A DNA stretch of 64,000 nucleotides from Desulfatibacillum alkenivorans DSM 16219 (GTDB lineage Bacteria; Desulfobacterota; Desulfobacteria; Desulfobacterales; Desulfatibacillaceae), in NCBI RefSeq assembly GCF_900142135.1, contig NZ_FQZU01000005.1, positions 1 to 64,000 on the forward strand. The letters are read 5' to 3'. The translations under genes and the position numbers were made by a program. Within the stretch, counting starts at the first letter, position 1. The number at the start of each line of letters is the position of its first letter. This document shows, piece by piece, positions 1 to 64,000 of the stretch. The notes beneath the pieces were generated by a model, which worked only from the letters and a program-made list of their open reading frames with translations, searched no databases and was not told the DNA's origin.

Positions 1-1
1 T

Positions 2-55
2 GAGGATTCTTCCCTGGCCATCCTGGAGGGGGCGATGAGTCCGCCGGACTCCTAA
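2..55 (+). CDS. possible 3' tail of an upstream gene
   Basis: An open frame enters from the left edge and stops with TAA at 53-55, giving 17 residues ending in SPPDS. Codon use looks like the real genes here, but nothing identifies a family. The following stretch up to base 347 contains a short AGGGC/GCCCT hairpin beside an A-run (about 54-77) and no convincing gene. Confidence 0.3.
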   Translation, partial: EDSSLAILEGAMSPPDS

Positions 56-347
56 AAAAAGGGCTGAAACGCCCTGAAATGTTCAAACCACCCCTCCGGC
101 AAATCCAATCGCGGATTTTGGGTATTTATGCCGCATTGACTGCTGAGATTAATCTGTGCTACCAATGATTGTATATTGAAAAATCGTTGCGCCTTTTTTT
201 GTCCCATGGCAGGTCAGCGTCCATTCTCAGGCCTTGGCGCTTTCTAAGAGGAATCGTCGGGGGTCATGAAGAAATGCACCTTGCCCATAGACGATCGCCG
301 CAGCGCTTGCTGCATAAAAATCAATACAAAACAGGGAGGGCGTCAGG

Positions 348-1610
348 ATGAGAAAGCATCGATTGTCAGGCTTGGTTGTTGCGGCTTGTTTGATATTTCT
401 GGCGGGCGCGGTTTCGACGTCCTGTTCGGCCCATGGGGATAATGCCCCTCAAAGCGGATTGTCTCCGGTCGTCCAGGAATTGAAGGACCTGATTGATAAC
501 GACCCCAATTTGTATCGGCTCTTTACGGAGATGTTCGATCAGGTTCCGATGAAGCCCTACCTGAAGGACCCTACGGGTCAGCCCCAACTGACGGATTACA
601 ACCAGATGTTAAAACAGCTGGACGGCATCCTGACGCAAGCGCCGGAGTTCAATCAGTCAGGGCTTGTGGGCTTCCCTATCAACGCGATTCTGGATTGGCC
701 CATGGGCACGCCGGCCGGCGCCGAGGCGTTTATGGACCCCAGGGTGAACAGGCAGTTGAAAAAAATTCTGGCGCAATGGTCGGTGTTCTTGGAGTCGCCC
801 GAATCATGCTACGTGCTGAGCGACGATCCTGAGCACGGATGGTTCGGCCGGGACGCCCAAAAAGCCATGCCCGACTTTGTGGAGGATTTCAAATGCGACC
901 CCTCCAAGCCCTATTACGGATTTACTTCCTGGGACGATTTTTTCACCCGGACATTCCGGGAGGGCAGGCGTCCCGTGGCCTCCCCCAAGGATGATTCGGT
1001 CATCGCCAACGCCTGTGAATCCGCCCCCTACAGACTGGCCCGCAATGTTCAACTGCGCGACAAGTTTTGGATCAAGGAGCAGCCGTACTCTCTGCTGCAT
1101 ATGATGGATGGAGATCCCCTGGCCGGGGAGTTCGTGGGGGGTACCTTGTATCAGGCCTTTTTAAGCGCCCTTAGCTACCATCGCTGGCACAGCCCGGTAA
1201 GCGGGACCATCGTCAAAACCCGGTTGATTGACGGCTCCTATTACGCCGCAGCGCCCGCCATGGGATTCGATCCCGCCAGCCCCAACGAATCCCAAGGCTA
1301 CATCACCCAAACAGCGGCTCGGGCTTTGGTGTTCATCCAGGCGGACAATCCCGACATCGGGCTGATGGCGATCATGTTCGTGGGTATGGCGGAAGTCTCC
1401 TCCAACGAGGTTACGGTCAAAAAGGGGCAGCATGTAAACAAGGGCGACCCCCTTGGCATGTTCCATTTTGGAGGCTCCACACACGTCCTGTTTTTCCGAC
1501 CCGGGGTGAGTTTAGCGTTTGATCTTCACGGGCAGACTCCCGGCCTGCATTCCGCCAACATCCCGGTCCGCTCCAAAATTGCTGCGGTGACGGGAGCATC
1601 CGGGCAGTAA
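348..1610 (+). CDS. phosphatidylserine decarboxylase-related secreted protein
   Basis: The 420-residue protein begins with a signal peptide (hydrophobic stretch about residues 8-26, followed by a Cys in STSC, so it may be a lipoprotein). After an N-terminal region like the PSDC domain of fungal-type enzymes, the C-terminal two thirds resemble phosphatidylserine decarboxylase. The motif FGGST near the end, with Ser377, matches the LGST/GGST self-cleavage site. In the family, this serine becomes the pyruvoyl cofactor that decarboxylates phosphatidylserine to phosphatidylethanolamine. GGST is the form known from yeast Psd2-type enzymes. Export is unusual, since bacterial Psd normally sits on the inner face of the membrane. 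The substrate may therefore be different, for example another amino-acid carboxylate. It stands alone, followed by a LuxR regulator 85 bases downstream. Start chosen at ATG with AGGGAGG just upstream. Confidence 0.8.
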   Translation: MRKHRLSGLVVAACLIFLAGAVSTSCSAHGDNAPQSGLSPVVQELKDLIDNDPNLYRLFTEMFDQVPMKPYLKDPTGQPQLTDYNQMLKQLDGILTQAPEFNQSGLVGFPINAILDWPMGTPAGAEAFMDPRVNRQLKKILAQWSVFLESPESCYVLSDDPEHGWFGRDAQKAMPDFVEDFKCDPSKPYYGFTSWDDFFTRTFREGRRPVASPKDDSVIANACESAPYRLARNVQLRDKFWIKEQPYSLLHMMDGDPLAGEFVGGTLYQAFLSALSYHRWHSPVSGTIVKTRLIDGSYYAAAPAMGFDPASPNESQGYITQTAARALVFIQADNPDIGLMAIMFVGMAEVSSNEVTVKKGQHVNKGDPLGMFHFGGSTHVLFFRPGVSLAFDLHGQTPGLHSANIPVRSKIAAVTGASGQ

Positions 1611-1694
1611 CTGTATGGGGCGACGCCCAAAAACATTGCCGTAAATATCCCGCGAATGGTATAGTTTTTGTTCAACTTCAATCCGGGGCAGGCA

Positions 1695-2591
1695 ATGAAA
1701 ATGGACGCCAGGCAGGCCGAGACCATCATCAAAGAGACGCAGCAGTACGCCAAAACCATCCTGAATTCGCTATCGGCGCACGTGGCCATCATTGACGAAA
1801 ACGGAATGATCCTGGAAACCAACCGGGCATGGGAGCGGTTTGCGCAATCCAACCAGATAAGCATACGGCCTGACACCCTGAACGTGAACTACCTGGACGT
1901 TTGCGACTCCGCCCAGGGGGAGTCGGCTGAAAAATCCAAGGAGGTTGCGGACGGGATCCGCAAAGTCATAAAAGGAGAGGTCGAAGAGTTTGTCCTGGAT
2001 TACCCCTGCCACTCGCCCGAAGAGAAAAGATGGTTTTATATGCGGGCCGCCAGGGCTGTGGGGTCTGACTCCTTGCGGGTTGTGGTCAGCCACGAAAACA
2101 TCACCGCCCTGAAAGAAGCCGAAAGCCGGCTTCGACAGCGGGAAGAAGAGCTTAAGCAAAAAACCCTGCATTTGGAAGAAGCCAACGCGGCCCTGCGCGC
2201 CGTGCTGCGCCAGCGGGACGAAGATATTCAAGAGATGGAGCAAACCATTCTGCAGAATCTCAAGGATTCGGTCCTGCCGAACGTCCAAAGGCTGCAGGAG
2301 ATTTTGGTGAGGCCCGAGGCTCGGCAGTTGGTCCAGTTGATTTCTTCCGGGCTGAATGAAATCGCCTCGCCTTTCTTACGCCGGCTTTCCAACCTGGAAG
2401 CCGTGCTCACGCCCCGGGAGATGGAAATCGCCTCCCTGGTCAAAGCGGGAAAATCCACCAAGGAAATTGCAGGCCTGCTCTATCTGTCCATAACCACGGT
2501 CAATTTTCACCGCCGCAATCTGCGCGACAAACTTGGCCTGACCAACTCCTCCACAAACCTCCGGTCTCACCTCCTGTCACTGGAAAAATGA
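1695..2591 (+). CDS. PAS domain LuxR-family transcriptional regulator
   Basis: A cytoplasmic regulator of 298 residues. The N-terminal part (about 20-130) is a PAS sensory domain (SAHVAIIDENGMILETN start, ending in VSHENITALKEAE). A charged coiled coil follows (about 135-180). The C-terminus carries a LuxR/GerE helix-turn-helix (LTPREMEIASLVKAGKSTKE, with ITTVNFHRRNLRDKLG as the recognition part). No receiver domain is present, so the signal is probably sensed by PAS. The open frame extends nine codons further to a TTG at 1668, but ATG 1695 behind GGGGCAGG is the better start. Its targets are unknown. The neighbouring secreted decarboxylase is one possibility. Confidence 0.85.
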   Translation: MKMDARQAETIIKETQQYAKTILNSLSAHVAIIDENGMILETNRAWERFAQSNQISIRPDTLNVNYLDVCDSAQGESAEKSKEVADGIRKVIKGEVEEFVLDYPCHSPEEKRWFYMRAARAVGSDSLRVVVSHENITALKEAESRLRQREEELKQKTLHLEEANAALRAVLRQRDEDIQEMEQTILQNLKDSVLPNVQRLQEILVRPEARQLVQLISSGLNEIASPFLRRLSNLEAVLTPREMEIASLVKAGKSTKEIAGLLYLSITTVNFHRRNLRDKLGLTNSSTNLRSHLLSLEK

Positions 2592-2701
2592 CGGGTTTTA
2601 CCTATCATTAGACCGTCAGACTTCCAGCGTTGCCCTCCCGCAGTTGGGGCTGTATCATTTAGTCAGCATCATTTGATAAACCTTAAACAAGGAGGCGTCC
2701 T

Positions 2702-2896
2702 ATGCTGTGCAGTCTTTCCAAACTCGAAGAAAAAGATCTTAAGGAAATCCAGGCCCTGGAGTCCGAACTGGGAAAAACGGTTCTGGCTTTCTCATGCCAC
2801 AAAACCGCCCCGGCCGCGCTGGATGATGACAAACTCAAGAAAATTCAGGCTCTGGAGAGCCGTCTGGGACTGTCCCTGGTGGCGGTTGACGGATAG
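2702..2896 (+). CDS. small protein with internal duplication, unknown function
   Basis: A 64-residue protein with a strong ribosome site (AAGGAGG) seven bases before its ATG, followed at once by a strong terminator, so it looks like a real single-gene transcript. It is built of two similar halves, each with a charged lead (EEKDLKE / DDDKLKK), the shared core IQALES, then LG and a hydrophobic strand (TVLAFS / SLVAVD). The first half ends with a single Cys-His pair (SCHK). No signal peptide or membrane segment. I do not recognise the family. Confidence 0.7.
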   Translation: MLCSLSKLEEKDLKEIQALESELGKTVLAFSCHKTAPAALDDDKLKKIQALESRLGLSLVAVDG

Positions 2897-2929
2897 CGCC
2901 TGCATTCGAAAACAGGCTTAACTGGCTTC

Positions 2930-2976
2930 CAGCCCGCGGATTTGAATCCTTGCCTTAATCCGCGGGCTGTTTTTTT
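2930..2976 (+). terminator. rho-independent terminator
   Basis: A perfect 13-bp stem (CAGCCCGCGGATT paired with AATCCGCGGGCTG), a 14-base loop and a run of seven T. It ends the transcript of the small protein at 2702-2896. Confidence 0.92.
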
Positions 2977-3238
2977 GCCGGATCAAAGGAGTTATACAAG
3001 CCGTCCGGTCCCAATCGTCCATTCCCGGAAAGCATCTTTGCGGATCCTGCCTGCTTTTCCAATTAGTTGACATAAAGGAAAGAATAATACATTCTTTCAT
3101 TATTGTAAGAATCTAAATATTTAATGCCGGATATCTGCAATAGACGGCGGAGACGGGAATAGCGCCTCCAACGGCGCTTTGGGGTTTTCAATCGCTTGGC
3201 TCTTGTCAATAGAGAGAAGGAGTATCGGCAAAACATTT
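2977..3238. other. intergenic region with weak promoter candidate
   Basis: No gene is seen here. A TTGACA box at 3067-3072 is followed by AT-rich DNA with several poor -10 candidates (for example TACATT after 15 bases). An imperfect AATAAT/ATTATT inverted repeat overlaps this. It may be the promoter of the membrane protein downstream. Confidence 0.3.
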
Positions 3239-4129
3239 ATGCAGGCTTTTTTTCATATACAAACGCTATCCATGGCAGCCGGCCTCATCAGCATCACTTG
3301 CGCGGCCATCATGGCCTATTTTTCCTTGTCCCGGCTCACGTATCCGGGTTTTAAAAGCTGGACTGCCGGGTTCGTCCTTGCCGGTCTGGGGATGATCCTT
3401 ATGAGTCTTCGCCAGCAGGCGCCGGACTGGATTTCCATCATAGCCGCCAATTCCTGCATCATGGCTTTCCCAGTGTTGATTTTTTACGGGTTGGGTGAAT
3501 TTAAGCAGTTCCCCAAAAGGCTCTGGGCGCCAGGCCTTATACTGGCCGCGGGTGCAGGGATTTTGACCTATTACACCTATTGGCATCCGAACGTGCTCAT
3601 GCGCATTGTGGCTGTCTCTCTCATTCTCTGCCTGCTGCTTCTTTTGTGCCTGGCGTTGCTGCTGAGACGGGGCGGACTTGAGTATGAGTGCAGCAACAAC
3701 CTGCTTAAGGCCGTTTTCGCCTTTCAAATAGTCTGGAACTTTTTTCGCGCAATAATCACTCCGCTTTGGGAGCCCGATATCACCTCCTTTTTTTCCGCAG
3801 GCGCCATACAAGGGATGAGCTTTATGATTTACATCCTTTATTGCGTGCTTACCATGAGCGGACTCATCGCTCTGAACGCTCAACGCATGGAATTGGATCT
3901 GGCGTCCGCGGGTGAGAATATTAAGGAATTGACTCGATTGATCCCCATCTGCGCCCGTTGCAAAAAAATCCGGGATGACCAGGGGTACTGGGAGGTGGTG
4001 GAAAGCTATATTGAAAAGATGACCAACAAGGGGCTCACCCATAGCATCTGCCCGGAATGCGCCAAGAAGCTGTACCCGGACCTAAAGATTTACGACGATG
4101 ATGAAGATGAGGAGAAACCTAAGTCCTAA
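3239..4129 (+). CDS. multi-pass membrane protein with C-terminal zinc-ribbon-like tail
   Basis: A 296-residue protein with about seven hydrophobic segments over residues 5-220 and a cytoplasmic C-terminal tail of about 70 residues. The tail holds two CxxC pairs (ICARCKKI and ICPECAKK) flanking a GYWEVVESYIEK stretch. The same tail occurs at the end of many sensor proteins in sulfate reducers, and it probably binds a metal. No kinase or cyclase domain follows, so this looks like a membrane sensor or anchor lacking an output domain. AAGGAG stands 16 bases before the chosen ATG, which is a long spacing. An upstream TTG at 3179 would add 20 residues. The last residues are strongly acidic. Confidence 0.7.
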   Translation: MQAFFHIQTLSMAAGLISITCAAIMAYFSLSRLTYPGFKSWTAGFVLAGLGMILMSLRQQAPDWISIIAANSCIMAFPVLIFYGLGEFKQFPKRLWAPGLILAAGAGILTYYTYWHPNVLMRIVAVSLILCLLLLLCLALLLRRGGLEYECSNNLLKAVFAFQIVWNFFRAIITPLWEPDITSFFSAGAIQGMSFMIYILYCVLTMSGLIALNAQRMELDLASAGENIKELTRLIPICARCKKIRDDQGYWEVVESYIEKMTNKGLTHSICPECAKKLYPDLKIYDDDEDEEKPKS

Positions 4130-4268
4130 TGGCGGAAAGCAGCATAGGCGGGCGCCTTGTTCCCTTGATTCGTTTTTCGGTTTGAGTGCTCATTGCGGCA
4201 GGTGCGGGGCAGGGGCGCTTGCGGTTGGATCCAAGGGGGCAGCAATTTGGTTGTTATAGGAAATGAAA

Positions 4269-4294
4269 CAGCCGGAGGCTTTCGCCCCCGGCTG
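4269..4294 (-). terminator. terminator of the octaheme cytochrome operon
   Basis: On the minus strand a GC-rich hairpin (CAGCCGG paired with CCGGCTG, CGAAA loop) lies just past the stop of the last cytochrome b gene and runs into a T-rich stretch. Confidence 0.75.
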
Positions 4295-4302
4295 CTTCGG
4301 GT

Positions 4303-4932
4303 CTATGCTTCCTTTTCTTCCGGCGTGTCGGGAACTTCCTCCCAGCCGGAGATCATGGCCTTGATGTGGGCCATGATGGTGTGGCCCGTGGTGGTCATAT
4401 ACACATGGACGATGACGAAGGCCAAAAGCATCAAAGCCCCGAACATGTGCACGGCCGCCAGGGTTCCCAGCTTCATGTGGATGCCCAGGACGGCCCAGTC
4501 GTTATAGAAATAATACAGAATCCCCGTGACGATTTGCAGCGGCACCAGAACCAGGGCGATGCCCAGGTAGGTAAGGCGCTGCAGAGGATTGTGCTTGACC
4601 CGTTCCGTCTTGGGCACGGGATGGGGATCTCCCCGGAAGATGCCGATGCTGTAATACATGGCCACGGTCACCAGCTTTCTGGTGGTGGGGATGTATTGCT
4701 TCCACTCGCCGGTGGTGGCCTCCCAGAATATAATGAAGATATACAGGATCAGCCAGGTCCAGGCGGCCAGGTTGTGGAGCTCCACGGCTTCTTCGTATCC
4801 GAAGATGGCGTATACCCCGTGCACTTCCAGGCCCGTGAAAAGCAGGAACAGAATCAGCACGGCCTGAGCCCAATGCCAGAAGCGTTCAAAACGCGTATAC
4901 AGATAGATTTTTTTCATAGGCGTTTGACTCAT
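4303..4932 (-). CDS. cytochrome b subunit (b561/HydC-like), last gene of octaheme operon
   Basis: A 209-residue integral membrane protein with four main hydrophobic helices. Histidines lie in helix 1 (RFERFWHWAQA), near helix 2 (ELHNLAAWTW) and in the last helix (FVIVHVYMTTTGH), as expected for two b-type hemes of the formate-dehydrogenase/hydrogenase cytochrome b family. It probably carries electrons between the quinone pool and the periplasmic octaheme cytochrome encoded directly upstream, whose stop codon adjoins this start. Start ATG 4932 follows AAAGGAGG. A longer frame to 4965 lacks a ribosome site. Acidic C-terminus (EEVPDTPEEKEA). Confidence 0.88.
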   Translation of the reverse strand: MSQTPMKKIYLYTRFERFWHWAQAVLILFLLFTGLEVHGVYAIFGYEEAVELHNLAAWTWLILYIFIIFWEATTGEWKQYIPTTRKLVTVAMYYSIGIFRGDPHPVPKTERVKHNPLQRLTYLGIALVLVPLQIVTGILYYFYNDWAVLGIHMKLGTLAAVHMFGALMLLAFVIVHVYMTTTGHTIMAHIKAMISGWEEVPDTPEEKEA

Positions 4933-4933
4933 C

Positions 4934-6559
4934 TTATTCCTCCTTTCCATTGCCCGAGGAGGCAATGCGAATCAGTCCGTGGAACAGGACTCCGAGTAAA
5001 GAGGCGACGACGATGAGCCATCCGGCGTAATCCACGAAGCCATTGGCGTCCCTGCCCGGCAGGTAAAAGCCGGTGAGCTTGGCCAAACGCCCCTGGGGAG
5101 CGTGGCAGGCGTCGCAGGAAAGGGCTTTTTCCTTGGGCGCGACCATGTGGGTGGTCTGGTACATGTACTCCGTGCTGATAAAGTCGAACTCTCCGGAGTA
5201 GGGCAGTCCTACGTAGTCCATGCCTGTTTGAATGGCGTTGGCCCAGCTGTATCCCTTCCAGTAGGCGTTTTTATCCTTGCCGAAAAGATGAGGAACCACA
5301 AAGGTGTTGTTCACCTTGTCGAAAGGCTGTTTTCCTTTGTGCACCTTGAACGGAAAGATGCGGGCGTCCGGGTCGTCGTAAGAGCCGTGAGCCTTGTTGA
5401 TCTCTATGGGCTGCTTGGCCGGATCGATTTTGTCCGTCAGGGTCAGGTAGGTCAGTTTTCCGTTATACCATTTGTATTCCGGGACCACGTTCTTCTTCCA
5501 GACAAAATCCCCCTTCATGCCATTGTAGGAATGGCGTCCGTCCTTTTCGATGACCAGCGGCTTGCCCTTGGCGTTCTTTTTGCCGGCTGTGGACCAGTCC
5601 CAGGACATTTTGGTGGAGTGCTCCCTGGCGAATTCCGGAATGTGGCAGGCCTGGCAAGACACCTTGTCTGTGTGGTCGTTCAGCTTGGCGTCGGTCTTGT
5701 GCGGTTTGTCCGAATGGCAGGAATAACAGGTAATCCGGTGGATGAGGTCGGAATCCAGCAGGCTCCTGCGGTCGGTGAGCGGGGTGGACTTGTAGCACCG
5801 TCCGGCAACGGCGTGCTGCACCGTGGTGTGGCAGCGGGTGCAGGTGAAGTTTTCCCCGTCAACGTTCATGTGAACGTCCAGGTCCCATTTTGGTTTATAC
5901 AGGCTGGCGTCCAGGTCTCCGTGCTTGACCCCTTCGCCGCCGCCGCCGTAAAAATGACAGGTTCCGCAATTCTTACGGGTGGGCAGGGCCACGGATTGAG
6001 CCACCTTGGCAAAATCAGGCGGCAGCCATTCCTTTCCTCCAAACATGGTGGGCTCTTTAACCACATAGCCCGCGCCCGGGGGAAATTTTTTGTAAGTTCC
6101 GGTTTGCTCGTGGCAGACCAGACAGTCCACGTTTTCCTGCACGGAAAAGTCGAAGTTTTTGTCCTTGTAGCCGTAGCCCGCATGGCAGGACGTACAGCGC
6201 GGTTCATTGGAATTGATGTTGATGCAGAAATTGTTCACCACGTACCCTGCCTTGCCGAGCTTGGCTTCGGGCTTGGCGGCCGGGCACAGCCATTTCCAAT
6301 GGATGGTTTTTTGAAACTGCTCCGCAGCTTCGTTGTGGCAGCTTAGGCAGGCCTTGGTGACTTCCGGGCCCGACTTGAAATCCTGCTGCAGTTCCTCAAA
6401 TTTAGAGTGATCCGCCGTGTTGTTTGCGGAATGAGGGTTTCCGAACGGCGGTTTGGGACCCTCTCCTCCATCCCCGGTGGCCGCGCTGGCCGAAAGGGCT
6501 AGTCCAAGCCCGATCGCCAAACAGGCGGCCAGTGCGAAAAAGCCTAGTTTTCTGTACAT
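4934..6559 (-). CDS. octaheme c-type cytochrome, tetrathionate reductase (OTR) family
   Basis: A 541-residue exported protein with a signal peptide (residues 1-27) and exactly eight CxxCH heme sites starting near residues 71, 122, 146, 198, 240, 278, 302 and 482. This count and the long gap before the last heme fit the octaheme tetrathionate reductase family. In Shewanella that enzyme reduces tetrathionate and also nitrite and hydroxylamine. A C-terminal hydrophobic helix (about 510-532) should anchor it in the membrane with the heme domain in the periplasm. It lies between two cytochrome b genes and downstream of a HybA-like Fe-S protein, so it probably exchanges electrons with quinones through them. 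GGGGAGG precedes the ATG. The true substrate cannot be read from sequence, because family members are multifunctional. Confidence 0.9.
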   Translation of the reverse strand: MYRKLGFFALAACLAIGLGLALSASAATGDGGEGPKPPFGNPHSANNTADHSKFEELQQDFKSGPEVTKACLSCHNEAAEQFQKTIHWKWLCPAAKPEAKLGKAGYVVNNFCININSNEPRCTSCHAGYGYKDKNFDFSVQENVDCLVCHEQTGTYKKFPPGAGYVVKEPTMFGGKEWLPPDFAKVAQSVALPTRKNCGTCHFYGGGGEGVKHGDLDASLYKPKWDLDVHMNVDGENFTCTRCHTTVQHAVAGRCYKSTPLTDRRSLLDSDLIHRITCYSCHSDKPHKTDAKLNDHTDKVSCQACHIPEFAREHSTKMSWDWSTAGKKNAKGKPLVIEKDGRHSYNGMKGDFVWKKNVVPEYKWYNGKLTYLTLTDKIDPAKQPIEINKAHGSYDDPDARIFPFKVHKGKQPFDKVNNTFVVPHLFGKDKNAYWKGYSWANAIQTGMDYVGLPYSGEFDFISTEYMYQTTHMVAPKEKALSCDACHAPQGRLAKLTGFYLPGRDANGFVDYAGWLIVVASLLGVLFHGLIRIASSGNGKEE

Positions 6560-6580
6560 AGAGCCTCCCCTGAATAAAGA

Positions 6581-7066
6581 TTAGTTGTGAGTTACCTCCT
6601 TAAGCCATCCTGTCCGAAATATAAGAAAACCCAAGCATGAAAATAAAAAGAGCATGGCAAAGCCCAGGTGGGCGAAGTCGATGAACATGGTGAAGTTGGG
6701 GGAAAACACAATATCCGGCATATTCTTCAGAACACGAAAGATCCCCGTGACGGTCAGGCCCGCCAGGAAAATCACCCTGGCCCAACCCGACTTGGTCAGG
6801 GAGTAGGAATGCCTTCCGGCCAGAAAATAGCCCGTGATATGGTACGCCATCAGGAAGAACAACAGGCTGGCGCCCAGGTAGTGGATGGCGTGGGTGGCGT
6901 AAAAATTCGCGCTCCATCCCAGCCCGGGAATGTCCGCCAGGTAGTACCGTTTGAAAATGGGCATCTGGCCGAAGCCGGTGAAAGCCAAAACCGCGGTGAC
7001 GGCTATATAGAGCCTGACCATGGCTTTGGACGGCGCAGCGCTGCTTCTTGCAACTGTCTTTTCCAT
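6581..7066 (-). CDS. cytochrome b-like membrane protein
   Basis: A 161-residue protein with four hydrophobic helices (about 18-35, 60-82, 95-110, 128-150). Histidines in the helices (ATHAIHYLG and MAYHITGYF) are likely heme b ligands, like those of small di-heme cytochromes b. It lies between the Fe-S protein gene and the octaheme cytochrome gene with very short gaps, so it is probably part of the same membrane complex. Basic N-terminus (KTVARSSAAPSK) faces the cytoplasm. AGGAG precedes the start. Confidence 0.82.
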   Translation of the reverse strand: MEKTVARSSAAPSKAMVRLYIAVTAVLAFTGFGQMPIFKRYYLADIPGLGWSANFYATHAIHYLGASLLFFLMAYHITGYFLAGRHSYSLTKSGWARVIFLAGLTVTGIFRVLKNMPDIVFSPNFTMFIDFAHLGFAMLFLFSCLGFLIFRTGWLKEVTHN

Positions 7067-7068
7067 GA

Positions 7069-8046
7069 TTAAGACTCCTTTTTGTTCGATGGGTTGGAAG
7101 GTTTGCCGCCCCCGGTGAATTTGATGAATCCGGCCGCCAATCCGGCAATCGGGGCCAAAATCATGGCTTTCGCCAGGGTATCCGCATTGGCCATGGAATC
7201 AGGCACAGGCGCCATATGGGGCATGCCGGGGCCTTTATCCAGGGCTTCGTTCAAAACGTCAAAAGGAACGGGAGACACATAAATGGTGTTGGTTCCTCCG
7301 TTCTCTTTGTCGCCGTACACGTATCCGTTGATTTCCTTGGCCCGGGCGTAGGCCGCGGCGATGATCTCGTCCCTGGGGCCTATTGTCTGGACGTCCTCGG
7401 GGCAGGCCTCGATGCAGGCCGGCAGATTCCCCTGTTCGATCAGGTCGTAACAGCGGTCGCATTTGAACATGACGCCGTTTCCCGCAAAGTTGGGCAGCAC
7501 CTGCAAATAGGGCCCAACGCCTGTCTGGCGTTCGGGGATATCCCACGGACAGACCATCTTGCATTTGGCGCCGCCCAGGCAGATGTCCGGGTGAATCCGG
7601 GTGATGCCGTTTTTCAGCTTTCTGGCGGCGCCAAAAGGGCAAAGGTCGGCGCAGGGCGGGTTGGTGCAGTGCATACATCGGCGCGGCACGGTGAGGGTGG
7701 TTTGCTCTCCGTCGATCTCCACGTCCGCGTATTGGATGAACAGCCAGTTGTAGGGGGTCAGGCGGTCGTCCACGTCCCTCTGTTCCGACCAGTCGGCGGT
7801 CTTCACCCTGGGAGGATACATTTTGGGAAAGGGTTTGTCCGGCTCGGGAAATTTGTGCTCGTTGCTATCCCGGCAGGCTTCCACGCAGGCGCCGCATCCA
7901 ATGCATTTGCCGATGTCCAGCATGGTGGCCAGTTCCCCGGGGCCTATTCCTTTTGCGGAAGCGGGCAGGGGGGCGGCGGAGACGCTCAGGGCGCCGGCCG
8001 CCGCCAGGCTTCCTTTAATGAACGATCTTCGGGAAATTTTTCCCAT
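7069..8046 (-). CDS. HybA-like 4Fe-4S ferredoxin subunit with Tat signal
   Basis: A 325-residue protein. The Tat motif SRRSFIK followed by an Ala-rich stretch (residues 5-32) means it is exported folded. Four cysteine clusters follow: CIGCGACVEAC (from residue 48), CMHCTNPPCADLC, CLGGAKCKMVC and CDRCYDL...CIEAC. This is the pattern of four 4Fe-4S clusters seen in HybA, DmsB and PhsB-type electron transfer subunits. A hydrophobic helix near the C-terminus (MILAPIAGLAAGFIKF) anchors it, as in HybA. It should wire the cytochrome b proteins to the octaheme cytochrome on the periplasmic side. No molybdopterin subunit is encoded here. AAGGAG precedes ATG. Confidence 0.9.
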   Translation of the reverse strand: MGKISRRSFIKGSLAAAGALSVSAAPLPASAKGIGPGELATMLDIGKCIGCGACVEACRDSNEHKFPEPDKPFPKMYPPRVKTADWSEQRDVDDRLTPYNWLFIQYADVEIDGEQTTLTVPRRCMHCTNPPCADLCPFGAARKLKNGITRIHPDICLGGAKCKMVCPWDIPERQTGVGPYLQVLPNFAGNGVMFKCDRCYDLIEQGNLPACIEACPEDVQTIGPRDEIIAAAYARAKEINGYVYGDKENGGTNTIYVSPVPFDVLNEALDKGPGMPHMAPVPDSMANADTLAKAMILAPIAGLAAGFIKFTGGGKPSNPSNKKES

Positions 8047-8067
8047 CTCGTTTTATCTCCTTGAGAA

Positions 8068-9408
8068 TTAGAGTTTTTTCACTAATTGGTTTGCAGCCGT
8101 CAGCAGGGGGTCCCAAACCGGGCCGAAGGGCGGGGCGTAAGCCAGGTCCATTTGGCTGAACTCCGCCGCGGTCATGCGGCTATGCAAGGCGGCAGCTCCC
8201 GTGTTGATGCGATGGGCGCAGCCGTCCCTGCCCACCATCTGTATGCCGAGAAGCCGGCCCGTTTTTTTATCGCCCACCATATGCACCCGGAGGGTGGAAT
8301 TGCCCGGGTGGCCGTGGGCGCGGGACCTGGTTTTTATGGTGACGCTCACGGGCTCGAAACCGGCTTTTTCCGCCTCGCGCATGTTGAGGCCCGTGCGGGC
8401 CGCCTCAAAGTCAAAGACCTTGAACACGGCGGAGCCCGCAACGCCCGGCACTTCCACGCCTTTGCCGTTCACGTTGTCGGCCACGGCCCAGCCGCCCCGG
8501 TTGGCGTACAAGGCCAGGGGGATCCAGGTTTTTTGGCCGGAAACCACGTGGTAGGCGTCGGCGCAGTCGCCGGCGGAGTAAATGTTGTCGTCCGAGGTTT
8601 TAAGTCCCTTGTCCACGGCGATGGAATTGCCCACGCTGGTTTTCAGACCGGCCTTGGAGGCCATTTCGCTGTTGGGCGTAATCCCTATGGCGGGAATGAG
8701 CAGGTCCGCATCCAGGGTTAAATCGTTGCATACGATCTTAAGGCCTGAGCCGGTGTTTTCGACTTTTTGCAATTCATGGCCCAGATACAGTTTGGCGCCG
8801 CGGGATTCCACCTCCTGCTGGAGACGGTCTGCAAGCTCCCGGTCCATCCAGGGCAGAAACATGGGATTGGGCTTGACCATGGAGACTTCCACGCCTCTTT
8901 CGGTCAGGGCCTCGCACATTTCCAGGCCGATGTATCCCATGCCGAGAATGACGGCTTTTTTAACCTTGGAATTCGTAATGAGGGACTTGATTCTGCGGGC
9001 GTGCTCCAGGCTTTTCAAAGGCAGGACGCCGGGGCTGTCCATGCCTTCCAGCGGAGGGATGACGGCCGATCCGCCCGTGGCGATCAGAAGTTTGTCGTAA
9101 TAGTACTCAAAATCCTCTCCTTGGGAAGTCCTGCCTCTCACGGCTTTGCTGCCGGGATCCAACTCCAGGGCTTCATGCCCGGTGAGCAGGTTGATTCCCT
9201 GTTTGTCTCTGAACGCCTGGGCCTTGCGGACCACCAGGTCCTCCAGGTCCCGCGATTCGTCTCCAATGTTGTAAGGCATACCGCAGGCGCTGTAGGATAC
9301 GTCCTCGGTCTTTTCCAACACAATGACTTCCATGTCCGGGGAGAGCCTTTTGGCCCTGCTGGCGGCGCTCATGCCCGCCGCGTCCCCTCCAATTACCAAA
9401 AATCTCAT
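8068..9408 (-). CDS. FAD/NAD(P)-dependent disulfide oxidoreductase, CoA-disulfide reductase type
   Basis: A 446-residue soluble flavoprotein. It has an N-terminal FAD Rossmann motif (VIGGDAAGMSAA), the single-cysteine active site SYSACGMPY (Cys42), a second dinucleotide fold (AVILGMGYIGLEMCEAL, about 190) for NAD(P)H, the FAD-contact motif YSAGDCAD, and a dimerisation domain to the end. This matches CoA-disulfide reductase, NADH oxidase and NAD(P)H-dependent persulfide or polysulfide reductase enzymes. In an operon with thioredoxin and an octaheme tetrathionate-family cytochrome, a role with disulfides, persulfides or polysulfide is plausible. There is no fused rhodanese domain. RBS AGGAGGG before ATG. 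Confidence 0.88.
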   Translation of the reverse strand: MRFLVIGGDAAGMSAASRAKRLSPDMEVIVLEKTEDVSYSACGMPYNIGDESRDLEDLVVRKAQAFRDKQGINLLTGHEALELDPGSKAVRGRTSQGEDFEYYYDKLLIATGGSAVIPPLEGMDSPGVLPLKSLEHARRIKSLITNSKVKKAVILGMGYIGLEMCEALTERGVEVSMVKPNPMFLPWMDRELADRLQQEVESRGAKLYLGHELQKVENTGSGLKIVCNDLTLDADLLIPAIGITPNSEMASKAGLKTSVGNSIAVDKGLKTSDDNIYSAGDCADAYHVVSGQKTWIPLALYANRGGWAVADNVNGKGVEVPGVAGSAVFKVFDFEAARTGLNMREAEKAGFEPVSVTIKTRSRAHGHPGNSTLRVHMVGDKKTGRLLGIQMVGRDGCAHRINTGAAALHSRMTAAEFSQMDLAYAPPFGPVWDPLLTAANQLVKKL

Positions 9409-9473
9409 ATCACTACTTCCCTCCTGACAGCCCGGTCCCTCCGTGGGCGGTCTTTAAACGCACCGCTGCCGCT

Positions 9474-9490
9474 GCTCCCGTAAAGGGAGC
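9474..9490 (-). other. intercistronic hairpin
   Basis: A GCTCCC/GGGAGC stem with a five-base loop sits in the 113-base gap between the permease and flavoprotein genes, inside the operon. No T-run follows, so it may be an RNA processing or stability element rather than a terminator. Confidence 0.4.
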
Positions 9491-9521
9491 GCGGCCTGCG
9501 GAAAAAATAAGGCATTTCTAA

Positions 9522-10547
9522 TCAACCCGTAGAGACTCCTTTTCGGGGCTTGACCGGCGCGACGGCCGGCTTTTCAGGATTTTCCCCGCCTGAGGAAAAT
9601 ATGTTCTCGGAAAATTTAACGTACCAGGCGGCGGACTGCACCTGAATAATGTACGCCACAGCAATCACCAAAGCGGCTGTGGAGCCCTGGGGGCCGAAGG
9701 CGTTGATGGAAATGGCCAGGGCGATGGAAAGGTTTCGCATCACCGACCCGTAAACCATGGCTTTTGCGTCTTTTTCATGCAAGAGCCACTTCCCTAACAA
9801 TGTGCTCAGTAAATAATTTATAGCATAAAGTATGCCAAGCGGCAACAAAATGTATGCTAACATTTGAGGCGAAGCGGCGATGGCTTTGGCTTTCAGCGCC
9901 ATGGCCACAAAAACGATGCCCAAGACCCCGGCGGTGGACAGGCCGGGAAAACGCGGCGCCAAATGCTGCTGGAACTGCTCCTGGCCGTACTTTCTGATCA
10001 ATGCCTGCTGGGTGATAAAGCCGGCGGCCATGGGTAAAAACACGATGAACAGGATTTGCTTCATCACCGCCATGATGTTCACTTCCAGTTCCGCGCCCAT
10101 CAAGGCCTTGACGTAAAAAGGCGTGGCTATGGATCCCAGCGTCAGGCCGATGACCGTCATTTTCACGGCGGCCGCCACGTTGCCGTTGGCGAATCCGGTC
10201 CACGAAATGGTCATGCCGCTCGTGGGGACCAGACCCGCAAGGAGCAGTCCCAGAGCCATATAAGGCTGGTCCGGAAAGAACCATTGCCCCAGGCCGAAGG
10301 CTGCGAAGGGAATCACGCCGAAGTTGACCACCTGGGTCATGACCTGGGCCTTGACGTCTCCGCCTTCAAAGACTTTCTTGATTTTCAGGTTCACCATCAT
10401 GGGGTAGACCATGAGGAAGGTCAACGGAATGATGGCGGCTTTTAAAAACGAGGCCTGGACGAATATTCCAAATACAAAGCCCAGGACCATCATGATTGGG
10501 ATGGCAAAGATTAAGTTTTTATTGATTTTAGCCAGGATTTTCCACAT
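9522..10547 (-). CDS. ACR3/bile-acid-symporter family permease
   Basis: A 341-residue membrane protein with about ten hydrophobic helices, similar to ACR3 arsenite exporters (BART superfamily). Where ACR3 pumps carry a conserved cysteine in a GL-P-C/T motif of helix 4, this protein reads GLVPTSGMTISW with no cysteine, so arsenite export is doubtful. It sits between genes for a Cys-rich mini-protein and a disulfide reductase in the octaheme cytochrome operon. A role in moving an anionic sulfur or nitrogen compound is an inference. The C-terminal 25 residues are Pro/Lys-rich. RBS AGGAGG. Confidence 0.78.
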   Translation of the reverse strand: MWKILAKINKNLIFAIPIMMVLGFVFGIFVQASFLKAAIIPLTFLMVYPMMVNLKIKKVFEGGDVKAQVMTQVVNFGVIPFAAFGLGQWFFPDQPYMALGLLLAGLVPTSGMTISWTGFANGNVAAAVKMTVIGLTLGSIATPFYVKALMGAELEVNIMAVMKQILFIVFLPMAAGFITQQALIRKYGQEQFQQHLAPRFPGLSTAGVLGIVFVAMALKAKAIAASPQMLAYILLPLGILYAINYLLSTLLGKWLLHEKDAKAMVYGSVMRNLSIALAISINAFGPQGSTAALVIAVAYIIQVQSAAWYVKFSENIFSSGGENPEKPAVAPVKPRKGVSTG

Positions 10548-10561
10548 GGCGCTCCTCCTGT

Positions 10562-10747
10562 TCAGGCTGCGTCCGTATCAATGTCTTTTCCGCCCTTTTT
10601 ATCCATAAACCAAATGGGGCAGGACGGTCTGAATTTACAGTGGACATTGGGGCTCATGCACTTCAGGCAGTCCTCACACAGGTAGGTCCCGTTCTTCATG
10701 CACATGTAGCTTGTTTCCCGGTCAGGATGATTCGCGCATTTTCCCAT
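10562..10747 (-). CDS. small Cys/His-rich protein, B-box-like zinc site
   Basis: 61 residues with Cys4, His7, Cys16, Cys24, Cys27, Cys30, His36, Cys37 and Cys43. The spacing C-x2-H...YMC...LCEDC resembles a B-box or related zinc-binding fold. A good AAGGAGG precedes the ATG, and the gene is tightly packed between thioredoxin and the permease in the redox operon. It may be a metal-dependent adaptor or redox sensor. No named function can be given. Confidence 0.75.
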   Translation of the reverse strand: MGKCANHPDRETSYMCMKNGTYLCEDCLKCMSPNVHCKFRPSCPIWFMDKKGGKDIDTDAA

Positions 10748-10773
10748 AACTGTCCTCCTTCAGGTCCTGAACT

Positions 10774-11082
10774 TTAAAGCAACGCGCTTTCCAGGGCCGC
10801 ACTCAATGTCTGCCGGTTCTGGAGGCCGATGAAGCGCTCCACTTCCTTGCCGTCCTTGAACACCACCACGGTGGGGATGCTGGAAATTCCCAGCTTGGCC
10901 GCCGTATCCCGATTCTGGTCCACGTCCATTTTGGTCACCACCGCCCTGCCGGTGAAATTCTTCTCCAGTTCCTTGATAATGGGTTCCTGGGCCTTGCACG
11001 GGCCGCACCATGTGGCGTAAAAATCCACAAGGGATACGCCTTTGCCTGTCACTTTTCCAAAGCTCGTTTCATTGATTTCCAT
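10774..11082 (-). CDS. thioredoxin
   Basis: A 102-residue protein with the classical active site WCGPC (Cys26, Cys29), the cis-proline segment SIPTVVVFKDG, and the usual thioredoxin length. It reduces disulfides in the cytoplasm. It is the first gene of the eight-gene redox operon, so it is probably made together with the octaheme cytochrome and the disulfide reductase, which could act as its partner. Start at ATG 11082 behind AGGAG. The frame is open to 11166, but the extension overlaps the promoter and has no ribosome site. Confidence 0.92.
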   Translation of the reverse strand: MEINETSFGKVTGKGVSLVDFYATWCGPCKAQEPIIKELEKNFTGRAVVTKMDVDQNRDTAAKLGISSIPTVVVFKDGKEVERFIGLQNRQTLSAALESALL

Positions 11083-11132
11083 GGATTTATTCTCCTGAAA
11101 AAAGGTTCTTTGTCTCCCGGCCTGATGATAGA

Positions 11133-11147
11133 GCAAGAGGGGCGCCA
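11133..11147 (-). promoter_or_regulatory. sigma-54 (-24/-12) promoter of the redox operon
   Basis: On the minus strand the sequence reads TGGCGC-N5-TTGC, matching the consensus TGGCAC-N5-TTGC with one change and exact spacing. Transcription would start near 11121, about 40 bases before the thioredoxin start codon. A sigma-54 activator gene diverges from this region. Confidence 0.82.
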
Positions 11148-11253
11148 AGGGGGCTGGAAATACCAAGTCTTTTGTAATATTCTGAAATTTCAGTTAAATA
11201 ATAATTTGTGAAGGAAATATTCCCGGATTTTGGATCCGGACTTGACGGAACGA

Positions 11254-11286
11254 GTAACGTTGCCTATGTTAACAGGTAACGTTACC
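11254..11286. promoter_or_regulatory. candidate activator binding sites (AACGTT palindromes)
   Basis: GTAACGTTGCC and GGTAACGTTAC form an inverted repeat (10 of 11 pairs) around a central TGTTAACA palindrome. The right arm is itself a perfect 12-bp palindrome, GGTAACGTTACC. The sites lie about 110-150 bases upstream of the sigma-54 promoter, the usual place for enhancer-binding proteins, and just before the activator gene, which could also be autoregulated. Confidence 0.65.
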
Positions 11287-11315
11287 TTGCGTTAATTTAA
11301 CAGGGAGTGAACGCT

Positions 11316-12713
11316 TTGAACGCGGATAATCATCAGATTTGGGATCTGCGCTTTGTCAATATGATCATGGACTCCATGGCGGAGGGGGTTTTCACCATGG
11401 ACTCCCAGGGGCGCGTCACCTCGTGGAACCGGGCCATGGAGAAGATTTCCGGGTACAAGGCCGCGGAGGCGCTGGGCATGACTTGTCAGATGCTTCAGTT
11501 CGACCAATGCGTGCAAAAGGGGTGCCCCACCAATTTTATGGATTGCGGGGTCAGGAAATACAAAAAGGGCGTGAGCAAGGAGTGCGCCCTCCGGCATAAA
11601 AACGGCCATGATGTGGCCGTGATCAAAAACGCCCGCCCCGTGTTCAATGAGCAGGGGGAGATGGAAGGCATTGTGGAAACCATCACGGACCTGACCGAAA
11701 TCAAACGGGCCAGGGAGGAGGCGGAGGAGGCCGCCCGCCGTCTGGGCGAGATGCATGAGTTCGGCAATATTGTGGGCAAGAGCCAGGGCATGATGGAGGT
11801 TTTTACCGCCATCAAGGCGGCCGCGGCCAGCGACGTCACGGTTTTGGTCACCGGCGAGTCGGGGACGGGCAAGGAGCTTGTGGCCGGCGCCATTCATTAT
11901 CACAGCAGCCGCTCCACTGGCCCCATGGTAACGGTCAACTGCTCCGCTCTTTCGGAAACCCTCTTGGAAAGCGAGTTGTTCGGGCATGTAAAAGGCGCTT
12001 TCACCGGGGCCATCCGGGACAGGGTGGGGCGGTTTGAGCAGGCCATGGATGGTACGATTTTTCTGGACGAAATTGCCGAGCTCACCCCGGCGGTGCAGGT
12101 TCGCCTCTTGAGGGTGCTTCAGGAAAGGGAGATTGAGCGCGTGGGCGAGTCCATCTCCCGCAAAATCAATATCCGGGTGATTGCAGCCACTCACAAAAAC
12201 CTGCTTTCCCTGGTGGAGGAAGGCGCTTTTCGTCAGGATCTTTATTATAGGCTAAAGGTTTTCCCCATCCATATTCCTCCTCTGCGGGAGCGCAGGAGGG
12301 ACATTCCTTTACTCGTGGATCATTTTCGAATGGAGGAAAACGCCAAGACGGGAAAAAACCTGGAAGGGGTTGGGGACAAGGCCATGCGAAAGCTCTTGGA
12401 ATATGGCTGGCCAGGCAATGTGCGGGAATTGGAAAACGCCGTGGAGCATGCTTTTGTCCTGCGGTCTTCAGGGATGATCGACGTGGATGACCTGCCTTAT
12501 GAAATCAGGCGGGAGGCCGCCCCCGAGCCCCTTCCATGTTCGGACGACGGACCCGGGTTTCGTGGGAAAATCACCCAGGAAAGGCTGCTGGAAGCCCTGG
12601 AGCAAAGCGGCTGGAACAAGGCCGAAGCGGGCCGCCGCTTGGGCAAAAGCCGCACCTCTATCTGGAAATACATGAAAAAGTGGGATATTCCTCTTAGACC
12701 GGAAGAGGGCTAA
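11316..12713 (+). CDS. sigma-54 dependent transcriptional activator (PAS-AAA+-Fis)
   Basis: About 465 residues. An N-terminal PAS domain (roughly 10-125) carries five cysteines in a 40-residue stretch (TCQM, DQCVQKGC, MDCG, KECA). The AAA+ domain follows (about 145-385) with Walker A GESGTGKE, the sigma-54 contact loop GAFTGA and Walker B FLDEI. The C-terminal Fis-type helix-turn-helix (about 420-462) ends in RRLGKSRTSIWKYMKKW. It is divergent from the octaheme cytochrome operon, whose sigma-54 promoter lies within 200 bases, so it very likely activates that operon. The Cys-rich PAS domain may bind a heme or metal or sense thiol state. TTG 11316 has AGGGAG eight bases upstream. GTG 11307 is the alternative start. 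Confidence 0.92.
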   Translation: MNADNHQIWDLRFVNMIMDSMAEGVFTMDSQGRVTSWNRAMEKISGYKAAEALGMTCQMLQFDQCVQKGCPTNFMDCGVRKYKKGVSKECALRHKNGHDVAVIKNARPVFNEQGEMEGIVETITDLTEIKRAREEAEEAARRLGEMHEFGNIVGKSQGMMEVFTAIKAAAASDVTVLVTGESGTGKELVAGAIHYHSSRSTGPMVTVNCSALSETLLESELFGHVKGAFTGAIRDRVGRFEQAMDGTIFLDEIAELTPAVQVRLLRVLQEREIERVGESISRKINIRVIAATHKNLLSLVEEGAFRQDLYYRLKVFPIHIPPLRERRRDIPLLVDHFRMEENAKTGKNLEGVGDKAMRKLLEYGWPGNVRELENAVEHAFVLRSSGMIDVDDLPYEIRREAAPEPLPCSDDGPGFRGKITQERLLEALEQSGWNKAEAGRRLGKSRTSIWKYMKKWDIPLRPEEG

Positions 12714-13112
12714 TTAGGCTTTTTCCTCAATTTTGAAATAAAAAATGAATAAAAGGCGCGGAGCTTCTAATTGGAGTATATTACAAAAAAACACGTAAAA
12801 GATATATATTTAATATAGTGAACTGTTTTATTATATCAAATAAAACCATTTTAAATAATGATCATATAGATATATTTGGAGTTCGTGATCGTCCGGAATT
12901 GAAAATTTGCCTCTTGAGCTAATAGGGTTTTGGTGGTTTTATAGAACGGTGTAATACCTTGTACAGGGCGGGGGGGACCAGAGAAATGTAGTGCGTTTTG
13001 AATTTGTTCAATCTCCATTTTATGATCTCCAGGAAATTCCAAGCCTGCTTTAAACAAAGAGCCACAGGTATATTTGGGCGCCTTTTCCGGACTCCAGAGG
13101 AGTGTTTGCCGT
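12714..13112. other. AT-rich intergenic region
   Basis: 400 bases, very AT-rich at 12720-12890, between the activator and the first chemoreceptor. No clear terminator or RNA gene is visible. A GAGGAG ribosome site at 13096-13102 serves the chemoreceptor. The AT-rich part probably holds its promoter, but I cannot pick one box pair with confidence. Confidence 0.4.
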
Positions 13113-14795
13113 ATGCGTTTGTCCTTGAATGATTCCATTAGAAAAAAAACGGTTGTGCTGGCCTTGACCGGGGTGATGGCTTCCGTATTCATCCTGGGCG
13201 CGGGCCTGGTTGTCTTGCAGGTGATGGAGCAAATGATGGGCCTGCAGGAAGGCCTCCATCAGCATACCACCATGCATTTCGAATCCCTGGATTACTTGCA
13301 GCGTTACATGTACGAGGGGAACCCGGAGGATTACGAAAAGTTTAAGGAAATCCGCACCAGGGTCAGGGGAGTCGCCTTTCAGTTCAGCATGGCGGACGGC
13401 AGTTATTCCGTTGAGGAGATTCGGGAAAAAATTGATGGTATGGGGCGGCTGCTCGACAACATGAGTACGGAGGAAGGCAAGGAAACGGTGGAGTTGGGAA
13501 TGAAGCTCCGGTCCAACCCCATGATGGCCGCCATGATACAGGCGGCCAAAGACACCGTGGCCCAGGAAGACCGGTTTATGGCGATCATGGAGGAGTATCG
13601 CACCCATCCTGATCCGGAATACCGGGCCGGCCTGAAGCCGAAAATTGACGAGTCCCTCAAGAGCCTTGTGAAGGCTAAAGAGAATTTCACCACAGCGATC
13701 AGCGATTTTAAGAAATGGGTCGTCAAGACGGTGCGCCGGGTTTTTGTGGGAACCTTTGTCCTGTTTCTGGCCTTGAGCGTGACGGCCTCCTATTTCATGG
13801 GACGTTCCATTGTAAAACCCATCGTCAAGGCCATCCGGTTTTCCCAGAGGGTGTCAAAAGGCGGGTTCGACCGGCGCCTTGAAGTGGAAACCAAGGACGA
13901 AACCCGCGACCTGGCCATTGCCATCAACGCCATTTGCGAGGCTTTGCGGGATTTGGCCGTGAAAATCATGAATGGAGCGGAAACCCTGACGGAATCCGCC
14001 CAGGATCTTTCCTCCACGGCTAATCAGTTCGCCACGACAGCCACCGAGACATCCGCGTCGGTTTCCGAGATCAACGTGACGGCTCAGGAACTCAAGCAGG
14101 CTGTTCAGACTTCTTCGGAAAACGCCGATTCCGTGGCCTCCTACGCCGAGCATTCCGCCGCCATTTATGAAATAGGCAAGAAAGCCACCGAAGAAATGGG
14201 GCACGGCATGGCTTTGATCAACCTGGAAGTGGTGGAAGTGGGGGAACGCATCGCCAGGCTCAGCGCCCAGGCTGTACGCATTGCCGAAATCATCGACATG
14301 GTGGACGAAGTGGCCCATCAGTCTGAATTGTTGTCCGTCAACGCCTCCATTGAAGCGGCCAAGGCCGGGGAGTTCGGCAAGGGCTTCCAGGTGGTTGCCG
14401 CGGAAGTCAAGACCTTGTCCGAGCAGTCCAAAGGCGCCACGCGGCAGGTGCGCTCCATTTTAAAGGAAATTCAAAAAGCCGCGGAAGCCGCCGCCAAAGC
14501 CGCCGAACAAAGCGCCTCCGCAGTCCAGCACGGCCTGAATCTCAATGAACAGGCTTCGGATTCCATGTCCAGACTGGCGGACAGCTTTGACGGCGCCGTG
14601 GCCTTTACCAAAAAAATCGCCTCCACCTCCCGCCAGGAGCTTCAAGGGGTGTCCCAGGTGACGGATGCTCTGGCCGACATCAAAGACGCCACGCAGCAGA
14701 ACACGGCCGGCGCCAAACTCATGGAGTCGCGCTCCCGCGAGTTGGTGCAGCTTGCGGAAACCCTGAAAAAACTGGTGGACAACATCAAGGTGTAA
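13113..14795 (+). CDS. methyl-accepting chemotaxis protein (first of tandem pair)
   Basis: 560 residues. Transmembrane helix 1 covers about 13-37. A helical extracytoplasmic sensor of about 165 residues starts with the motif GLHQHTTMH (His49, His51, His55). Helix 2 (about 210-230) is followed by a HAMP domain (KPIVKAIRFSQRVSKGGFDR) and the cytoplasmic signalling coiled coil. Its hairpin tip reads EVAHQSELLSVNASIEAAKA, a variant of the usual tip that contacts CheA and CheW. Residues 392-454 are identical to the next gene's protein. No CheR-docking pentapeptide is seen at the C-terminus. ATG 13113 has GAGGAG ten bases upstream and begins MRLSLNDSIRKK, as in the paralogue. A frame extension to 13074 is less likely. 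Confidence 0.93.
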   Translation: MRLSLNDSIRKKTVVLALTGVMASVFILGAGLVVLQVMEQMMGLQEGLHQHTTMHFESLDYLQRYMYEGNPEDYEKFKEIRTRVRGVAFQFSMADGSYSVEEIREKIDGMGRLLDNMSTEEGKETVELGMKLRSNPMMAAMIQAAKDTVAQEDRFMAIMEEYRTHPDPEYRAGLKPKIDESLKSLVKAKENFTTAISDFKKWVVKTVRRVFVGTFVLFLALSVTASYFMGRSIVKPIVKAIRFSQRVSKGGFDRRLEVETKDETRDLAIAINAICEALRDLAVKIMNGAETLTESAQDLSSTANQFATTATETSASVSEINVTAQELKQAVQTSSENADSVASYAEHSAAIYEIGKKATEEMGHGMALINLEVVEVGERIARLSAQAVRIAEIIDMVDEVAHQSELLSVNASIEAAKAGEFGKGFQVVAAEVKTLSEQSKGATRQVRSILKEIQKAAEAAAKAAEQSASAVQHGLNLNEQASDSMSRLADSFDGAVAFTKKIASTSRQELQGVSQVTDALADIKDATQQNTAGAKLMESRSRELVQLAETLKKLVDNIKV

Positions 14796-15230
14796 ATTCT
14801 TTTAAGGTTTCAGGCCAAGGCGCCTCGACTCGCCGCTTTTCGGCGGGAAGGAATGCGGCATGAAGGCCTTTCCGCCGGTTGTTGTTGTATAGATCGCCTG
14901 CTTTTTCCCTGGCCGCCTTGGAGATATGAAAAAGATCTCCAGTCAAAAAAGTCATTTTTGCTAGGGTAAAACTCGCGTTTTTTATTAAATCCCGGAGTTT
15001 TTTTCTCTGGTTGTATATTTCCCTTTTTTGTTTCCTTAAGATTTGATAATTTAACTTCCGAAGTTTTCATTATGCCTGCAATTCCAACTATCTGCAACAA
15101 TCTTAATCCGCAATGACTGTGCTCCCGGCCTTTATTGCAACGGGTTTTTCAAGTGGTTTGCGGTTCGGAATAGGCTGAGCATCTATTCGATCTGGCTAAT
15201 TTTTGTCAGCGGCACAGGAGCGTCTTTTTA
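14796..15230. other. intergenic region with nested inverted repeats
   Basis: Between the two chemoreceptors. An outer pair CCAAGGCG (14815-14822) / CGCCTTGG (14914-14921) encloses GGCGGGAAGG (14842-14851) / CCTTTCCGCC (14867-14876, one mismatch) and a competing CGCCG-CTTTT-CGGCG hairpin (14831-14845). This could be a folded RNA or a terminator remnant. The rest is AT-rich and gene-free. Confidence 0.4.
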
Positions 15231-16913
15231 ATGCGTTTTTCCCTCACGGATTCCATCAATAAAAAAATGTTTGTCCTGTACGCCATCGGCGTCCTGGCCA
15301 GTGCGTCCGTTATGCTCATGGGCATGGCGTCCCTTTCCGTGATGGAACGGGTGGTGGCTTTGGAAAAGGGGCTGCACGATCACACGGTTATGCACTACGA
15401 ATCCTTTGTAAAGTTGGAGCGCTATCTCAATTTAGGCGGCGAGGAAGATTACAAGGAATTTGTACGGTTAAGGAAAAGCTGTATGGCGGTCTCCCTGGTT
15501 TGCGCAAAAGCCGAGCAAGCGTTCGACGAGGGGACGGAAGACGACCTGGTTAGCAGCGTTGTCGGATTGACAAGCACGGTGGACCCGGATGAGGCCCGTG
15601 AACTCATGGACCTGTTTCGATATTTAAAGGGAAACAGGAGTGTGCAGGAAATGGTCAAGTGGGCTCAAAGGTCCTCGGATTTGGATGAAGAGATTATTGA
15701 TCTGGCCTGGCAGTATTATTACACCGATGACTATGACATCCGCATGGAGCTTACCGGCGAAATCAGAAAGACCATTGACGAGCTTAACATCGCCAAGGAA
15801 AATTTCGGCGCCGGTTTGGCAGGGCTGGCAAAATGGGCGACTTCCCTGACAAAAAGGATCTTCATCATATCCTTTATCCTCTTTTCTTTGATGGGTGTAA
15901 GTATAGCTTACGCCATAGGACGCTCCATCGTCAATCCCATGATGAAAATCGTGGCCTTTTCGGACCGGGTTTCCCGCGGAGGCATGGACAGGCGGTTGGA
16001 GTTAAAGACCAAAGACGAAACACGGCAAATGGCGGACGCCGTCAATGCGATTTGCGACGCTTTGGCGCGGGTGGTCATTCGGGTGAGGGAAGGCGCCGAC
16101 TCCCTGACGGATTCGTCCCGGGAGCTTTCCACCATGGCGACCCAGTTCTCCTCCACCGCGTCCGAGACGTCCGCCTCCGTGACCCAGATTAACGTTACCT
16201 CCACCGAACTGAGGCAGGCCGTGCAATCCTCTTCCGAGAACGCCGATCAGGTGGTCGCCTCCGCCGAATCCACGGCCCAGGCCTATGAAGAGGGAAAAAG
16301 CGCCACCAACGCCATGGGGGACGGAGTGGACGTCATAACCAAACAGGTGGTGGAAGTAGGCGAGAGCGTGGCCAATCTCAGCGCCCAGGCCGTACGCATT
16401 TCCGAAATCATCGACATGGTGGACGAGGTGGCCCATCAATCCGAGCTGCTGTCGGTCAACGCCTCCATTGAGGCGGCCAAGGCCGGAGAGTTCGGCAAGG
16501 GCTTTCAGGTGGTTGCGGCCGAAGTCAAAACCCTGTCCGAGCAATCCAAGGGCGCCACGCGGCAGGTGCGGTCTATCTTAAAGGAAATCCAGGTCGCAGC
16601 TGACAGGGCCATTAAAGCGGCGGAAAAATGCTCCCTTTCGGCTCAGGAAGGGGATAGCCTGAACAATCGCACCCTCCAGGCCATCAACAAGCTGGCCCAA
16701 AACATCGACGCCGCCGTGGGCTCCTCCCGGAAAATCGCCGCAACCAGCCGCCAGGAGCTTCAGGGCGTGGAGCAGGTTACGGACGCCCTGTCCGGCATTC
16801 AGGACGCCATGGAGTCCAATACCAAGGGGGCTCATGCCATGGAGGACCGCATCAAGGAGCTTGTCTCTTTGGCCGAAGCTCTGAAAGGCATGCTGGCCGC
16901 CATCAAGGTCTAA
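15231..16913 (+). CDS. methyl-accepting chemotaxis protein (second of tandem pair)
   Basis: 560 residues, the same length and layout as its upstream neighbour: transmembrane helices at about 13-38 and 203-225, a helical sensor between them, HAMP (NPMMKIVAFSDRVSRGGMDR), and the signalling coiled coil. The sensor again opens with GLHDHTVMH, with His at 49, 51 and 55, while the rest of the sensor differs clearly. The 63-residue signalling tip (392-454) is identical, but the DNA there differs at many third positions. The duplication is therefore old and the tip is under strong selection, probably for docking to one CheA/CheW set. No chemotaxis kinase genes lie nearby. ATG 15231 has AGGAG upstream, and a terminator follows the stop. 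Confidence 0.93.
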   Translation: MRFSLTDSINKKMFVLYAIGVLASASVMLMGMASLSVMERVVALEKGLHDHTVMHYESFVKLERYLNLGGEEDYKEFVRLRKSCMAVSLVCAKAEQAFDEGTEDDLVSSVVGLTSTVDPDEARELMDLFRYLKGNRSVQEMVKWAQRSSDLDEEIIDLAWQYYYTDDYDIRMELTGEIRKTIDELNIAKENFGAGLAGLAKWATSLTKRIFIISFILFSLMGVSIAYAIGRSIVNPMMKIVAFSDRVSRGGMDRRLELKTKDETRQMADAVNAICDALARVVIRVREGADSLTDSSRELSTMATQFSSTASETSASVTQINVTSTELRQAVQSSSENADQVVASAESTAQAYEEGKSATNAMGDGVDVITKQVVEVGESVANLSAQAVRISEIIDMVDEVAHQSELLSVNASIEAAKAGEFGKGFQVVAAEVKTLSEQSKGATRQVRSILKEIQVAADRAIKAAEKCSLSAQEGDSLNNRTLQAINKLAQNIDAAVGSSRKIAATSRQELQGVEQVTDALSGIQDAMESNTKGAHAMEDRIKELVSLAEALKGMLAAIKV

Positions 16914-16953
16914 CCATCCTTAATTAAAGATTTTTTTTGATTTAAAAATACAT

Positions 16954-16980
16954 CGGGCGAGCTTCGGCTCGCCCGTTTTG
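16954..16980 (+). terminator. rho-independent terminator after chemoreceptor pair
   Basis: Perfect 9-bp stem CGGGCGAGC/GCTCGCCCG closed by a TTCG tetraloop and followed by TTTTGTT. The remaining bases up to 17211 hold no gene. Confidence 0.93.
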
Positions 16981-17211
16981 TTATTCCCGGGGAGCCTCCA
17001 ATCCCGGCCCTCGCCGTTCTGATGACGCGCCGCGCCTTGCCTGTCAATGCGGTTAGTGATATGCAAAAAAATATGCGAACGAATTTTTAATATTTCGTTT
17101 AAAAATGAGCCGTTTGTTAGTCCGTTCGATACATAAATTGGGCCGTTCCTTGCGTTCCGTTTTTCCGGCGGATGGAACCCATGACCCTTTACCGGCGACC
17201 AAGGAGGATCA

Positions 17212-17955
17212 ATGTTTAACAGGTTAATTTCAATAGCACTTTTGATCTTTATCGCTGTAACCTCCATTTTTTTCTTCTGCGGGGCTCTCTTGCTGTGGCT
17301 CCTGACCGTTCTCTTTGATAAAAGGCTGGTCATCCTCCATCTGTACACGTGCGCCTGGGCCTATTTGTACGTCCTGGTCATGCCGGCGTGGAAAGTCCAT
17401 TTTTTGGGCAAGGAAAAAATCAACCCCAAAAAAACCTATGTGGTGACCTCCAACCATCAGTCCCAACTGGACATCCTGGTTTGCTTCGGCCTGTTTTTCC
17501 ACTTCAAGTGGGTGTCCAAGGCCGAAATTTTTAAAGTGCCTTTGATTGGCTGGAACATGGTTCTAAACCGGTACGTCAAGCTCATACGCGGGGACCGGGA
17601 AAGCATCCGGCAAATGATGGAGGCCTGCGAACAAAGACTTTCCGAGGGAAGTTCGGTGTTTTTCTTTCCGGAGGGAACCCGCTCGGCCACGGGCAAGGTC
17701 AAGACCTTCAAGCCGGGGGCCTTTGTCCTGGCCAAAAAGATGAAGCTGCCCATCCTGCCCATCGCCGTGCGCGGCACCACCCACGCCCTGCCTAAAAACA
17801 GCATGAATTTTCACGGCTCTCACGAAATATTCGTTACGGTCCTGGATGAAATTCCCTATGAGGAGTTCAAGGATATGGAAGACGGGGAGCTGGCGGAAAT
17901 GGTCAGGCGGCGCATCATCCCCCACGTGGAAGTGGAGGAGGAAAAGGCCGCCTGA
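17212..17955 (+). CDS. plsC: 1-acyl-sn-glycerol-3-phosphate acyltransferase
   Basis: A 247-residue membrane-associated enzyme with an N-terminal hydrophobic region (about 5-35) and the acyltransferase motifs in order: NHQSQLD (His82-x4-Asp87, catalytic), the conserved RGDR segment, and FFPEGTRS (glycerol-phosphate binding). The family adds the second acyl chain to lysophosphatidic acid to give phosphatidic acid. AAGGAGG before ATG makes the start certain. It stands alone between a terminator and a convergent gene. In a window that also holds a pfa lipid synthase, it could help load unusual acyl chains, but it is 20 kb away, so this is only a thought. Confidence 0.92.
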   Translation: MFNRLISIALLIFIAVTSIFFFCGALLLWLLTVLFDKRLVILHLYTCAWAYLYVLVMPAWKVHFLGKEKINPKKTYVVTSNHQSQLDILVCFGLFFHFKWVSKAEIFKVPLIGWNMVLNRYVKLIRGDRESIRQMMEACEQRLSEGSSVFFFPEGTRSATGKVKTFKPGAFVLAKKMKLPILPIAVRGTTHALPKNSMNFHGSHEIFVTVLDEIPYEEFKDMEDGELAEMVRRRIIPHVEVEEEKAA

Positions 17956-17977
17956 CGGGAAAAACTGGAACAAAAAT

Positions 17978-19036
17978 TTAGCCTAAGGGCTGCGTGTTTA
18001 CCAATTCCACGTAGGCGGTGGACACCCAACCGAAATTTTCCCCCGAAATCCTCACATACACCCAGCCGCCGGTGGATCCGCCCATGACTTCCAACTGGCA
18101 GTATTGGGGCGCCACTTCCTTGATGGGGAAGTCGTAGCCCGGGCCGGTCCGCACGTTCAGATTGGGGGCGGTGACCTGCACCCAGTCCCCCCGGTCAAAA
18201 GCCGGCGCTGCAACGGCGACGGGCGTTATCGGCGAGTCCACCACCTGGTATCCTGAGGGAACCTTGCGGTAATACACGTCGTCATAGCAGTAGTAGTACG
18301 TGTTGCTGTAAACCACTCTGGTATAGCCCACGGGCAGGGAGTGCACAACGGCCCCGATGGGCGCGCCCACCAGGAAAAATCCGCTGGAGCCCCGTTGGTA
18401 AAACACGCCGCTGTAGTAAAAATAGGGGATCCCGCCAAAGGAGATGCTAAAGTATCCCCGGGGCATGGTCCTGTAATGCCTTGGATGCCGGGAATGGTGC
18501 ACCGGATAATGCCTGTGCCTCGGCTTTCCGTAATATCGGGGCGCAGGACGATGGGTTACCGGCTTGTGATGCACCAGGGGCTTGGGCCTGTGATATTGGG
18601 GCTTGGGCTTATGGTGCACCCGGGGCGGCCGGTTATGATGATTGTTTGCGTAATGATGATTTACGCCCGGACGGGGCTTATGCGCCTGGGGCCTGTTGAC
18701 ATGAGGCCTGTGGGGAGCGGAATGTCCGCTGCCGGGACGGTTGTTGGCGACATGTTGGCCGCCGCCTCTGGGGCGATTGTTGGCGACGTGCTGGCTTCCG
18801 CCGCCCGGGCGATTGTGATTCGGCTTTTGAACCGCCTGAGCCCGGGGCGGCCTTCCGCCGCCGCGTCCTCCGCCGGAGCCTTTTCCCTGCCTGGCGCTTT
18901 GCTCTTTTACGGTTTGGTAGATGAAAGAGCCGGAGCCCGCCCAAGCATTCCGGCCCGCCAGAAAAATCAATCCAAAGGCCAGGATGGAGAATACCAGGCC
19001 CACTTTTTTTCCGTTTTTTTTCTTTATGTCAGTCAT
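17978..19036 (-). CDS. secreted His/Pro-rich protein with DUF6515-like and SH3 domains
   Basis: 352 residues from ATG 19036 (GGGAGAG upstream). It has a signal peptide (about 10-33) and then a low-complexity region of about 150 residues rich in His, Pro, Arg, Asn and Gly, with repeats of HVANNRPG and HHKP type. A Tyr-rich domain with a motif like GVFYQRGSSGFFLVGAPIGA is typical of DUF6515-like proteins. A bacterial SH3 domain closes the protein (about 285-345, LNVRTGPGYDFPIKEV and GWVYVRI). It probably sits in the periplasm, where SH3 domains often bind peptidoglycan. The His-rich part could bind metals. The composition of this part makes the opposite strand look falsely coding. Confidence 0.82.
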   Translation of the reverse strand: MTDIKKKNGKKVGLVFSILAFGLIFLAGRNAWAGSGSFIYQTVKEQSARQGKGSGGGRGGGRPPRAQAVQKPNHNRPGGGSQHVANNRPRGGGQHVANNRPGSGHSAPHRPHVNRPQAHKPRPGVNHHYANNHHNRPPRVHHKPKPQYHRPKPLVHHKPVTHRPAPRYYGKPRHRHYPVHHSRHPRHYRTMPRGYFSISFGGIPYFYYSGVFYQRGSSGFFLVGAPIGAVVHSLPVGYTRVVYSNTYYYCYDDVYYRKVPSGYQVVDSPITPVAVAAPAFDRGDWVQVTAPNLNVRTGPGYDFPIKEVAPQYCQLEVMGGSTGGWVYVRISGENFGWVSTAYVELVNTQPLG

Positions 19037-19544
19037 AATGTCTCTCCCGTCTTTTTTCTTGGGACAAGCCGTTTGCATGTTCAAGCGCTTTATACATTCC
19101 GGTTCCACGCGCATGCCCTTTAAACAAAGACTTTGACTATACTGACGAAGGGGCGGAAAAATTTGTCTACATGAATTTTGGTTTTATTGGATGACGGAAC
19201 AAATGGAGAGGAAGCACGGTTAGTTTTCTTTTTGGACTGCTTTTTTGCCTTTTGGATCTACTGCCCATAAATAGCTCCTGATTCAATTCCAAATTCGGGT
19301 TTCACCCATAGACGCCGCGTGAGTTTACCGACCCGCCGGCGTCCGGAAGATCCCTTGTTTTGGTAGTATGGTCGTTTCGGAGGAGGAGGGTATACAAAAA
19401 AAATTCCAAGCCGTCATTTTTTGCACAATCCACCTCTCCGATTTTGAAAATTTGTCATTCCGCTATTAAGGATTATATTTGTTCATTAGTCCTTATGGTT
19501 TTGGATTATGAAAAGAACCTTGCATTCAAACGAAAGGACGCATT
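19037..19544. other. intergenic region between divergent genes
   Basis: About 500 bases between the SH3 protein (minus) and the flavin oxidoreductase (plus). No RNA gene, repeat or clear sigma-70 promoter could be picked out. A 77-codon open frame at 19360-19593 overlaps the next gene's start and lacks coding character. Confidence 0.4.
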
Positions 19545-20783
19545 ATGGAAAACACAAAAAATAATATCGATATTTCCTCTCCCATGGATTTAGGGGGCAA
19601 GGCGGCCGTTAAAAACAGGCTATACAAAAGCGCCATGAGCGAGCAGTTGGGCGACGCCTCCAACGCTCCCACCAAGGCTTTGCCCGTGTTATACGAAACC
19701 TGGGCCAGGGGAGGGACCGGTCTTTTGATCACCGGCAACGTTATGATCGACCGGCGGGCCTTGGGCGAGCCTTTTAATGTGGCTTTGGAGGACGACCGGG
19801 ACATGGAGGCTTTCAAGGAATGGGCCCGGGCCGGAACCCTTAACGGGACCCAGCTTTGGATGCAGCTTAACCATCCGGGCAAGCAGATTCCCAAGTTTTT
19901 GTCCGCCCGGCCTGTGGCGCCTTCGGCCATTCCCTTGGGATACGGGCTGGAAAAATCGTTCAATCCTCCCCGGGCGCTTACCTTGGGAGAGATCCGGGAC
20001 ATTATTGAGCGATTCGCCGTGTCCGCGGCTTTGGCCAAGGAAGCGGGATTCACCGGGGTGCAGATTCACGGCGCCCACGGCTACCTTGTCAGCCAGTTTT
20101 TGTCCCCCCGGCACAACCAGCGCACGGACGACTGGGGCGGATCCCCGGAAAACCGCCTGCGCTTTGTGGTGGAGGTGTACCGGGCCATCCGGGCCAGGGT
20201 GGGGCAGGATTTCCCGGTGGGCATCAAGCTGAACTCCGCGGATTTTCAAAAGGACGGGTTTTCCGAGGAAGAATCCATGAACGTGGTCCGGGTGCTTGAG
20301 AAGGAAGGCATCGACATGGTGGAGATTTCCGGCGGAACCTACGAACGCCCGGCCATGATGGGCGCGGCCAGGGCCAGCACCATCGCCAGGGAGGCCTACT
20401 TTTTGGATTACGCCCAAAAGGTGCGGGAAACCGTAAACCTGCCCCTTGGCGTAACCGGCGGGTTCCGGTCCGCCCCGGCCATGAACGGCGCCCTGAAAGA
20501 GGGCCATACCGATATGATCGGCCTAGCCAGGCCTTTGGCCCTGTACCCGGACATGCCCAACAAGCTCATGGCCGACCCCGGCTTCGGCGTGGAATTGAAA
20601 CGGCCGGACACGGGCGTTAAAGCCGTCAATCGCATGGCCATGCTGGACCTTACCTGGTACGAAAGCCAGTTGGCGCTCATGGGCAAAGGCAAGGCGCCCG
20701 ATCCTGATTACAACCCCTGGCTGACCATTTTGCATATGGCCGGGCAGTTAGGCCGAAACGCCTTTAAAAAGCGCCGGGCCTAA
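19545..20783 (+). CDS. NADH:flavin oxidoreductase, old yellow enzyme family
   Basis: A 412-residue soluble FMN enzyme. It shows the TIM-barrel signatures of the family: an N-terminal strand with NRLYKSAMSE, a Gln-containing QLNHPGKQ strand, the catalytic HGAHGYLVSQFLSPRHNQR motif (His-x-x-His substrate site), DDWGGSPENR, and the phosphate-binding VTGGFRS near 305. It is the single-domain form, without the C-terminal Fe-S/FAD part of 2,4-dienoyl-CoA reductase. Family members reduce activated C=C bonds of enones or enoyl compounds with NAD(P)H. The substrate is unknown. It is a single-gene unit with its own terminator. AAAGGA precedes the ATG. Confidence 0.9.
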   Translation: MENTKNNIDISSPMDLGGKAAVKNRLYKSAMSEQLGDASNAPTKALPVLYETWARGGTGLLITGNVMIDRRALGEPFNVALEDDRDMEAFKEWARAGTLNGTQLWMQLNHPGKQIPKFLSARPVAPSAIPLGYGLEKSFNPPRALTLGEIRDIIERFAVSAALAKEAGFTGVQIHGAHGYLVSQFLSPRHNQRTDDWGGSPENRLRFVVEVYRAIRARVGQDFPVGIKLNSADFQKDGFSEEESMNVVRVLEKEGIDMVEISGGTYERPAMMGAARASTIAREAYFLDYAQKVRETVNLPLGVTGGFRSAPAMNGALKEGHTDMIGLARPLALYPDMPNKLMADPGFGVELKRPDTGVKAVNRMAMLDLTWYESQLALMGKGKAPDPDYNPWLTILHMAGQLGRNAFKKRRA

Positions 20784-20800
20784 AGGGCATCGATAAAAAA

Positions 20801-20826
20801 AGCGGAAAGCCGTGGGGCTTTCCGCT
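20801..20826. terminator. bidirectional rho-independent terminator
   Basis: An 11-bp perfect stem AGCGGAAAGCC/GGCTTTCCGCT with a GTGG loop, flanked by A-rich DNA on the left and T-rich DNA on the right. It serves both the flavin oxidoreductase (plus) and the hybrid kinase (minus), which converge here. Confidence 0.92.
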
Positions 20827-20860
20827 TTATTTATGAATTTGTCAACCCTCCGGCGACTTT

Positions 20861-23359
20861 TTACAAACCGTCCAGCACCTTGCGAACCGTGTTGGCGATT
20901 TCGCTCATGACCATGGGCTTCATGATGTATTCGGAAATTCCCATGGCTTGGGCGTTCTCCTGGGTAACGACTTCCGAGAAGCCCGTGCACAGGACAATGG
21001 GCATGTTGGGCCGGGTTTCCAATATTTTACGGGCGAAGACGTCGCCTGTCATGAGCGGCATGCTCATATCGGTGACCACAAGGTCGAAATTATCGGGCTG
21101 AGCCTTGAAAATCTCCAGGGCTGCGATGCTGGAAGTCTCCACGGTGACATGGTAACCCAGCCTTTCAAGCATTTGCTTGCCCATCAGGGCTACCGGGCCT
21201 TCGTCATCCACGAACAAGATCCTTTCATCGCCGCGGGGCAACGAGGCGTTTGTGCGGGGCGCCGCGTTTTGCACAATGGATTCAACCTGAGGCAGATAGA
21301 TGATAAACGAGGTGCCTCGTCCCGGCTTGCTGTCCACCTGGATGTCCCCCTCCATGCTTTTAACGATTCCGTGAACCACGGCAAGCCCCAGGCCGGTGCC
21401 TTTTCCCTGGGCCTTGGTCGTAAAGTAGGGGTCGAAAATCTTTTCCTGCACAGCCTGGGTCATGCCGTGCCCGGTGTCTGAGATGGTCAGACGCACATAT
21501 TTCCCCGGCTTGAGGTTGATTGTGGCGGGATTGCCGTCGCTTAAAACAGCGGCTTCGTCAAATTCCACGGTCAGCACGCCCCCCGACTCGCCCATGGCGT
21601 GGTAGGCGTTGGTGCACAAGTTCATGAGCAGTTGATGGATTTGAGTCGGGTCCGCCAGGACGGGGCCGCATTCTTTATTGATTTTCTTTTCAAATTGAAT
21701 GGAGGCGGGAATGGATGACCTGAGAAGCTTCAAGGCCTCCCGAATGACTAACTGGGCCTGGACCGGCTTCTTTTCTATTTCCGTCTGGCGGCTGAAGGTC
21801 AAAATCTGAAAGACCAGTTCCTTGGCGCGTTCAGCCGCCTTCATGACCTCGTTGAGGTTTCGCTCCATGGTGCTGTTTTCCACAGCTTCCACCATGGCCA
21901 TTTCGGTATAGCCGATGATGGGCGACAGAATATTGTTGAAGTCATGGGCGATGCCCCCGGCCAGAGTGCCGATGGCCTCCATCTTCTGGGCCTGCCTGAG
22001 TTGGATCTCCAACTTGTTGCGGTCGTTTTCCGCGCGTTTTCGGTCCGTGATGTCATTCATCACGATCAGATTGCTTTCACCGATGGGGATGATTTTGCTT
22101 TCCACGGTTCTGGCGGTTCCGTCTTTACAGATCACCTTGCGGTCCTGCAGGATGGGGTCGTCTTCAGGAACAGGAACTCCGTTAATAGTCATTTGCCAGT
22201 GTCTTTCCACGGCCGCCCTGAGTTCCGGGTCCGGGTAGGCCTTCTCCCTCCAGGCATCCATGGTGGGAACTTCCTCCATGGTATACCCGAAAAGCTCCGT
22301 GAACTTGGCGTTAAGCAGCGTGTGCTTTCTATCCGGTCCGACAATGGCGATGGGGTAAGGGGAAAGCTCCACAACTTCCCGGAATCGCTTTTCGCTTTCC
22401 CGAAGCATCATGTTGGAATTGATGTTGCGGATGGCCTCCATGCTGTGGGAGGCGATGATATCCCCCAATTCCAAATCCTGTTCCGTAAAAGGGGGCTTGA
22501 GCTTGTTGTGCAGGGTGACCACGCCCTGGATTTCCCCCTCCGAATCCTGAAGGGGCAGGGCCATCAATGATCCGTTTTTGTAACCGCTCCACCCGGAAGA
22601 GGCGAAGCGGTTGTCCGAATGGATGTCCGGAACGATGAACGCTTCCTTTTGTTCAAACAAATGGGCGGTGACGGAGCGGGGCGGAGGCGGCAGGGGGATG
22701 ACCCGTTTTTGGTGCCCGGGGTCCAGGGCGTAGATCAACTCAAGCCCTTGTCCGTTGCGCAAGAACAAGGAGCCTCCCGCAACTCCAATGTTTTCCGACA
22801 GGGTTTTTAAGATAGTGGGGGCCAGGTCTCCGATGCTTTGCTTGATGGTGAACTGGCGGGTTCTGTCGGCAATGTGTTTAAGACGATTGCTGTATTCCAG
22901 GATTTTTTTTGAGCGGCTGTCCACCAGAAATTCCAGGTGCTCCTGGTATTCCCGGTTTTCCTTAATCAGCCGCGCCCGCTCCAGGGCTTTTTCTATGGAG
23001 TGGAGCAGGATGCTGAGATTTTTAATGGGTTTTAAAATATAGTCCCAGGCGCCAAGGTGCAGAGCCTCCACGGCGTCGGCTATTACGCCGGTGCCGGAGA
23101 CCACAATAATGGGAGTTTCCGGCGACGCCCGGGTTACGGAGGACAGGACTTCCAAGCCGTCCACCTCGGGCATTCTTAAGTCAACAAGAATTAGATGCGG
23201 TTTTTCCTCCTTGAAGATTTCCAGCCCGACTCTTCCGTTGGGCGCACTGAGAACCTCATACCCAAAGTCTTCAAGGAAGGCTGCAAAACTCTGGCGTATA
23301 GCTTCTTCATCATCTATGGTTAAGATTTTTATTGGCTCGTCAGAGATTATTGTATTCAA
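20861..23359 (-). CDS. hybrid sensor histidine kinase (REC-GAF-PAS-HK-REC)
   Basis: An 832-residue soluble signalling protein. It has a receiver domain (about 10-125, phospho-acceptor Asp60 in LILVDLRMP) and a coiled-coil linker. A GAF-like domain (about 170-310) and a PAS domain (about 325-440) follow. The kinase core has the H-box GGIAHDFNN (His472) and ATPase boxes ending in GKGTGLGLAVVHG. A C-terminal receiver has Asp764 in LVVTDMSMP. A receiver at each end suggests a relay: the first could take a phosphoryl group from the neighbouring membrane kinase and control this one. Its start overlaps the preceding receiver gene by four bases (ATGA), so they are translated together. There is no DNA-binding output in the cluster. 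Confidence 0.92.
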   Translation of the reverse strand: MNTIISDEPIKILTIDDEEAIRQSFAAFLEDFGYEVLSAPNGRVGLEIFKEEKPHLILVDLRMPEVDGLEVLSSVTRASPETPIIVVSGTGVIADAVEALHLGAWDYILKPIKNLSILLHSIEKALERARLIKENREYQEHLEFLVDSRSKKILEYSNRLKHIADRTRQFTIKQSIGDLAPTILKTLSENIGVAGGSLFLRNGQGLELIYALDPGHQKRVIPLPPPPRSVTAHLFEQKEAFIVPDIHSDNRFASSGWSGYKNGSLMALPLQDSEGEIQGVVTLHNKLKPPFTEQDLELGDIIASHSMEAIRNINSNMMLRESEKRFREVVELSPYPIAIVGPDRKHTLLNAKFTELFGYTMEEVPTMDAWREKAYPDPELRAAVERHWQMTINGVPVPEDDPILQDRKVICKDGTARTVESKIIPIGESNLIVMNDITDRKRAENDRNKLEIQLRQAQKMEAIGTLAGGIAHDFNNILSPIIGYTEMAMVEAVENSTMERNLNEVMKAAERAKELVFQILTFSRQTEIEKKPVQAQLVIREALKLLRSSIPASIQFEKKINKECGPVLADPTQIHQLLMNLCTNAYHAMGESGGVLTVEFDEAAVLSDGNPATINLKPGKYVRLTISDTGHGMTQAVQEKIFDPYFTTKAQGKGTGLGLAVVHGIVKSMEGDIQVDSKPGRGTSFIIYLPQVESIVQNAAPRTNASLPRGDERILFVDDEGPVALMGKQMLERLGYHVTVETSSIAALEIFKAQPDNFDLVVTDMSMPLMTGDVFARKILETRPNMPIVLCTGFSEVVTQENAQAMGISEYIMKPMVMSEIANTVRKVLDGL

Positions 23360-23742
23360 TCTGTTTCCCCCAATGCCCGGCGTATAGCCGTGGTCAGCGT
23401 GGCGATGTCCTGCAAAGGCTTGTGCAGCACCTGCGCGGGATCCACCCCTGCTTTCCTGACTGATGCGGGCAGGCTGTAATCCGTTGATCCGGTGTATATG
23501 ATAAACTTCATGTCAGGCCGAATGGCGTGAGCTTGCAGGATAAACGCGTTGCCGTCTTCCCCGGGCAGTCTGATGTCCACCACGGCGGCGTTTATTTCCG
23601 GGTTGTTTTTTACAATGCTCAGGCCTTCTTCGGCGCTTTCCGCCTGGATGGTTATAAACCCGTCGTCCTCCAAAAAATCCGACAGACTGGATCTTATTGG
23701 GCCTTCGTCATCCACGATTAAAACAGTCCATTCCAATGCCAT
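23356..23742 (-). CDS. single-domain response regulator
   Basis: 128 residues, a receiver domain only: acidic pair Asp11/Asp12, phospho-acceptor Asp56 (AAVVDIRLPGEDG), and a conserved Lys near 106 (HKPL). No output domain, so it works as a phosphate shuttle or protein-binding switch, likely between the membrane kinase upstream and the hybrid kinase downstream. The gene starts three bases after the kinase stop and overlaps the next start by four bases, which indicates tight co-expression. Confidence 0.93.
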   Translation of the reverse strand: MALEWTVLIVDDEGPIRSSLSDFLEDDGFITIQAESAEEGLSIVKNNPEINAAVVDIRLPGEDGNAFILQAHAIRPDMKFIIYTGSTDYSLPASVRKAGVDPAQVLHKPLQDIATLTTAIRRALGETD

Positions 23743-23745
23743 GCA

Positions 23746-26394
23746 TCACCCCCCTGCGTCTTCAATGGGTAAGGCAGATTTGCCGACAAGAGGCAAACAT
23801 ATGGTAATGACGGTTCCTTTTCCCGGCTGGGACGCCAGGGTCAGATCTCCGCCATGGTCTTGCGTTACCACAAAATATGAAACCGACAACCCGAGCCCCG
23901 TTCCCCTTCCCGTTGGTCTGGTTGTAAAAAAAGGCTCAAAAACCCTTTTTTGCAAATCTTTGGTCATCCCAATCCCATTGTCCTCAATTTCTATGAGCGC
24001 CATGTCCGCTTCTTTGGCCTGCTTTAAGCGGATGACTCCGTTCTTGCGCGCGGTTGGGCTGTCGGCTATGGCCTGGGCCGCATTTTTTATTAAATTCAAG
24101 AAAACCAGCTGCATTCCCCCCGGATCGCACGGGACCGGTGGACAGCCTTCTGAGAAATCCCGGATAATCTTGATTTTTTTCAAGTCAATATGCGTTTTCA
24201 CCCTAAAATCAGCGGCCGCAAGCTTTATGGACCTGTCCATTAGATCGTTCAGGTCGTGGGGCTTATAAATCGAGGCTTTGTCCCGCGCGAACATCAAAAT
24301 ATTGTCTATGATGCGCGCTGCCTGGCCTCCCGACTTCATCAGGGAGGCGAACATCCGCAGCACGCCCCGTTTATCCATGTACTGCTGAATGGCTTCCATG
24401 CTGGTCCCGCACTCTTGGGCCGCGGCGTGATTTTGCGGCAGTTTGGTCGAGAGCCTGTTGGATATGACCTGGGCGTTCTGAATCATGCCCGCCAGCGGGT
24501 TGTTTATTTCGTGAGCCATGCCGGCGGCAAGTCCTCCCAGGGAAGCCATTTTTTCGGTGTTGACCATGGATTGCTCCAGATTCACCCGGTCGGTGACTTC
24601 GTCAAGCCTAACCACGGCGCCGTATGTTTCACTGGCCGTTAAGGGAAAAACCGTGCAATCAAAATAACGGGCCTTGCTTTCCGTCAGTACGACAACCCGC
24701 TCGTTTTTCACGATTTTTCTCGTCTCCAGGGCGCTGTTTACGCTGTCGGAGAGCAGGGGAAATTCGGGCAGCGTTTCGCCAAGGCTTCTTCCTCTGGCTT
24801 TTTCCGCGCTTATCCCTGAATGGTTCTCCGCTTGGCGATTCCAGTGCGTAATCTTTTTGTATGCATCCAAACCGACGACAATGGAGGGCATGGAATCCAG
24901 AATGTTTTGCAACAGGAGCCTGAGGTTCCTCATGGTCTGCTGGGCGTCGCGAATTTCCGTGATATCCCTCCCTTCAGGGATGAGCACGGACACCTGACCA
25001 TCTTTTGAAAAGATCGGTTTGATGGAAAAATCAATGTAACGTAATTCATCTAATGAGTTCAAGCTAGTAACATCAATTCGTGAAAATACCCCTTCGCCCG
25101 CCTTTAACACGCATTCCTTGATTCGCTGCGCTTCTTCGGCGTCATGCCGCCACCAGGGCGTTTCCCAAAAAAATATTCCCTGGACGTCCTCCAACCCGCA
25201 TCCCACTGCATCCAGAGACGCCTGGTTGGTTTCCAATAGCCGGCCTTCGCGGTCCAGAAGGCCCATGAATTGAAAGGAATTATCAAACAATGCATGGAAC
25301 TTACGTTCAGACTCCACAAGGTTTTTGTCCGCGATGCGTAAGCTCTTCACCATGTCCCCTGCTGCCTGGCCGATGACATTAAACTCTTCAATTCCGCCCT
25401 CCCGAAACTCCGGGTCCTCCCGGCCGGAAGAGATGGCGTGGAAATACTCCATCATAGCGTTGACGGGTTTGGAGATAATCCGCCGGAAAACAAACATATT
25501 CAGCAGTATCACCAACGCGCAGGCAATGACCATGACCGCCAGTTTTCCCAAAAACGCCTGGGCCAGGCGGTCCCAGATGATCCCATCATCCGAAAGGCAG
25601 ACCTTCAGAGGGCGGTCTGAATCCTGTACCCTAAGCTCCTGGTAAGATGCCACAATGCCGTCAGCCACGTGCAACTCCAACGGGTCGGAAGTCCTTCCCA
25701 TATTTGATAAGGTCTGGGTTACTCCGGAGTCCACCTGGCAGGAAAAGGCGACCACCTCGCCTTTGTGGAGTAAAACCACGTCCATCACCTGGGCTTTGTC
25801 TCGTATCATTTCCACAAAGCCGAAATTGTCATTAAGGACAGGGCCGCCGATGAGGGCGCCCAGAACCCTGCCGGTCTTTTTATCTTTAATTTTCACCGAA
25901 CCCACGCACGCCAATAGATCTTTCCCCTGGACATGAAACGCTTTCAAAACGCTTGCATTTTGCGCCGGCGTCGAAAGATCCTTCAACCCGCCGGGGAGGT
26001 CTTCCAAGCCAAAGAGGGGCGACGTGGCGTTCAGGATAATGGATCCGTCCTCCTTCAATACGAACAGAAGATCCAATGCGCTTTCCGAGTTGTTGTGAGG
26101 AAAGGCTTCGATAAGGGCCAGCAAAGTATTCTCGTCCCGCTCCTGGAGCGCTTGCTGAAAGGCCCGGTCTCCGCCCATTGCATCCAGGTGAAGCGCTACC
26201 TCCCGCATGCTGGCATGCAGTCCGTCCCGGACTATTACATGCCGCTGCTTGAACGTGGAAAGCATCTGCTGTTCCAGGGCCACGTGGGACGTGTGGTAAC
26301 TCCAGATTAACAGGCCCACACTCAACAGGCCCATAGAAAGGCCCAGGTAAAGGGTTAATAATGTAGGCAGCCTGATGGTTCGAGGGGTATTCAT
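23746..26394 (-). CDS. membrane sensor histidine kinase (periplasmic sensor-HAMP-PAS-PAS-HK)
   Basis: 882 residues from ATG 26394. Transmembrane helix 1 (about 8-30) and helix 2 (about 295-318) frame a periplasmic sensor of about 260 residues that looks Cache-like (GRVLGALIGGPVLNDNFGFVEMIRDKA region). A HAMP linker follows, then two PAS domains (about 365-480 and 500-600), the phospho-acceptor motif GMAHEINNP (His628) and an ATPase domain (GIGMTKDLQKRVFEPFF, GRGTGLGLS). It senses an extracytoplasmic signal and passes phosphate to the receiver gene that follows. The start is uncertain: the frame is open to 26583 and has another ATG at 26451, but the chosen start gives a normal basic N-terminus before helix 1. 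Its ribosome site is weak. Confidence 0.88.
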   Translation of the reverse strand: MNTPRTIRLPTLLTLYLGLSMGLLSVGLLIWSYHTSHVALEQQMLSTFKQRHVIVRDGLHASMREVALHLDAMGGDRAFQQALQERDENTLLALIEAFPHNNSESALDLLFVLKEDGSIILNATSPLFGLEDLPGGLKDLSTPAQNASVLKAFHVQGKDLLACVGSVKIKDKKTGRVLGALIGGPVLNDNFGFVEMIRDKAQVMDVVLLHKGEVVAFSCQVDSGVTQTLSNMGRTSDPLELHVADGIVASYQELRVQDSDRPLKVCLSDDGIIWDRLAQAFLGKLAVMVIACALVILLNMFVFRRIISKPVNAMMEYFHAISSGREDPEFREGGIEEFNVIGQAAGDMVKSLRIADKNLVESERKFHALFDNSFQFMGLLDREGRLLETNQASLDAVGCGLEDVQGIFFWETPWWRHDAEEAQRIKECVLKAGEGVFSRIDVTSLNSLDELRYIDFSIKPIFSKDGQVSVLIPEGRDITEIRDAQQTMRNLRLLLQNILDSMPSIVVGLDAYKKITHWNRQAENHSGISAEKARGRSLGETLPEFPLLSDSVNSALETRKIVKNERVVVLTESKARYFDCTVFPLTASETYGAVVRLDEVTDRVNLEQSMVNTEKMASLGGLAAGMAHEINNPLAGMIQNAQVISNRLSTKLPQNHAAAQECGTSMEAIQQYMDKRGVLRMFASLMKSGGQAARIIDNILMFARDKASIYKPHDLNDLMDRSIKLAAADFRVKTHIDLKKIKIIRDFSEGCPPVPCDPGGMQLVFLNLIKNAAQAIADSPTARKNGVIRLKQAKEADMALIEIEDNGIGMTKDLQKRVFEPFFTTRPTGRGTGLGLSVSYFVVTQDHGGDLTLASQPGKGTVITICLPLVGKSALPIEDAGG

Positions 26395-26620
26395 GTTAGA
26401 CGCAATCTTTATGATAGGCCCGTCGTCCTTTTGGGGAGCGGAAAACGCCATTTTTTCACACACTATTAAAGCCTGTTCGAAAACTCCTTGCCTGCGAAAA
26501 AGGGCTCTAACAGACAAATGAACACACTGAAAACGGATAGTTAAACTATATTCAAGCATACCGCACCAAGGCTTTTTTGGCAAAAAAAAATGAAGCCGCG
26601 TTTTTTGCGAGGGAATTTTC

Positions 26621-26650
26621 TTGACAGGACCGGGCCCGGGTGCATATAGA
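26621..26650 (+). promoter_or_regulatory. sigma-70-type promoter of the TetR-ald operon, with palindrome
   Basis: TTGACA at 26621-26626, an 18-base spacer and TATAGA at 26645-26650. The spacer contains the perfect palindrome CCGGGCCCGG (26630-26639), a possible operator for the TetR protein encoded 38 bases downstream. Confidence 0.75.
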
Positions 26651-26687
26651 TTGGTCAGACGCCCGATCTATTTTACGGAGGCCGCCC

Positions 26688-27311
26688 ATGGGAAGAATTA
26701 GCCTGGCGCAAACAAGACGAAATCAAATTATTCAAGCCTTTTATCGCTGCGTGGCTTCCCTGGGCCTTGCCAAAACCTCCATGCGCGCCATCGCCAAGGA
26801 AGCCGGGGTCCAGCCCAGCGCCCTTCATCATTACTTCAAAGATCGGGACGAAATGATTGAAGAAATGGTGGAGTTTTACACCGACCGTTTTTTTCACGTT
26901 TTTTTGGAGGAAATGGCTCGGTACGATGACGTTAAGGAGCGGTTGGACAAGGCCGCTGAATTTCTCTTTTCCACATCCATGATCAACGAAGAGGCCACCA
27001 GTTTTTTTTACGACTGCTGCGCGGAAGCCAAAAACAATCCCCGGGTGCGCCAGAGTCTCGCCAAGTTGTTCCGGCGCTTCCGGAAGACCATTCTTGAATA
27101 TTTTTCTGACCTGGCCATCCAAAGCGGACTGACCCCTCAGGAGACTCAGGATATTGCCACCCTTATTATTGCAGTGCACGAAGGCATAGAGCTCCAGTGG
27201 CACATGTCCCCTGAAGACGTATCTCTGGAAAGGTCCCTTTTGCTTGCCAAACGAATAATCAAAACCTTTTTACTCGGCCAGGGCCGGGAAGGATTGCGGA
27301 GGGCGGTATGA
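26688..27311 (+). CDS. TetR-family transcriptional regulator
   Basis: 207 residues. The N-terminal helix-turn-helix (about 10-55, MRAIAKEAGVQPSALHHYFK) is typical TetR, and the rest is an all-helical ligand and dimer domain. ATG 26688 has GGAGG six bases upstream. It is the first gene of a seven-gene operon and its stop overlaps the alanine dehydrogenase start by four bases (ATGA). It probably represses this operon through the palindrome in its promoter and is released by a pathway metabolite. The ligand is unknown. Confidence 0.9.
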   Translation: MGRISLAQTRRNQIIQAFYRCVASLGLAKTSMRAIAKEAGVQPSALHHYFKDRDEMIEEMVEFYTDRFFHVFLEEMARYDDVKERLDKAAEFLFSTSMINEEATSFFYDCCAEAKNNPRVRQSLAKLFRRFRKTILEYFSDLAIQSGLTPQETQDIATLIIAVHEGIELQWHMSPEDVSLERSLLLAKRIIKTFLLGQGREGLRRAV

Positions 27312-28429
27312 TCGTCGGTATATTGAAGGAAATCAAGGTAGAGGAAAACCGTGTATCCATGACCCCCGCAGGCGCAGAGGTCATGACTCAGCACGGTCAT
27401 ACGATTCTGGTGGAAAAATCGGCAGGCGCCGCCTCGGGCTTTACGGACGAGATGTACGTGGAAGCCGGCGCGGAAATCGTGGATACGCCCCAGGAGATTT
27501 TCAGCAAGTCCGAGATGGTCATGCATGTTAAGGAGCCGCAAAAGTCGGAATACGGTCTCATGCGTCCCGGACAGATTATGTTCACGTACTTGCATCTGGC
27601 AGCGGACCAGGTTCTTACCGAGGCTATGATCAAGTCCGGCTCCGTGTGCATCGCTTACGAAACCATTCAAAAAGCCGACGGCTCCCTGCCTTTGCTCACC
27701 CCCATGAGCGAGGTGGCCGGGCGCATGGCTATCCAACAGGGCGCCAAGTTCTTGGAAATGTCCAAGGGCGGCCAGGGCATTCTGCTTGGCGGCGTGCCGG
27801 GCGTCGATCCCGGGAATGTGCTGATTCTGGGAGGCGGGGTGGTGGGAACCAACGCCGCCAAGATGGCTTGCGGCCTGGGCGCCCGGGTGGTTTTGCTGGA
27901 CACCAACCTGGACCGTCTGCGCTATTTGAGCGACGTCATGCCTAAAAACTGCTTCTTGCTCATGTCCAGCCCGGCGACGATCCGGGATCGCATTCAGGCC
28001 GCCGACGTTGTTGTGGGCGCCGTGCTCATTCCCGGCGCCAAGGCGCCCAGTCTGGTGACCCGGGACATGCTCGCCACTATGAAGCCCGGCGCGGTTATGG
28101 TGGACGTGGCCATTGACCAGGGAGGTTGCTTTGAAACCTCCAGGCCGACCACCCACGGCGATCCCACATACATCGAAGAAGGCGTGGTTCATTACTGCGT
28201 GGCTAATATGCCGGGCGGGGTCGCCAAGACTTCCACCCTGGCCCTGACCAACGCCACCCTGCCTTACGCCCTGGAAATCGCTTCCATGGGTTGGGAGGCC
28301 GCCGTGCGCGAAAATCCGGAAATTCGCCTGGGCGCCAACGTCGTCAGCGGAAAGATTACTTACAAGGGCGTGGCCGAAGCCTTTGACATGGAGTACACGC
28401 CCGTGAGCGAGTTGTTTCAAGCCAACTGA
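27308..28429 (+). CDS. ald: alanine dehydrogenase
   Basis: A 373-residue cytoplasmic enzyme interconverting L-alanine and pyruvate plus ammonia with NAD. The family's catalytic residues fall at the classical positions: Lys75 (MHVKEP) and His96 (YLHLA). The NAD-binding Rossmann motif [12 protein letters not shown] is near 175, and VDVAIDQGG and the C-terminal signature are also present. The length equals typical Ald proteins. As part of an operon with a class III aminotransferase, it may supply L-alanine as amino donor, or recycle the pyruvate that this transaminase would make. That link is an inference. Confidence 0.95.
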
Positions 28430-28458
28430 CATAAATTGCAACAGAGGGGGGATTAATC

Positions 28459-29223
28459 ATGAGCCGCAACCTTGTTCTGGCCAATCTGAACCTGTACGCC
28501 GTGCTTCCCAATTTGGAGGAGTTGGTGCGGCATGATCAGGAAATGGCCTTGTTGATCAAAGACTGGGACATTTGCATTCAATTCAGCGCGCTGGGGGGCC
28601 CGGCTGCTTTTGCGGAGTTTAAAAACGGAGAATGCACCGTGGGGCGGGGCAAGCACTTCAGCCCCACGGTCAAACTCTTTTTTGCGACTCCCGGACATTT
28701 GAACAAAATGTTCGACGGCAAAGCCCAGCCCATTCCCTTGAAGGGCTTCACCAAGCTGGGCTTTTTGTCCAAAGAGTTTTCCAAACTCACCGACCGCATG
28801 GAGTATTACCTCAAACCTTCGGAAGAATCCCTTTCCAACCCGGATTTCGTCTCCCTGAACACCCTCATGACCATGCACACCGCCGGAAGGGCGGTGGTGG
28901 AGCTGGCCGTCAACGATCCGGTGGCCAGCCATGTGTCCAAGGGCATGATGGACGGCTCCCTGCTCATGAAGGTGCTGCCCGACGGACCGGCCATTACCCT
29001 GAACTTTAAAAACGGCAAGGCCGGCTTTCAAAAAGGCGAAACCGCCTCTCCCATGGCCTGCATGCTTTTGAAAGACATGGATACGGCCAACAAGCTGCTT
29101 AATCAAAAGCTGGACGCCTTCAGCGCCATTGCCGGCGGGGAAGTGATCATCAAAGGCCAGACGCCCATGATGGACGCAATGGACCTGATATTGGACCGCA
29201 TTCCGCACTATCTGGACGCCTAA
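28459..29223 (+). CDS. SCP2-like lipid-binding protein (first of two)
   Basis: 254 residues without signal peptide. The central part (about 35-110: CIQFSALGGPAAFAEFKNGE, KLFFATPGHLNKMFDGKAQPIPLKG) has the features of the SCP2 sterol-carrier fold, an alpha/beta domain that holds lipids in a hydrophobic pocket. The C-terminal half repeats some of this pattern (ITLNFKNGKAGFQKGE, MLLKDMDTANKLL), so it may contain two SCP2 units. It follows alanine dehydrogenase closely with a GGGGGG-rich ribosome site. A second SCP2-like gene closes the operon, suggesting a lipidic substrate or product. Function is inferred from the fold only. Confidence 0.72.
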   Translation: MSRNLVLANLNLYAVLPNLEELVRHDQEMALLIKDWDICIQFSALGGPAAFAEFKNGECTVGRGKHFSPTVKLFFATPGHLNKMFDGKAQPIPLKGFTKLGFLSKEFSKLTDRMEYYLKPSEESLSNPDFVSLNTLMTMHTAGRAVVELAVNDPVASHVSKGMMDGSLLMKVLPDGPAITLNFKNGKAGFQKGETASPMACMLLKDMDTANKLLNQKLDAFSAIAGGEVIIKGQTPMMDAMDLILDRIPHYLDA

Positions 29224-29323
29224 GCGCATTTAAGGCGCAGCGGAATCCGGCTTTGAGCATGCTCAGGCTGCAAAAAAATCCGGACGGGTTTCCAAACCCG
29301 TTGAATACAAGGAGGCAGGGGGA

Positions 29324-30565
29324 ATGAAAACTTACACTTATCCGAAAAGCCAGGAACTTTTTCAGCGGGCCGCCAAGGTCATCCCTTGCGGCATTTACGG
29401 CCATTTAAGCCCCGCCCCGCTTATCCCGGCGGACGCCTATCCCTTTTATGCGTCCAGAGCCGAAGGCTCCAAGTTCTGGGACGTGGACGGCAACGAATTC
29501 ATCGATTACATGTGCGCTTACGGCCCCATGGTGTTGGGGTACAACTACAAGCCCGTGGACGATGCGGCGGCCAGGCAGTACGCCCAAGCCAACTGCGTCA
29601 CCTCGCCCGGGCCCGTCATGGTTGAACTGGCCGAAAAATTGACGGACGTGGTTTCCATGGCCGATTGGGCTTTTTTCGCCAAAAACGGCAACGACGTCAC
29701 CACCTATGCAACCATGATCGCCCGAAAAGCCACGGGCCGCAAAAAAATCGTGCTGATCAAAGGCGGATACCACGGCGTGGCGCCCTGGACCCAGACCTAC
29801 GGCCACCATGGCGTCATGGAGGAAGACGGCCAACATACCATCCGCATACGCTGGAACGACTTTGAAGCCTTCAAAAAGGTGGTGGACGAAAATCCCGGCG
29901 ACGTTGCGGGCTTCATGGCTACCCCGTACCATCACCCGACTTTTGTGGATAACGAAATGCCCCTGCCGGGTTACTGGGACAAGGTCCAGGCCCTGTGCAA
30001 CGCCAAGGGCATCGTGTTGATCGTGGACGACATCCGGTGCGGGTTCCGGCTGGACATCCGGGGATCTCACGAGTATTTCGGGTTTAAGCCAGACTTGGTT
30101 TGCTTTTGTAAGGCCATCGGCAACGGGTATCCCATATCCGCCCTGGTGGGGACCGAAGCCCTGAAAAACGACGCCGCCAAGGTGTTTTATACAGGCAGCT
30201 ACTGGTTTTCCGGCGCACCCATGGCCGCGGCCCTGAAAACCATCAACGAAATGGAAGCCATGGACGCGGTCAAGATGATGACCGATTTCGGCGAGAACCT
30301 GAAAAAAGGCCTGATAGAGGTTGCCGCCAACCACGGCTACGACCTGAAAGTCACGGGCCATCCCGCCATGCCGTATTTGAGGATCACGGACGATCCCACG
30401 CTCATGCTGCATCAGGATTGGTGCGCGGAATGCACCAAGCGCGGAGCGTTTTTTTCGTCCCATCATAACTGGTTCGTATCCACTGCGCATACTCAGGAGG
30501 ACCAGGAAAGGACCCTGGAAATAGCTGACGACGCCTTTGAGGCCATCAAGAAAAACAAGGAATAG
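29324..30565 (+). CDS. class III aminotransferase, glutamate-1-semialdehyde aminomutase-like
   Basis: A 413-residue PLP enzyme of fold type I. It has the usual domain order: SRAEGSKFWDVDGNEFIDYM near the N-terminus, KGGYHGV for cofactor phosphate, IVDDIRCGFR with the Asp that contacts the pyridine nitrogen, and FCKAIGNGYPISA with the Schiff-base Lys263. It resembles HemL, but the operon context (transketolase halves, SCP2 proteins, alanine dehydrogenase) makes tetrapyrrole synthesis unlikely. Transamination or aminomutation of a ketose- or aldehyde-containing intermediate is more plausible. AAGGAGG precedes the ATG. Confidence 0.9.
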   Translation: MKTYTYPKSQELFQRAAKVIPCGIYGHLSPAPLIPADAYPFYASRAEGSKFWDVDGNEFIDYMCAYGPMVLGYNYKPVDDAAARQYAQANCVTSPGPVMVELAEKLTDVVSMADWAFFAKNGNDVTTYATMIARKATGRKKIVLIKGGYHGVAPWTQTYGHHGVMEEDGQHTIRIRWNDFEAFKKVVDENPGDVAGFMATPYHHPTFVDNEMPLPGYWDKVQALCNAKGIVLIVDDIRCGFRLDIRGSHEYFGFKPDLVCFCKAIGNGYPISALVGTEALKNDAAKVFYTGSYWFSGAPMAAALKTINEMEAMDAVKMMTDFGENLKKGLIEVAANHGYDLKVTGHPAMPYLRITDDPTLMLHQDWCAECTKRGAFFSSHHNWFVSTAHTQEDQERTLEIADDAFEAIKKNKE

Positions 30566-30579
30566 GGGAGGGAATTCGC

Positions 30580-31422
30580 GTGGCGCTTTCTACCAATGAG
30601 ATCAAAGATCTGGAGCAGCATGCCTGGCAGGCCCGCCAGGACATCATCGACATCACGGGGTGGTCAGGAGGGGCGCACATCGGCGGCGGCCTGTCCGTTG
30701 CCGACATCCTGGTGATTCTGTATTTTAAATACCTCAATGTGGACCCGAAAAATCCCCAATGGGAAGACCGGGACCGCTTCATCATGAGCAAGGGCCATGC
30801 CGGCGTGGCTTACGCCCCGGTGCTGGCCCGCAAAGGCTATTTTAATTTCGACGATTTGCAGACCTTCAACAAGTTCAAGTCTCCTTTCGGCATGCACCTG
30901 GACTGCCTCAAGGTCAAGGGCGTGGACGTGTCCACCGGCTCTTTGGGCCACGGTCTGTCCATCGCCGTGGGCCTGGCCCTGGGCGCGCGCTTGCAGAAAA
31001 AGGACTGGTACACCTATTGCGTCCTGGGCGACGGAGAATGCAACGAAGGCTCGGTCTGGGAAGCCGCCATGTCCGCCAGCCACTTTAAATTGAACAATCT
31101 CATCACCTTTGTGGACCGCAACAGGCTGATGATCGACGGGGAGACCGAGGACGTCATGGGCCTGGAGCCCTTCGCCGACAAATGGAAGGCCTTCGGCTTC
31201 ATCGTCAAGGAAGTGGACGGGCATGACTTCAACCAGCTTAGCGAAGCCATTGACTTTGCCAAGGCGGAAAAATCCGGGCCGGTGGTCATCATCGCCAACA
31301 CCGCCAAGGGCAAGGGCGTGGACTTCATGGAAAACGAGGTCAAGTGGCATTACGGCGGTTTGGATACGGACCTTCGGGCCCAGGCCAAGGCGTCCGTGGA
31401 CAAGCTCTACGGCAAGGCCTGA
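30580..31422 (+). CDS. transketolase-like enzyme, N-terminal (TPP-binding) subunit
   Basis: 280 residues, equal to the N-terminal third of transketolase. It has the start typical of split enzymes (LEQHAWQARQDIIDITGWSG), TGSLGHGLSIAVGLA, and the TPP/metal motif GDGECNEGSVWEA...FVDRN. The Pyr and C-terminal domains lie in the next gene. Together they form a two-subunit transketolase, an arrangement common in bacteria and archaea both for pentose metabolism and for special ketol transfers in secondary pathways. GTG start with GGGAGGG nine bases upstream, 14 bases after the aminotransferase stop. Confidence 0.93.
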   Translation: MALSTNEIKDLEQHAWQARQDIIDITGWSGGAHIGGGLSVADILVILYFKYLNVDPKNPQWEDRDRFIMSKGHAGVAYAPVLARKGYFNFDDLQTFNKFKSPFGMHLDCLKVKGVDVSTGSLGHGLSIAVGLALGARLQKKDWYTYCVLGDGECNEGSVWEAAMSASHFKLNNLITFVDRNRLMIDGETEDVMGLEPFADKWKAFGFIVKEVDGHDFNQLSEAIDFAKAEKSGPVVIIANTAKGKGVDFMENEVKWHYGGLDTDLRAQAKASVDKLYGKA

Positions 31423-31493
31423 TTCACAAGCATTCATCCAATCCGGGCGAATCAGTCCCGGACCTTAAATAAAAAGGATTACAGGAGAGAACC

Positions 31494-32504
31494 ATGAGTG
31501 AAGGTTTAACCTGGACGGTATATGACGCGGATTCCATGACCCAGGCCGAGATTTACGGGCAGGTGCTGTGCGACCTGGGCGATCAGCATCCGGAAATCGT
31601 AGGGCTTTCTGCAGACCTTGCCAACTCCACCAAGATCGGCAAGTTCGGCCAGAAGTTCCCGGAAAGATTCTTCAACGTAGGCATCGCCGAGCAAAACCTC
31701 TTTGGCGTGGCAGCAGGGCTTGCCAAGTCGGGCCTTACGCCCTTTGTATCCACCATGGCCACGTTCGTGTCCATGCGGGCTTGCGAGCAGGTGCGCACGG
31801 ACATCTGCTATCAGAACCTGGATTGCAAGATCATCGCCACCCACGGCGGCGCCTCCTTTGGGCAGGCGGGCTCCACCCACCATTGCACCGAGGATTTATC
31901 CATCATGCGGTCTTTCGCCAACATGACCGTGATCGTGCCCGCCGACGGCATCGAATGCGCCAACGCGGTCAAAGCCTGCATCGACTGGCCCGGCCCGGTA
32001 TACATCCGCATCGGCCGCGGGTTCGAGCCCAAGTTTTACGACGACGAAGAATATGGCTTTCAAATCGGCAAGGCGGTAACGTTGATGGAAGGCACGGACA
32101 TCACCCTTATCTGCTGCGGGGTGACCGTGCTTCAGGCCATGGAAGCCGCCAAGTTTTTGAAGGAAAACGACGGTCTGAGCGTGCGGGTGTTGAACATCCA
32201 CACCATCAAGCCCATAGACGAAGAGGCCATCCTCAAAGCGGTCATGGACACCCGGCGCCTTGCCGTTTTCGAAGAGCACAACGTCATGGGCGGCCTGGGC
32301 TCCGCCGTGGCCGACGTCATCGCCGCCAGCGGCAAGGGATGCGCGTTCACCAAGGTGGGCATCCCGGACTGCTACTGTGAGGTGGGATACCCCGAGGATC
32401 TGTACACCCATTACAAACTGGACGCAGACGGCGTTATCGAGACGGTTCGTCAGGTTATGCAGATGGACTTTGAAGAGGACGACGACTGGGAAGACGAGGT
32501 GTAA
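31494..32504 (+). CDS. transketolase-like enzyme, C-terminal subunit
   Basis: 336 residues, matching the Pyr domain (catalytic Glu in NVGIAEQNLFGVAAGLA) plus the C-terminal domain of transketolase. It pairs with the preceding gene product. ADLANSTKIGKF and THGGASFGQAGSTHH are as in split transketolases and DXS-like enzymes. The acidic C-terminus (DFEEDDDWEDE) is unusual. Found with an aminotransferase and lipid-carrier genes, it may move a two-carbon ketol unit to a pathway-specific acceptor rather than serve the pentose pathway. The acceptor is unknown. RBS AGGAGAG before ATG. Confidence 0.93.
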   Translation: MSEGLTWTVYDADSMTQAEIYGQVLCDLGDQHPEIVGLSADLANSTKIGKFGQKFPERFFNVGIAEQNLFGVAAGLAKSGLTPFVSTMATFVSMRACEQVRTDICYQNLDCKIIATHGGASFGQAGSTHHCTEDLSIMRSFANMTVIVPADGIECANAVKACIDWPGPVYIRIGRGFEPKFYDDEEYGFQIGKAVTLMEGTDITLICCGVTVLQAMEAAKFLKENDGLSVRVLNIHTIKPIDEEAILKAVMDTRRLAVFEEHNVMGGLGSAVADVIAASGKGCAFTKVGIPDCYCEVGYPEDLYTHYKLDADGVIETVRQVMQMDFEEDDDWEDEV

Positions 32505-32505
32505 T

Positions 32506-33279
32506 ATGGCTACAGATAGAGAATTGCTTGCAGCAAGAATATATTTGAGAGCCGTGTTCCCCGTCATGAAGGTCATTCTGAACGAAGACCCGGCCTTGAA
32601 AAAGAAGTTCGCCAACGTCACGGCAAAGGTTCAGTTCGTCGCCAAGGACCCGGCCGGAGACGTGGGCGCCTGCCTGTGCTTTGACAAAGGCGAGTTCAAG
32701 GTGGAGCAGGGCGTGGACCCCAGCCCGGACATTACCTTTTCGTTCCGCACCGTGGAGCGCATGCTGGCCATGCTCTCGGGCAAGCCGGCCATTCCCATGA
32801 TCAAGGGATTCTGGAAGATCGGCCTGCTGATCAAGGTGTTGTCTTTGCTCATGTCCTTGAAGATCCTCATGCCCGACGCCCGGCCCACGGACCCGGAGAA
32901 AAAGCGCCTTAAGGTCAAGCTGACCTTCTACATGATCACCACGGCCCTCAGCCAGTACAACAAGGGCGGAGATCCGGAAATGGTCAAGTGGACCAAGATG
33001 CAGCCCGAGCGGATTTATCAGATTACCGTGGACGACGACATCGCCGCGTATTTGCGCGTCAAGGCCGGAAAAACCAAGGCGGGCAGGGGCGTTTACAAGC
33101 GCCGCCGTCCCTTTGTGCACATGAAGTTCAACGGCGTGGACGGGGCCTTTCCCATTGTCATGAACGACATCGGCATGGTGGACGCGGTCAAAAAGGGATT
33201 TTTGACCATCGAGGGATCGCCCGAATACGGCGGAAACATCGGCGATTTCATGGTGCGCATTCAGGACCTGATCACCTGA
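32506..33279 (+). CDS. SCP2-like lipid-binding protein (second of two)
   Basis: 257 residues starting at ATG 32506, one base after the transketolase stop. The frame is open further upstream, but that part overlaps the transketolase gene. Residues about 45-125 show the SCP2 pattern (ACLCFDKGEFKVEQGVDPSP, VERMLAMLSGKPAIPMIKG). The rest includes a basic segment (GKTKAGRGVYKRRRPFVHMK) and a second glycine-containing strand region. It is related in layout to the SCP2-like protein at the start of the operon. It probably binds or presents a lipid to the enzymes of this operon. The fold assignment is moderate and the role is inferred. Confidence 0.68.
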   Translation: MATDRELLAARIYLRAVFPVMKVILNEDPALKKKFANVTAKVQFVAKDPAGDVGACLCFDKGEFKVEQGVDPSPDITFSFRTVERMLAMLSGKPAIPMIKGFWKIGLLIKVLSLLMSLKILMPDARPTDPEKKRLKVKLTFYMITTALSQYNKGGDPEMVKWTKMQPERIYQITVDDDIAAYLRVKAGKTKAGRGVYKRRRPFVHMKFNGVDGAFPIVMNDIGMVDAVKKGFLTIEGSPEYGGNIGDFMVRIQDLIT

Positions 33280-33306
33280 GGTTTTTTCAGATCAACATGA
33301 GACGGC

Positions 33307-33348
33307 AAAGGCCTGGATTCGGGAGATTATCCCGCTTCCAGGCCTTTT
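33307..33348 (+). terminator. terminator of the TetR-ald-transketolase operon
   Basis: An 11-bp stem AAAGGCCTGGA/TCCAGGCCTTT with an inner GGGA/TCCC pairing, ending in TTTT. It follows the last SCP2-like gene by 28 bases. Confidence 0.85.
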
Positions 33349-33427
33349 GGTTTTGGGTTGCGTCGGCGCTTTCGATTTTACTAACTCAGTTTGCCGGAGG
33401 CCCCGGAATCCGCCTGATCAATCAACT

Positions 33428-34381
33428 TTATCGCCCGCAAAAAGCGAGGATCGCCCTTGAGACGTCCTTGGGCCTTTCCCAGGGAAGCATGTGGCCGGCC
33501 TTGTCAAATTCCATATAGGTTGAATCAGGAAGGAGGCTGTTATACTCCCTTCCCATGGCCGGGGGAACGATGAGATCATCGGTTGCGGAAATGACCAGAG
33601 TTTTTGTTTTCATTTCAGCGCATCGTTCATTCAGGAAATCCTTGAACAGGCCTTCTACGGTGACTTTATACACGGCTTTCTTGGCGTTTTTTCCCGTCAG
33701 GTTGGCCAATACGACGTCCTTGACAAACTCTTCGGGCATGGCGTTTTCGCCGTAGAACATAAGTTCCTGGGTGAATTGCCTAATGGCCGGTTCCGAAAAA
33801 AATAGCGCTATAATAGGTTCCAGATGCATGGCCCGCGCTATACGGATGAAAGAAGGGAGGCTTTGGGGGTTGTCCTTCATTCCGGCTGCGCAGATAAGCA
33901 CCGCCGCGTTGACTCTGTCCGGGGCCATGATGGCCGTCTTTGCAGCAATTTCTCCTCCCATGGAGTGTCCCACTATCACCGCATTGGTGATGGCCTTTTT
34001 TTTCATGAATTCAACCACCCGTCTTGCTTGGGCCTCGGTGGAGTAACTGAAGTTGTCATCCACGGGCTTGTCGGACAGTCCATGTCCTATCAGGTCCAAG
34101 GCATAGACATGGAAGTTTTCTGACAGGGAGGGAGTGACTTTTTTCCAGAAGGCGCCCCAGCAGAGCCATCCGTGTATCAGGATAATCGGATCCCCCTCTC
34201 CTGATTCAATGAAATGCATGTTTAAATTATCGATTTCAATAAAGCTGGATTTGCCTATCCCGGCGGTTTCAATTTCATTTTGTATTGTTGAAGCGTTGTA
34301 ATCCGCAGGATTGTATTTAAACGAGCATCCGGACATGGAGAACAATAAAGCGAAGACAAGTATTAATCTGAAAAATTTCAT
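33428..34381 (-). CDS. alpha/beta hydrolase lipoprotein
   Basis: 317 residues. The N-terminal signal ends in SMSGC with Cys19, so it is likely lipid-anchored in the envelope. The alpha/beta hydrolase fold shows the oxyanion motif HGWLCWG, the nucleophile elbow GHSMGG (Ser140), an acid in SATDDLIVPP and the catalytic His in DKAGHMLPW. A helical lid region lies at about 165-245. Family members cleave esters, C-C bonds or epoxides. The substrate is unknown. It is on the same strand as a TPR protein and a TRAP-type binding protein upstream, all divergent from the pfa lipid synthase. Start ATG 34381 has GGGGGG close by as ribosome site. Confidence 0.87.
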   Translation of the reverse strand: MKFFRLILVFALLFSMSGCSFKYNPADYNASTIQNEIETAGIGKSSFIEIDNLNMHFIESGEGDPIILIHGWLCWGAFWKKVTPSLSENFHVYALDLIGHGLSDKPVDDNFSYSTEAQARRVVEFMKKKAITNAVIVGHSMGGEIAAKTAIMAPDRVNAAVLICAAGMKDNPQSLPSFIRIARAMHLEPIIALFFSEPAIRQFTQELMFYGENAMPEEFVKDVVLANLTGKNAKKAVYKVTVEGLFKDFLNERCAEMKTKTLVISATDDLIVPPAMGREYNSLLPDSTYMEFDKAGHMLPWERPKDVSRAILAFCGR

Positions 34382-34664
34382 GGCCCCCCCATAAAATCAA
34401 ACGTAATTGATACAGCGTTAAATGCGTTGTGATGGAAATTTTTGTCCGCAGTTTTTTTAATATCTTTTTGGCGCCATGGGCGATATTTGTCAATCCCCCT
34501 GAATTTTCCAAATCCACCGCCTGAATTTGAATGAACGGATTTTCCGGGCTGCCAAGGTTGTTTTTGACGGAAAGAATCATGACATGGGCAAGGTCAAGAT
34601 AAACAGGCAAACCTGCCATGCCGGGACAAACTCCCTGCGCCCCCCGGCCCATTCGTCTAAAGAG

Positions 34665-35588
34665 CTATACGTCCTTCACCTTGTAATCCGCTTCGTCATG
34701 GGCGGACGAGGGGGCGGACGCCAGGCGGGCCAGCCTCTCTTTTATGAATTGTTGATAAGGGTGATCCGGGGGCATGGAATTTTCTGCGACGGCCAAGGCC
34801 TGTTTGTACAGCAGGGCGGCTTTTACCGCATCTCCTTTTTTTTCGTCGGCAAATGCCAGATTGGCGTAGGAAACCGCCAACCGTGGATCTTCATTGTTCA
34901 GGATGGTTTTATTCATCCGCAGCGCTTGCTCCAATAATGCAATGGCCTGGGAAGATTTCCCCTGCGCGTGCATTCCCAGCGCCAGATTATTCAGCGCCGC
35001 CACGGTATTTGGATGGAAGGCCCCGTAGTTTTGTTCGGTTTTTTGCAAAAACTGAATGCAAAGGCTCCTTGCCGTATTAAAATCCCCGGTATGAAAGGCG
35101 CGTCTGGCTTTCGAATCCAGCTTTTCCAGGTAGGCTGTTGCGCCGAGGATGCTGTTAATACGACCGTCCAGGCTAAGGGTTTGTATGGAGCCCCCGAAGG
35201 TGAGCAAGCCTGACTCCGCGGTTCGCAGCCTTCCTGAAGCGTCATCCGTTCCAAACCGGATGAACAAAACATTGGGGTGGGCCGAGTACGCATCATCAAC
35301 CGCTGCTTCTATGCGAAGCCCCTTGAAAGTGAGGGGATAGCCGTCCGCTCCGGCGATCACTCCGCCGTCTCCGCTCATGTTGATGTCCCAGTCCCATCCG
35401 TCCCCGTCGTCATGATAACCCGCCATGACACGAGTCAGGTTGAACTCCGGGATGGAAATCTCTTCATCCACCTTGATGCCGAATGCGTCGTAACTCGCAT
35501 ATCCGTCCGGGTTCCATGGCCAAAAGGCGTCAAATGGGACTAAAACCCTCGCCGTTAGGCGGATGGATTTGTCCTTTGGTTTATTCAA
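34665..35588 (-). CDS. tetratricopeptide repeat protein, possibly lacking its N-terminus
   Basis: The open frame gives 307 residues from a TTG with no good ribosome site. A stop stands only ten codons further up, and no signal peptide is present, although the N-terminal half (Asp/Gly-rich, EEISIPEFNLTRVMAGYHDD) reads like an exported beta-rich domain. Residues about 165-290 form three tetratricopeptide repeats (TVAALNNLALGMHAQGKSSQ, LAVSYANLAFADEKKGDAVK type). The true start may be lost by mutation, or the gene may be 5'-truncated. It lies 193 bases downstream of the TRAP-type binding protein gene. Function unknown. The TPR part should bind a protein. Confidence 0.65.
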   Translation of the reverse strand: MNKPKDKSIRLTARVLVPFDAFWPWNPDGYASYDAFGIKVDEEISIPEFNLTRVMAGYHDDGDGWDWDINMSGDGGVIAGADGYPLTFKGLRIEAAVDDAYSAHPNVLFIRFGTDDASGRLRTAESGLLTFGGSIQTLSLDGRINSILGATAYLEKLDSKARRAFHTGDFNTARSLCIQFLQKTEQNYGAFHPNTVAALNNLALGMHAQGKSSQAIALLEQALRMNKTILNNEDPRLAVSYANLAFADEKKGDAVKAALLYKQALAVAENSMPPDHPYQQFIKERLARLASAPSSAHDEADYKVKDV

Positions 35589-35781
35589 AACCCATAAGAG
35601 GCTTATGGATTACCGTTTAGGGAGTTATGCGATTTTCAACATAGGATGCCATTTTGTATGGGTGAGCAAATACGGCAACAAGTCTTTGCAGGGAGAAATG
35701 CGTTGCGAGTTCGGGATTTTGTCCGGTAAAATGCGTGAATCGTTTGAGATCCAATTATCAGTCCCTTGTATCTTGCGGCGC

Positions 35782-36948
35782 CTAATTGCCGTCCGAAAGG
35801 TCTACCAACTTGTTTTCTCCGGCATTGAACTCCTTAAGGCTTTTTGTAAGGGTGGTTTTCATGTGCTGCAAAAACTCAGGACTCAGCGGGACATCGTCAT
35901 TCATGCTCGCCATGCCTTTCAGGTCTTCCAGGTTCAGCCGTTTTCCCGCCCTGTAGTCATTCAAATGCCCCATGGTTTCTTCCAGAATATCGTCGGAAAA
36001 CAACTTCCCTTCCACCGTAGTGTAAATTTGCTTGGTTTTGTCCTCCAGGGCTTTCAGGGCTTCCGGGTCCATCTTAATTTCTTCCACTCCGTAAGAAACC
36101 ATGGCCTCGAGAAACTTTTTGTTATCCTTGCGCACCAGATTGCAGTATTTCCAGCCCAACTCCAGCCGCTTTTGGTAGAATTCCCGGCTGTACTCCTCGG
36201 GCAACTGGCTCCAGGCTTCCTGTGTAAGGATGATTATTGCCGGAGAATACCTGATTTTTACAGGATTAACATATTTGACCTTGGAATACAGCTGCGCCCC
36301 AACCACCCAAACCGCAGGCCCGATGGAGTAGTCGGCAATGCCTTGGCGTATGGTGGTTGCCAGTTCCGGAACATTAACAGGGATCACGTCGGCGTCCAGG
36401 CGCTTCAGCATTATTTCTTCCATGGGACCATACCATGTGACAAAACGGGACCCTTTAAAATCCTCCACGGTTCGTATTGGCTTGTCCGTGGAGTAAATCT
36501 GGTCAAAATCCTGGTCAATCCAGCCAATAAGAAAAAGTCCTTTCTCTTCCATGATATTGATAAAGGTCCGGTCCATCTTGACCCTTAAATAATCCACCTC
36601 GTAATAATTCCGGAACAAAAAAGGCAATTCCATAACTGCCAGGTCCGGACAGGCCATGACCGCTCCCTGGGCGGACAATCCCGCTCCCTGCAACTGGCCT
36701 ATGCGCATCTTGGCAAGGTAATCCTCTTCGTCCCCCATCACACCGCCCCAATACACTTTGACCTTCAAATCTCCCTTGGTGGATTTTTCCATTTCGGGGA
36801 AGATAATGTCCTTCATGTGTTTGGCCCATCCAATGCCGTCAGGAGCCAGAGTGGCTGTTTTCCAACTGAATTGTTCCCCGTTGGCGCGGCCGGGACCTGA
36901 CAGGACGCAAGCCAGAACCAATATAAGGGTAACGGCGCCTGATCTCAT
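35782..36948 (-). CDS. TRAP transporter solute-binding protein (DctP family)
   Basis: 388 residues with a signal peptide (about 1-24). The mature part is a DctP-type periplasmic receptor: WGGVMGDEEDYLAKMRIGQLQG near the N-terminus, FNKVKY-like hinge strands (KVKYVNPVKIRYSPAIIIL), and the conserved Arg region TIRQGIADYSIGPAVW. TRAP systems import organic acids using an ion gradient. The membrane subunits DctQ and DctM are not encoded here, so this receptor is solitary or works with a system elsewhere. Divergent from the pfa regulator, with a 14-bp palindrome in the gap. GGAGGAC before ATG fixes the start. Confidence 0.88.
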   Translation of the reverse strand: MRSGAVTLILVLACVLSGPGRANGEQFSWKTATLAPDGIGWAKHMKDIIFPEMEKSTKGDLKVKVYWGGVMGDEEDYLAKMRIGQLQGAGLSAQGAVMACPDLAVMELPFLFRNYYEVDYLRVKMDRTFINIMEEKGLFLIGWIDQDFDQIYSTDKPIRTVEDFKGSRFVTWYGPMEEIMLKRLDADVIPVNVPELATTIRQGIADYSIGPAVWVVGAQLYSKVKYVNPVKIRYSPAIIILTQEAWSQLPEEYSREFYQKRLELGWKYCNLVRKDNKKFLEAMVSYGVEEIKMDPEALKALEDKTKQIYTTVEGKLFSDDILEETMGHLNDYRAGKRLNLEDLKGMASMNDDVPLSPEFLQHMKTTLTKSLKEFNAGENKLVDLSDGN

Positions 36949-37137
36949 GGGATGTCCTCCAAAGTGCTGGGGGATGGTGTATTATTGAGTGGGCAAATAC
37001 TCCGTGGGGTTAGGCGCTTTTTCCATAAGACGCCCCTGAATATCGATTGCATGCGTCATTGGGACGGGGCTTGAATATAAAGTACGGGAGCAGAACAAAC
37101 TCCCCCTTGGTTCGTCTGGCGCCCTGCACAAATATGA

Positions 37138-37151
37138 ACTGACGCGTCAGT
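37138..37151. promoter_or_regulatory. perfect 14-bp palindrome, candidate operator
   Basis: ACTGACGCGTCAGT is identical to its reverse complement. It lies in the 626-base gap (36949-37574) between the DctP-type gene and the TetR gene, about 190 bases upstream of the DctP start. Its TGAC/GTCA form is typical of TetR- or GntR-family operators. Apart from this and the TetR promoter region, the gap holds no gene. Confidence 0.55.
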
Positions 37152-37387
37152 CTAAAATACAATTCGCATTTTTTAGCGGCCGGGTCAAATATTTTTTTTC
37201 AGAGGATTCAAATTCCCTTTGAAATTTTGGAGATATTGCAAAGGGCCAATATCCGCCAAATGAAAGGAATACCAGGTTCGGCAACCCCTCAGGGCAGGCG
37301 ATAGCGAGGCTTGCCTTTGCCTGCAAATAACTATTTTTTGGGCGCCATGGAGCATTCAACCACGAAATATCACATCAAAAAAAAATC

Positions 37388-37442
37388 TTGACACCCGTAC
37401 CCATTCAATATACTAACCATTTAGTTTAACCAAACGGTTAGT
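37388..37442 (+). promoter_or_regulatory. promoter and TetR operator of the pfa locus
   Basis: A TTGACA box (37388-37393) is followed by TATACT (37409-37414, a short 15-base spacer) or TACTAA (37411-37416, 17-base spacer). Over the -10 area lies a 31-bp inverted repeat with arms ACTAACC (37412-37418) and GGTTAGT (37436-37442), most inner positions also pairing. This form (TAACC...GGTTA) is typical of TetR-family operators, so the adjacent TetR protein probably represses its own operon. Confidence 0.75.
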
Positions 37443-37574
37443 TAAAAGTCGCCTTTACAACCAAATCCGCTTCAAAACGGCCCCTCGGCCTTTGCAAATC
37501 CTTTTCCGACATAATTGAACGCTGTTTTCACCCTGCATTTCAGTTTTACGATTTTTTTACATAGGAGTCTTTAT

Positions 37575-38228
37575 ATGCGAGGCAACACCTCTAAAGGACA
37601 GAGCGAAACGGTCCGACGAATAATTGAAGGCGCCACCCAGGCGTTCGCCCAAGGGGGATTCGCCGGCGCCAGCGTGGACGAAATCGCCAAAACCGCAGGC
37701 GTAAACAAGGCAAGCATTTACTACCACGTGGGGGACAAAGAGTCCCTGTACGGACTGGTGCTGCACGAAGTCATTCAGGACGCGCTGTCCCGGATTAACG
37801 AACGGCTCCAGCCGGACCAAAGCCCTGAAGAAAAGCTGAAATCCTACATTTTGGGCATTGCAGAAACCGTGCAGAAGCATCCTCCCTTGCCCGCCGTTAT
37901 GATGTCGGCGGTGTCGGCAAATGGGCGGGGATTGCCCGAAATGGTGGTGAGCGACCTGGTCCAGATTTACGGATTACTAGTCGCAATTCTTCATGAAGGG
38001 GAGGGAATGGGGATTTTTGAACGAGTGGATGGAATTGTCCTCTATCTGATGATTATGTGCTCCCTTTCAATCCACAAAAATGTAGAAGCCGCTTGGACGG
38101 AAAGCCAGGAATTTGCTGGCTTGTTTCAAAAGCTGGACGGATCCCTATTTAATTTGGTAGGGCAGAGTCTGGAGGGGGGAGTGGCGGCGGATGTGATTAA
38201 AATCGTACTCAAGGCCGTGCGAAAATAA
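37575..38228 (+). CDS. TetR-family regulator of the pfa lipid synthase locus
   Basis: 217 residues. The helix-turn-helix lies in about 25-60 (VDEIAKTAGVNKASIYYHVG), and the remaining helices form the effector and dimer domain. ATG 37575 has AGGAG upstream. A longer frame to 37515 has no ribosome site. It is 89 bases before PfaA with no terminator between, and a TetR-type operator covers its promoter. It is therefore likely to autoregulate and to control the lipid synthase, perhaps in response to an acyl-CoA or fatty acid. The ligand is inferred by analogy with fatty-acid-responsive TetR proteins. Confidence 0.9.
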   Translation: MRGNTSKGQSETVRRIIEGATQAFAQGGFAGASVDEIAKTAGVNKASIYYHVGDKESLYGLVLHEVIQDALSRINERLQPDQSPEEKLKSYILGIAETVQKHPPLPAVMMSAVSANGRGLPEMVVSDLVQIYGLLVAILHEGEGMGIFERVDGIVLYLMIMCSLSIHKNVEAAWTESQEFAGLFQKLDGSLFNLVGQSLEGGVAADVIKIVLKAVRK

Positions 38229-38317
38229 TCAAATTTTTTCGTGGCCGTAATCGGTTTTTAATAAGAGCATGTTGTAGCTAGTGATTTGACGTTTAGCCCG
38301 GCAGCGAGGTTGATATT

Positions 38318-41300
38318 ATGCCAGGGGAAAACCCCGAAACAAGAGAGATTCAGTCCCTTCTCCGGAAAAATCCCATTGCGGTCATTGGAATGGCCTCCAT
38401 CTTTCCCGGAGCCTCCAATCTGTCCCAGTATTGGGAGAACATACTCCATGAAATAGACTCCATAACCCCGGTCCCGGAAGATCGCTGGAAGATTTCGGAC
38501 TATTACGATCCCGACCCCGCTGTCCCGGACAAAACCTACAGCCGGGTAGGGGGCTTTCTTCCTGAAATCGATTTCGACCCCATGGAGTTCGGATTGCCGC
38601 CCAATATATTGGAGGTGACGGACGTTTCCCAGTTGCTGGCTTTGATTGTGGCCCGGGAGGTCATGGAGGACGCCGGGTATAACAAGGGCCAGGACCGGTC
38701 CCGGGTGGGCGTCACCCTGGGCGTGGGCGGAGGGCAAAAACTCTACCTGCCGCTCACCAGCAGGCTCCAGTATCCGGTCTGGAAAGAGGTTTTGACCAAA
38801 AGCGGGCTTTCCGAGGAGGAAGCGGCCGCCATCGCGGACAAAATCAAAAAGGCCTACATCCCCTGGGAGGAGAATTCCTTTCCCGGAATGCTGGGCAACG
38901 TCATCGCCGGCCGGGTGGCCAATCGTCTGGATCTTGGCGGGATGAACTGCGTGCTGGACGCCGCCTGCGGCGGGTCTTTGGCCGCCATGAAAATGGCCGT
39001 AAGCGAGTTGGCGGAAGGCCGCAGCGAAATGATGATCACAGGCGGGGTGGATACGGACAACTCGCCGTTCATGTACTTGTGCTTCGCCAAGACGCCCGCC
39101 TTGAGCAAAAAGGAATACTGCTCGCCTTTTGACGAGGATTCCGACGGCATCCTTATAGGCGAAGGCGTAGGCATGGTTTTGTTGAAGCGCCTGGAAGACG
39201 CCCGGCGGGACAACGATCGCATTTACGCCGTGATCAAAGGCGTGGGCGCCTCCAGCGACGGACGCTTTAAAAGCATCTACGCCCCCAGGCCCGAAGGGCA
39301 GGCCCGGGCCCTCAAACGCGCCTATCGGGACGCCGGATTCTCCCCCGCGGACATCGGTTTGGTGGAAGCGCACGCCACGGGAACGGTGGCCGGAGATTTG
39401 GCAGAGTTCACCGCCCTGAAAAGCGTGTTTGGAGAGGAGACCCAGGAAACAGGGGGCATCGCCATCGGCAGCGTCAAGTCACAGATCGGGCATACCAAAA
39501 CCGCCGCCGGGACCGCGGGCTTCATCAAGGCGGCCTTGGCCCTGCATCATAAAATTCTGCCTCCGACCATCAACGTCACAAAGCCCAATCCCAAGCTGGG
39601 CATGGAGGATTCTCCCTTTTACATCAACACGACGGCGCGGCCCTGGGCCTTGTCCAACGGAACGCCCCGGCGGGCCTCGGTGAGCGCCTTCGGCTTCGGA
39701 GGCTCCAACTTCCATTTTGTTTTGGAGGAAGCTCCCCAGGCGGAAGAAAAGGAATACCGCATTCACCGCATGCCCCGTTCGGTCGTCCTGCATGCTTCGT
39801 CCGGAAAAGAGTTGCAGGCCGCCTGCAAAAACGCATTGACGAACCTGGAAGCCCCGGAGGATTTAGACGCCCTGGCCGCAGCTTGCGCCGGAGAAATTCC
39901 GTCCAGCCATCCCCGGGTGGGATTTGCCGCCCGAACCGTGGAAGAGGCGCAGGAGCTTTTAAGGCAATCCCTTTCCGCTTTGGAGGAAAACGGAGCAGCC
40001 AAGGCCTGGACCTTGTCCCAGGGCGTATATTTCGGACCCAGGGCCTTGTCTCCCGACGCCAAGGTCGCCGCACTGTTTTCCGGCCAGGGCTCCCAATACG
40101 TGAACATGGGCCGGGAGGCGTCTTTGGGATATCCCCAGGCGCTGGCCGCCTTTGAAGGCGTGGACAAGGTTTTTCATGCAGCAGGCGAGGCGCCCCTGAC
40201 CCAGGCTGTTTTCCCCAAACCGTCCTTTGACCCGAAAGAGGATAAAAAGAAGATAGAGGTCCTAAACAATACCCGGTTCGCGCAACCCGCCATCGGAGCC
40301 TATTCCGCCGGCTTGTTCAACATAATGAGACGCGCCGGGTTTCAGCCGGATTTTAGCGCCGGACACAGCTTTGGCGAGATTACGGCCCTCTGGGCTTCGG
40401 GCGTTTTGGACGATCAGGTTTTCTACACCCTGGCCCACGCCCGGGGCAAGGCCATGGCCAAGCCGGATGCGGATGGCTTCGACCCGGGCGCCATGCTGGC
40501 CGTCATGGGGGATGTGGAAAAGATCCAGGAGCATGTGGACGATTTGGATGGAGTTCAAATCGCCAATTTTAACTCTCCCAAACAGGTGGTTTGCGCCGGT
40601 TCGACCCCGGCAATCAAGGAAGCCGCTCAATCCCTGAAAAAGGCCGGATTCCGCACCGTACAGTTAACGGTCTCCGCAGCCTTTCATACGCCCCTGGTCG
40701 GCCATGCCGCCGAGCCCTTCGCCAAGGCTATTGCTTCGGTCTCAGTCATGCCGCCTAAAATCCCGGTTTACTCAAACACAACCGCCGAGCCTTTTCCCCA
40801 GGATTCCCAAGCCATCGCCCGTATGATGGGCGAGCACATCCTCAACCCTGTGCGCTTTTCCAGGCAAATAGAAAACATGTACGCCGCCGGCGCCAGGGTG
40901 TTTGTGGAATTCGGGCCGAAAAACGTGCTCACCAGTTTGGTGGACGCCATTTTAAGGGACAGGCCCCACATGGCCATTGCTCTGGACAAGGGAGATCCCC
41001 AAGGCGGAGGCGATTTGGCCAAGGCCGCAGCCCAGCTTCGCGTGGCGGGCCTGCTTGCCCGGGACATTGACCCGTTCCAGCGCCCCATGCCTAAAAAGGC
41101 GAAAAAACAAAGCCCCCTGAACATCAAACTCAACGGAAGCAACTACGTGAGCGAAAAAACCAGAAAAGCCTATCAGGATTCCCTGTCGGACGGCTTTGCC
41201 ATTGAAAGAACCATTATGAAAAACGAGCAACCCAGTCAGCCTGCAGCGCAGGCGCCGGCCCCAACTCCCAAAGCGCCCGCGGAGCCTTCCGAGCCCAAAG

Positions 41301-44300
41301 CGGCTTCCCCTGCGCCTGCGGCGAATCCGGCTTCGGGCAACGGCATGGATCAGGTCATACAAAAACTTTTCGACCTGCAGGGGCAAACCCTTTCCGCTCA
41401 CGAACGCTATCTGGAAAATCATGCAGGATACACCCAGGCCTTCGCACGGCTCATGGAAAGTCAGGCGGGCCTGATGTCCAGCCAAGGCATGCAGGATATG
41501 CCCGAGAACATGCAGCGCAACATGGATTATTTCCATTCCCTCCATGGCGATACCTTGCGCATGCACCAGAAATACCTGGACGCCCAGACCAAAGAGACTG
41601 AACAGGCCCTAAGCCTGCTTAACGGTCGTATGAGCGGGGATAGCGCTTTAAACGCCCTGGATCTTCCCGTCCAACCGAAAATCCCGGCGCCCGCTCCAAC
41701 CCCTGCTGCGCCCAAGCCTGCTGCGCCGGTTATGGCGGAGACTCCGCCTCCCAGGCAAATCAAGAAGGCGGAGCCCATCGAAGATTATCGGATGTCCAAA
41801 CCCGAACTGGTAGCTCCGCCCAGGCGGGAAGCGCCGGGTCCACAAACGACCGCCGCCAACGGCCCGGACATAGAGCAGCTTTCCACCTTCATGCTTTCCG
41901 TGGTGAGCGAAAAGACGGGCTATCCCGCATCCATGCTGGAGCTGTCCATGGACATGGAGGCGGATCTCGGCATTGACTCCATCAAGCGGGTGGAGATCCT
42001 TGGCGCGATGATGGACGCCTACCCCAATTTACCGGAGATCAACCCGGACGAACTGGCCGACCTGCGCACCCTGCAGCAGGTGGTGGATCGCCTGGAGCAA
42101 AGCATAGGCCAGGGGCCGGCAGAGGCAGCAGCCCAACCCATGACTCCCGAGCCCCCTGCTTCTCCGGCGTCCGCCTCCGACTTGCCGGACATAGAGCAGC
42201 TTGCCACGTTTATGCTGTCCGTTGTCAGCGAAAAGACGGGCTATCCCGCGTCCATGCTGGAGCTGTCCATGGACATGGAAGCGGATCTCGGCATTGACTC
42301 CATCAAGCGGGTGGAGATCCTTGGCGCGATGATGGACGCCTATCCCAACTTGCCCGAAATCAACCCGGATGAACTGGCCGAACTCCGCACATTGCAGCAG
42401 GTGGTGGACCGGCTCGAAAAAAGCGCGGCAAGCCAGGCGCCGCCCGTGCAGTCGGCAGCGGTCGCTTCGGCGCCCGCTTCTTCGGCCCCAGCGGTAAAGC
42501 CCGCCGCTATAAGGGGTCTGCCCGGTTTGGAGGAGTTGGCAAATTTCATGCTGCAAACCGTGAGCGAAAAGACCGGCTATCCCGCATCCATGCTGGAGTT
42601 ATCCATGGACATGGAGGCGGATCTCGGCATCGACTCCATTAAAAGGGTGGAGATCCTGGGCGCCATGATGGACGCCTATCCCAATCTGCCCGAGATCAAC
42701 CCGGACGAATTGGCCGAACTCCGCACATTGCAGCAGGTTGTGGATCGTCTGGGCGCGGCCATGAAGCCTGCCGAATCCAAACCCGTTCAGGCGCAACTGG
42801 AATTCGGAACCGGCGGCGCATCCGTTCCTGTGGAAGCCGAAGCGCCCAAACCCGCCGCTCAGCCTGAAGTGGGAAACATTCCGGTGCAGCGAAGCGGCGT
42901 GAAGATCAAGCCCCTGCCTCCTGCCGATCATTTGCATTTTGACTTTCCCCCGAATCATGTGTGCGTTGTCGTCAGTGAAGGAACCGGCCTGACTGGGGAG
43001 TTGCTTAAACGCCTGAAGCATGAAGGTTTGCCGGCGGTGGTGATACTCCCCCCCTGGGCCTCCAAGACAGGCCTCGGCGAAGTCCCGAGCATTTTGCTTC
43101 AGGATACGCGGGACGTTTCCATCCGGTACGCCCTGGAAAGGGCTGCCAAGGATCACGGCTCCATCGGCGGATTTGTTCATTTATCGCCGGAAGCCGAGGA
43201 CCTGGCCCGGGAAAGCCTGGAACTGGCCTTTTCCTGCGCAAGGCACGCCAAAGGCTCTTTGACGGCCGAAGAAGACGGCGATTTTCGCCCGTTTTTCCTG
43301 GCCGTCGCCAGAATGGACGGCGCCCTGGGTATGGCCGGAGACGATTATTCTCCCATCCACGGCGGTCTTTTCGGGCTGGTCAAGACTTTGGACCTGGAAT
43401 GGCCCAGGGTTTTCTGCCGGGCTGTGGACATCGAACCCACCCTGGCGCCGGAAAGGGCGGCCAAACGCATTATATCAGAAATTTTCGACCCGGACGTCCG
43501 CATCAAGGAAACCGGCTATACCGCAGAAGGCCGCATGACTTTGGTCCCGGAACCGATTTCGGAAGCCTTGCCGGCCTTGGATTCCTCGCCCAGAGAGAAA
43601 AATCAGGTCTTCTTGGTGAGCGGAGGCGGCCGGGGCGTGACTGCTGAGTGCGTCATGAACCTGGCTAACGAGCTTTCCGCCGTGTTTGTGCTCACCGGCA
43701 GGTCGGCCATGATGGAAAAAGATCCGGATTGGGCCGAAGGCTGTCAGGATCTTATGCAACTCAAAGCCAAGGCCATGGAGCATTTAACCGCCCTGGGCGA
43801 GAAGCCCACCCCTAAAAAGGTGGAGGCCATGGCCCGGGAGGTTGCCTCTTCCCGGGAAATCCGCCAGACTCTTAAATCCATTCGCGGCGCAGGAAGCAAA
43901 GCCCGGTACGTGAGCGCCGACGTTACCCAGGCCTCGGACCTGAAAGAAAAACTGGCGCCGGTCGTCAAGGAGACAGGTCCCTTTACGGGAATCATTCACG
44001 GGGCGGGCGTGCTCAAGGATAAATTCATCGAAGACAAAACGCCCGAGGACTTTAACGCCGTGTTTTCCACCAAGGTGGACGGCCTGCTGGCCATGCTGGC
44101 TTGCGTGAATCCCTCGGAACTCAAATACCTGGCCTTGTTCTCTTCCGCCGCAGGATTTTACGGCAATCCCGGCCAGGCGGACTATGCGGCGGCCAATGAG
44201 GTCTTGAACAAGTTCGCTTACGCCTTTGCATCCATTCATCCCTCTTGCAAGGTGGTTACGATCAATTGGGGCCCCTGGGACGGCGGCATGGTTTCCCCGG

Positions 44301-45292
44301 AACTGAAAAGGATGTTCCAGCAGAAAAAGGTGGAGGTCATACCCCTGGAGGAAGGCGCCGGCATTTTCACCGCCTCTATGCTTGGCGGAAAATCCATCCA
44401 ATTGCTTGTGGGAAGCTCCATGCAAACGCCTCTGGAAATGACGGACGCCCCGCTTGTGAACCATAGGGTCTCGCGGAAGTTGTCCCTGGAATGCAATCCC
44501 TTTTTGCCGGATCACGTGATCGGCGATTGGGCGGTGCTGCCCACGGTCTGCGTTATGTCGTGGATGGCGGACGCATGCGAGCAATTTGTCCCCGGATACC
44601 GGTTTTTCCGCTGCCAGGACTATAAGCTGTTCAAGGGCATTGTTTTCGACAAGACCCTGGCCGGAGAATACATTCTGGACGCCAGGGAAATCGCAAAGGA
44701 CGCAGAAAAGGCAGACCTGGACGTGCAAATATACAGCGTCAAGGAAGGTAAGCGGATTCCCCATTACAAAGCCATGGTCAGGCTTATGGCCCGGGCGCCG
44801 GACGCGCCGGTTTATGACAATTTGGATCTGATCGAGACAACGCCCGAAGACGGCTCCGTTTTCTATAAGGATGGAACTCTGTTCCACGGCCCCAATTTTC
44901 GGATGATTCAAAAGGTCCTGAACTGCACCAAGGAAAAACTCACCCTAAAGGCCTGCGTTCCCATTATTCCGCCGGAAAGTCAGGGGCAGTTTCCGGTTGG
45001 CGCCATGGACCCCTTTACGGCGGACGTGCACTTTCAAAGCCAGTTGATCTGGGTGCGTAAGCACTGTGAAGCCGGCAGCCTGCCCGCCAGGGCCAATACG
45101 GTGGAACAGTACCGGCCCATCGCCCACGGGCAGGAATTTTTCGTCACCCTGGACGTGCTGGAAAGCTCCGATACTTCCATGAAAGCGGATATCTGCGCCC
45201 ATGATGACCAAGGGAACGTCTATTCCCGGGTTTTTGGCGCCGAGGTTACGGTCAGCAAAGGCCTGACCAAATTATTCGCCCTGGCCGTCTAA
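38318..45292 (+). CDS. pfaA: PUFA-synthase type polyketide synthase PfaA (KS-AT-ACP3-KR-DH)
   Basis: 2324 residues. Ketosynthase about 15-475 (active Cys217 in DAACGGS, then EAHATGT and the GHTKTAAG His). Malonyl/acyl transferase about 590-890 (Ser684 in GHSFGE). A Pro/Ala-rich linker precedes three acyl carrier domains with phosphopantetheine serines at 1221, 1328 and 1440, each in LGIDSIKR. Ketoreductase about 1500-2040 (cofactor motif SGGGRG near 1768, catalytic Tyr1956 in YAAAN). A C-terminal hot-dog dehydratase-like domain has His2066 (FLPDHV). This is the PfaA order, and the protein should build acyl chains on its carriers in the cytoplasm. Three carriers is fewer than in many marine EPA/DHA producers. 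The next gene overlaps its stop by one base. Confidence 0.94.
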   Translation: MPGENPETREIQSLLRKNPIAVIGMASIFPGASNLSQYWENILHEIDSITPVPEDRWKISDYYDPDPAVPDKTYSRVGGFLPEIDFDPMEFGLPPNILEVTDVSQLLALIVAREVMEDAGYNKGQDRSRVGVTLGVGGGQKLYLPLTSRLQYPVWKEVLTKSGLSEEEAAAIADKIKKAYIPWEENSFPGMLGNVIAGRVANRLDLGGMNCVLDAACGGSLAAMKMAVSELAEGRSEMMITGGVDTDNSPFMYLCFAKTPALSKKEYCSPFDEDSDGILIGEGVGMVLLKRLEDARRDNDRIYAVIKGVGASSDGRFKSIYAPRPEGQARALKRAYRDAGFSPADIGLVEAHATGTVAGDLAEFTALKSVFGEETQETGGIAIGSVKSQIGHTKTAAGTAGFIKAALALHHKILPPTINVTKPNPKLGMEDSPFYINTTARPWALSNGTPRRASVSAFGFGGSNFHFVLEEAPQAEEKEYRIHRMPRSVVLHASSGKELQAACKNALTNLEAPEDLDALAAACAGEIPSSHPRVGFAARTVEEAQELLRQSLSALEENGAAKAWTLSQGVYFGPRALSPDAKVAALFSGQGSQYVNMGREASLGYPQALAAFEGVDKVFHAAGEAPLTQAVFPKPSFDPKEDKKKIEVLNNTRFAQPAIGAYSAGLFNIMRRAGFQPDFSAGHSFGEITALWASGVLDDQVFYTLAHARGKAMAKPDADGFDPGAMLAVMGDVEKIQEHVDDLDGVQIANFNSPKQVVCAGSTPAIKEAAQSLKKAGFRTVQLTVSAAFHTPLVGHAAEPFAKAIASVSVMPPKIPVYSNTTAEPFPQDSQAIARMMGEHILNPVRFSRQIENMYAAGARVFVEFGPKNVLTSLVDAILRDRPHMAIALDKGDPQGGGDLAKAAAQLRVAGLLARDIDPFQRPMPKKAKKQSPLNIKLNGSNYVSEKTRKAYQDSLSDGFAIERTIMKNEQPSQPAAQAPAPTPKAPAEPSEPKAASPAPAANPASGNGMDQVIQKLFDLQGQTLSAHERYLENHAGYTQAFARLMESQAGLMSSQGMQDMPENMQRNMDYFHSLHGDTLRMHQKYLDAQTKETEQALSLLNGRMSGDSALNALDLPVQPKIPAPAPTPAAPKPAAPVMAETPPPRQIKKAEPIEDYRMSKPELVAPPRREAPGPQTTAANGPDIEQLSTFMLSVVSEKTGYPASMLELSMDMEADLGIDSIKRVEILGAMMDAYPNLPEINPDELADLRTLQQVVDRLEQSIGQGPAEAAAQPMTPEPPASPASASDLPDIEQLATFMLSVVSEKTGYPASMLELSMDMEADLGIDSIKRVEILGAMMDAYPNLPEINPDELAELRTLQQVVDRLEKSAASQAPPVQSAAVASAPASSAPAVKPAAIRGLPGLEELANFMLQTVSEKTGYPASMLELSMDMEADLGIDSIKRVEILGAMMDAYPNLPEINPDELAELRTLQQVVDRLGAAMKPAESKPVQAQLEFGTGGASVPVEAEAPKPAAQPEVGNIPVQRSGVKIKPLPPADHLHFDFPPNHVCVVVSEGTGLTGELLKRLKHEGLPAVVILPPWASKTGLGEVPSILLQDTRDVSIRYALERAAKDHGSIGGFVHLSPEAEDLARESLELAFSCARHAKGSLTAEEDGDFRPFFLAVARMDGALGMAGDDYSPIHGGLFGLVKTLDLEWPRVFCRAVDIEPTLAPERAAKRIISEIFDPDVRIKETGYTAEGRMTLVPEPISEALPALDSSPREKNQVFLVSGGGRGVTAECVMNLANELSAVFVLTGRSAMMEKDPDWAEGCQDLMQLKAKAMEHLTALGEKPTPKKVEAMAREVASSREIRQTLKSIRGAGSKARYVSADVTQASDLKEKLAPVVKETGPFTGIIHGAGVLKDKFIEDKTPEDFNAVFSTKVDGLLAMLACVNPSELKYLALFSSAAGFYGNPGQADYAAANEVLNKFAYAFASIHPSCKVVTINWGPWDGGMVSPELKRMFQQKKVEVIPLEEGAGIFTASMLGGKSIQLLVGSSMQTPLEMTDAPLVNHRVSRKLSLECNPFLPDHVIGDWAVLPTVCVMSWMADACEQFVPGYRFFRCQDYKLFKGIVFDKTLAGEYILDAREIAKDAEKADLDVQIYSVKEGKRIPHYKAMVRLMARAPDAPVYDNLDLIETTPEDGSVFYKDGTLFHGPNFRMIQKVLNCTKEKLTLKACVPIIPPESQGQFPVGAMDPFTADVHFQSQLIWVRKHCEAGSLPARANTVEQYRPIAHGQEFFVTLDVLESSDTSMKADICAHDDQGNVYSRVFGAEVTVSKGLTKLFALAV
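41880..42750 (+). repeat. three tandem acyl-carrier repeats inside pfaA
   Basis: Units of about 75 codons at roughly 41880-42100, 42191-42421 and 42524-42750, separated by Pro/Ala-rich linkers of 30-40 codons. The protein cores are almost identical (one Asp/Glu change between units 1 and 2). Long stretches are also identical at DNA level, as expected for recent duplication or gene conversion. Confidence 0.93.
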
Positions 45293-48200
45293 TGGAAAAA
45301 TCCATGAAAAAAATCGCCATTGTAGGCATGTCATGCCTGTTCCCCGGGGCCTCGACCCCCGGGGAATATTGGGACAACCTCATCACTCTAAAAGACTGCC
45401 GCACCCTTGCAACCGAAAAACGCATGGGCGTGGATCCCATGGATTACTATTCCCCGGAAAAAGGGACGGCGGACCGCTTTTATTGCGCCAGGGGCGGATA
45501 CATAAAGGATTTTTCGCCCGACTTGCATGCGCTTGAGATCCCGGGCGTCGATCTCAAAACCCTGGACCCTCTGCACCAGTGGTCCTTGTACGTGACCATG
45601 GAAGCTTTGCAAGACGCAGGCTGCTTTCCCGGCAGCGTCCCCGGCCGGACCGGCTTGATTTTGGGGAACCTGTCTTTTCCCACCCAGGCTTCCAACGCCT
45701 TGTTCATCCCCATGATGGAGCGGGCCGTGGAATCCGCCCTGAAAAAAGCGGGCGCAGGCGAGAATTTTTCTTTCTCCCCATGGCCGGGAAAAAATGATCC
45801 GGCCTGGGAAAACGGGGCCATATCCGGCTGGCCCGCTTATTTGACCGCCAAGGCGCTCAACCTGAACGGCCCGCGTCTGGCATTGGACGCCGCCTGCTCG
45901 TCCTCCCTGTACAGCGTGAGGCTGGCTTGCGACTATCTGAACTCCGGCCGGGCCGACATGATGCTGGCCGGCGCGGTGAGCGCGGCGGATCCGTTTTTTG
46001 TGAACATGGGTTTTTCCATTTTTCAGGCGTACCCCCACAACAAGGAAAGCCTGCCTTTGGACAAAAAATCCGGCGGCCTGACGGCGGGAGAGGGCGCCGG
46101 GATGTTCGTGCTCAAGCGCCTGAACGACGCGATCAAGGACGGAGACCGCATACACGGCGTGATTTGCGGAGCAGGGCTTTCCAACGACGGCAGGGGGGCC
46201 TCGGTCCTGAGCCCCAACCCGAAAGGCCAGGCCATGGCCTTTGAACGGGCATATAATGACGCAGGCGTCAGTCCCTCGCAAATAGGCTTTGTGGAATGCC
46301 ATGCCACGGGCACGCCCCTGGGCGACGGCATCGAGTTGGACTCCATGGAGGCCTTTTTCAGCCAATATAAAGCCAAACCTTATATTGGCTCAGTCAAAGC
46401 GGGTCTGGGCCATTTGCTCACCGCCGCAGGCATGGCCGGGATGATCAAGGTTATTTTGTCTCTGCAAAACGGGTCCATTCCCGGAACCGTAGGCCTGGAA
46501 GCCCCGGCGGATTCCAAGAACAAGTATTTTTCCGGGAAGGTTCCCAACTCTACCACTCCTTGGCCGGAGCCTGAGAGTAAAAAGCTGGGCGCCGTGAGCG
46601 CCTTTGGATTCGGCGGGGCCAACGCCCACATGATTTTCGAGCTTGCGCCGGAAAAAATTGATCTGATGAAAGATGATGCCAGCGCGGAATCCACCTTCCC
46701 GGAACTGGCGATAGTGGGCATGGACGCCCACTTTGGCGCCTGTTCCAGCCTGGACGACTTTTTGCGGGCCAATTACGAGGGCGAGCAGCAGTTCATCCCC
46801 TTGCCGCCCAATCGCTGGAAAGGCCTGGAGAATAATTCCGATCTTTTAAGGCAATACGGATTTGAGGACGGCAAAGCGCCTAAAGGGGCCTACATCCGGG
46901 ATTTTGACCTGGATTTTTTACGATTCAAAATCCCGCCCAACCCGGACGACCAGTTAATCCCCCAACAAATGCTGGCCATGAAAGTTGCAGACAAAGCCAT
47001 CCAACGGGCCGGGCTTAAGCAGGGCCAAAACACGGCCGTCCTGGTAGCCATGGGAACCGAACTGGAACTGCATCGCTACCGGGGGCGAGTAAACCAGGAC
47101 ACGCGACTGCCCCGGGCCTTTGGAAGAGATGCCTCGACCCAAGACGGCGTGTTGACGAATCTTTGTAAGAACGCGGTATGCAACGCCGCCAAGGTCAACC
47201 AGTACACCAGCTTCATCGGCAACATCATGGCCGCCCGCATCGCCTCGTTGTGGGATTTTAACGGCCCGGCCTTCACGATTTCCAGCGAGGAGAATTCCGT
47301 GTTTAAGGCCGTGGAAATCGCGGCCATGTTTTTGGAGAAAGGCGAGGTGGACGCCGTGGTCGTTGGCGCCGTGGACCTTTCGGGAAGCGCTGAAAACGTC
47401 CTATGGAGAAATTTAAGGCATCCGGCTCAAAAAGGCCGGGCGACCCTTTCATTCGACAAAGGAAACACCGGCTGGCTGGTAGGGGAGGGCGCGGGCGCCA
47501 TTGTTCTAAAAAAAACCGATGACGCCCGGAAAAACGGCGACCCGATCCACTGCGTAATCCGCTCCCTGGCTTTGGAGCAGGGGACGAACTCCCAGGCCGT
47601 GGAAGCCGCCGCCAAAAGAGCGGTCCGGGAAGCGGGAATTTTCTTTGAAGACATTGGATGTTTGGAAGCCTGCGCCAGCGGCATGCCGGAATATGACGAA
47701 GCGGAGACGGCGGGCCTGCTCGCGGCTTACGGCGGCGGAGAAACGCCTTCCTGCGCTTTGGGCGCCGCCAAGGCTTTGTTCGGCCATTCCTTCGCCGCCT
47801 CCCAAATGGCGTCCATCATCCGGGCCGCTTTATGCGCGGAGCACGGTTTTTTACCCCGGACTCCGGGATGGTCCATGCCAAAAAATCCCGAATCCTGGGA
47901 AAAGGGCCGGTTTTTCATCCCGGAAAGATCCCAGCCTTGGTTCGCAAAACCGGAAAAAAAGCAACGGATAGCCGCTGTCAGCGGCCTGGGCATGGACGGG
48001 TGCGCAGGACACATGATTCTGGCCGGAGAGGGTCAAAAGAAATCATCCGATTTTTGGAATTTGGGCGGCCCCTTTATCCTTCCGGTTTCCGGGGACGATC
48101 GGCGCTCTTTGGAAAGCCGGTTGGACGAGTTAATGCAGGACCTGGAATCCGGGAAGAGCCCGGCCGCATGCTCCCGCAAGTATTTTGACAGGCTGAAACC

Positions 48201-51200
48201 CGGCAAATACTCCCTGGCCCTGATCGGCTCCGATATCAGGGAATTGCAAAACGAAATTGACGCCGCAAGGCAAGGCATGGCCAAGGCCTTTCAGACCGGC
48301 AAGGACTGGTTTTCCGTCCGGGGCAGCGCATTCTCCCCCAATCCCATGGGCGGCAAAGGCAAGGTCGCCTTTGTGTATCCCGGCGGTTTCAGTTCCTATC
48401 CTCAAATGGGCCGGGATTTTTTTCAGCTTTTTCCGGCCTGCGCCAAGACCTGCATGGCGCCGGGGAACGACCTGGGCGACCTCTGGCGGGATAATCTTTT
48501 GTATCCCCGGGGCATGACTTTCACCCCGCCGGGCAAGCAGATTTGGGCTTTGGAAAAAAGCGCCATCGCCATGTTTGAAAGCGGAATCCTGTTCGCCATC
48601 GCCCGCACCGACGCCGTGCGCAAATGCCTGGGCGTTACGCCGCATATGGCTTTCGGATACAGCATGGGCGAGATTTCCATGTTGTACAGCCTGGACGTGT
48701 GGGGAAGAACCGACGCCATGAGCCGCCAGCTTAGGAAGTCGGCCGTCTTCCAAACGCGCCTGGCCGGTCCTATGGATACAGTGCGCAAAGCCTGGGGCAT
48801 GCCTCCGCAAAAGGAGGGCGAGGAGAAAATCTGGCATTGTTTTGCTTTGAAAACCAACCCCAAAACCTTGCGCAAGGTTTTGGCCTCGGAGAAAACCGGC
48901 GGCCGCAAACAGAGAGTCTTCCACACCTTTACCAACACCCCCGGCGAGGTGGTGATCGCCGGAGAGGAAGCCGCCTGCATACGGGTCATCCAAAACGCAG
49001 GCTGTGAATATTTTGAAGTCCCCATGGGCGACGCCATCCATTGCGACATTGTGCGTGCGGACTATAACGAAATGGTTTCCCTTCACAGCCTGAAAACCGC
49101 CCCGGTCAGGGACGTGGAATTCCTGACCACCGTGGGATGCGGCCCTCTTGAGTTGGACCAGGACGCCATTGCCCGCAATATTGCCGAGATGTACTGCTCT
49201 CAGGTGGATTTCGCCTCCCTGGTCAACAAGGCCTATGACCAGGGCGCGCGAGTGTTCATCGAACTGGGGCCAAGGGAGAATTGCACTCAATACATTGCAG
49301 AAACCCTGGGCGAACGCGAGCACCTGGCCGTGGCCACGGATCGGAAAGGCGCCGGATGCCGGACCTCCATTCTTCGGGCCTTAGCCCGTTTATTCTCCCA
49401 CCGGATTCCCATGGATCTGGGATGCGTCATTCCCAGGCCGGAAAAGCCGCCAGACGGCCCAAAGTTGCTTAAGACCGTTACTTTGGGCGGGGAGAGCATC
49501 GAAGATGCCATCATTTCTGGAGCCAAAAAGATATTGAATCCAGTAAAAGAGCCAACGCCCGAGGTTAAGCCTGAAAAGCCGGTTATTCCCAAGGTGGAAA
49601 AAATTGCATACGCTGAGCCCGTCCGGGAGATCAGGCCGGAAGCCGCTCCCGCGCCGGAGCCTCCGGCGACTCATACCGTCGCCGCGCCCTCCCATCCTTT
49701 GATGATGCAGGCGTATAGGGAAAACCAGACGCTCGTCACGGAAGGGCATAAGTCCTTTTTACGCAACAGGGCCAGGGCGTTAAGGCGGATGGAGCAGCTT
49801 ATCGCCATGCAGGCCGGGCTCATGGAAAAGGAAGTGAATTATGAGACGTTGGCGGAGCCATTGCCGGAATCAGCTCCCGCTCCAAAAATTCCTGCAATTC
49901 CTGTCCCGCTTCCGGCGGCTCCGGCTGCTTCCGTCAAACCAGCCATCTGGGATCGGCAAGACCTGGAAACTTTTGCTAAAGGGGATATCGCTGCGGTTTT
50001 CGGGCCGGAATACGCCATTATCGATTCCTACAAACGCCGGGTGCGGCTGCCCATGGACCCGTATTTGCTGGTCTCCCGCGTCACCAAGCTGCAAGGAAAC
50101 CGGGGCGAGTTCAAGCCGAGCGCCATGACCACGGAGTTTGACATTGAAAAGGGCGCCTGGTTTTTAATCGACGGGCAGATTCCCTGGGCGGTTTCCGTGG
50201 AGTCCGGCCAGTGCGACCTCTTGCTCATCAGCTACCTGGGGATTGACTTTGAATGCAAAGGCGAGCGGGTTTACCGCCTTTTGGACTGCACCCTCACCTT
50301 CATGGAAGACCTGGCCAAGGAAGGGGAAACCCTCCGGTACGACATCTCCATCAATTCCTTCGCCCGGAACGGCGGCAACCTGCTTTTCTTTTTCAGCTAC
50401 GAGTGCTTTGTGGACGACCGCCTGGTCCTGACCATGGACGGCGGCTGCGCCGGTTTTTTTTCCGACGAGGAGCTGGCTGCGGGCAAGGGGATCATCCGCA
50501 CCCAGGCCGAACAGGAAGAAAGAAGCAATATTATCCCTTCCAGGTTTAACCCCTTGCTTGATTGCGGCCGCCGCTCCTTTTCCAAGGAGGACTTGCTGCA
50601 TATCATCGAAGGCCGTCCTGCCGCGTGCTTCGGTCCGGATTACGACCAGCAGGGCGCCAATCCGTCCCTGAAGTTCGCGGCCCAGCAAATGCTCATGGTG
50701 GACCGCGTGGAATCCGTGGATCCCCAAGGCGGCCCCTGGGGCCTGGGCAAGGTCATCGCCCATAAGGACTTGCGGCCGGAGCATTGGTACTTTCCGTGCC
50801 ATTTTAAGGACGACGAGGTCATGGCCGGGTCTCTCATGGCCGAGGGCTGCGTGCAGTTGCTGCAGTTTTTCACCCTGTTCCTGGGCCTGCAGACCAAAAC
50901 CCGGGACGCCCGGTTTCAGCCCATCATCGGCCTGCCTCAAAAGGTGCGATGCCGGGGGCAGGTGACGCCCGTGGACGCTTTGCTCACCTACCGCATGGAG
51001 GTTAAGGAGATTGGCCTGACGCCCGAGCCTTACGCCGTGGCGGACGTGGACATTCTTTTGGGCGACAAGGTGGTGGTGGACTTCAAGGATTTGGGCGTCC
51101 GCCTGTCCGAAAAAGATCCCACGGCTGTGATTGAAGAAAAGCAGGAAACCCCGGCGCCAAAACCTTTGTTTGATAGCAACGACCTTCAGGAATTCGCCGT

Positions 51201-52305
51201 CGGCGACATAGCCAAATGCTTTGGGCCGGCCTTTGACATCTATCAAGATCGCCAGCCGCCCCGGACGCCCAACGGCGACTTGCAGTTGATTTCCCGGGTT
51301 CTGGAGGTGGAAGGAACGCCGGGGGACTTCCGCAATCCGGCCAGCGTGATTTCCGAGTACGACGTTCCCCGGGACGCCTGGTTTTGCGCGCAGAACAATT
51401 GGCCCGCCATCATGCCGTACTCCATGTTCATGGAGATCGCCCTGCAGCCCTGCGGGTTTATTTCCACCTACATGCAGACGACCTTGCTCATCCCGGAAAA
51501 GGATCTTTTTTTCCGCAACCTGGACGGGGAAGGAACGCTCAGCAGCCTGCCGGACCTCCGGGGCCGGACCATCACGAATCGATCCCGGTTGACAACCACG
51601 GCCAAGGCGGGCGGCTCCATCATTCAGAAGTTCGAGTTTGAACTTCTTACGGAAGGGGAGTTGTTCTATCAGGGAACCGCAGCCTTCGGCTACTTTACCA
51701 AAGAAGCCCTGGCCGACCAGATCGGGCTGGACGGCGGCGTGAACAACCATCCCCTGCACGCCCGGGAATGGCTGACGGACGACGCCGTAACCATTAAAGT
51801 TGATTTACAAAACGGTGCTCCGGCCGATTACGCCGTTTCCCCACTCAAGCCGCACCACGGCCTGTCGGGAAAACAATTGCAGTTTTTGGACAGAGTCCTT
51901 ATGGTGGAGCACTCGGGCCGATTCGGCAAGGGGTATATCTACGCGGACAAACAGGTGAATCCCGCGGATTGGTTTTACCCTTGCCACTTTCATAACGATC
52001 CGGTTATGCCGGGATCGTTGGGCGTGGAAGCCATGCTGCAGGCTTTGCAGGTTTTCGCCATTCAGCAAGGCCTGGGCCGGGATTTCGCGTGTCCGTATTT
52101 CACCCAGATGACGGACGCCATCGTCTGGAAGTATCGCGGCCAGATTATTCCGTCCAATGAGCGCATGACCCTGGATCTGCACGTGAAGAGCGTGGAGCAA
52201 GGGCGGGACGGCATTGTGATCAAGGCGGACGGCAATTTGTGGAAGGATAACATTCGGATTTACGAAGTCTCGGACGCGGGTTTCTGCATTCGGGACGCAG
52301 GATAA
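45292..52305 (+). CDS. pfaC: PfaC-like synthase with built-in acyltransferase (KS-CLF-AT-DH-DH)
   Basis: 2337 residues. Active ketosynthase about 5-460 (Cys202 in DAACSSS, HATGT). The second ketosynthase-like domain, about 475-900, is a chain-length factor: the Cys position is Glu667 (SSEENS) and the HGTGT motif is lost (ACASG). Acyltransferase about 1010-1370 (Ser1124 in GYSMGE, His1250). A Pro-rich linker follows, then two FabA-like dehydratase units with His1837 (FPCHFKDDEVMAG) and His2232 (YPCHFHNDPVMPG). In Shewanella-type loci the AT is a separate PfaB. In thraustochytrids KS-CLF-AT is fused to ER instead. Here PfaB-like AT and PfaC functions are joined. Start overlaps the PfaA stop (TAATG). 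Confidence 0.92.
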   Translation: MEKSMKKIAIVGMSCLFPGASTPGEYWDNLITLKDCRTLATEKRMGVDPMDYYSPEKGTADRFYCARGGYIKDFSPDLHALEIPGVDLKTLDPLHQWSLYVTMEALQDAGCFPGSVPGRTGLILGNLSFPTQASNALFIPMMERAVESALKKAGAGENFSFSPWPGKNDPAWENGAISGWPAYLTAKALNLNGPRLALDAACSSSLYSVRLACDYLNSGRADMMLAGAVSAADPFFVNMGFSIFQAYPHNKESLPLDKKSGGLTAGEGAGMFVLKRLNDAIKDGDRIHGVICGAGLSNDGRGASVLSPNPKGQAMAFERAYNDAGVSPSQIGFVECHATGTPLGDGIELDSMEAFFSQYKAKPYIGSVKAGLGHLLTAAGMAGMIKVILSLQNGSIPGTVGLEAPADSKNKYFSGKVPNSTTPWPEPESKKLGAVSAFGFGGANAHMIFELAPEKIDLMKDDASAESTFPELAIVGMDAHFGACSSLDDFLRANYEGEQQFIPLPPNRWKGLENNSDLLRQYGFEDGKAPKGAYIRDFDLDFLRFKIPPNPDDQLIPQQMLAMKVADKAIQRAGLKQGQNTAVLVAMGTELELHRYRGRVNQDTRLPRAFGRDASTQDGVLTNLCKNAVCNAAKVNQYTSFIGNIMAARIASLWDFNGPAFTISSEENSVFKAVEIAAMFLEKGEVDAVVVGAVDLSGSAENVLWRNLRHPAQKGRATLSFDKGNTGWLVGEGAGAIVLKKTDDARKNGDPIHCVIRSLALEQGTNSQAVEAAAKRAVREAGIFFEDIGCLEACASGMPEYDEAETAGLLAAYGGGETPSCALGAAKALFGHSFAASQMASIIRAALCAEHGFLPRTPGWSMPKNPESWEKGRFFIPERSQPWFAKPEKKQRIAAVSGLGMDGCAGHMILAGEGQKKSSDFWNLGGPFILPVSGDDRRSLESRLDELMQDLESGKSPAACSRKYFDRLKPGKYSLALIGSDIRELQNEIDAARQGMAKAFQTGKDWFSVRGSAFSPNPMGGKGKVAFVYPGGFSSYPQMGRDFFQLFPACAKTCMAPGNDLGDLWRDNLLYPRGMTFTPPGKQIWALEKSAIAMFESGILFAIARTDAVRKCLGVTPHMAFGYSMGEISMLYSLDVWGRTDAMSRQLRKSAVFQTRLAGPMDTVRKAWGMPPQKEGEEKIWHCFALKTNPKTLRKVLASEKTGGRKQRVFHTFTNTPGEVVIAGEEAACIRVIQNAGCEYFEVPMGDAIHCDIVRADYNEMVSLHSLKTAPVRDVEFLTTVGCGPLELDQDAIARNIAEMYCSQVDFASLVNKAYDQGARVFIELGPRENCTQYIAETLGEREHLAVATDRKGAGCRTSILRALARLFSHRIPMDLGCVIPRPEKPPDGPKLLKTVTLGGESIEDAIISGAKKILNPVKEPTPEVKPEKPVIPKVEKIAYAEPVREIRPEAAPAPEPPATHTVAAPSHPLMMQAYRENQTLVTEGHKSFLRNRARALRRMEQLIAMQAGLMEKEVNYETLAEPLPESAPAPKIPAIPVPLPAAPAASVKPAIWDRQDLETFAKGDIAAVFGPEYAIIDSYKRRVRLPMDPYLLVSRVTKLQGNRGEFKPSAMTTEFDIEKGAWFLIDGQIPWAVSVESGQCDLLLISYLGIDFECKGERVYRLLDCTLTFMEDLAKEGETLRYDISINSFARNGGNLLFFFSYECFVDDRLVLTMDGGCAGFFSDEELAAGKGIIRTQAEQEERSNIIPSRFNPLLDCGRRSFSKEDLLHIIEGRPAACFGPDYDQQGANPSLKFAAQQMLMVDRVESVDPQGGPWGLGKVIAHKDLRPEHWYFPCHFKDDEVMAGSLMAEGCVQLLQFFTLFLGLQTKTRDARFQPIIGLPQKVRCRGQVTPVDALLTYRMEVKEIGLTPEPYAVADVDILLGDKVVVDFKDLGVRLSEKDPTAVIEEKQETPAPKPLFDSNDLQEFAVGDIAKCFGPAFDIYQDRQPPRTPNGDLQLISRVLEVEGTPGDFRNPASVISEYDVPRDAWFCAQNNWPAIMPYSMFMEIALQPCGFISTYMQTTLLIPEKDLFFRNLDGEGTLSSLPDLRGRTITNRSRLTTTAKAGGSIIQKFEFELLTEGELFYQGTAAFGYFTKEALADQIGLDGGVNNHPLHAREWLTDDAVTIKVDLQNGAPADYAVSPLKPHHGLSGKQLQFLDRVLMVEHSGRFGKGYIYADKQVNPADWFYPCHFHNDPVMPGSLGVEAMLQALQVFAIQQGLGRDFACPYFTQMTDAIVWKYRGQIIPSNERMTLDLHVKSVEQGRDGIVIKADGNLWKDNIRIYEVSDAGFCIRDAG

Positions 52306-52326
52306 AAAAACAATTGGAGAGTTTTT

Positions 52327-53940
52327 ATGAACCAGGACGCCGTAGGATTTTCGCCCAAAGGACGGGTTTTTGATTTTGGCTGGAGCGCACCCGAAGATCA
52401 GGTTGTATACGACGAGGCGGGAGTCAAAGCGCTGCTTGAGGATTTATCCCAAAACCTGTTGGTGGTGGACAATAACGGCCGCATAGGCCTGACCGGTGCG
52501 GAGCCCATCCGCCAGACCGGCGCGGGTCCCAAAGTCATTGCCATGACTCCGGCTCTGCCCGTCCAAAGCCTGGGCAATCCTGAGTTCGGCAAGACCTACG
52601 GCACGGCCTATCCGTATTATGCAGGCGCCATGGCCAATGGAATCGCTTCCGTGGAAATGGTGACGGCTTTGGGCAAGGCGGGCTTTTTGGGCTCTTTCGG
52701 CGCCGGAGGGCTGGTTCCCTCTGCGGTGGAGGAGGCCATTCTGGCCATTCAAAAAAACCTTCCCAGCGGCCCGTATCTCTTTAATTTCATCCACAGCCCC
52801 CACGAGCCGGCCGTGGAGCAGGCCGTGGCCGAGCTTTACATCAAGCACGGCGTGAAAGCCGTGGAAGCGGCGGCGTTCATGGCCCTGACGCCCAGCATCG
52901 TGCAATACCGGATTGCGGGCTTAAGCCGGGACGCCCAAGGCAATATTGTCATCGGAAACCGGATTATCGCCAAAGTCTCCCGCAAGGAAGTCGCCAGCCG
53001 TTTTATGGAGCCTGCGCCGGAAAGGGTTTTGAAAAAGCTGATTTCCGGGGGAGTGATTACCGAGGATCAGGCGGACCTGGCCCGTCAGGTTCCCATGGCT
53101 GATGACATCACCGTGGAGGCGGACTCCGGCGGACATACGGACAACCGGGCTCTGGTGACCATCCTGCCGTCCATTTTGAGCCTGCGGGACGAAATTCAGG
53201 CCAAACGCAATTATCCGGTTGCAGTGCGCGTGGGGGCCGGAGGAGGGATGGGATCGCCTCAGGCGGTTTTGGCGGCTTTTATCATGGGCGCGGAATATAT
53301 CGTGACCGGCTCCGTGAACCAGGCGTGCGTGGAATCCGGGGCTTCGGATCATGTAAAAGGGCTTTTGGCCAAGGCTGATATGGCGGATACCGTGATGGCG
53401 CCTTCGGCTGATATGTTTGAGTTAGGAGTTAAGGTGCAGGTGTTAAAACGCGGTTCCCTTTTTGCAGTGAGGGCTGCGAAACTGCACGACATTTACAGCA
53501 GGTGCGAATCCATAGAGAGCATACCGTCTGATGAGCGGGAAAAGCTGGAAAATCAGATTTTTAAAAAAAATCTGGACGAAATATGGGCTGATACCATAGA
53601 CTTTTTTTCCCAGAGGGATCCCGGTTTGGTCGCCAAGGCCGGGGCGGATCCCAAAAAGAAGATGGCGCTGATATTTCGCTGGTATCTGGGCTTGTCCTCC
53701 CGTTGGGCTAATAAGGGGGAACCTGGACGGGAAATGGACTACCAGATATGGTGCGGTTCGTGCATAGGAGCATTTAACGCCTGGGTGAAGGGGACCGGCA
53801 TGGAAGCTCCGGAGAACCGTAAGGCGGCCCATGTCGCCCGGCATCTAATGAACGGCGCTGCATATCTGCACCGGGTCGATCAGCTTAAGCTGCAGGGGGT
53901 GCTTATTTCTCCCCAATTAGCCGCATACAAGCCTGATTGA
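52327..53940 (+). CDS. pfaD: PfaD-type enoyl reductase of the lipid synthase
   Basis: A 537-residue FMN TIM-barrel protein related to 2-nitropropane dioxygenase and FabK. It has glycine-rich substrate and FMN segments (GFLGSFGAGGLVPSAVEEAI, EADSGGHTDNRALVTILPSI, VGAGGGMGSPQAVLAAFIMGA) and the long PfaD-specific C-terminal part (YQIWCGSCIGAFNAWVKGTG). It reduces the enoyl double bonds that are not kept in the product. It lies 21 bases after PfaC with a GGAGAG site. Length and order are standard for pfa clusters. Confidence 0.94.
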   Translation: MNQDAVGFSPKGRVFDFGWSAPEDQVVYDEAGVKALLEDLSQNLLVVDNNGRIGLTGAEPIRQTGAGPKVIAMTPALPVQSLGNPEFGKTYGTAYPYYAGAMANGIASVEMVTALGKAGFLGSFGAGGLVPSAVEEAILAIQKNLPSGPYLFNFIHSPHEPAVEQAVAELYIKHGVKAVEAAAFMALTPSIVQYRIAGLSRDAQGNIVIGNRIIAKVSRKEVASRFMEPAPERVLKKLISGGVITEDQADLARQVPMADDITVEADSGGHTDNRALVTILPSILSLRDEIQAKRNYPVAVRVGAGGGMGSPQAVLAAFIMGAEYIVTGSVNQACVESGASDHVKGLLAKADMADTVMAPSADMFELGVKVQVLKRGSLFAVRAAKLHDIYSRCESIESIPSDEREKLENQIFKKNLDEIWADTIDFFSQRDPGLVAKAGADPKKKMALIFRWYLGLSSRWANKGEPGREMDYQIWCGSCIGAFNAWVKGTGMEAPENRKAAHVARHLMNGAAYLHRVDQLKLQGVLISPQLAAYKPD

Positions 53941-53970
53941 CGTTTTGTTTGTAGGAGGAGAAAAGTTTTT

Positions 53971-54735
53971 GTGGAAAACCTGCCCCAATTAAATTTGGAG
54001 CCCGGGCAGGTCCATGTATGGTTTACCTGTCCCGAAGACATACAGGATCCGGATCTCCTGGCTTCGTATCATTCTTTTCTCACGGAAGAAGAGAAAGAAA
54101 AACAAGCCCGCTATATCATGCCCTGGCACAGGCATACCAGCCTGGTGTCCAGAGCCTTGGTTCGTTGCGTGCTTTCCCGTTACGCCGCAGTAAAACCCCA
54201 TGAGTGGCGGTTTGACAAGAACAACTACGGCAAACCTGGGTTGGCGGAGGAATGCCTGCTTCTTCCTTTACAGTTCAACCTGGCCCATACTCATGGCATG
54301 GCCGCCTGCGCCGTCACCCTAAACGGGTCAGTGGGCGTGGATGTGGAACGATGGGACAGGCAGCGGGATTTTGATCGCCTTGCCGCCCGTTATTTTTCTT
54401 CGTATGAGGCAAATCTGCTGAAAGAAGTTCCGGAATACGCCAAACGCCGCCTTTTTTTCAATATCTGGACATTAAAAGAGTCGTACATCAAAGCCCGGGG
54501 CGTGGGCTTGTCCATGGGCCTGGACCTCTTTTCCTTTGAAGTCGCCGAAAACGGCCACCCCCGCATCGTCCTGGATCCTCTCCTGGAGGACAATCCCGAA
54601 GCCTGGGCGTTCCGGCTGCTCACTCCCACAGAGCATCATGTGGCGGCCTTGGCGGTCGAGCGGCAGCCGGATTTTTCATGCGAAGTGCAATCCCGGTATA
54701 CCATCCCTTTGATCCATGAAGAAATCATGGAGTGA
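53971..54735 (+). CDS. pfaE: Sfp-type 4'-phosphopantetheinyl transferase (PfaE)
   Basis: 254 residues. It contains the two signature motifs of Sfp-type transferases, VGVDVERW (near residue 120) and WTLKESYIKARG (near 168), whose Asp and Glu bind magnesium and CoA. It transfers the phosphopantetheine arm from CoA to the serines of the three carrier domains in PfaA, making the locus self-sufficient. GTG start with AGGAGG ten bases upstream, 30 bases after PfaD, last gene of the operon. A hairpin without T-run follows the stop. Confidence 0.94.
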   Translation: MENLPQLNLEPGQVHVWFTCPEDIQDPDLLASYHSFLTEEEKEKQARYIMPWHRHTSLVSRALVRCVLSRYAAVKPHEWRFDKNNYGKPGLAEECLLLPLQFNLAHTHGMAACAVTLNGSVGVDVERWDRQRDFDRLAARYFSSYEANLLKEVPEYAKRRLFFNIWTLKESYIKARGVGLSMGLDLFSFEVAENGHPRIVLDPLLEDNPEAWAFRLLTPTEHHVAALAVERQPDFSCEVQSRYTIPLIHEEIME

Positions 54736-55221
54736 AAGCAGATTCCGCCCTGGGCGAGGCGGAATGAATCGCCACGGGCGTCGTCAGCTTTTATAATGCT
54801 TAGGCTTCGGGGATGACGGCCGATTTTTGGGAAGAATAGGCAATTGCCTTGACTTCCAACCCCCTGTCCCGGACCGGTTCTTCTGGGGAATCCAACTGGA
54901 CGCCAATCATTTTTGCAATAATTCCAAAATTGCGGAACATGCTCAAAGCCTGGGCGTTCAACTCTTCACTGGTTGCGGCCGCAAATCGAGCCTTCCTTTT
55001 TGAACGATCCGCCCATGTGTTAATCCCAACTGCGACAGACTGTTGATATTACGCCGCTATGGAAGGGGGATGAGCAGGAAAAGAACAGGCGCTCATGCCT
55101 CTCAAGCCCCTTGTGAAATAAATTGGAACAGGTTTTGCTTCAGGAAATCTTGATTGGCGGCAACATGTTTGATATATCATTAAGCAACCTTCAACCAGTA
55201 AGTGAGTCAGGACGGAAAATC
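54736..55221. other. intergenic region after the pfa operon
   Basis: A perfect hairpin ATTCCGCC/GGCGGAAT (54742-54765) lies seven bases past the PfaE stop but has no T-run. It may be a weak or factor-dependent terminator. No gene is convincing in the rest. A 65-codon frame at 54849-55046 has no ribosome site. Confidence 0.45.
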
Positions 55222-55824
55222 ATGAAAAAATATCCTTTGTTGGTTTTGATCAGCTTGTTTTTCTTGTTGGCTCCTGCAAGCCATGCCAAGGCCCCCCACG
55301 AATTGGGCGGTTTGGTTTTAGGGGAGAATATCTCCGCCCATCAGGATTTGGTCATCCCTGGAACGGCCATGGCGGTTTATGAAAAAGGGCTTTGTGAAGA
55401 GGTGCAGATTAAACCGCCCAAAGGTTTCAAAAACGGCAGCGTTCAGTACGGCGTGTGCGCCGACCACGGCCGCATTGTGCGTATAGAGTTCAAATATGCG
55501 GACGGCTCCAAGAAGTTTTTCGACTCCCTGCTAAACAACTGCAAGAAAAAATTCGGCGCCCCCAATGAATACAAAGGGGATTCCTTTCAGGTTTTCATAG
55601 CCTGGAAATGGATCTTTTTTGACGAAAACAACAACCGCATTACCTTGAAAATCCAGCATAACACCAGGGACGAAGAACAGAGGCTCGGAAACGTTATCAA
55701 GATGACCATGACCAATCTGGTGGATGAGGAAAGGGCCTGTTGGCGCAAGAAATATAAGCCCGAGTCCAAGGGGCCGGGCTCTTCAAAGGAAGCCCCTGAC
55801 TGGTCCACGTTGCTGCCCCGTTGA
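55222..55824 (+). CDS. exported protein of unknown function
   Basis: 200 residues from ATG 55222. A classical signal peptide (about 1-23, KKYPLLVLISLFFLLAPASHA) gives a periplasmic or secreted mature protein of about 177 residues. It begins HELGGLVLGENI and is basic and aromatic (FIAWKWIFFDENNNRITLKI). This opening is common in small envelope proteins that track a polymorphic parameter by 'G-x-x-LGM' type repeats, but no family can be named. The frame is open to 55123 without a ribosome site. The gene overlaps the following unknown gene, and a PqqD-like gene comes third, so the three are probably one transcription unit. Confidence 0.75.
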   Translation: MKKYPLLVLISLFFLLAPASHAKAPHELGGLVLGENISAHQDLVIPGTAMAVYEKGLCEEVQIKPPKGFKNGSVQYGVCADHGRIVRIEFKYADGSKKFFDSLLNNCKKKFGAPNEYKGDSFQVFIAWKWIFFDENNNRITLKIQHNTRDEEQRLGNVIKMTMTNLVDEERACWRKKYKPESKGPGSSKEAPDWSTLLPR

Positions 55825-56702
55825 CGGCCGTGGAGGACGTTCCGAAAAATTGGTCCCGGATCTCCTGGAACCGCGTGAGTTTTATTTGCCCCCAGTCCTG
55901 GCAGCCTTTGGAAGTGGGGCAAAGGTATTTGGTGTTGGAGGATAAGGACGGTCCGGTCATGGAAGTGAAATGGGGGCCTGTCAAAGGGCGTTTTTCCCAC
56001 AAGACCCAGTTGAAAAAACTGGCTTCCATGCACCAGAGAAAACTTGCCAAAACCCTGGAGCCCTGCGAGCTTCCGCCCAAATGGGCCAAAAGCGTAAAGA
56101 GGTTCGACGCCAGCGCCTTTTCCTGGCATGGGGATGATACAGGCGCCAAGGGCCTGCTTCTTTATTGCCCGGATTGCCGCAATGCCTCCATCCTGCAGTT
56201 TTTTAAGGAAGGGGCTGCTCCATCCCGGGTTCTGGAGAGCTTCAGGGATCATTCGGAAAGCGGTTTTGCCGCATGGTCCCTGTTTGACATTTACGCGGAG
56301 ACGCCCGATCAATTCCAATTGACTTCCCATTCCTTCCTGCCAGGCAAGTTCAGCCTGTCGTTTTCCTCAGATTCCGCAAAACTGCATTTATACCGATACA
56401 GCCCGGCTTCCGTTTTGCTGGCCAATGGCGGCTTGGAAGGTTTTTCCCGGTCTGTTTTTCCCAACCTGCCTGGAGAGCCTAAATTCAGCAGGCATATGGG
56501 GCGGGAAGCGGTGGAGTTTGAAAAGCTCCCGGGGGAGGGGGTGAAGGGCGTGTTGGACAAGCTGAAGATAAAGGGCGCTTGGGCCCGATACAGGCTATGG
56601 CATTTGGAAAAGGAAAACCGCATCCTGGCGGTGGTTATGGAAGGGCGGAAAGCGGAATCAGACCTATTTGACCAGATTAGCGCACATTATGAAATCACTT
56701 AA
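55821..56702 (+). CDS. unknown protein in PqqD-linked gene set
   Basis: 293 residues from TTG 55821, which overlaps the stop of the previous gene (TTGA). GTG 55830 is an alternative start. No signal peptide or membrane helix. It is Trp-rich near the N-terminus (WSRISWNRVSFICPQSWQPL) and has a CPDC pair near 115 and many Phe/Ser strands, suggesting a beta-rich soluble protein. I recognise no domain. Its end overlaps the PqqD-like gene by 14 bases, so the products are likely made in fixed ratio. Confidence 0.72.
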   Translation: MTAVEDVPKNWSRISWNRVSFICPQSWQPLEVGQRYLVLEDKDGPVMEVKWGPVKGRFSHKTQLKKLASMHQRKLAKTLEPCELPPKWAKSVKRFDASAFSWHGDDTGAKGLLLYCPDCRNASILQFFKEGAAPSRVLESFRDHSESGFAAWSLFDIYAETPDQFQLTSHSFLPGKFSLSFSSDSAKLHLYRYSPASVLLANGGLEGFSRSVFPNLPGEPKFSRHMGREAVEFEKLPGEGVKGVLDKLKIKGAWARYRLWHLEKENRILAVVMEGRKAESDLFDQISAHYEIT

Positions 56703-57099
56703 AAAAAAAGGTCGGGCCGGCGCCTCGGACAATAAGCAGGAAAACGCACCCATTTTAAGGGAAGAGGCCTTGGCGGTGATTCCCATGAAAAATCGCGACG
56801 TGGTGGAAACGCGTTTGGAGTCGGGGGATGTGGTTTTGGAGTATCCGGTTACTGTCAGGCCGCTTATCGCCGGAATCATGAAAAGAATAGGGCGCAAAGC
56901 CCCGCCGGTCCAAATAAAGAGGATTCAACTGGACGCCCTGGGTACGGCGGCCTGGGACATGATCGACGGCAAAAAAAGCGTCGGCCGCCTGATTAAGGCC
57001 TTTGCCGAGCAATACCGTCTTCACCCCAAAGAGGCTGAAACCTCCGTAACCCAGTTCATCCGGGAATTGGGCAGGCGGGGCCTCATAGGCCTTAGTTGA
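56689..57099 (+). CDS. PqqD-like protein
   Basis: 136 residues. After a basic N-terminal tail, residues about 30-134 resemble PqqD: PMKNRDVVETRLESGDVVLE, then LGTAAWDMIDGKKSVGRLIK, and a final helix with TQFIRELGRRGLIGL. PqqD-like domains bind precursor peptides (RiPP recognition element) and hand them to radical SAM enzymes. No radical SAM or short Cys-rich precursor gene is nearby, so the partner is missing or the domain has been reused. ATG 56689 lies inside the end of the preceding gene. The 3' end overlaps the convergent STAS gene by eight bases. Confidence 0.78.
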   Translation: MKSLKKKGRAGASDNKQENAPILREEALAVIPMKNRDVVETRLESGDVVLEYPVTVRPLIAGIMKRIGRKAPPVQIKRIQLDALGTAAWDMIDGKKSVGRLIKAFAEQYRLHPKEAETSVTQFIRELGRRGLIGLS

Positions 57100-57427
57100 A
57101 TTTCGCCGTTGCGTCTTCCATGGTGGCGACAATGGGCAAAAACTGGTCAAATCCGGCAATCTCAAAAACTTCCCTAACATAGTCCTGGAGGCAGCAAAGG
57201 ACCAGGTTCCCATTGGACGGTTTGAGCTTGACCGACGCCAGGTTCAGCACCCGCAGGCCAGCGCTGGAAATATAATCCAGGCCCGAAAAATCCACAATGA
57301 TCTTGCTGGTTCCGCCTTCAATAATCGCCACCACTTTTTCCTCAAAAGCGGGGGATGTGTTGGAGTCCAGGCTGCCATTGAGTTTGAAAACAGCTATGTC
57401 GTTGCTTTTTTCTTCAATGATATCCAT
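57092..57427 (-). CDS. STAS-domain anti-sigma factor antagonist
   Basis: 111 residues forming one STAS domain. The expected phospho-serine lies in LDYISSAGLRVL near 55, as in SpoIIAA and RsbV. The unphosphorylated form would bind the RsbW-like kinase encoded just upstream and free that kinase's target. Co-transcribed with the kinase, a cyclic-nucleotide-binding protein and an ABC exporter, so the partner-switch may control export or something linked to it. No sigma factor gene is in view. Confidence 0.9.
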   Translation of the reverse strand: MDIIEEKSNDIAVFKLNGSLDSNTSPAFEEKVVAIIEGGTSKIIVDFSGLDYISSAGLRVLNLASVKLKPSNGNLVLCCLQDYVREVFEIAGFDQFLPIVATMEDATAKFN

Positions 57428-57441
57428 GTTATCCTCGTTTC

Positions 57442-57897
57442 TTACGCGGTATTTGCACCCGTATTGGATTCCTTGTCGTTATCAACAAGAGTCTTTTTGA
57501 TTGTCAGGATGTTCTTGCCGTTTTCACGGCGATAATTCAGGTCGCAGCACCACTTGGTCAGAAAAACGCCCAATCCTCCGGGCGCCCGGCAGGACAGGGG
57601 CTTTGACAAGTCCGGCTCTTCCGCATTGATGGGATCGAAGGCCTTCCCGTCATCCTCCACCTTAATGGTGATGTGAGGAGGCGTAAAGGAGAGGGTCATG
57701 TTGATGTCATGCTCCTTATCATCTTCAAACCCGTAGTGGACGATGTTTACAAAGACCTCTTCCAAAGCCAGCTTAAGTTGAAAAAGCGCCTTGCGGGAGC
57801 CCCCCTTGGATGCGAGAAACTCCTCGATTTTCTCATGCAGTTTTTCGAGTTCGGCCAGTTTGTTCTTTAATGAGACTTTGATTTCGCCGACTGTCAT
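57442..57897 (-). CDS. RsbW-like anti-sigma/serine kinase (HATPase)
   Basis: 151 residues of the GHKL ATPase fold: N-box LALEEVFVNIVHYGF, ATP-lid region VEDDGKAFDP and GGLGVFLTKWCCD. These match RsbW/SpoIIAB serine kinases, which phosphorylate their STAS partner, here encoded 14 bases downstream. The C-terminal tail (DNDKESNTGANTA) is hydrophilic. AAAGG precedes the ATG. Confidence 0.9.
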   Translation of the reverse strand: MTVGEIKVSLKNKLAELEKLHEKIEEFLASKGGSRKALFQLKLALEEVFVNIVHYGFEDDKEHDINMTLSFTPPHITIKVEDDGKAFDPINAEEPDLSKPLSCRAPGGLGVFLTKWCCDLNYRRENGKNILTIKKTLVDNDKESNTGANTA

Positions 57898-57926
57898 TAG
57901 CTGGACCTTTGTTCGCGATAAAGGGT

Positions 57927-58478
57927 TCAGTCAAAGATGACGCCCAGGTTTTTTTTGCACGCTTCGCAGTCCGGATTCCTGGAGGTGAGAAACACCTTTT
58001 CCCTGGCATGGATTTTTTGGACCAGCGTTTTAATGATTTTGGGCAATATGGCGGGGAACTGCTCCAACGTGGTACGGAACTTCTCCCGCTCCATTAAAAA
58101 GCATTCCAAGTCGGTTACCGCCCGGAAGGAGAACAGCCTGGGCGTCTCGCCCAGAATGGCCGTGGCGCCGACCATTTGTCCCGCCCCCACGGTGCGGATC
58201 ACTTCCTCCGGTCCGTCGCCTTTATACACAAGCTCTCCCGTGCCTGCAAAAATGTAAAAGGCCTGGCCGTCGTCCTCGCCCTGCTGGAACAAGACGTCGC
58301 CGGCCTTGTATTTTTCCCTGGAGCTCATGAGCGCAAAGACTTTCAGGCTTTCTATGGGCAAAGCCGAAAACAAGTCTATCTGGCGAAGGATATCCAGGTT
58401 TTGGGAGAACTCACAAGTCAGGCCTGATGAGTCCTGGCACTTGTGATCAGGAGTCTTGTCTACCATGTGCGAGCTCAT
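57927..58478 (-). CDS. cyclic nucleotide-binding domain protein
   Basis: 183 residues from ATG 58478 (AAGGAA upstream). A Crp/Fnr-type effector domain covers about 35-150 (YKAGDVLFQQGEDDGQAFYI, PRLFSFRAVTDLECFLM). No DNA-binding helix-turn-helix follows. The C-terminus instead has a CEACKK pair. The usual phosphate-binding cassette Arg region reads ILGETPRLFSF, so nucleotide binding is plausible but weak. Its 5' end overlaps the ABC exporter gene by 32 bases. It probably senses a signal for the STAS/RsbW pair downstream or for the exporter. Confidence 0.85.
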   Translation of the reverse strand: MSSHMVDKTPDHKCQDSSGLTCEFSQNLDILRQIDLFSALPIESLKVFALMSSREKYKAGDVLFQQGEDDGQAFYIFAGTGELVYKGDGPEEVIRTVGAGQMVGATAILGETPRLFSFRAVTDLECFLMEREKFRTTLEQFPAILPKIIKTLVQKIHAREKVFLTSRNPDCEACKKNLGVIFD

Positions 58479-60966
58479 ACAGCATTCCTTTCTTGTCCAT
58501 GAGTTCCTGATAAGTTCCCATTTCAACGATGTTTCCGGCCTTCATCACGGCTATTTTATCATAATTGACCGTTATGTCCAACCGGTGAACAACTGCGATC
58601 AGCGTGCTCTTGCCCTTCCAGCGCCGCTCTATCTGATTTTGTATGCGGGCCTGGGATTTGTTGTCAAGGGCCGAGGTCGCTTCGTCCATGATAAGCACGG
58701 GCGGCGCTTTGAGGAAAGTCCTGGCGATGGCGATTTTTTGACGCTGGCCGCCGGACATGTTTTCGCCTCGGGTGCCCACCCGGAATTCCATGCCGATTTC
58801 CACCACCGTTTCCAGCAAGTCTTCTTCCACAAGGAAGCGAATGATGCTCTGGTTGATCTTATCCTGGACTTCAGGCCGTGAGGTGGTGGTCTTCCCGAAC
58901 AGGATGTTGTTCAAAATGGTCTGGGAGTATATGTACTGGTCTTCCTGGAAAAAGGAGACGGCTTTGGGATCGTCTTCCATGATTGCGTCTTTGAACATGG
59001 CCCGGCCTTCCAGGATGAGATTTTCCAGCATGCCAGGCAATGAGACCATTTTGTGCTTCCCCGGGATGTAGCGCAAGCCAAGTTTAAGGAACATCCACTT
59101 GTCTTTGGCGTCCATTTCATGAAGCCGCTGCTTTTTGGTGCGCTCCAATAGCTCTTTGTACTCCGCTAATTCCAAGGGGGATAAGGGGCTTAATTCGAAA
59201 AACACTTTGTCGGCCGGCATATTCCCCAAAATATCCACCGTCTGGTTGGCCAGTTGCTCTCCCAGGCTGGCCAGGGGCCGGAAAATATCCGCCTCCTGGA
59301 GGAACTGATAAAAGTATTCGTTCTCCTCAAGCCCGTCTTCGGTCAGGGAGTCCTTGTTCGGCGCGCCGAATATCAGGTTGTCCAGGATGCTGGAGTGGTA
59401 CAGGTATCGATCCGGATGAAAGAACTCCACATAGTCGTCCAAAATATCCCCAAAGTTCTCCTTGAACTTCTTTCGCACGTCAACCAGTTTGGAAACCAAT
59501 TCAGGGTATTGGTTCGGGGCGACCATGGTGTTGAGGCCGAATCGAAGCACGTCTACGAAAACGCCCGTCTGTTGCAACACGTTGATGATCTGGTCCAGAT
59601 TGGGCATGTTTTCCTTGTCGCCCCCGATATTGGCGGCGGCCTCGCACGAGTAAACCACGTTCTCGCGGATAGTGCCGTCGAAAATGAACGGCGACTGCGA
59701 GACAAGCCCCACATTATTGACCATGTCGGATTTGGTCAGCTTTTCTATATCCTTGCCGTCAAGCGTGGCCTTGCCGCCTGTGAATTTGTACAACTGGGCC
59801 AGGCACATGGCCAGGGTGCTTTTTCCCGACCCGGAGAACCCGACAAGGGCCAGGTGCTCTCCATGCTTAAGCTCCAGATTGATGTTGTCAATCAGTCGGA
59901 TCCCTTCTTCCGTGACAAAAGAAAGGCGTTCAGCCTTGATGCTGCCGTCCAGGGTGTAAGGCTTTCTGCCGTCTTCCGGTATGATCTCGTGCTCAGGCAT
60001 GAGGTCAAAATAGCTCATGGTCTTCTTATAGCGGACAATGGCGTCCTGATACACCTGATAAAAGGCGATCAACTCCTTCCAGGGGTCGTAGAGTTTTTCC
60101 TGGGCGGATAAAAAGGCCACCAGGGCGCCCAACTCCAATCTTCCGGACATTGCAAGATAACCGCCCAGGAGGAAGATCAGGAAAGGGCTCATGTTGGTGA
60201 AAAAGTTGTTCACAATGTTAACCGCTTGTTTGTACAGGGTCCAGACAATGCGAATTCTGAACAACTTGTCTACGATGGAGTCGTAGCGCTTGTTTTCAAT
60301 ATCATAGGAGCCGTTTCCGTGGATCTCGTGGATTCCGGTAATGGTCTCCGTGATCTTGCTGGAAAGATCCCGCGTGGCGTCAACCCGTTGTCTATTGGCG
60401 GTGTTCACCTTTTTTTGCAGCAAGGGCACCAGAAACAGCACTACCGGATAGATGCTGAGAGAGATAATGGCTAACCATGGGTTGAGAATAAAGAGATACA
60501 CGGCGAAAGCCACAAGAGTCAGAATGTTTGTCACGGGAATGGCTATGGACGTGCCGACGAAATCCCCGGAGGACACCAGTTCGGTAACCAGGGAGGTGAC
60601 TACCATGCCTGGCGGGGTTTTGCGGAAAAAGCTCATGGGAAGAGTCAGGATATGGTGGTAAAGCCCTTTTCGCATGCCTTCCAAAGCACGCTGACCGATA
60701 TAGGTCTGGAGCATGTTGATGGCGAACTTCATGCCCGTAGCCAAAAGCACCGCTGCCAGGTATATGCCGCAATATATGTAGAGCATGTCCATCTTTTTCA
60801 GGGCGATGGCGTCATTGATGATCCGCTTTTGCATTTCCAGAGGAACCACCCTGGCGGCTACCGTGATTGCAATGCACAAAACGGTCAGCAGATGCCATTT
60901 AACGTTGCCGGGCAGAATCCAGGAGTAAATGGAGCGTTGGATGATGGGCTTTTTGTTTTCCGCCAT
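58447..60966 (-). CDS. ABC exporter half-transporter with expanded ATPase domain
   Basis: 839 residues, against about 600 for the family. The N-terminal six-helix exporter domain covers about 20-330. The ATPase has Walker A GFSGSGKS (Lys382) and Q-loop VSQSPFIFDGTIREN, but its signature MSGGQRQ only comes at 737, about 250 residues later than usual. Walker B LIMDEATSALD and the switch His (VVHRLD) follow normally. The extra part holds two more Q-loop-like segments (YLYHSSILDNLIFG, YIYSQTILNNILFG), as if the Q-loop and helical subdomain were repeated three times. It should work as a dimer exporting an unknown substrate. It follows a glycosyltransferase and a methyltransferase gene. Confidence 0.9.
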   Translation of the reverse strand: MAENKKPIIQRSIYSWILPGNVKWHLLTVLCIAITVAARVVPLEMQKRIINDAIALKKMDMLYIYCGIYLAAVLLATGMKFAINMLQTYIGQRALEGMRKGLYHHILTLPMSFFRKTPPGMVVTSLVTELVSSGDFVGTSIAIPVTNILTLVAFAVYLFILNPWLAIISLSIYPVVLFLVPLLQKKVNTANRQRVDATRDLSSKITETITGIHEIHGNGSYDIENKRYDSIVDKLFRIRIVWTLYKQAVNIVNNFFTNMSPFLIFLLGGYLAMSGRLELGALVAFLSAQEKLYDPWKELIAFYQVYQDAIVRYKKTMSYFDLMPEHEIIPEDGRKPYTLDGSIKAERLSFVTEEGIRLIDNINLELKHGEHLALVGFSGSGKSTLAMCLAQLYKFTGGKATLDGKDIEKLTKSDMVNNVGLVSQSPFIFDGTIRENVVYSCEAAANIGGDKENMPNLDQIINVLQQTGVFVDVLRFGLNTMVAPNQYPELVSKLVDVRKKFKENFGDILDDYVEFFHPDRYLYHSSILDNLIFGAPNKDSLTEDGLEENEYFYQFLQEADIFRPLASLGEQLANQTVDILGNMPADKVFFELSPLSPLELAEYKELLERTKKQRLHEMDAKDKWMFLKLGLRYIPGKHKMVSLPGMLENLILEGRAMFKDAIMEDDPKAVSFFQEDQYIYSQTILNNILFGKTTTSRPEVQDKINQSIIRFLVEEDLLETVVEIGMEFRVGTRGENMSGGQRQKIAIARTFLKAPPVLIMDEATSALDNKSQARIQNQIERRWKGKSTLIAVVHRLDITVNYDKIAVMKAGNIVEMGTYQELMDKKGMLYELAHGRQDS

Positions 60967-61022
60967 GATATGTTATTTCTCCCTGTTGAGAGTATATGTG
61001 GACCTGACTCGCGTCGGCCGGC

Positions 61023-62414
61023 CTATGCAAGCAGGTCGCTCAATAGGCGTTCTGCGCATTTCCGGTAGGTGTACTCTAAGGCGGCCTCTTGGCCTTTTCG
61101 CCTGAGCGCCTCTCGCTCCTCCGGATTATTCAGGTAATACACGGCCAACTTTTTAAGCTGCTCCGGCCTTTCATATTCGGGGACGGAATCGCCGAACAGG
61201 GGCTTCAGCCCCGCATTTGGTTGTGAAATGACAAACCCTCCGCTGGCCAGGATGTCGAATACCTTGTTGGACACGAAACCTTCCCGGGCCATGTCAGGGT
61301 GGTGGTCGTTCAGGGTGATGCGCGTTCCGGCGTATAGTTCCTCCAGCCGGTCGTATTCCCAATACTTGCCGCCGTAGTACTTTTCGGGCAAAAGCCGGTC
61401 CCAATAGTAGCCCCAAACTTTAAAATCCAGACCCGCGGCCAGCATGTCCGCCACCACGCCTCTGCCGTCCGGTCTGCTTAATCGGGCGTTGCCCAAAAAC
61501 ACTATGTCGTAGACGGGCTCTGTTGTGTACGGCGTTTTGGAAGTGCAGGCGGGCAGGAGTTCCGGGTTTAAGTATCCGTATGCCTCCAGCTTGGGTATAA
61601 AATTTACAGCAGCGCAGGTTATTTTGTCAAACCGCCTGAGGATTTCAGAGTCGATTATATCGGGATGGCTGTAATTCCATACAATGTTGTAGGTGTGCTC
61701 GGGCATGGATTTCGGCGGCAGGCCCAAAAAATGGAGGATGATGTCCGGGTTTTCCTGCGAGACAACCAACCCCATTTGTGTGAACTCCTGCTCCAGCTTC
61801 ACCTTCACCCAATAGTCGCCCCATAAAGGCAGCATTTCCGGGTCTTTTTCCTTGTCCGAAGGAGACCGGACGGCGATAACCAGGGGCCGATCCTTTTTTC
61901 GGAGCCTAAGGAGTTTTTCTTCCGTCTCAGGCCGGACGCTTCTCCCTTCCATTAGCAGCAAAACGTCCTTGGCGCCCTTGTGCTTCGGGTCCGTCTCCAA
62001 GATGCTTTTCAGCAAGGCCGCTGCTTTGTCCGATTCCCCCAAAACGCGCAAGGACAAAGCCTGCACAAAGGCCATGGAGCAATAGTCAAATCCAAGCTCC
62101 AAGGCCTGGACGGCCCTTTCCAGAGCTTTTTCAGGGTTTCCAAAATAGAAATTAAGCTCCGCAAGACAGGCCAGGGCGTGGGGCTTGAGGGCTTCGCTGA
62201 ATGGCTCCTCTTTCAGGATTTGCATGGCCTGGGGGGCCCGCCCCTGAAACCTGAGTTTTTTCACCTTCTCAAGAAGTTTTCTTTGATCGCCGAGATCCTT
62301 GTTCATAGCTTCGTTCAGGCTTCTTTTAAACGCCGATAACTCCCGGGCCAAACGCCCGCATATTCTTTGGTGCAGGCTGCGGCCGGAGGGGGGCTTATTC
62401 AGGAATAGATTCAT
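61023..62414 (-). CDS. TPR and CgeB-like glycosyltransferase fusion
   Basis: 463 residues. The N-terminal part (about 35-150) has tetratricopeptide-like helices (ALACLAELNFYFGNPEKALE, AFVQALSLRVLGESDKAAAL). A GT-B glycosyltransferase region resembling the spore maturation protein CgeB follows (about 170-463: VFLGNARLSRPDGRG, RITLNDHHPDMAREGFVSNKVFDILASGGF). Such proteins add sugars to cell-surface or protein acceptors. The start overlaps the methyltransferase stop by one base (TGATG), and the ABC exporter gene follows after 56 bases. The three may make and export one glycosylated product. Confidence 0.87.
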   Translation of the reverse strand: MNLFLNKPPSGRSLHQRICGRLARELSAFKRSLNEAMNKDLGDQRKLLEKVKKLRFQGRAPQAMQILKEEPFSEALKPHALACLAELNFYFGNPEKALERAVQALELGFDYCSMAFVQALSLRVLGESDKAAALLKSILETDPKHKGAKDVLLLMEGRSVRPETEEKLLRLRKKDRPLVIAVRSPSDKEKDPEMLPLWGDYWVKVKLEQEFTQMGLVVSQENPDIILHFLGLPPKSMPEHTYNIVWNYSHPDIIDSEILRRFDKITCAAVNFIPKLEAYGYLNPELLPACTSKTPYTTEPVYDIVFLGNARLSRPDGRGVVADMLAAGLDFKVWGYYWDRLLPEKYYGGKYWEYDRLEELYAGTRITLNDHHPDMAREGFVSNKVFDILASGGFVISQPNAGLKPLFGDSVPEYERPEQLKKLAVYYLNNPEEREALRRKGQEAALEYTYRKCAERLLSDLLA

Positions 62415-63142
62415 CAGCCGGCGCGCCGCTTGCTGAATACAAACGCATGATTATAAAAATGTTTCAGGTTTTGAAACTGTCCGCAGTTTTTATAATATTG
62501 CAGGCCGAAACCCATGGCTTCCATTTTTGCAATGAGGTCCTTGTCCGATATTCCCCATTGCCAGATATTGTGAATGTCCCGGATTTTTCTCTCATGCTGG
62601 GGATGTATTTCGTCCAGCCTGTCAAACAAGCCTTTATAATTGGGATGCTCCGGGTCATGGGGAACGTTGGCGAAATACTCTTTTTCGCCAAGGTCCAGCA
62701 GACGGACCGTATGCCCCTCCCTGGTCCATTGCTGATTGAATATGACGAAACAGGAGCAAATCCGGGAGTACATTTCCAATATCTGGTCCCAATCCGGGCT
62801 GACCTGGTGCAAAAGCACGTCAAACATAAATACGGCGTCCACCGGGCCGATTTTTTCCACGACCTCTTGTCTGCCGAAGTTATCCTGGATGGTTTGCAGG
62901 GCGGGATGTTTTTCGGCTTTGGTCAGGGCCTTGTCCGTAAAGTCCGTATCCACGAGAAAGGCTCTTTTTATGTCGTGGTTTTTAAATGCGTGAAAAGTAT
63001 ATTCTCCGTCTACGTCCCAAATGCCGCCAAGGTCTGCAAAGGAGCACGGCGAGGGGGACAGCCTGCCCAAAGCAAAATCGATGATTTCCTTCTTATCCAG
63101 GACGGTTAACTGCGCGGGCTTCAGGTTTTTGTATAAACTCAT
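62414..63142 (-). CDS. SAM-dependent methyltransferase
   Basis: 242 residues from ATG 63142 (the frame is open to an ATG at 63184, adding 14 residues). The Rossmann-type methyltransferase fold shows the SAM loop FADLGGIWDVDGEYT, an acidic strand end AFLVDTDFTD and the VDAVFMFDVLLHQVSPDW motif. The substrate is unknown. A hint is the coupled glycosyltransferase gene, so sugar or glycan methylation is possible. It is the first gene of the minus-strand series ending in the STAS gene. Confidence 0.85.
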   Translation of the reverse strand: MSLYKNLKPAQLTVLDKKEIIDFALGRLSPSPCSFADLGGIWDVDGEYTFHAFKNHDIKRAFLVDTDFTDKALTKAEKHPALQTIQDNFGRQEVVEKIGPVDAVFMFDVLLHQVSPDWDQILEMYSRICSCFVIFNQQWTREGHTVRLLDLGEKEYFANVPHDPEHPNYKGLFDRLDEIHPQHERKIRDIHNIWQWGISDKDLIAKMEAMGFGLQYYKNCGQFQNLKHFYNHAFVFSKRRAG

Positions 63143-63314
63143 GTTTTTTCCGAAAGATCGCTCCCTTGACGGGAAGCATGACAAATGTTTCCGGCTGTGC
63201 TAAGCCTTGGGCTTCATGGAAGTTTTGAGCTTTTCTAATAGTCCAATGGGCAAGGAAAGGCAAGCATTGAACCGATTTGTTTTTAGGACCTGCATGACGG
63301 CCCTGATTAAAGGC

Positions 63315-63321
63315 AAGGAGG
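63315..63321 (+). promoter_or_regulatory. ribosome binding site deciding a TTG start
   Basis: AAGGAGG stands seven bases before TTG 63329 and fits no other start codon in the frame. The 186-base gap between the two divergent methyltransferase genes must also hold both promoters, but none is clear. Confidence 0.7.
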
Positions 63322-63328
63322 CCGAATT

Positions 63329-64000
63329 TTGGCTCTGCAGCAAGGCGTGGTTGAATTTTTAATCCGGGAGCTTTTACCCCGGGTCAACAACAAGGGCCGG
63401 GTCATGTCCCTTTCCCGGCAAAAGGCGACCAGCCCGGTCAAGGATATGGCTGCGTTGCTGGAATCCGAAGGGTTTTCGTCCAAGCCCCTGGAAGGCAAAA
63501 ACAAGATCACTTCCCTGGAAATTTTTCAGGCCTTGGGATTTGACCACTACGATGATGTGGATTTTACGGAAAGCGAATCATGCACCATAGTCCACGACAT
63601 GAACACGCCCATCCCGGATCATATGGCCGACTCCTACGACCTGGTTTTCGAGCACGGAACCCTGGAGCATATTTTCGACATCAAGACCGCCTTCGCCAAT
63701 ATCGTCAAAATGCTGAAGGTGGGCGGGACGGTCTTTCATCTGGCGCCTCTTGATCTGGTGAATCACGGATTTTATAATTTTTCGCCCACATTGTATTTTG
63801 ACGTATACCGGAAAAATGGATTTTCGCCGGTGGTTTTTTTTATGGCGGAATCCCCGGAAAGATGGTGGAAAGACCCGAATTTTTACTATGAAAAAATGGA
63901 GTTCGAGGTCGGCAGGATGAAGCCGGCAGCCCGGAAAAAATACTATCCCATGCTGGCTTGCATAGCCAGGAAGGAACAAAGCCTGGGCCGGTTTAACATC
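63329..64000 (+). CDS. SAM-dependent methyltransferase, partial at right edge
   Basis: The frame is open from TTG 63329 to the end of the window, 224 codons with no stop. Starts LQQGVVEFLIRELLPRVNNK after the initiator and Ala. The core shows YDLVFEHGTLEHIFDIKTAF and IVKMLKVGGTVFHLAP, the post-I and motif III region of class I methyltransferases of type 11. A SAM-binding glycine loop is degenerate or replaced by LPRVNNKGRVMSLSRQ. It is divergent from another methyltransferase gene. The C-terminus is missing, so domain content beyond 224 residues is unknown. Confidence 0.82.
   Translation, partial: MALQQGVVEFLIRELLPRVNNKGRVMSLSRQKATSPVKDMAALLESEGFSSKPLEGKNKITSLEIFQALGFDHYDDVDFTESESCTIVHDMNTPIPDHMADSYDLVFEHGTLEHIFDIKTAFANIVKMLKVGGTVFHLAPLDLVNHGFYNFSPTLYFDVYRKNGFSPVVFFMAESPERWWKDPNFYYEKMEFEVGRMKPAARKKYYPMLACIARKEQSLGRFNI

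Follow-up and report, generated by a model that had tools for sequence, protein, structure and literature searches.

The question raised by positions 38318-54735 of the DNA analysed here (the window, 64,000 nucleotides from Desulfatibacillum alkenivorans DSM 16219) is whether an acyltransferase (AT) lying inside PfaC sets up a new kind of Pfa lipid synthase, and what such a synthase would make in an anaerobe. We confirmed that the pfa gene set is real and intact: pfaA, pfaC, pfaD and a phosphopantetheinyl transferase (PPTase) gene follow one another in one run on the + strand, with a TetR gene ahead of them. In our judgement, the locus is probably a Type C system in the scheme of Shulse & Allen: a TetR-linked operon encoding an oxygen-independent, iterative synthase of polyunsaturated fatty acids (PUFA; secondary lipids).

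Gene and domain order of the locus

The features of the locus are as follows.

37412..37442, no strand: inverted repeat, candidate operator (15-nt arms, 87% complementary, 1 nt between; putative function)
37575..38228, + strand: TetR-family regulator, 89 bp 5' of pfaA (PF00440, 49.4 bits; start codon picked by eye)
38318..45292, + strand: pfaA, 2324 aa, KS-AT-ACP-ACP-ACP-KR-DH (TIGR02813 and Pfam domains)
38369..39577, + strand: PfaA KS, with the DAACG Cys and EAHATGT His
40073..41107, + strand: PfaA AT, malonyl type, with GHSFGE and AAFH motifs
41885..42757, + strand: three tandem ACPs, DSIK serine sites at residues 1220, 1327 and 1439 (outer limits approximate)
43610..44281, + strand: PfaA KR (PF08659, 117.8 bits)
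44459..45250, + strand: PfaA PKS-type DH (Pfam; catalytic-residue alignment)
45292..52305, + strand: pfaC (pfaBC), 2337 aa, KS-CLF-AT-DH-DH
45307..46497, + strand: PfaC KS, with the DAACSS Cys, ECHATGT His and GLGH His
46705..47991, + strand: PfaC CLF, with SSEEN at the active-site Cys position and no Cys (end approximate)
48316..49425, + strand: putative PfaB-like AT inside PfaC, residues 1009-1378, with GYSMGE at 48655, DAIHCD at 49030 and KGAG at 49345
49924..51126, + strand: first FabA-like DH, CHF..D motif at 50797 (preceding stretch an N-terminal hot-dog repeat, by eye)
51229..52296, + strand: second FabA-like DH, CHF..D motif at 51982 (preceding stretch an N-terminal hot-dog repeat, by eye)
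52327..53940, + strand: pfaD, enoyl reductase (ER), 537 aa (TIGR02814)
53971..54735, + strand: 4'-phosphopantetheinyl transferase, pfaE-like, 254 aa, GTG start (PF01648)

All four frames were open and lay at the coordinates originally given, and the start of pfaC overlapped the stop of pfaA (TAATG). For the pfaC frame, an uninterrupted length of 2337 codons and relatives with 51-62% identity exclude chance. PfaA scored 2407.7 bits against TIGR02813 (cut-off 1010.1), with KS, malonyl-type AT, tandem ACP and KR present; the meaning of its AT motifs was taken from PMC12895367. The His of its DH was kept in 64 of 65 aligned rows, the remaining row being a gap. PfaD reached 660.2 bits against TIGR02814 (cut-off 449.25), and the PPTase, which carries GVDVE and WTLKES motifs, 79.3 bits against PF01648 (cut-off 25).

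The matches over Pfam cut-off in PfaC comprised two ketoacyl-synthase pairs as well as two FabA-like domains. Across the 71 complete PfaC frames examined, the DH His was present in every first FabA-like DH and in 70 of the second (one gap); the window has both, and at the His and acidic residues its two domains read as in the rows from Shewanella and Photobacterium. No AGPAT or other domain beyond the second DH, which forms the C terminus, appeared among Pfam matches with E up to 1. The Pfam and NCBIfam matches, together with the motifs, bear out the predicted order KS-AT-3xACP-KR-DH, KS-CLF-AT-DH-DH, ER, PPTase. An Rfam scan of 36900-55300 gave no hit at gathering score, and in 36900-38330 and 54600-55300 no promoter or terminator signal clearly exceeded those of the shuffled sequences.

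The acyltransferase inside PfaC

The claim of a PfaB-like acyltransferase within PfaC was upheld, the similarity of this region to acyltransferases being clear. In a phmmer search, the best solved relative of the internal AT was S. baltica PfaB (9ry8), matched over residues 3-372 of 375 with E = 1.8e-38, and the domain has both GYSMGE and the catalytic-His motif. It is encoded within pfaC and not as a stand-alone gene with a pseudo-KS. It lay under both library cut-offs, with 125.5 of 144.3 bits for TIGR02816 (pfaB_fam) and 28.8 of 32.7 bits for Pfam Acyl_transf_1. Being below the TIGR02816 cut-off, it is best regarded as a putative PfaB-like domain rather than as PfaB. By the definitions in PMC12895367, GYSMGE fits motif II (GxSxG), including the Tyr that bacterial PfaB proteins keep. 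Motifs III ([NT]A[IM]H[ST]) and IV (NAKGx[DES]) correspond to DAIHC and DRKGAG in the window, with the AIH and KG cores kept and the flanks different.

The predicted structure of the CLF-AT region (mean pLDDT 88) resembled KS-AT didomains, with an rmsd near 22 across both domains, presumably because the domain orientation differs. The 9ry8 structure was not among the best 50 matches listed in either structure search with this model. The model of the PfaA KS-MAT was poor (mean pLDDT 61.7) and was left out of use.

Candidate product, regulation and alternatives

As the domains suggest, the PPTase would arm the three ACPs, the PfaA AT would load malonyl units, and PfaA-KS together with the PfaC KS-CLF would extend the chain. 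Selective reduction would fall to the KR, the dehydratases and PfaD, with the FabA-like DHs dehydrating and isomerising in selected cycles to leave cis, methylene-interrupted double bonds in place. By analogy with gammaproteobacterial PfaB, the AT inside PfaC may handle long acyl chains late and set or release the product. We infer each of these chemical steps, and the polyunsaturated product itself, from the domain content.

Kinship was examined in a PfaC tree of 70 rows with non-overlapping domains, from which the duplicate L039 had been dropped; it replaced an earlier 83-row tree in which some KS rows were actually CLF or partial (L011, L026, L114 and others). The window PfaC fell into a six-row set (support 98) together with rows of SAR324-like and Thermodesulfobacteriota origin, drawn beside the gammaproteobacterial producers with a support of only 67. 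With that join unsupported, the tree argues only weakly from Pfa kinship to a PUFA product. Grouping of the window PfaC with the Geobacter type was rejected (AU p 0.02), and full-length relatives from the Geobacter-type clade were 32-35% identical to it.

The available text of PMC5552659 reports no unsaturated or cyclic fatty acids or alkyl ethers in D. alkenivorans (24-40 °C), D. aliphaticivorans (20-40 °C) and T. commune. This result, as far as that text goes, counts against the PUFA reading; the synthase is nonetheless intact, and conserved in a genus-mate where it was seen. Under routine laboratory culture, regulation may leave it switched off or at a low level. TetR control of the operon is suggested by the adjacency of the regulator and by one inverted repeat, which sits upstream of the TetR gene. 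The TetR protein was weakly similar to several TetR regulators, best to FadR of Bacillus (49.3 bits, short of the cut-off of 200).

The strongest competitor, though an unlikely one, is a chain other than a membrane PUFA: a long chain that is saturated, mono-unsaturated or hydroxylated, or one passed to an unknown acceptor in the style of heterocyst glycolipids, phenolic lipids or lipopeptide tails. In its favour are the two named species of Desulfatibacillum, in which the available text of PMC5552659 reports no unsaturated fatty acids, and related Pfa systems that produce non-membrane lipids, according to the portions available of PMC3098273 and PMC13291983. Against it stand the two intact FabA-like dehydratase/isomerases with their Shewanella- and Photobacterium-like His and acidic positions, and no PKS/NRPS partner was recognised among the 10 flanking proteins scanned (33428-60966).

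A route to polyunsaturated hydrocarbons of the C31:9 type via OleABCD, as in Geobacter bemidjiensis, appears improbable. At L119, genes scoring as oleA, oleB, oleC, oleD and PPTase lie downstream of pfaC in G287, and a genome-wide check covering OleA and OleD found one OleA-like protein in the genome of the window (41% identical, NF006720 451 bits). However, a scan of the flanking proteins at the locus turned up no recognisable ole gene; the OleA-like gene adjoins a glycosyltransferase-like gene, near a fumarase-like gene; and the best OleD-model score of the genome was 166 (cut-off 580; the OleD of L119 itself scored only 450). The separation from the Geobacter type also argues against this route.

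A functionless relic, whether acquired or decaying, is more improbable still. The G+C content of the cluster is slightly above that of the window (57.9 vs 54.7%) and it has no known product, but the four open frames keep their catalytic residues, and the order pfaC-pfaD-PPTase is preserved in the genus-mate G297. Compared with G297, PfaD, the PPTase and a stretch of 927 aligned residues at the PfaC end gave a dN/dS of about 0.10-0.15, a rough figure with dS near saturation (1.2-1.35). The comparison covers the pfaC end, pfaD and PPTase, with pfaA and the pfaC front lying off the G297 contig. The sequences themselves place the window in the Desulfatibacillaceae, of which Desulfatibacillum is the sole named genus: L013, from a genome of the same family, is identical throughout to part of L040, a locus named as Desulfatibacillaceae. 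The preferred reading, a Type C PUFA synthase, agrees with the original expectation of an oxygen-independent type of lipid synthase in the family of an anaerobe, which our analysis supports.

Known layouts and the origin of stand-alone PfaB

The contrast first drawn with Shewanella loci, where PfaB is separate, and with thraustochytrid loci holds. A new two-megasynthase architecture can nevertheless be set aside almost entirely, as joining the AT and both DHs is a layout already known and common across bacterial phyla: the available text of Shulse & Allen 2011 (PMC3098273) catalogues Type C, KS-CLF-AT-DH-DH occurred in 45 of the 71 complete PfaC frames (window and one duplicate counted), and PfaBC stands alongside an unsplit PfaA also in L045, L110, L112, L113 and L117. 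The survey comprised 100 loci, six of them without a frame holding both DHs; of the remaining 94 frames, 23 were dropped as truncated or having short KS or CLF matches.

Type C, as described in the part of PMC3098273 available, comes from D. alkenivorans AK-01, of the same bacterial family, with a pfaBC fusion [KS-CLF-AT-DH2] and pfaD at its 3' end; compared by description only, it shows no difference from the locus here, where pfaD follows pfaC. From the same text, Type D of Psychroflexus torquis has the same pfaBC and produces AA and EPA, but its pfaA is split ([KS-AT-ACP5] and [KR]), whereas the window PfaA is one protein with a DH. An identical architecture with a known product, the case originally named as refuting the idea, therefore exists for the PfaBC protein; the whole Type C cluster has no known product in that text. 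The myxobacterial Pfa2/Pfa3 systems of Aetherobacter and Minicystis, in the excerpts available of PMC6731297 and PMC4882568, likewise have KS-CLF-AT-DH-DH in one protein, with the AT in mid-Pfa3, and give DPA/DHA-type and AA/DTA-type products. Their Pfa3 adds AGPAT (in Minicystis also DH4) and the ER gene is upstream; in the window neither added domain was recognised and pfaD is downstream.

Type A/B pfaABCDE loci (Shewanella, Photobacterium, Moritella) share the enzyme set of the window, and among solved structures their PfaB AT comes closest to the internal AT, but there the AT is encoded, along with a pseudo-KS, by a PfaB gene of its own. The strict anaerobe Geobacter has in its Type I a like pfaBC with KS-CLF-AT-DH-DH, accompanied in G. 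bemidjiensis by oleABCD (PMC4882568); it differs in placing pfaD first in the cluster (PMC4882568), in the ole genes attached in L119 and in its clade.

The pseudo-KS (KS') of stand-alone PfaB grouped with the PfaC CLF (support 100), and its grouping with PfaA-KS was rejected (AU p 6e-5 to 4e-4), suggesting that PfaB is a copied CLF-AT piece. A CLF clade without KS' was not rejected (AU p 0.204), so KS' may branch either within the CLF or beside it. The Shewanella/Vibrio-type KS' scored gave no usable CLF-model match (at or below about 0 bits; 18 for L059), and the tests covered KS' of other loci. An earlier run, with the mislabelled CLF L011 and the 30%-filled L055 in the KS set, had rejected KS' with CLF (AU p 1.5e-4) and was superseded by the corrected runs.

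The first AT tree nested stand-alone PfaB ATs inside the fused ATs, but this is not supported: a constraint keeping the 60 fused ATs as one group raised the likelihood (AU p 0.596). A group of PfaB ATs plus the fused ATs of L066 and L108 could not be rejected (p 0.374); one of PfaB ATs plus that of L012 (G077) was rejected (p 0.022). A stand-alone PfaB and an AT-bearing PfaC still occur together in a few living loci: G077, Moraxellaceae NORP69 and Gammaproteobacteria 45_16_T64. On balance we lean slightly towards KS-CLF-AT-DH-DH as the older state, PfaB of Shewanella, Vibrio and Colwellia as a copied and decayed CLF-AT piece, and a subsequent loss of the AT from gammaproteobacterial PfaC. Speaking of PfaB as fused into PfaC may then be the wrong way round. 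Such an origin contradicts a recent published proposal that PfaB arose from the PfaA KS-MAT.

PfaB is the subunit deciding which PUFA is made. If it did come from the CLF-AT of PfaC, then CLF and terminal AT evolved together as a single module, and this could inform the engineering of EPA versus DHA output. For the locus itself, the supposed new architecture is settled as a layout described in 2011, and the question is sharpened to why an anaerobe keeps an intact PUFA synthase although unsaturated fatty acids were not seen in cultures of its named relatives.

Cluster organization and the acyltransferase inside PfaC

In the 6.47 Mb genome (102 contigs), the pfa genes formed one plus-strand run, in which pfaA and pfaC overlapped at TAATG, with gaps of 21 bp between pfaC and pfaD and 30 bp between pfaD and the phosphopantetheinyl transferase (PPTase) gene.

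Features of the pfa cluster and its upstream region (pfaA and pfaC domains from Pfam and NCBIfam)
35782-36948, minus: TRAP-type solute-binding gene upstream of the cluster, with no evident link to it
37412-37442: inverted repeat upstream of the TetR-family gene
37575-38228, plus: TetR-family gene, 89 bp upstream of pfaA
38318-45292, plus: pfaA, KS-AT-three ACPs-KR-DH; TIGR02813 2407.7 bits, cut-off 1010.1
45292-52305, plus: pfaC, KS-CLF-AT-FabA-FabA
52327-53940, plus: pfaD; TIGR02814 660.2 bits, cut-off 449.25
53971-54735, plus: PPTase; PF01648

Past the cluster (55123-57099), with no evident link to it, lay two frames of 233 and 293 aa that matched no family and a PqqD-like frame; judged by eye, the 233-aa frame may carry a signal peptide.

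The KS of PfaC contained Cys and both His residues, and the CLF lacked the active-site Cys. Both FabA-like DHs of PfaC retained CHF..D and the acidic residue. In PfaA, the DH His was retained (as in 64 of 65 aligned rows, the remaining row being a gap), as was the serine of all three ACPs, and the AT was of the malonyl type (GHSFGE and AAFH).

The original prediction placed a PfaB-like AT inside PfaC. Acyltransferase similarity was confirmed there, since the best solved relative was Shewanella baltica PfaB (9ry8, E 1.8e-38, nearly the entire domain covered; second-best match only at E 5e-7), GYSMGE was retained, including the Tyr typical of bacterial PfaB, and the AlphaFold2 CLF-AT model (mean pLDDT 88) resembled polyketide synthase KS-AT didomains. 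This Tyr is reported to be conserved in bacterial PfaB and to matter for palmitoyl binding and transfer (PMC12895367). Only the core was retained in motif III (DAIHC versus [NT]A[IM]H[ST]) and motif IV (DRKGAG versus NAKGx[DES]). The domain scored below two library cut-offs, TIGR02816 (125.5 versus 144.3 bits) and Acyl_transf_1 (28.8 versus 32.7 bits).

We also observed a helical-looking motif, ..TL..H..YL..Q.., at two sites ahead of the ACPs in PfaA (~41399, residue 1028; ~41564, residue 1083), and PfaC had a single copy between its AT and DH domains, in the linker (~49747; residue 1486). A third-round HMM placed 34 of its 35 hits in the surveyed frames ahead of ACPs; the sole AT-DH linker hit was the copy in the window. 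The motif is possibly a docking or dimer helix.

A known layout, its spread and its kin

The cluster is genuine and intact, and it was previously described. The layout, presented as new in the original prediction, was catalogued in 2011 as Type C, a type listed without a known product, whose defining features in D. alkenivorans AK-01 are fused pfaBC [KS-CLF-AT-DH2] and a 3'-terminal pfaD (PMC3098273). Type D of Psychroflexus torquis, which makes AA and EPA, has the same pfaBC (PMC3098273). Myxobacterial Pfa3 is described as KS-CLF-AT-DH-DH plus AGPAT (PMC6731297, PMC4882568), and a 2026 paper reports several clades with fused pfaBC homologues (PMC13291983).

Our survey covered 100 loci, 80 named and 20 from a phylum search; it is not a census, because the named loci were the best-scoring 80 of at least 531 relatives. 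An AT lay inside 45 of the 71 complete PfaC frames, counting the window itself and one duplicate pair (L010/L039). These frames came from Chloroflexota, Cyanobacteriota, Bacteroidota, SAR324, Planctomycetota, Gemmatimonadota, Streptomyces and Thermodesulfobacteriota, three gammaproteobacterial records (L045, L066, L108) and one unplaced proteobacterial MAG (L043). The 26 without AT belonged to Shewanella, Parashewanella, Vibrio, Photobacterium, Motilimonas, Colwellia and one Desulfobacterales MAG, Bpl_7 (L059 1-14368), whose gammaproteobacterial layout, with separate PfaB and eight ACPs within that stretch, possibly reflects horizontal transfer. In the phylum search, 286 of 297 genomes matched at E 1e-20, mostly via the KS region among the matches listed. 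PfaD exceeded its cut-off in 25 of 30 genomes, the window's own counted.

In a tree of 70 PfaC (KS, CLF and DHs), the window's PfaC fell in a six-row set (support 98) with L041, L043, L105 (SAR324-like), L010 and L059. Internal order aside, this set was drawn beside 27 gammaproteobacterial rows (own support 100), the join having a support of 67 only. Grouping with the Geobacter type was rejected (AU p 0.02). The arrangement of PfaC DHs, PfaD and PPTase was shared by a genus-mate (G297), where it lay at the end of a contig, with 71-78% identity and dN/dS of ~0.10-0.15, at dS near saturation. Two other genomes from the order to which the window belongs (G308 and G312; L151 2569-4974 and L153 10594-12903) had a PfaD-type ER fused behind a malonyl-type acyltransferase, cf. 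trans-AT polyketide systems.

Predicted product and published lipids

A polyunsaturated chain would be expected from this set of enzymes, which conflicts with the published lipids. As reported in PMC5552659, D. aliphaticivorans, D. alkenivorans and T. commune made neither unsaturated or cyclic fatty acids nor alkyl ethers; both Desulfatibacillum species grew at 20-40 °C in that study. The words "polyunsaturated" and "monounsaturated" are absent from the available text of a UHPLC-HRMS study of D. alkenivorans (PMC11150832). Three explanations offer themselves: such cultures may keep the operon off, the product may be something other than a membrane acyl chain, or the methods may have missed it. 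Routing of the Pfa product to Ole hydrocarbons is unlikely, because the OleA-like gene of this genome lies apart from the cluster and no OleD reached the model's cut-off, although OleD of locus L119 also fell below it. The OleA-like gene (G000:C14:30566-31567; L148 8564-9574) encodes a lone ketoacyl synthase (NF006720, 451 bits) adjoining a glycosyltransferase-like gene; oleB, C and D were not recognised among its five scanned neighbours.

Origin of stand-alone PfaB

Stand-alone PfaB appears to be a copied piece of CLF-AT, given the model scores, trees and BLAST matches of its pseudo-KS (KS') and the AT tree. In eight PfaB with KS' of at least 40 bits (L066, L103, L108, L165, L167, L168, L170, L171; a set without Shewanella-type KS'), the CLF model outscored both KS models (45-150 versus 3-79 bits). 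The PfaA-KS model was built on one sequence, and therefore the trees weigh more than these scores. KS' and CLF formed one clade with support 100 in trees of 4 KS' and 22 CLF, of 4 KS' and 15 CLF (mixture model), and of 8 KS' and 20 CLF. In BLAST, Colwellia PfaB KS' gave E 2e-31 and 3e-23 with long PfaC frames from two genomes, compared with ~1e-5 for the other long frames, presumably PfaA. Moreover, the ATs of PfaB and PfaC separated from those of PfaA (support 100; tree with 4/24 MAT rows), a tree that by itself does not settle direction. KS' is long-branched, its node relative to all CLFs not being fixed. An initial run in which some rows were mislabelled had pointed the other way.

Grouping of KS' with PfaA-KS was rejected in three tree sets (p 1.8e-4, 3.7e-4 and 6.4e-5), and with PfaC-KS in the set of 4 KS' and 22 CLF (p 8.4e-4). 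The sequence-based KS'-CLF grouping runs against the origin from PfaA KS-MAT proposed in PMC12895367 (section 3.4). Judged by titles and abstract openings, no earlier proposal of a CLF-AT origin was found among the papers listed. Stand-alone PfaB (KS'-AT) and AT-fused PfaC coexist, adjacent, in three loci, two of them gammaproteobacterial records and one a MAG of the window's phylum (G077).

Loci with both stand-alone PfaB and AT-fused PfaC
L066: PfaB 4526-6946; AT-fused PfaC 6962-14362
L108: PfaB 1358-3859; AT-fused PfaC 3942-10964
G077 (L165), all minus: PfaA 10893-18650; PfaB 8428-11475; PfaC 1135-8424; PfaD 3-1235

The origin of PfaB is the part of this analysis worth pursuing.
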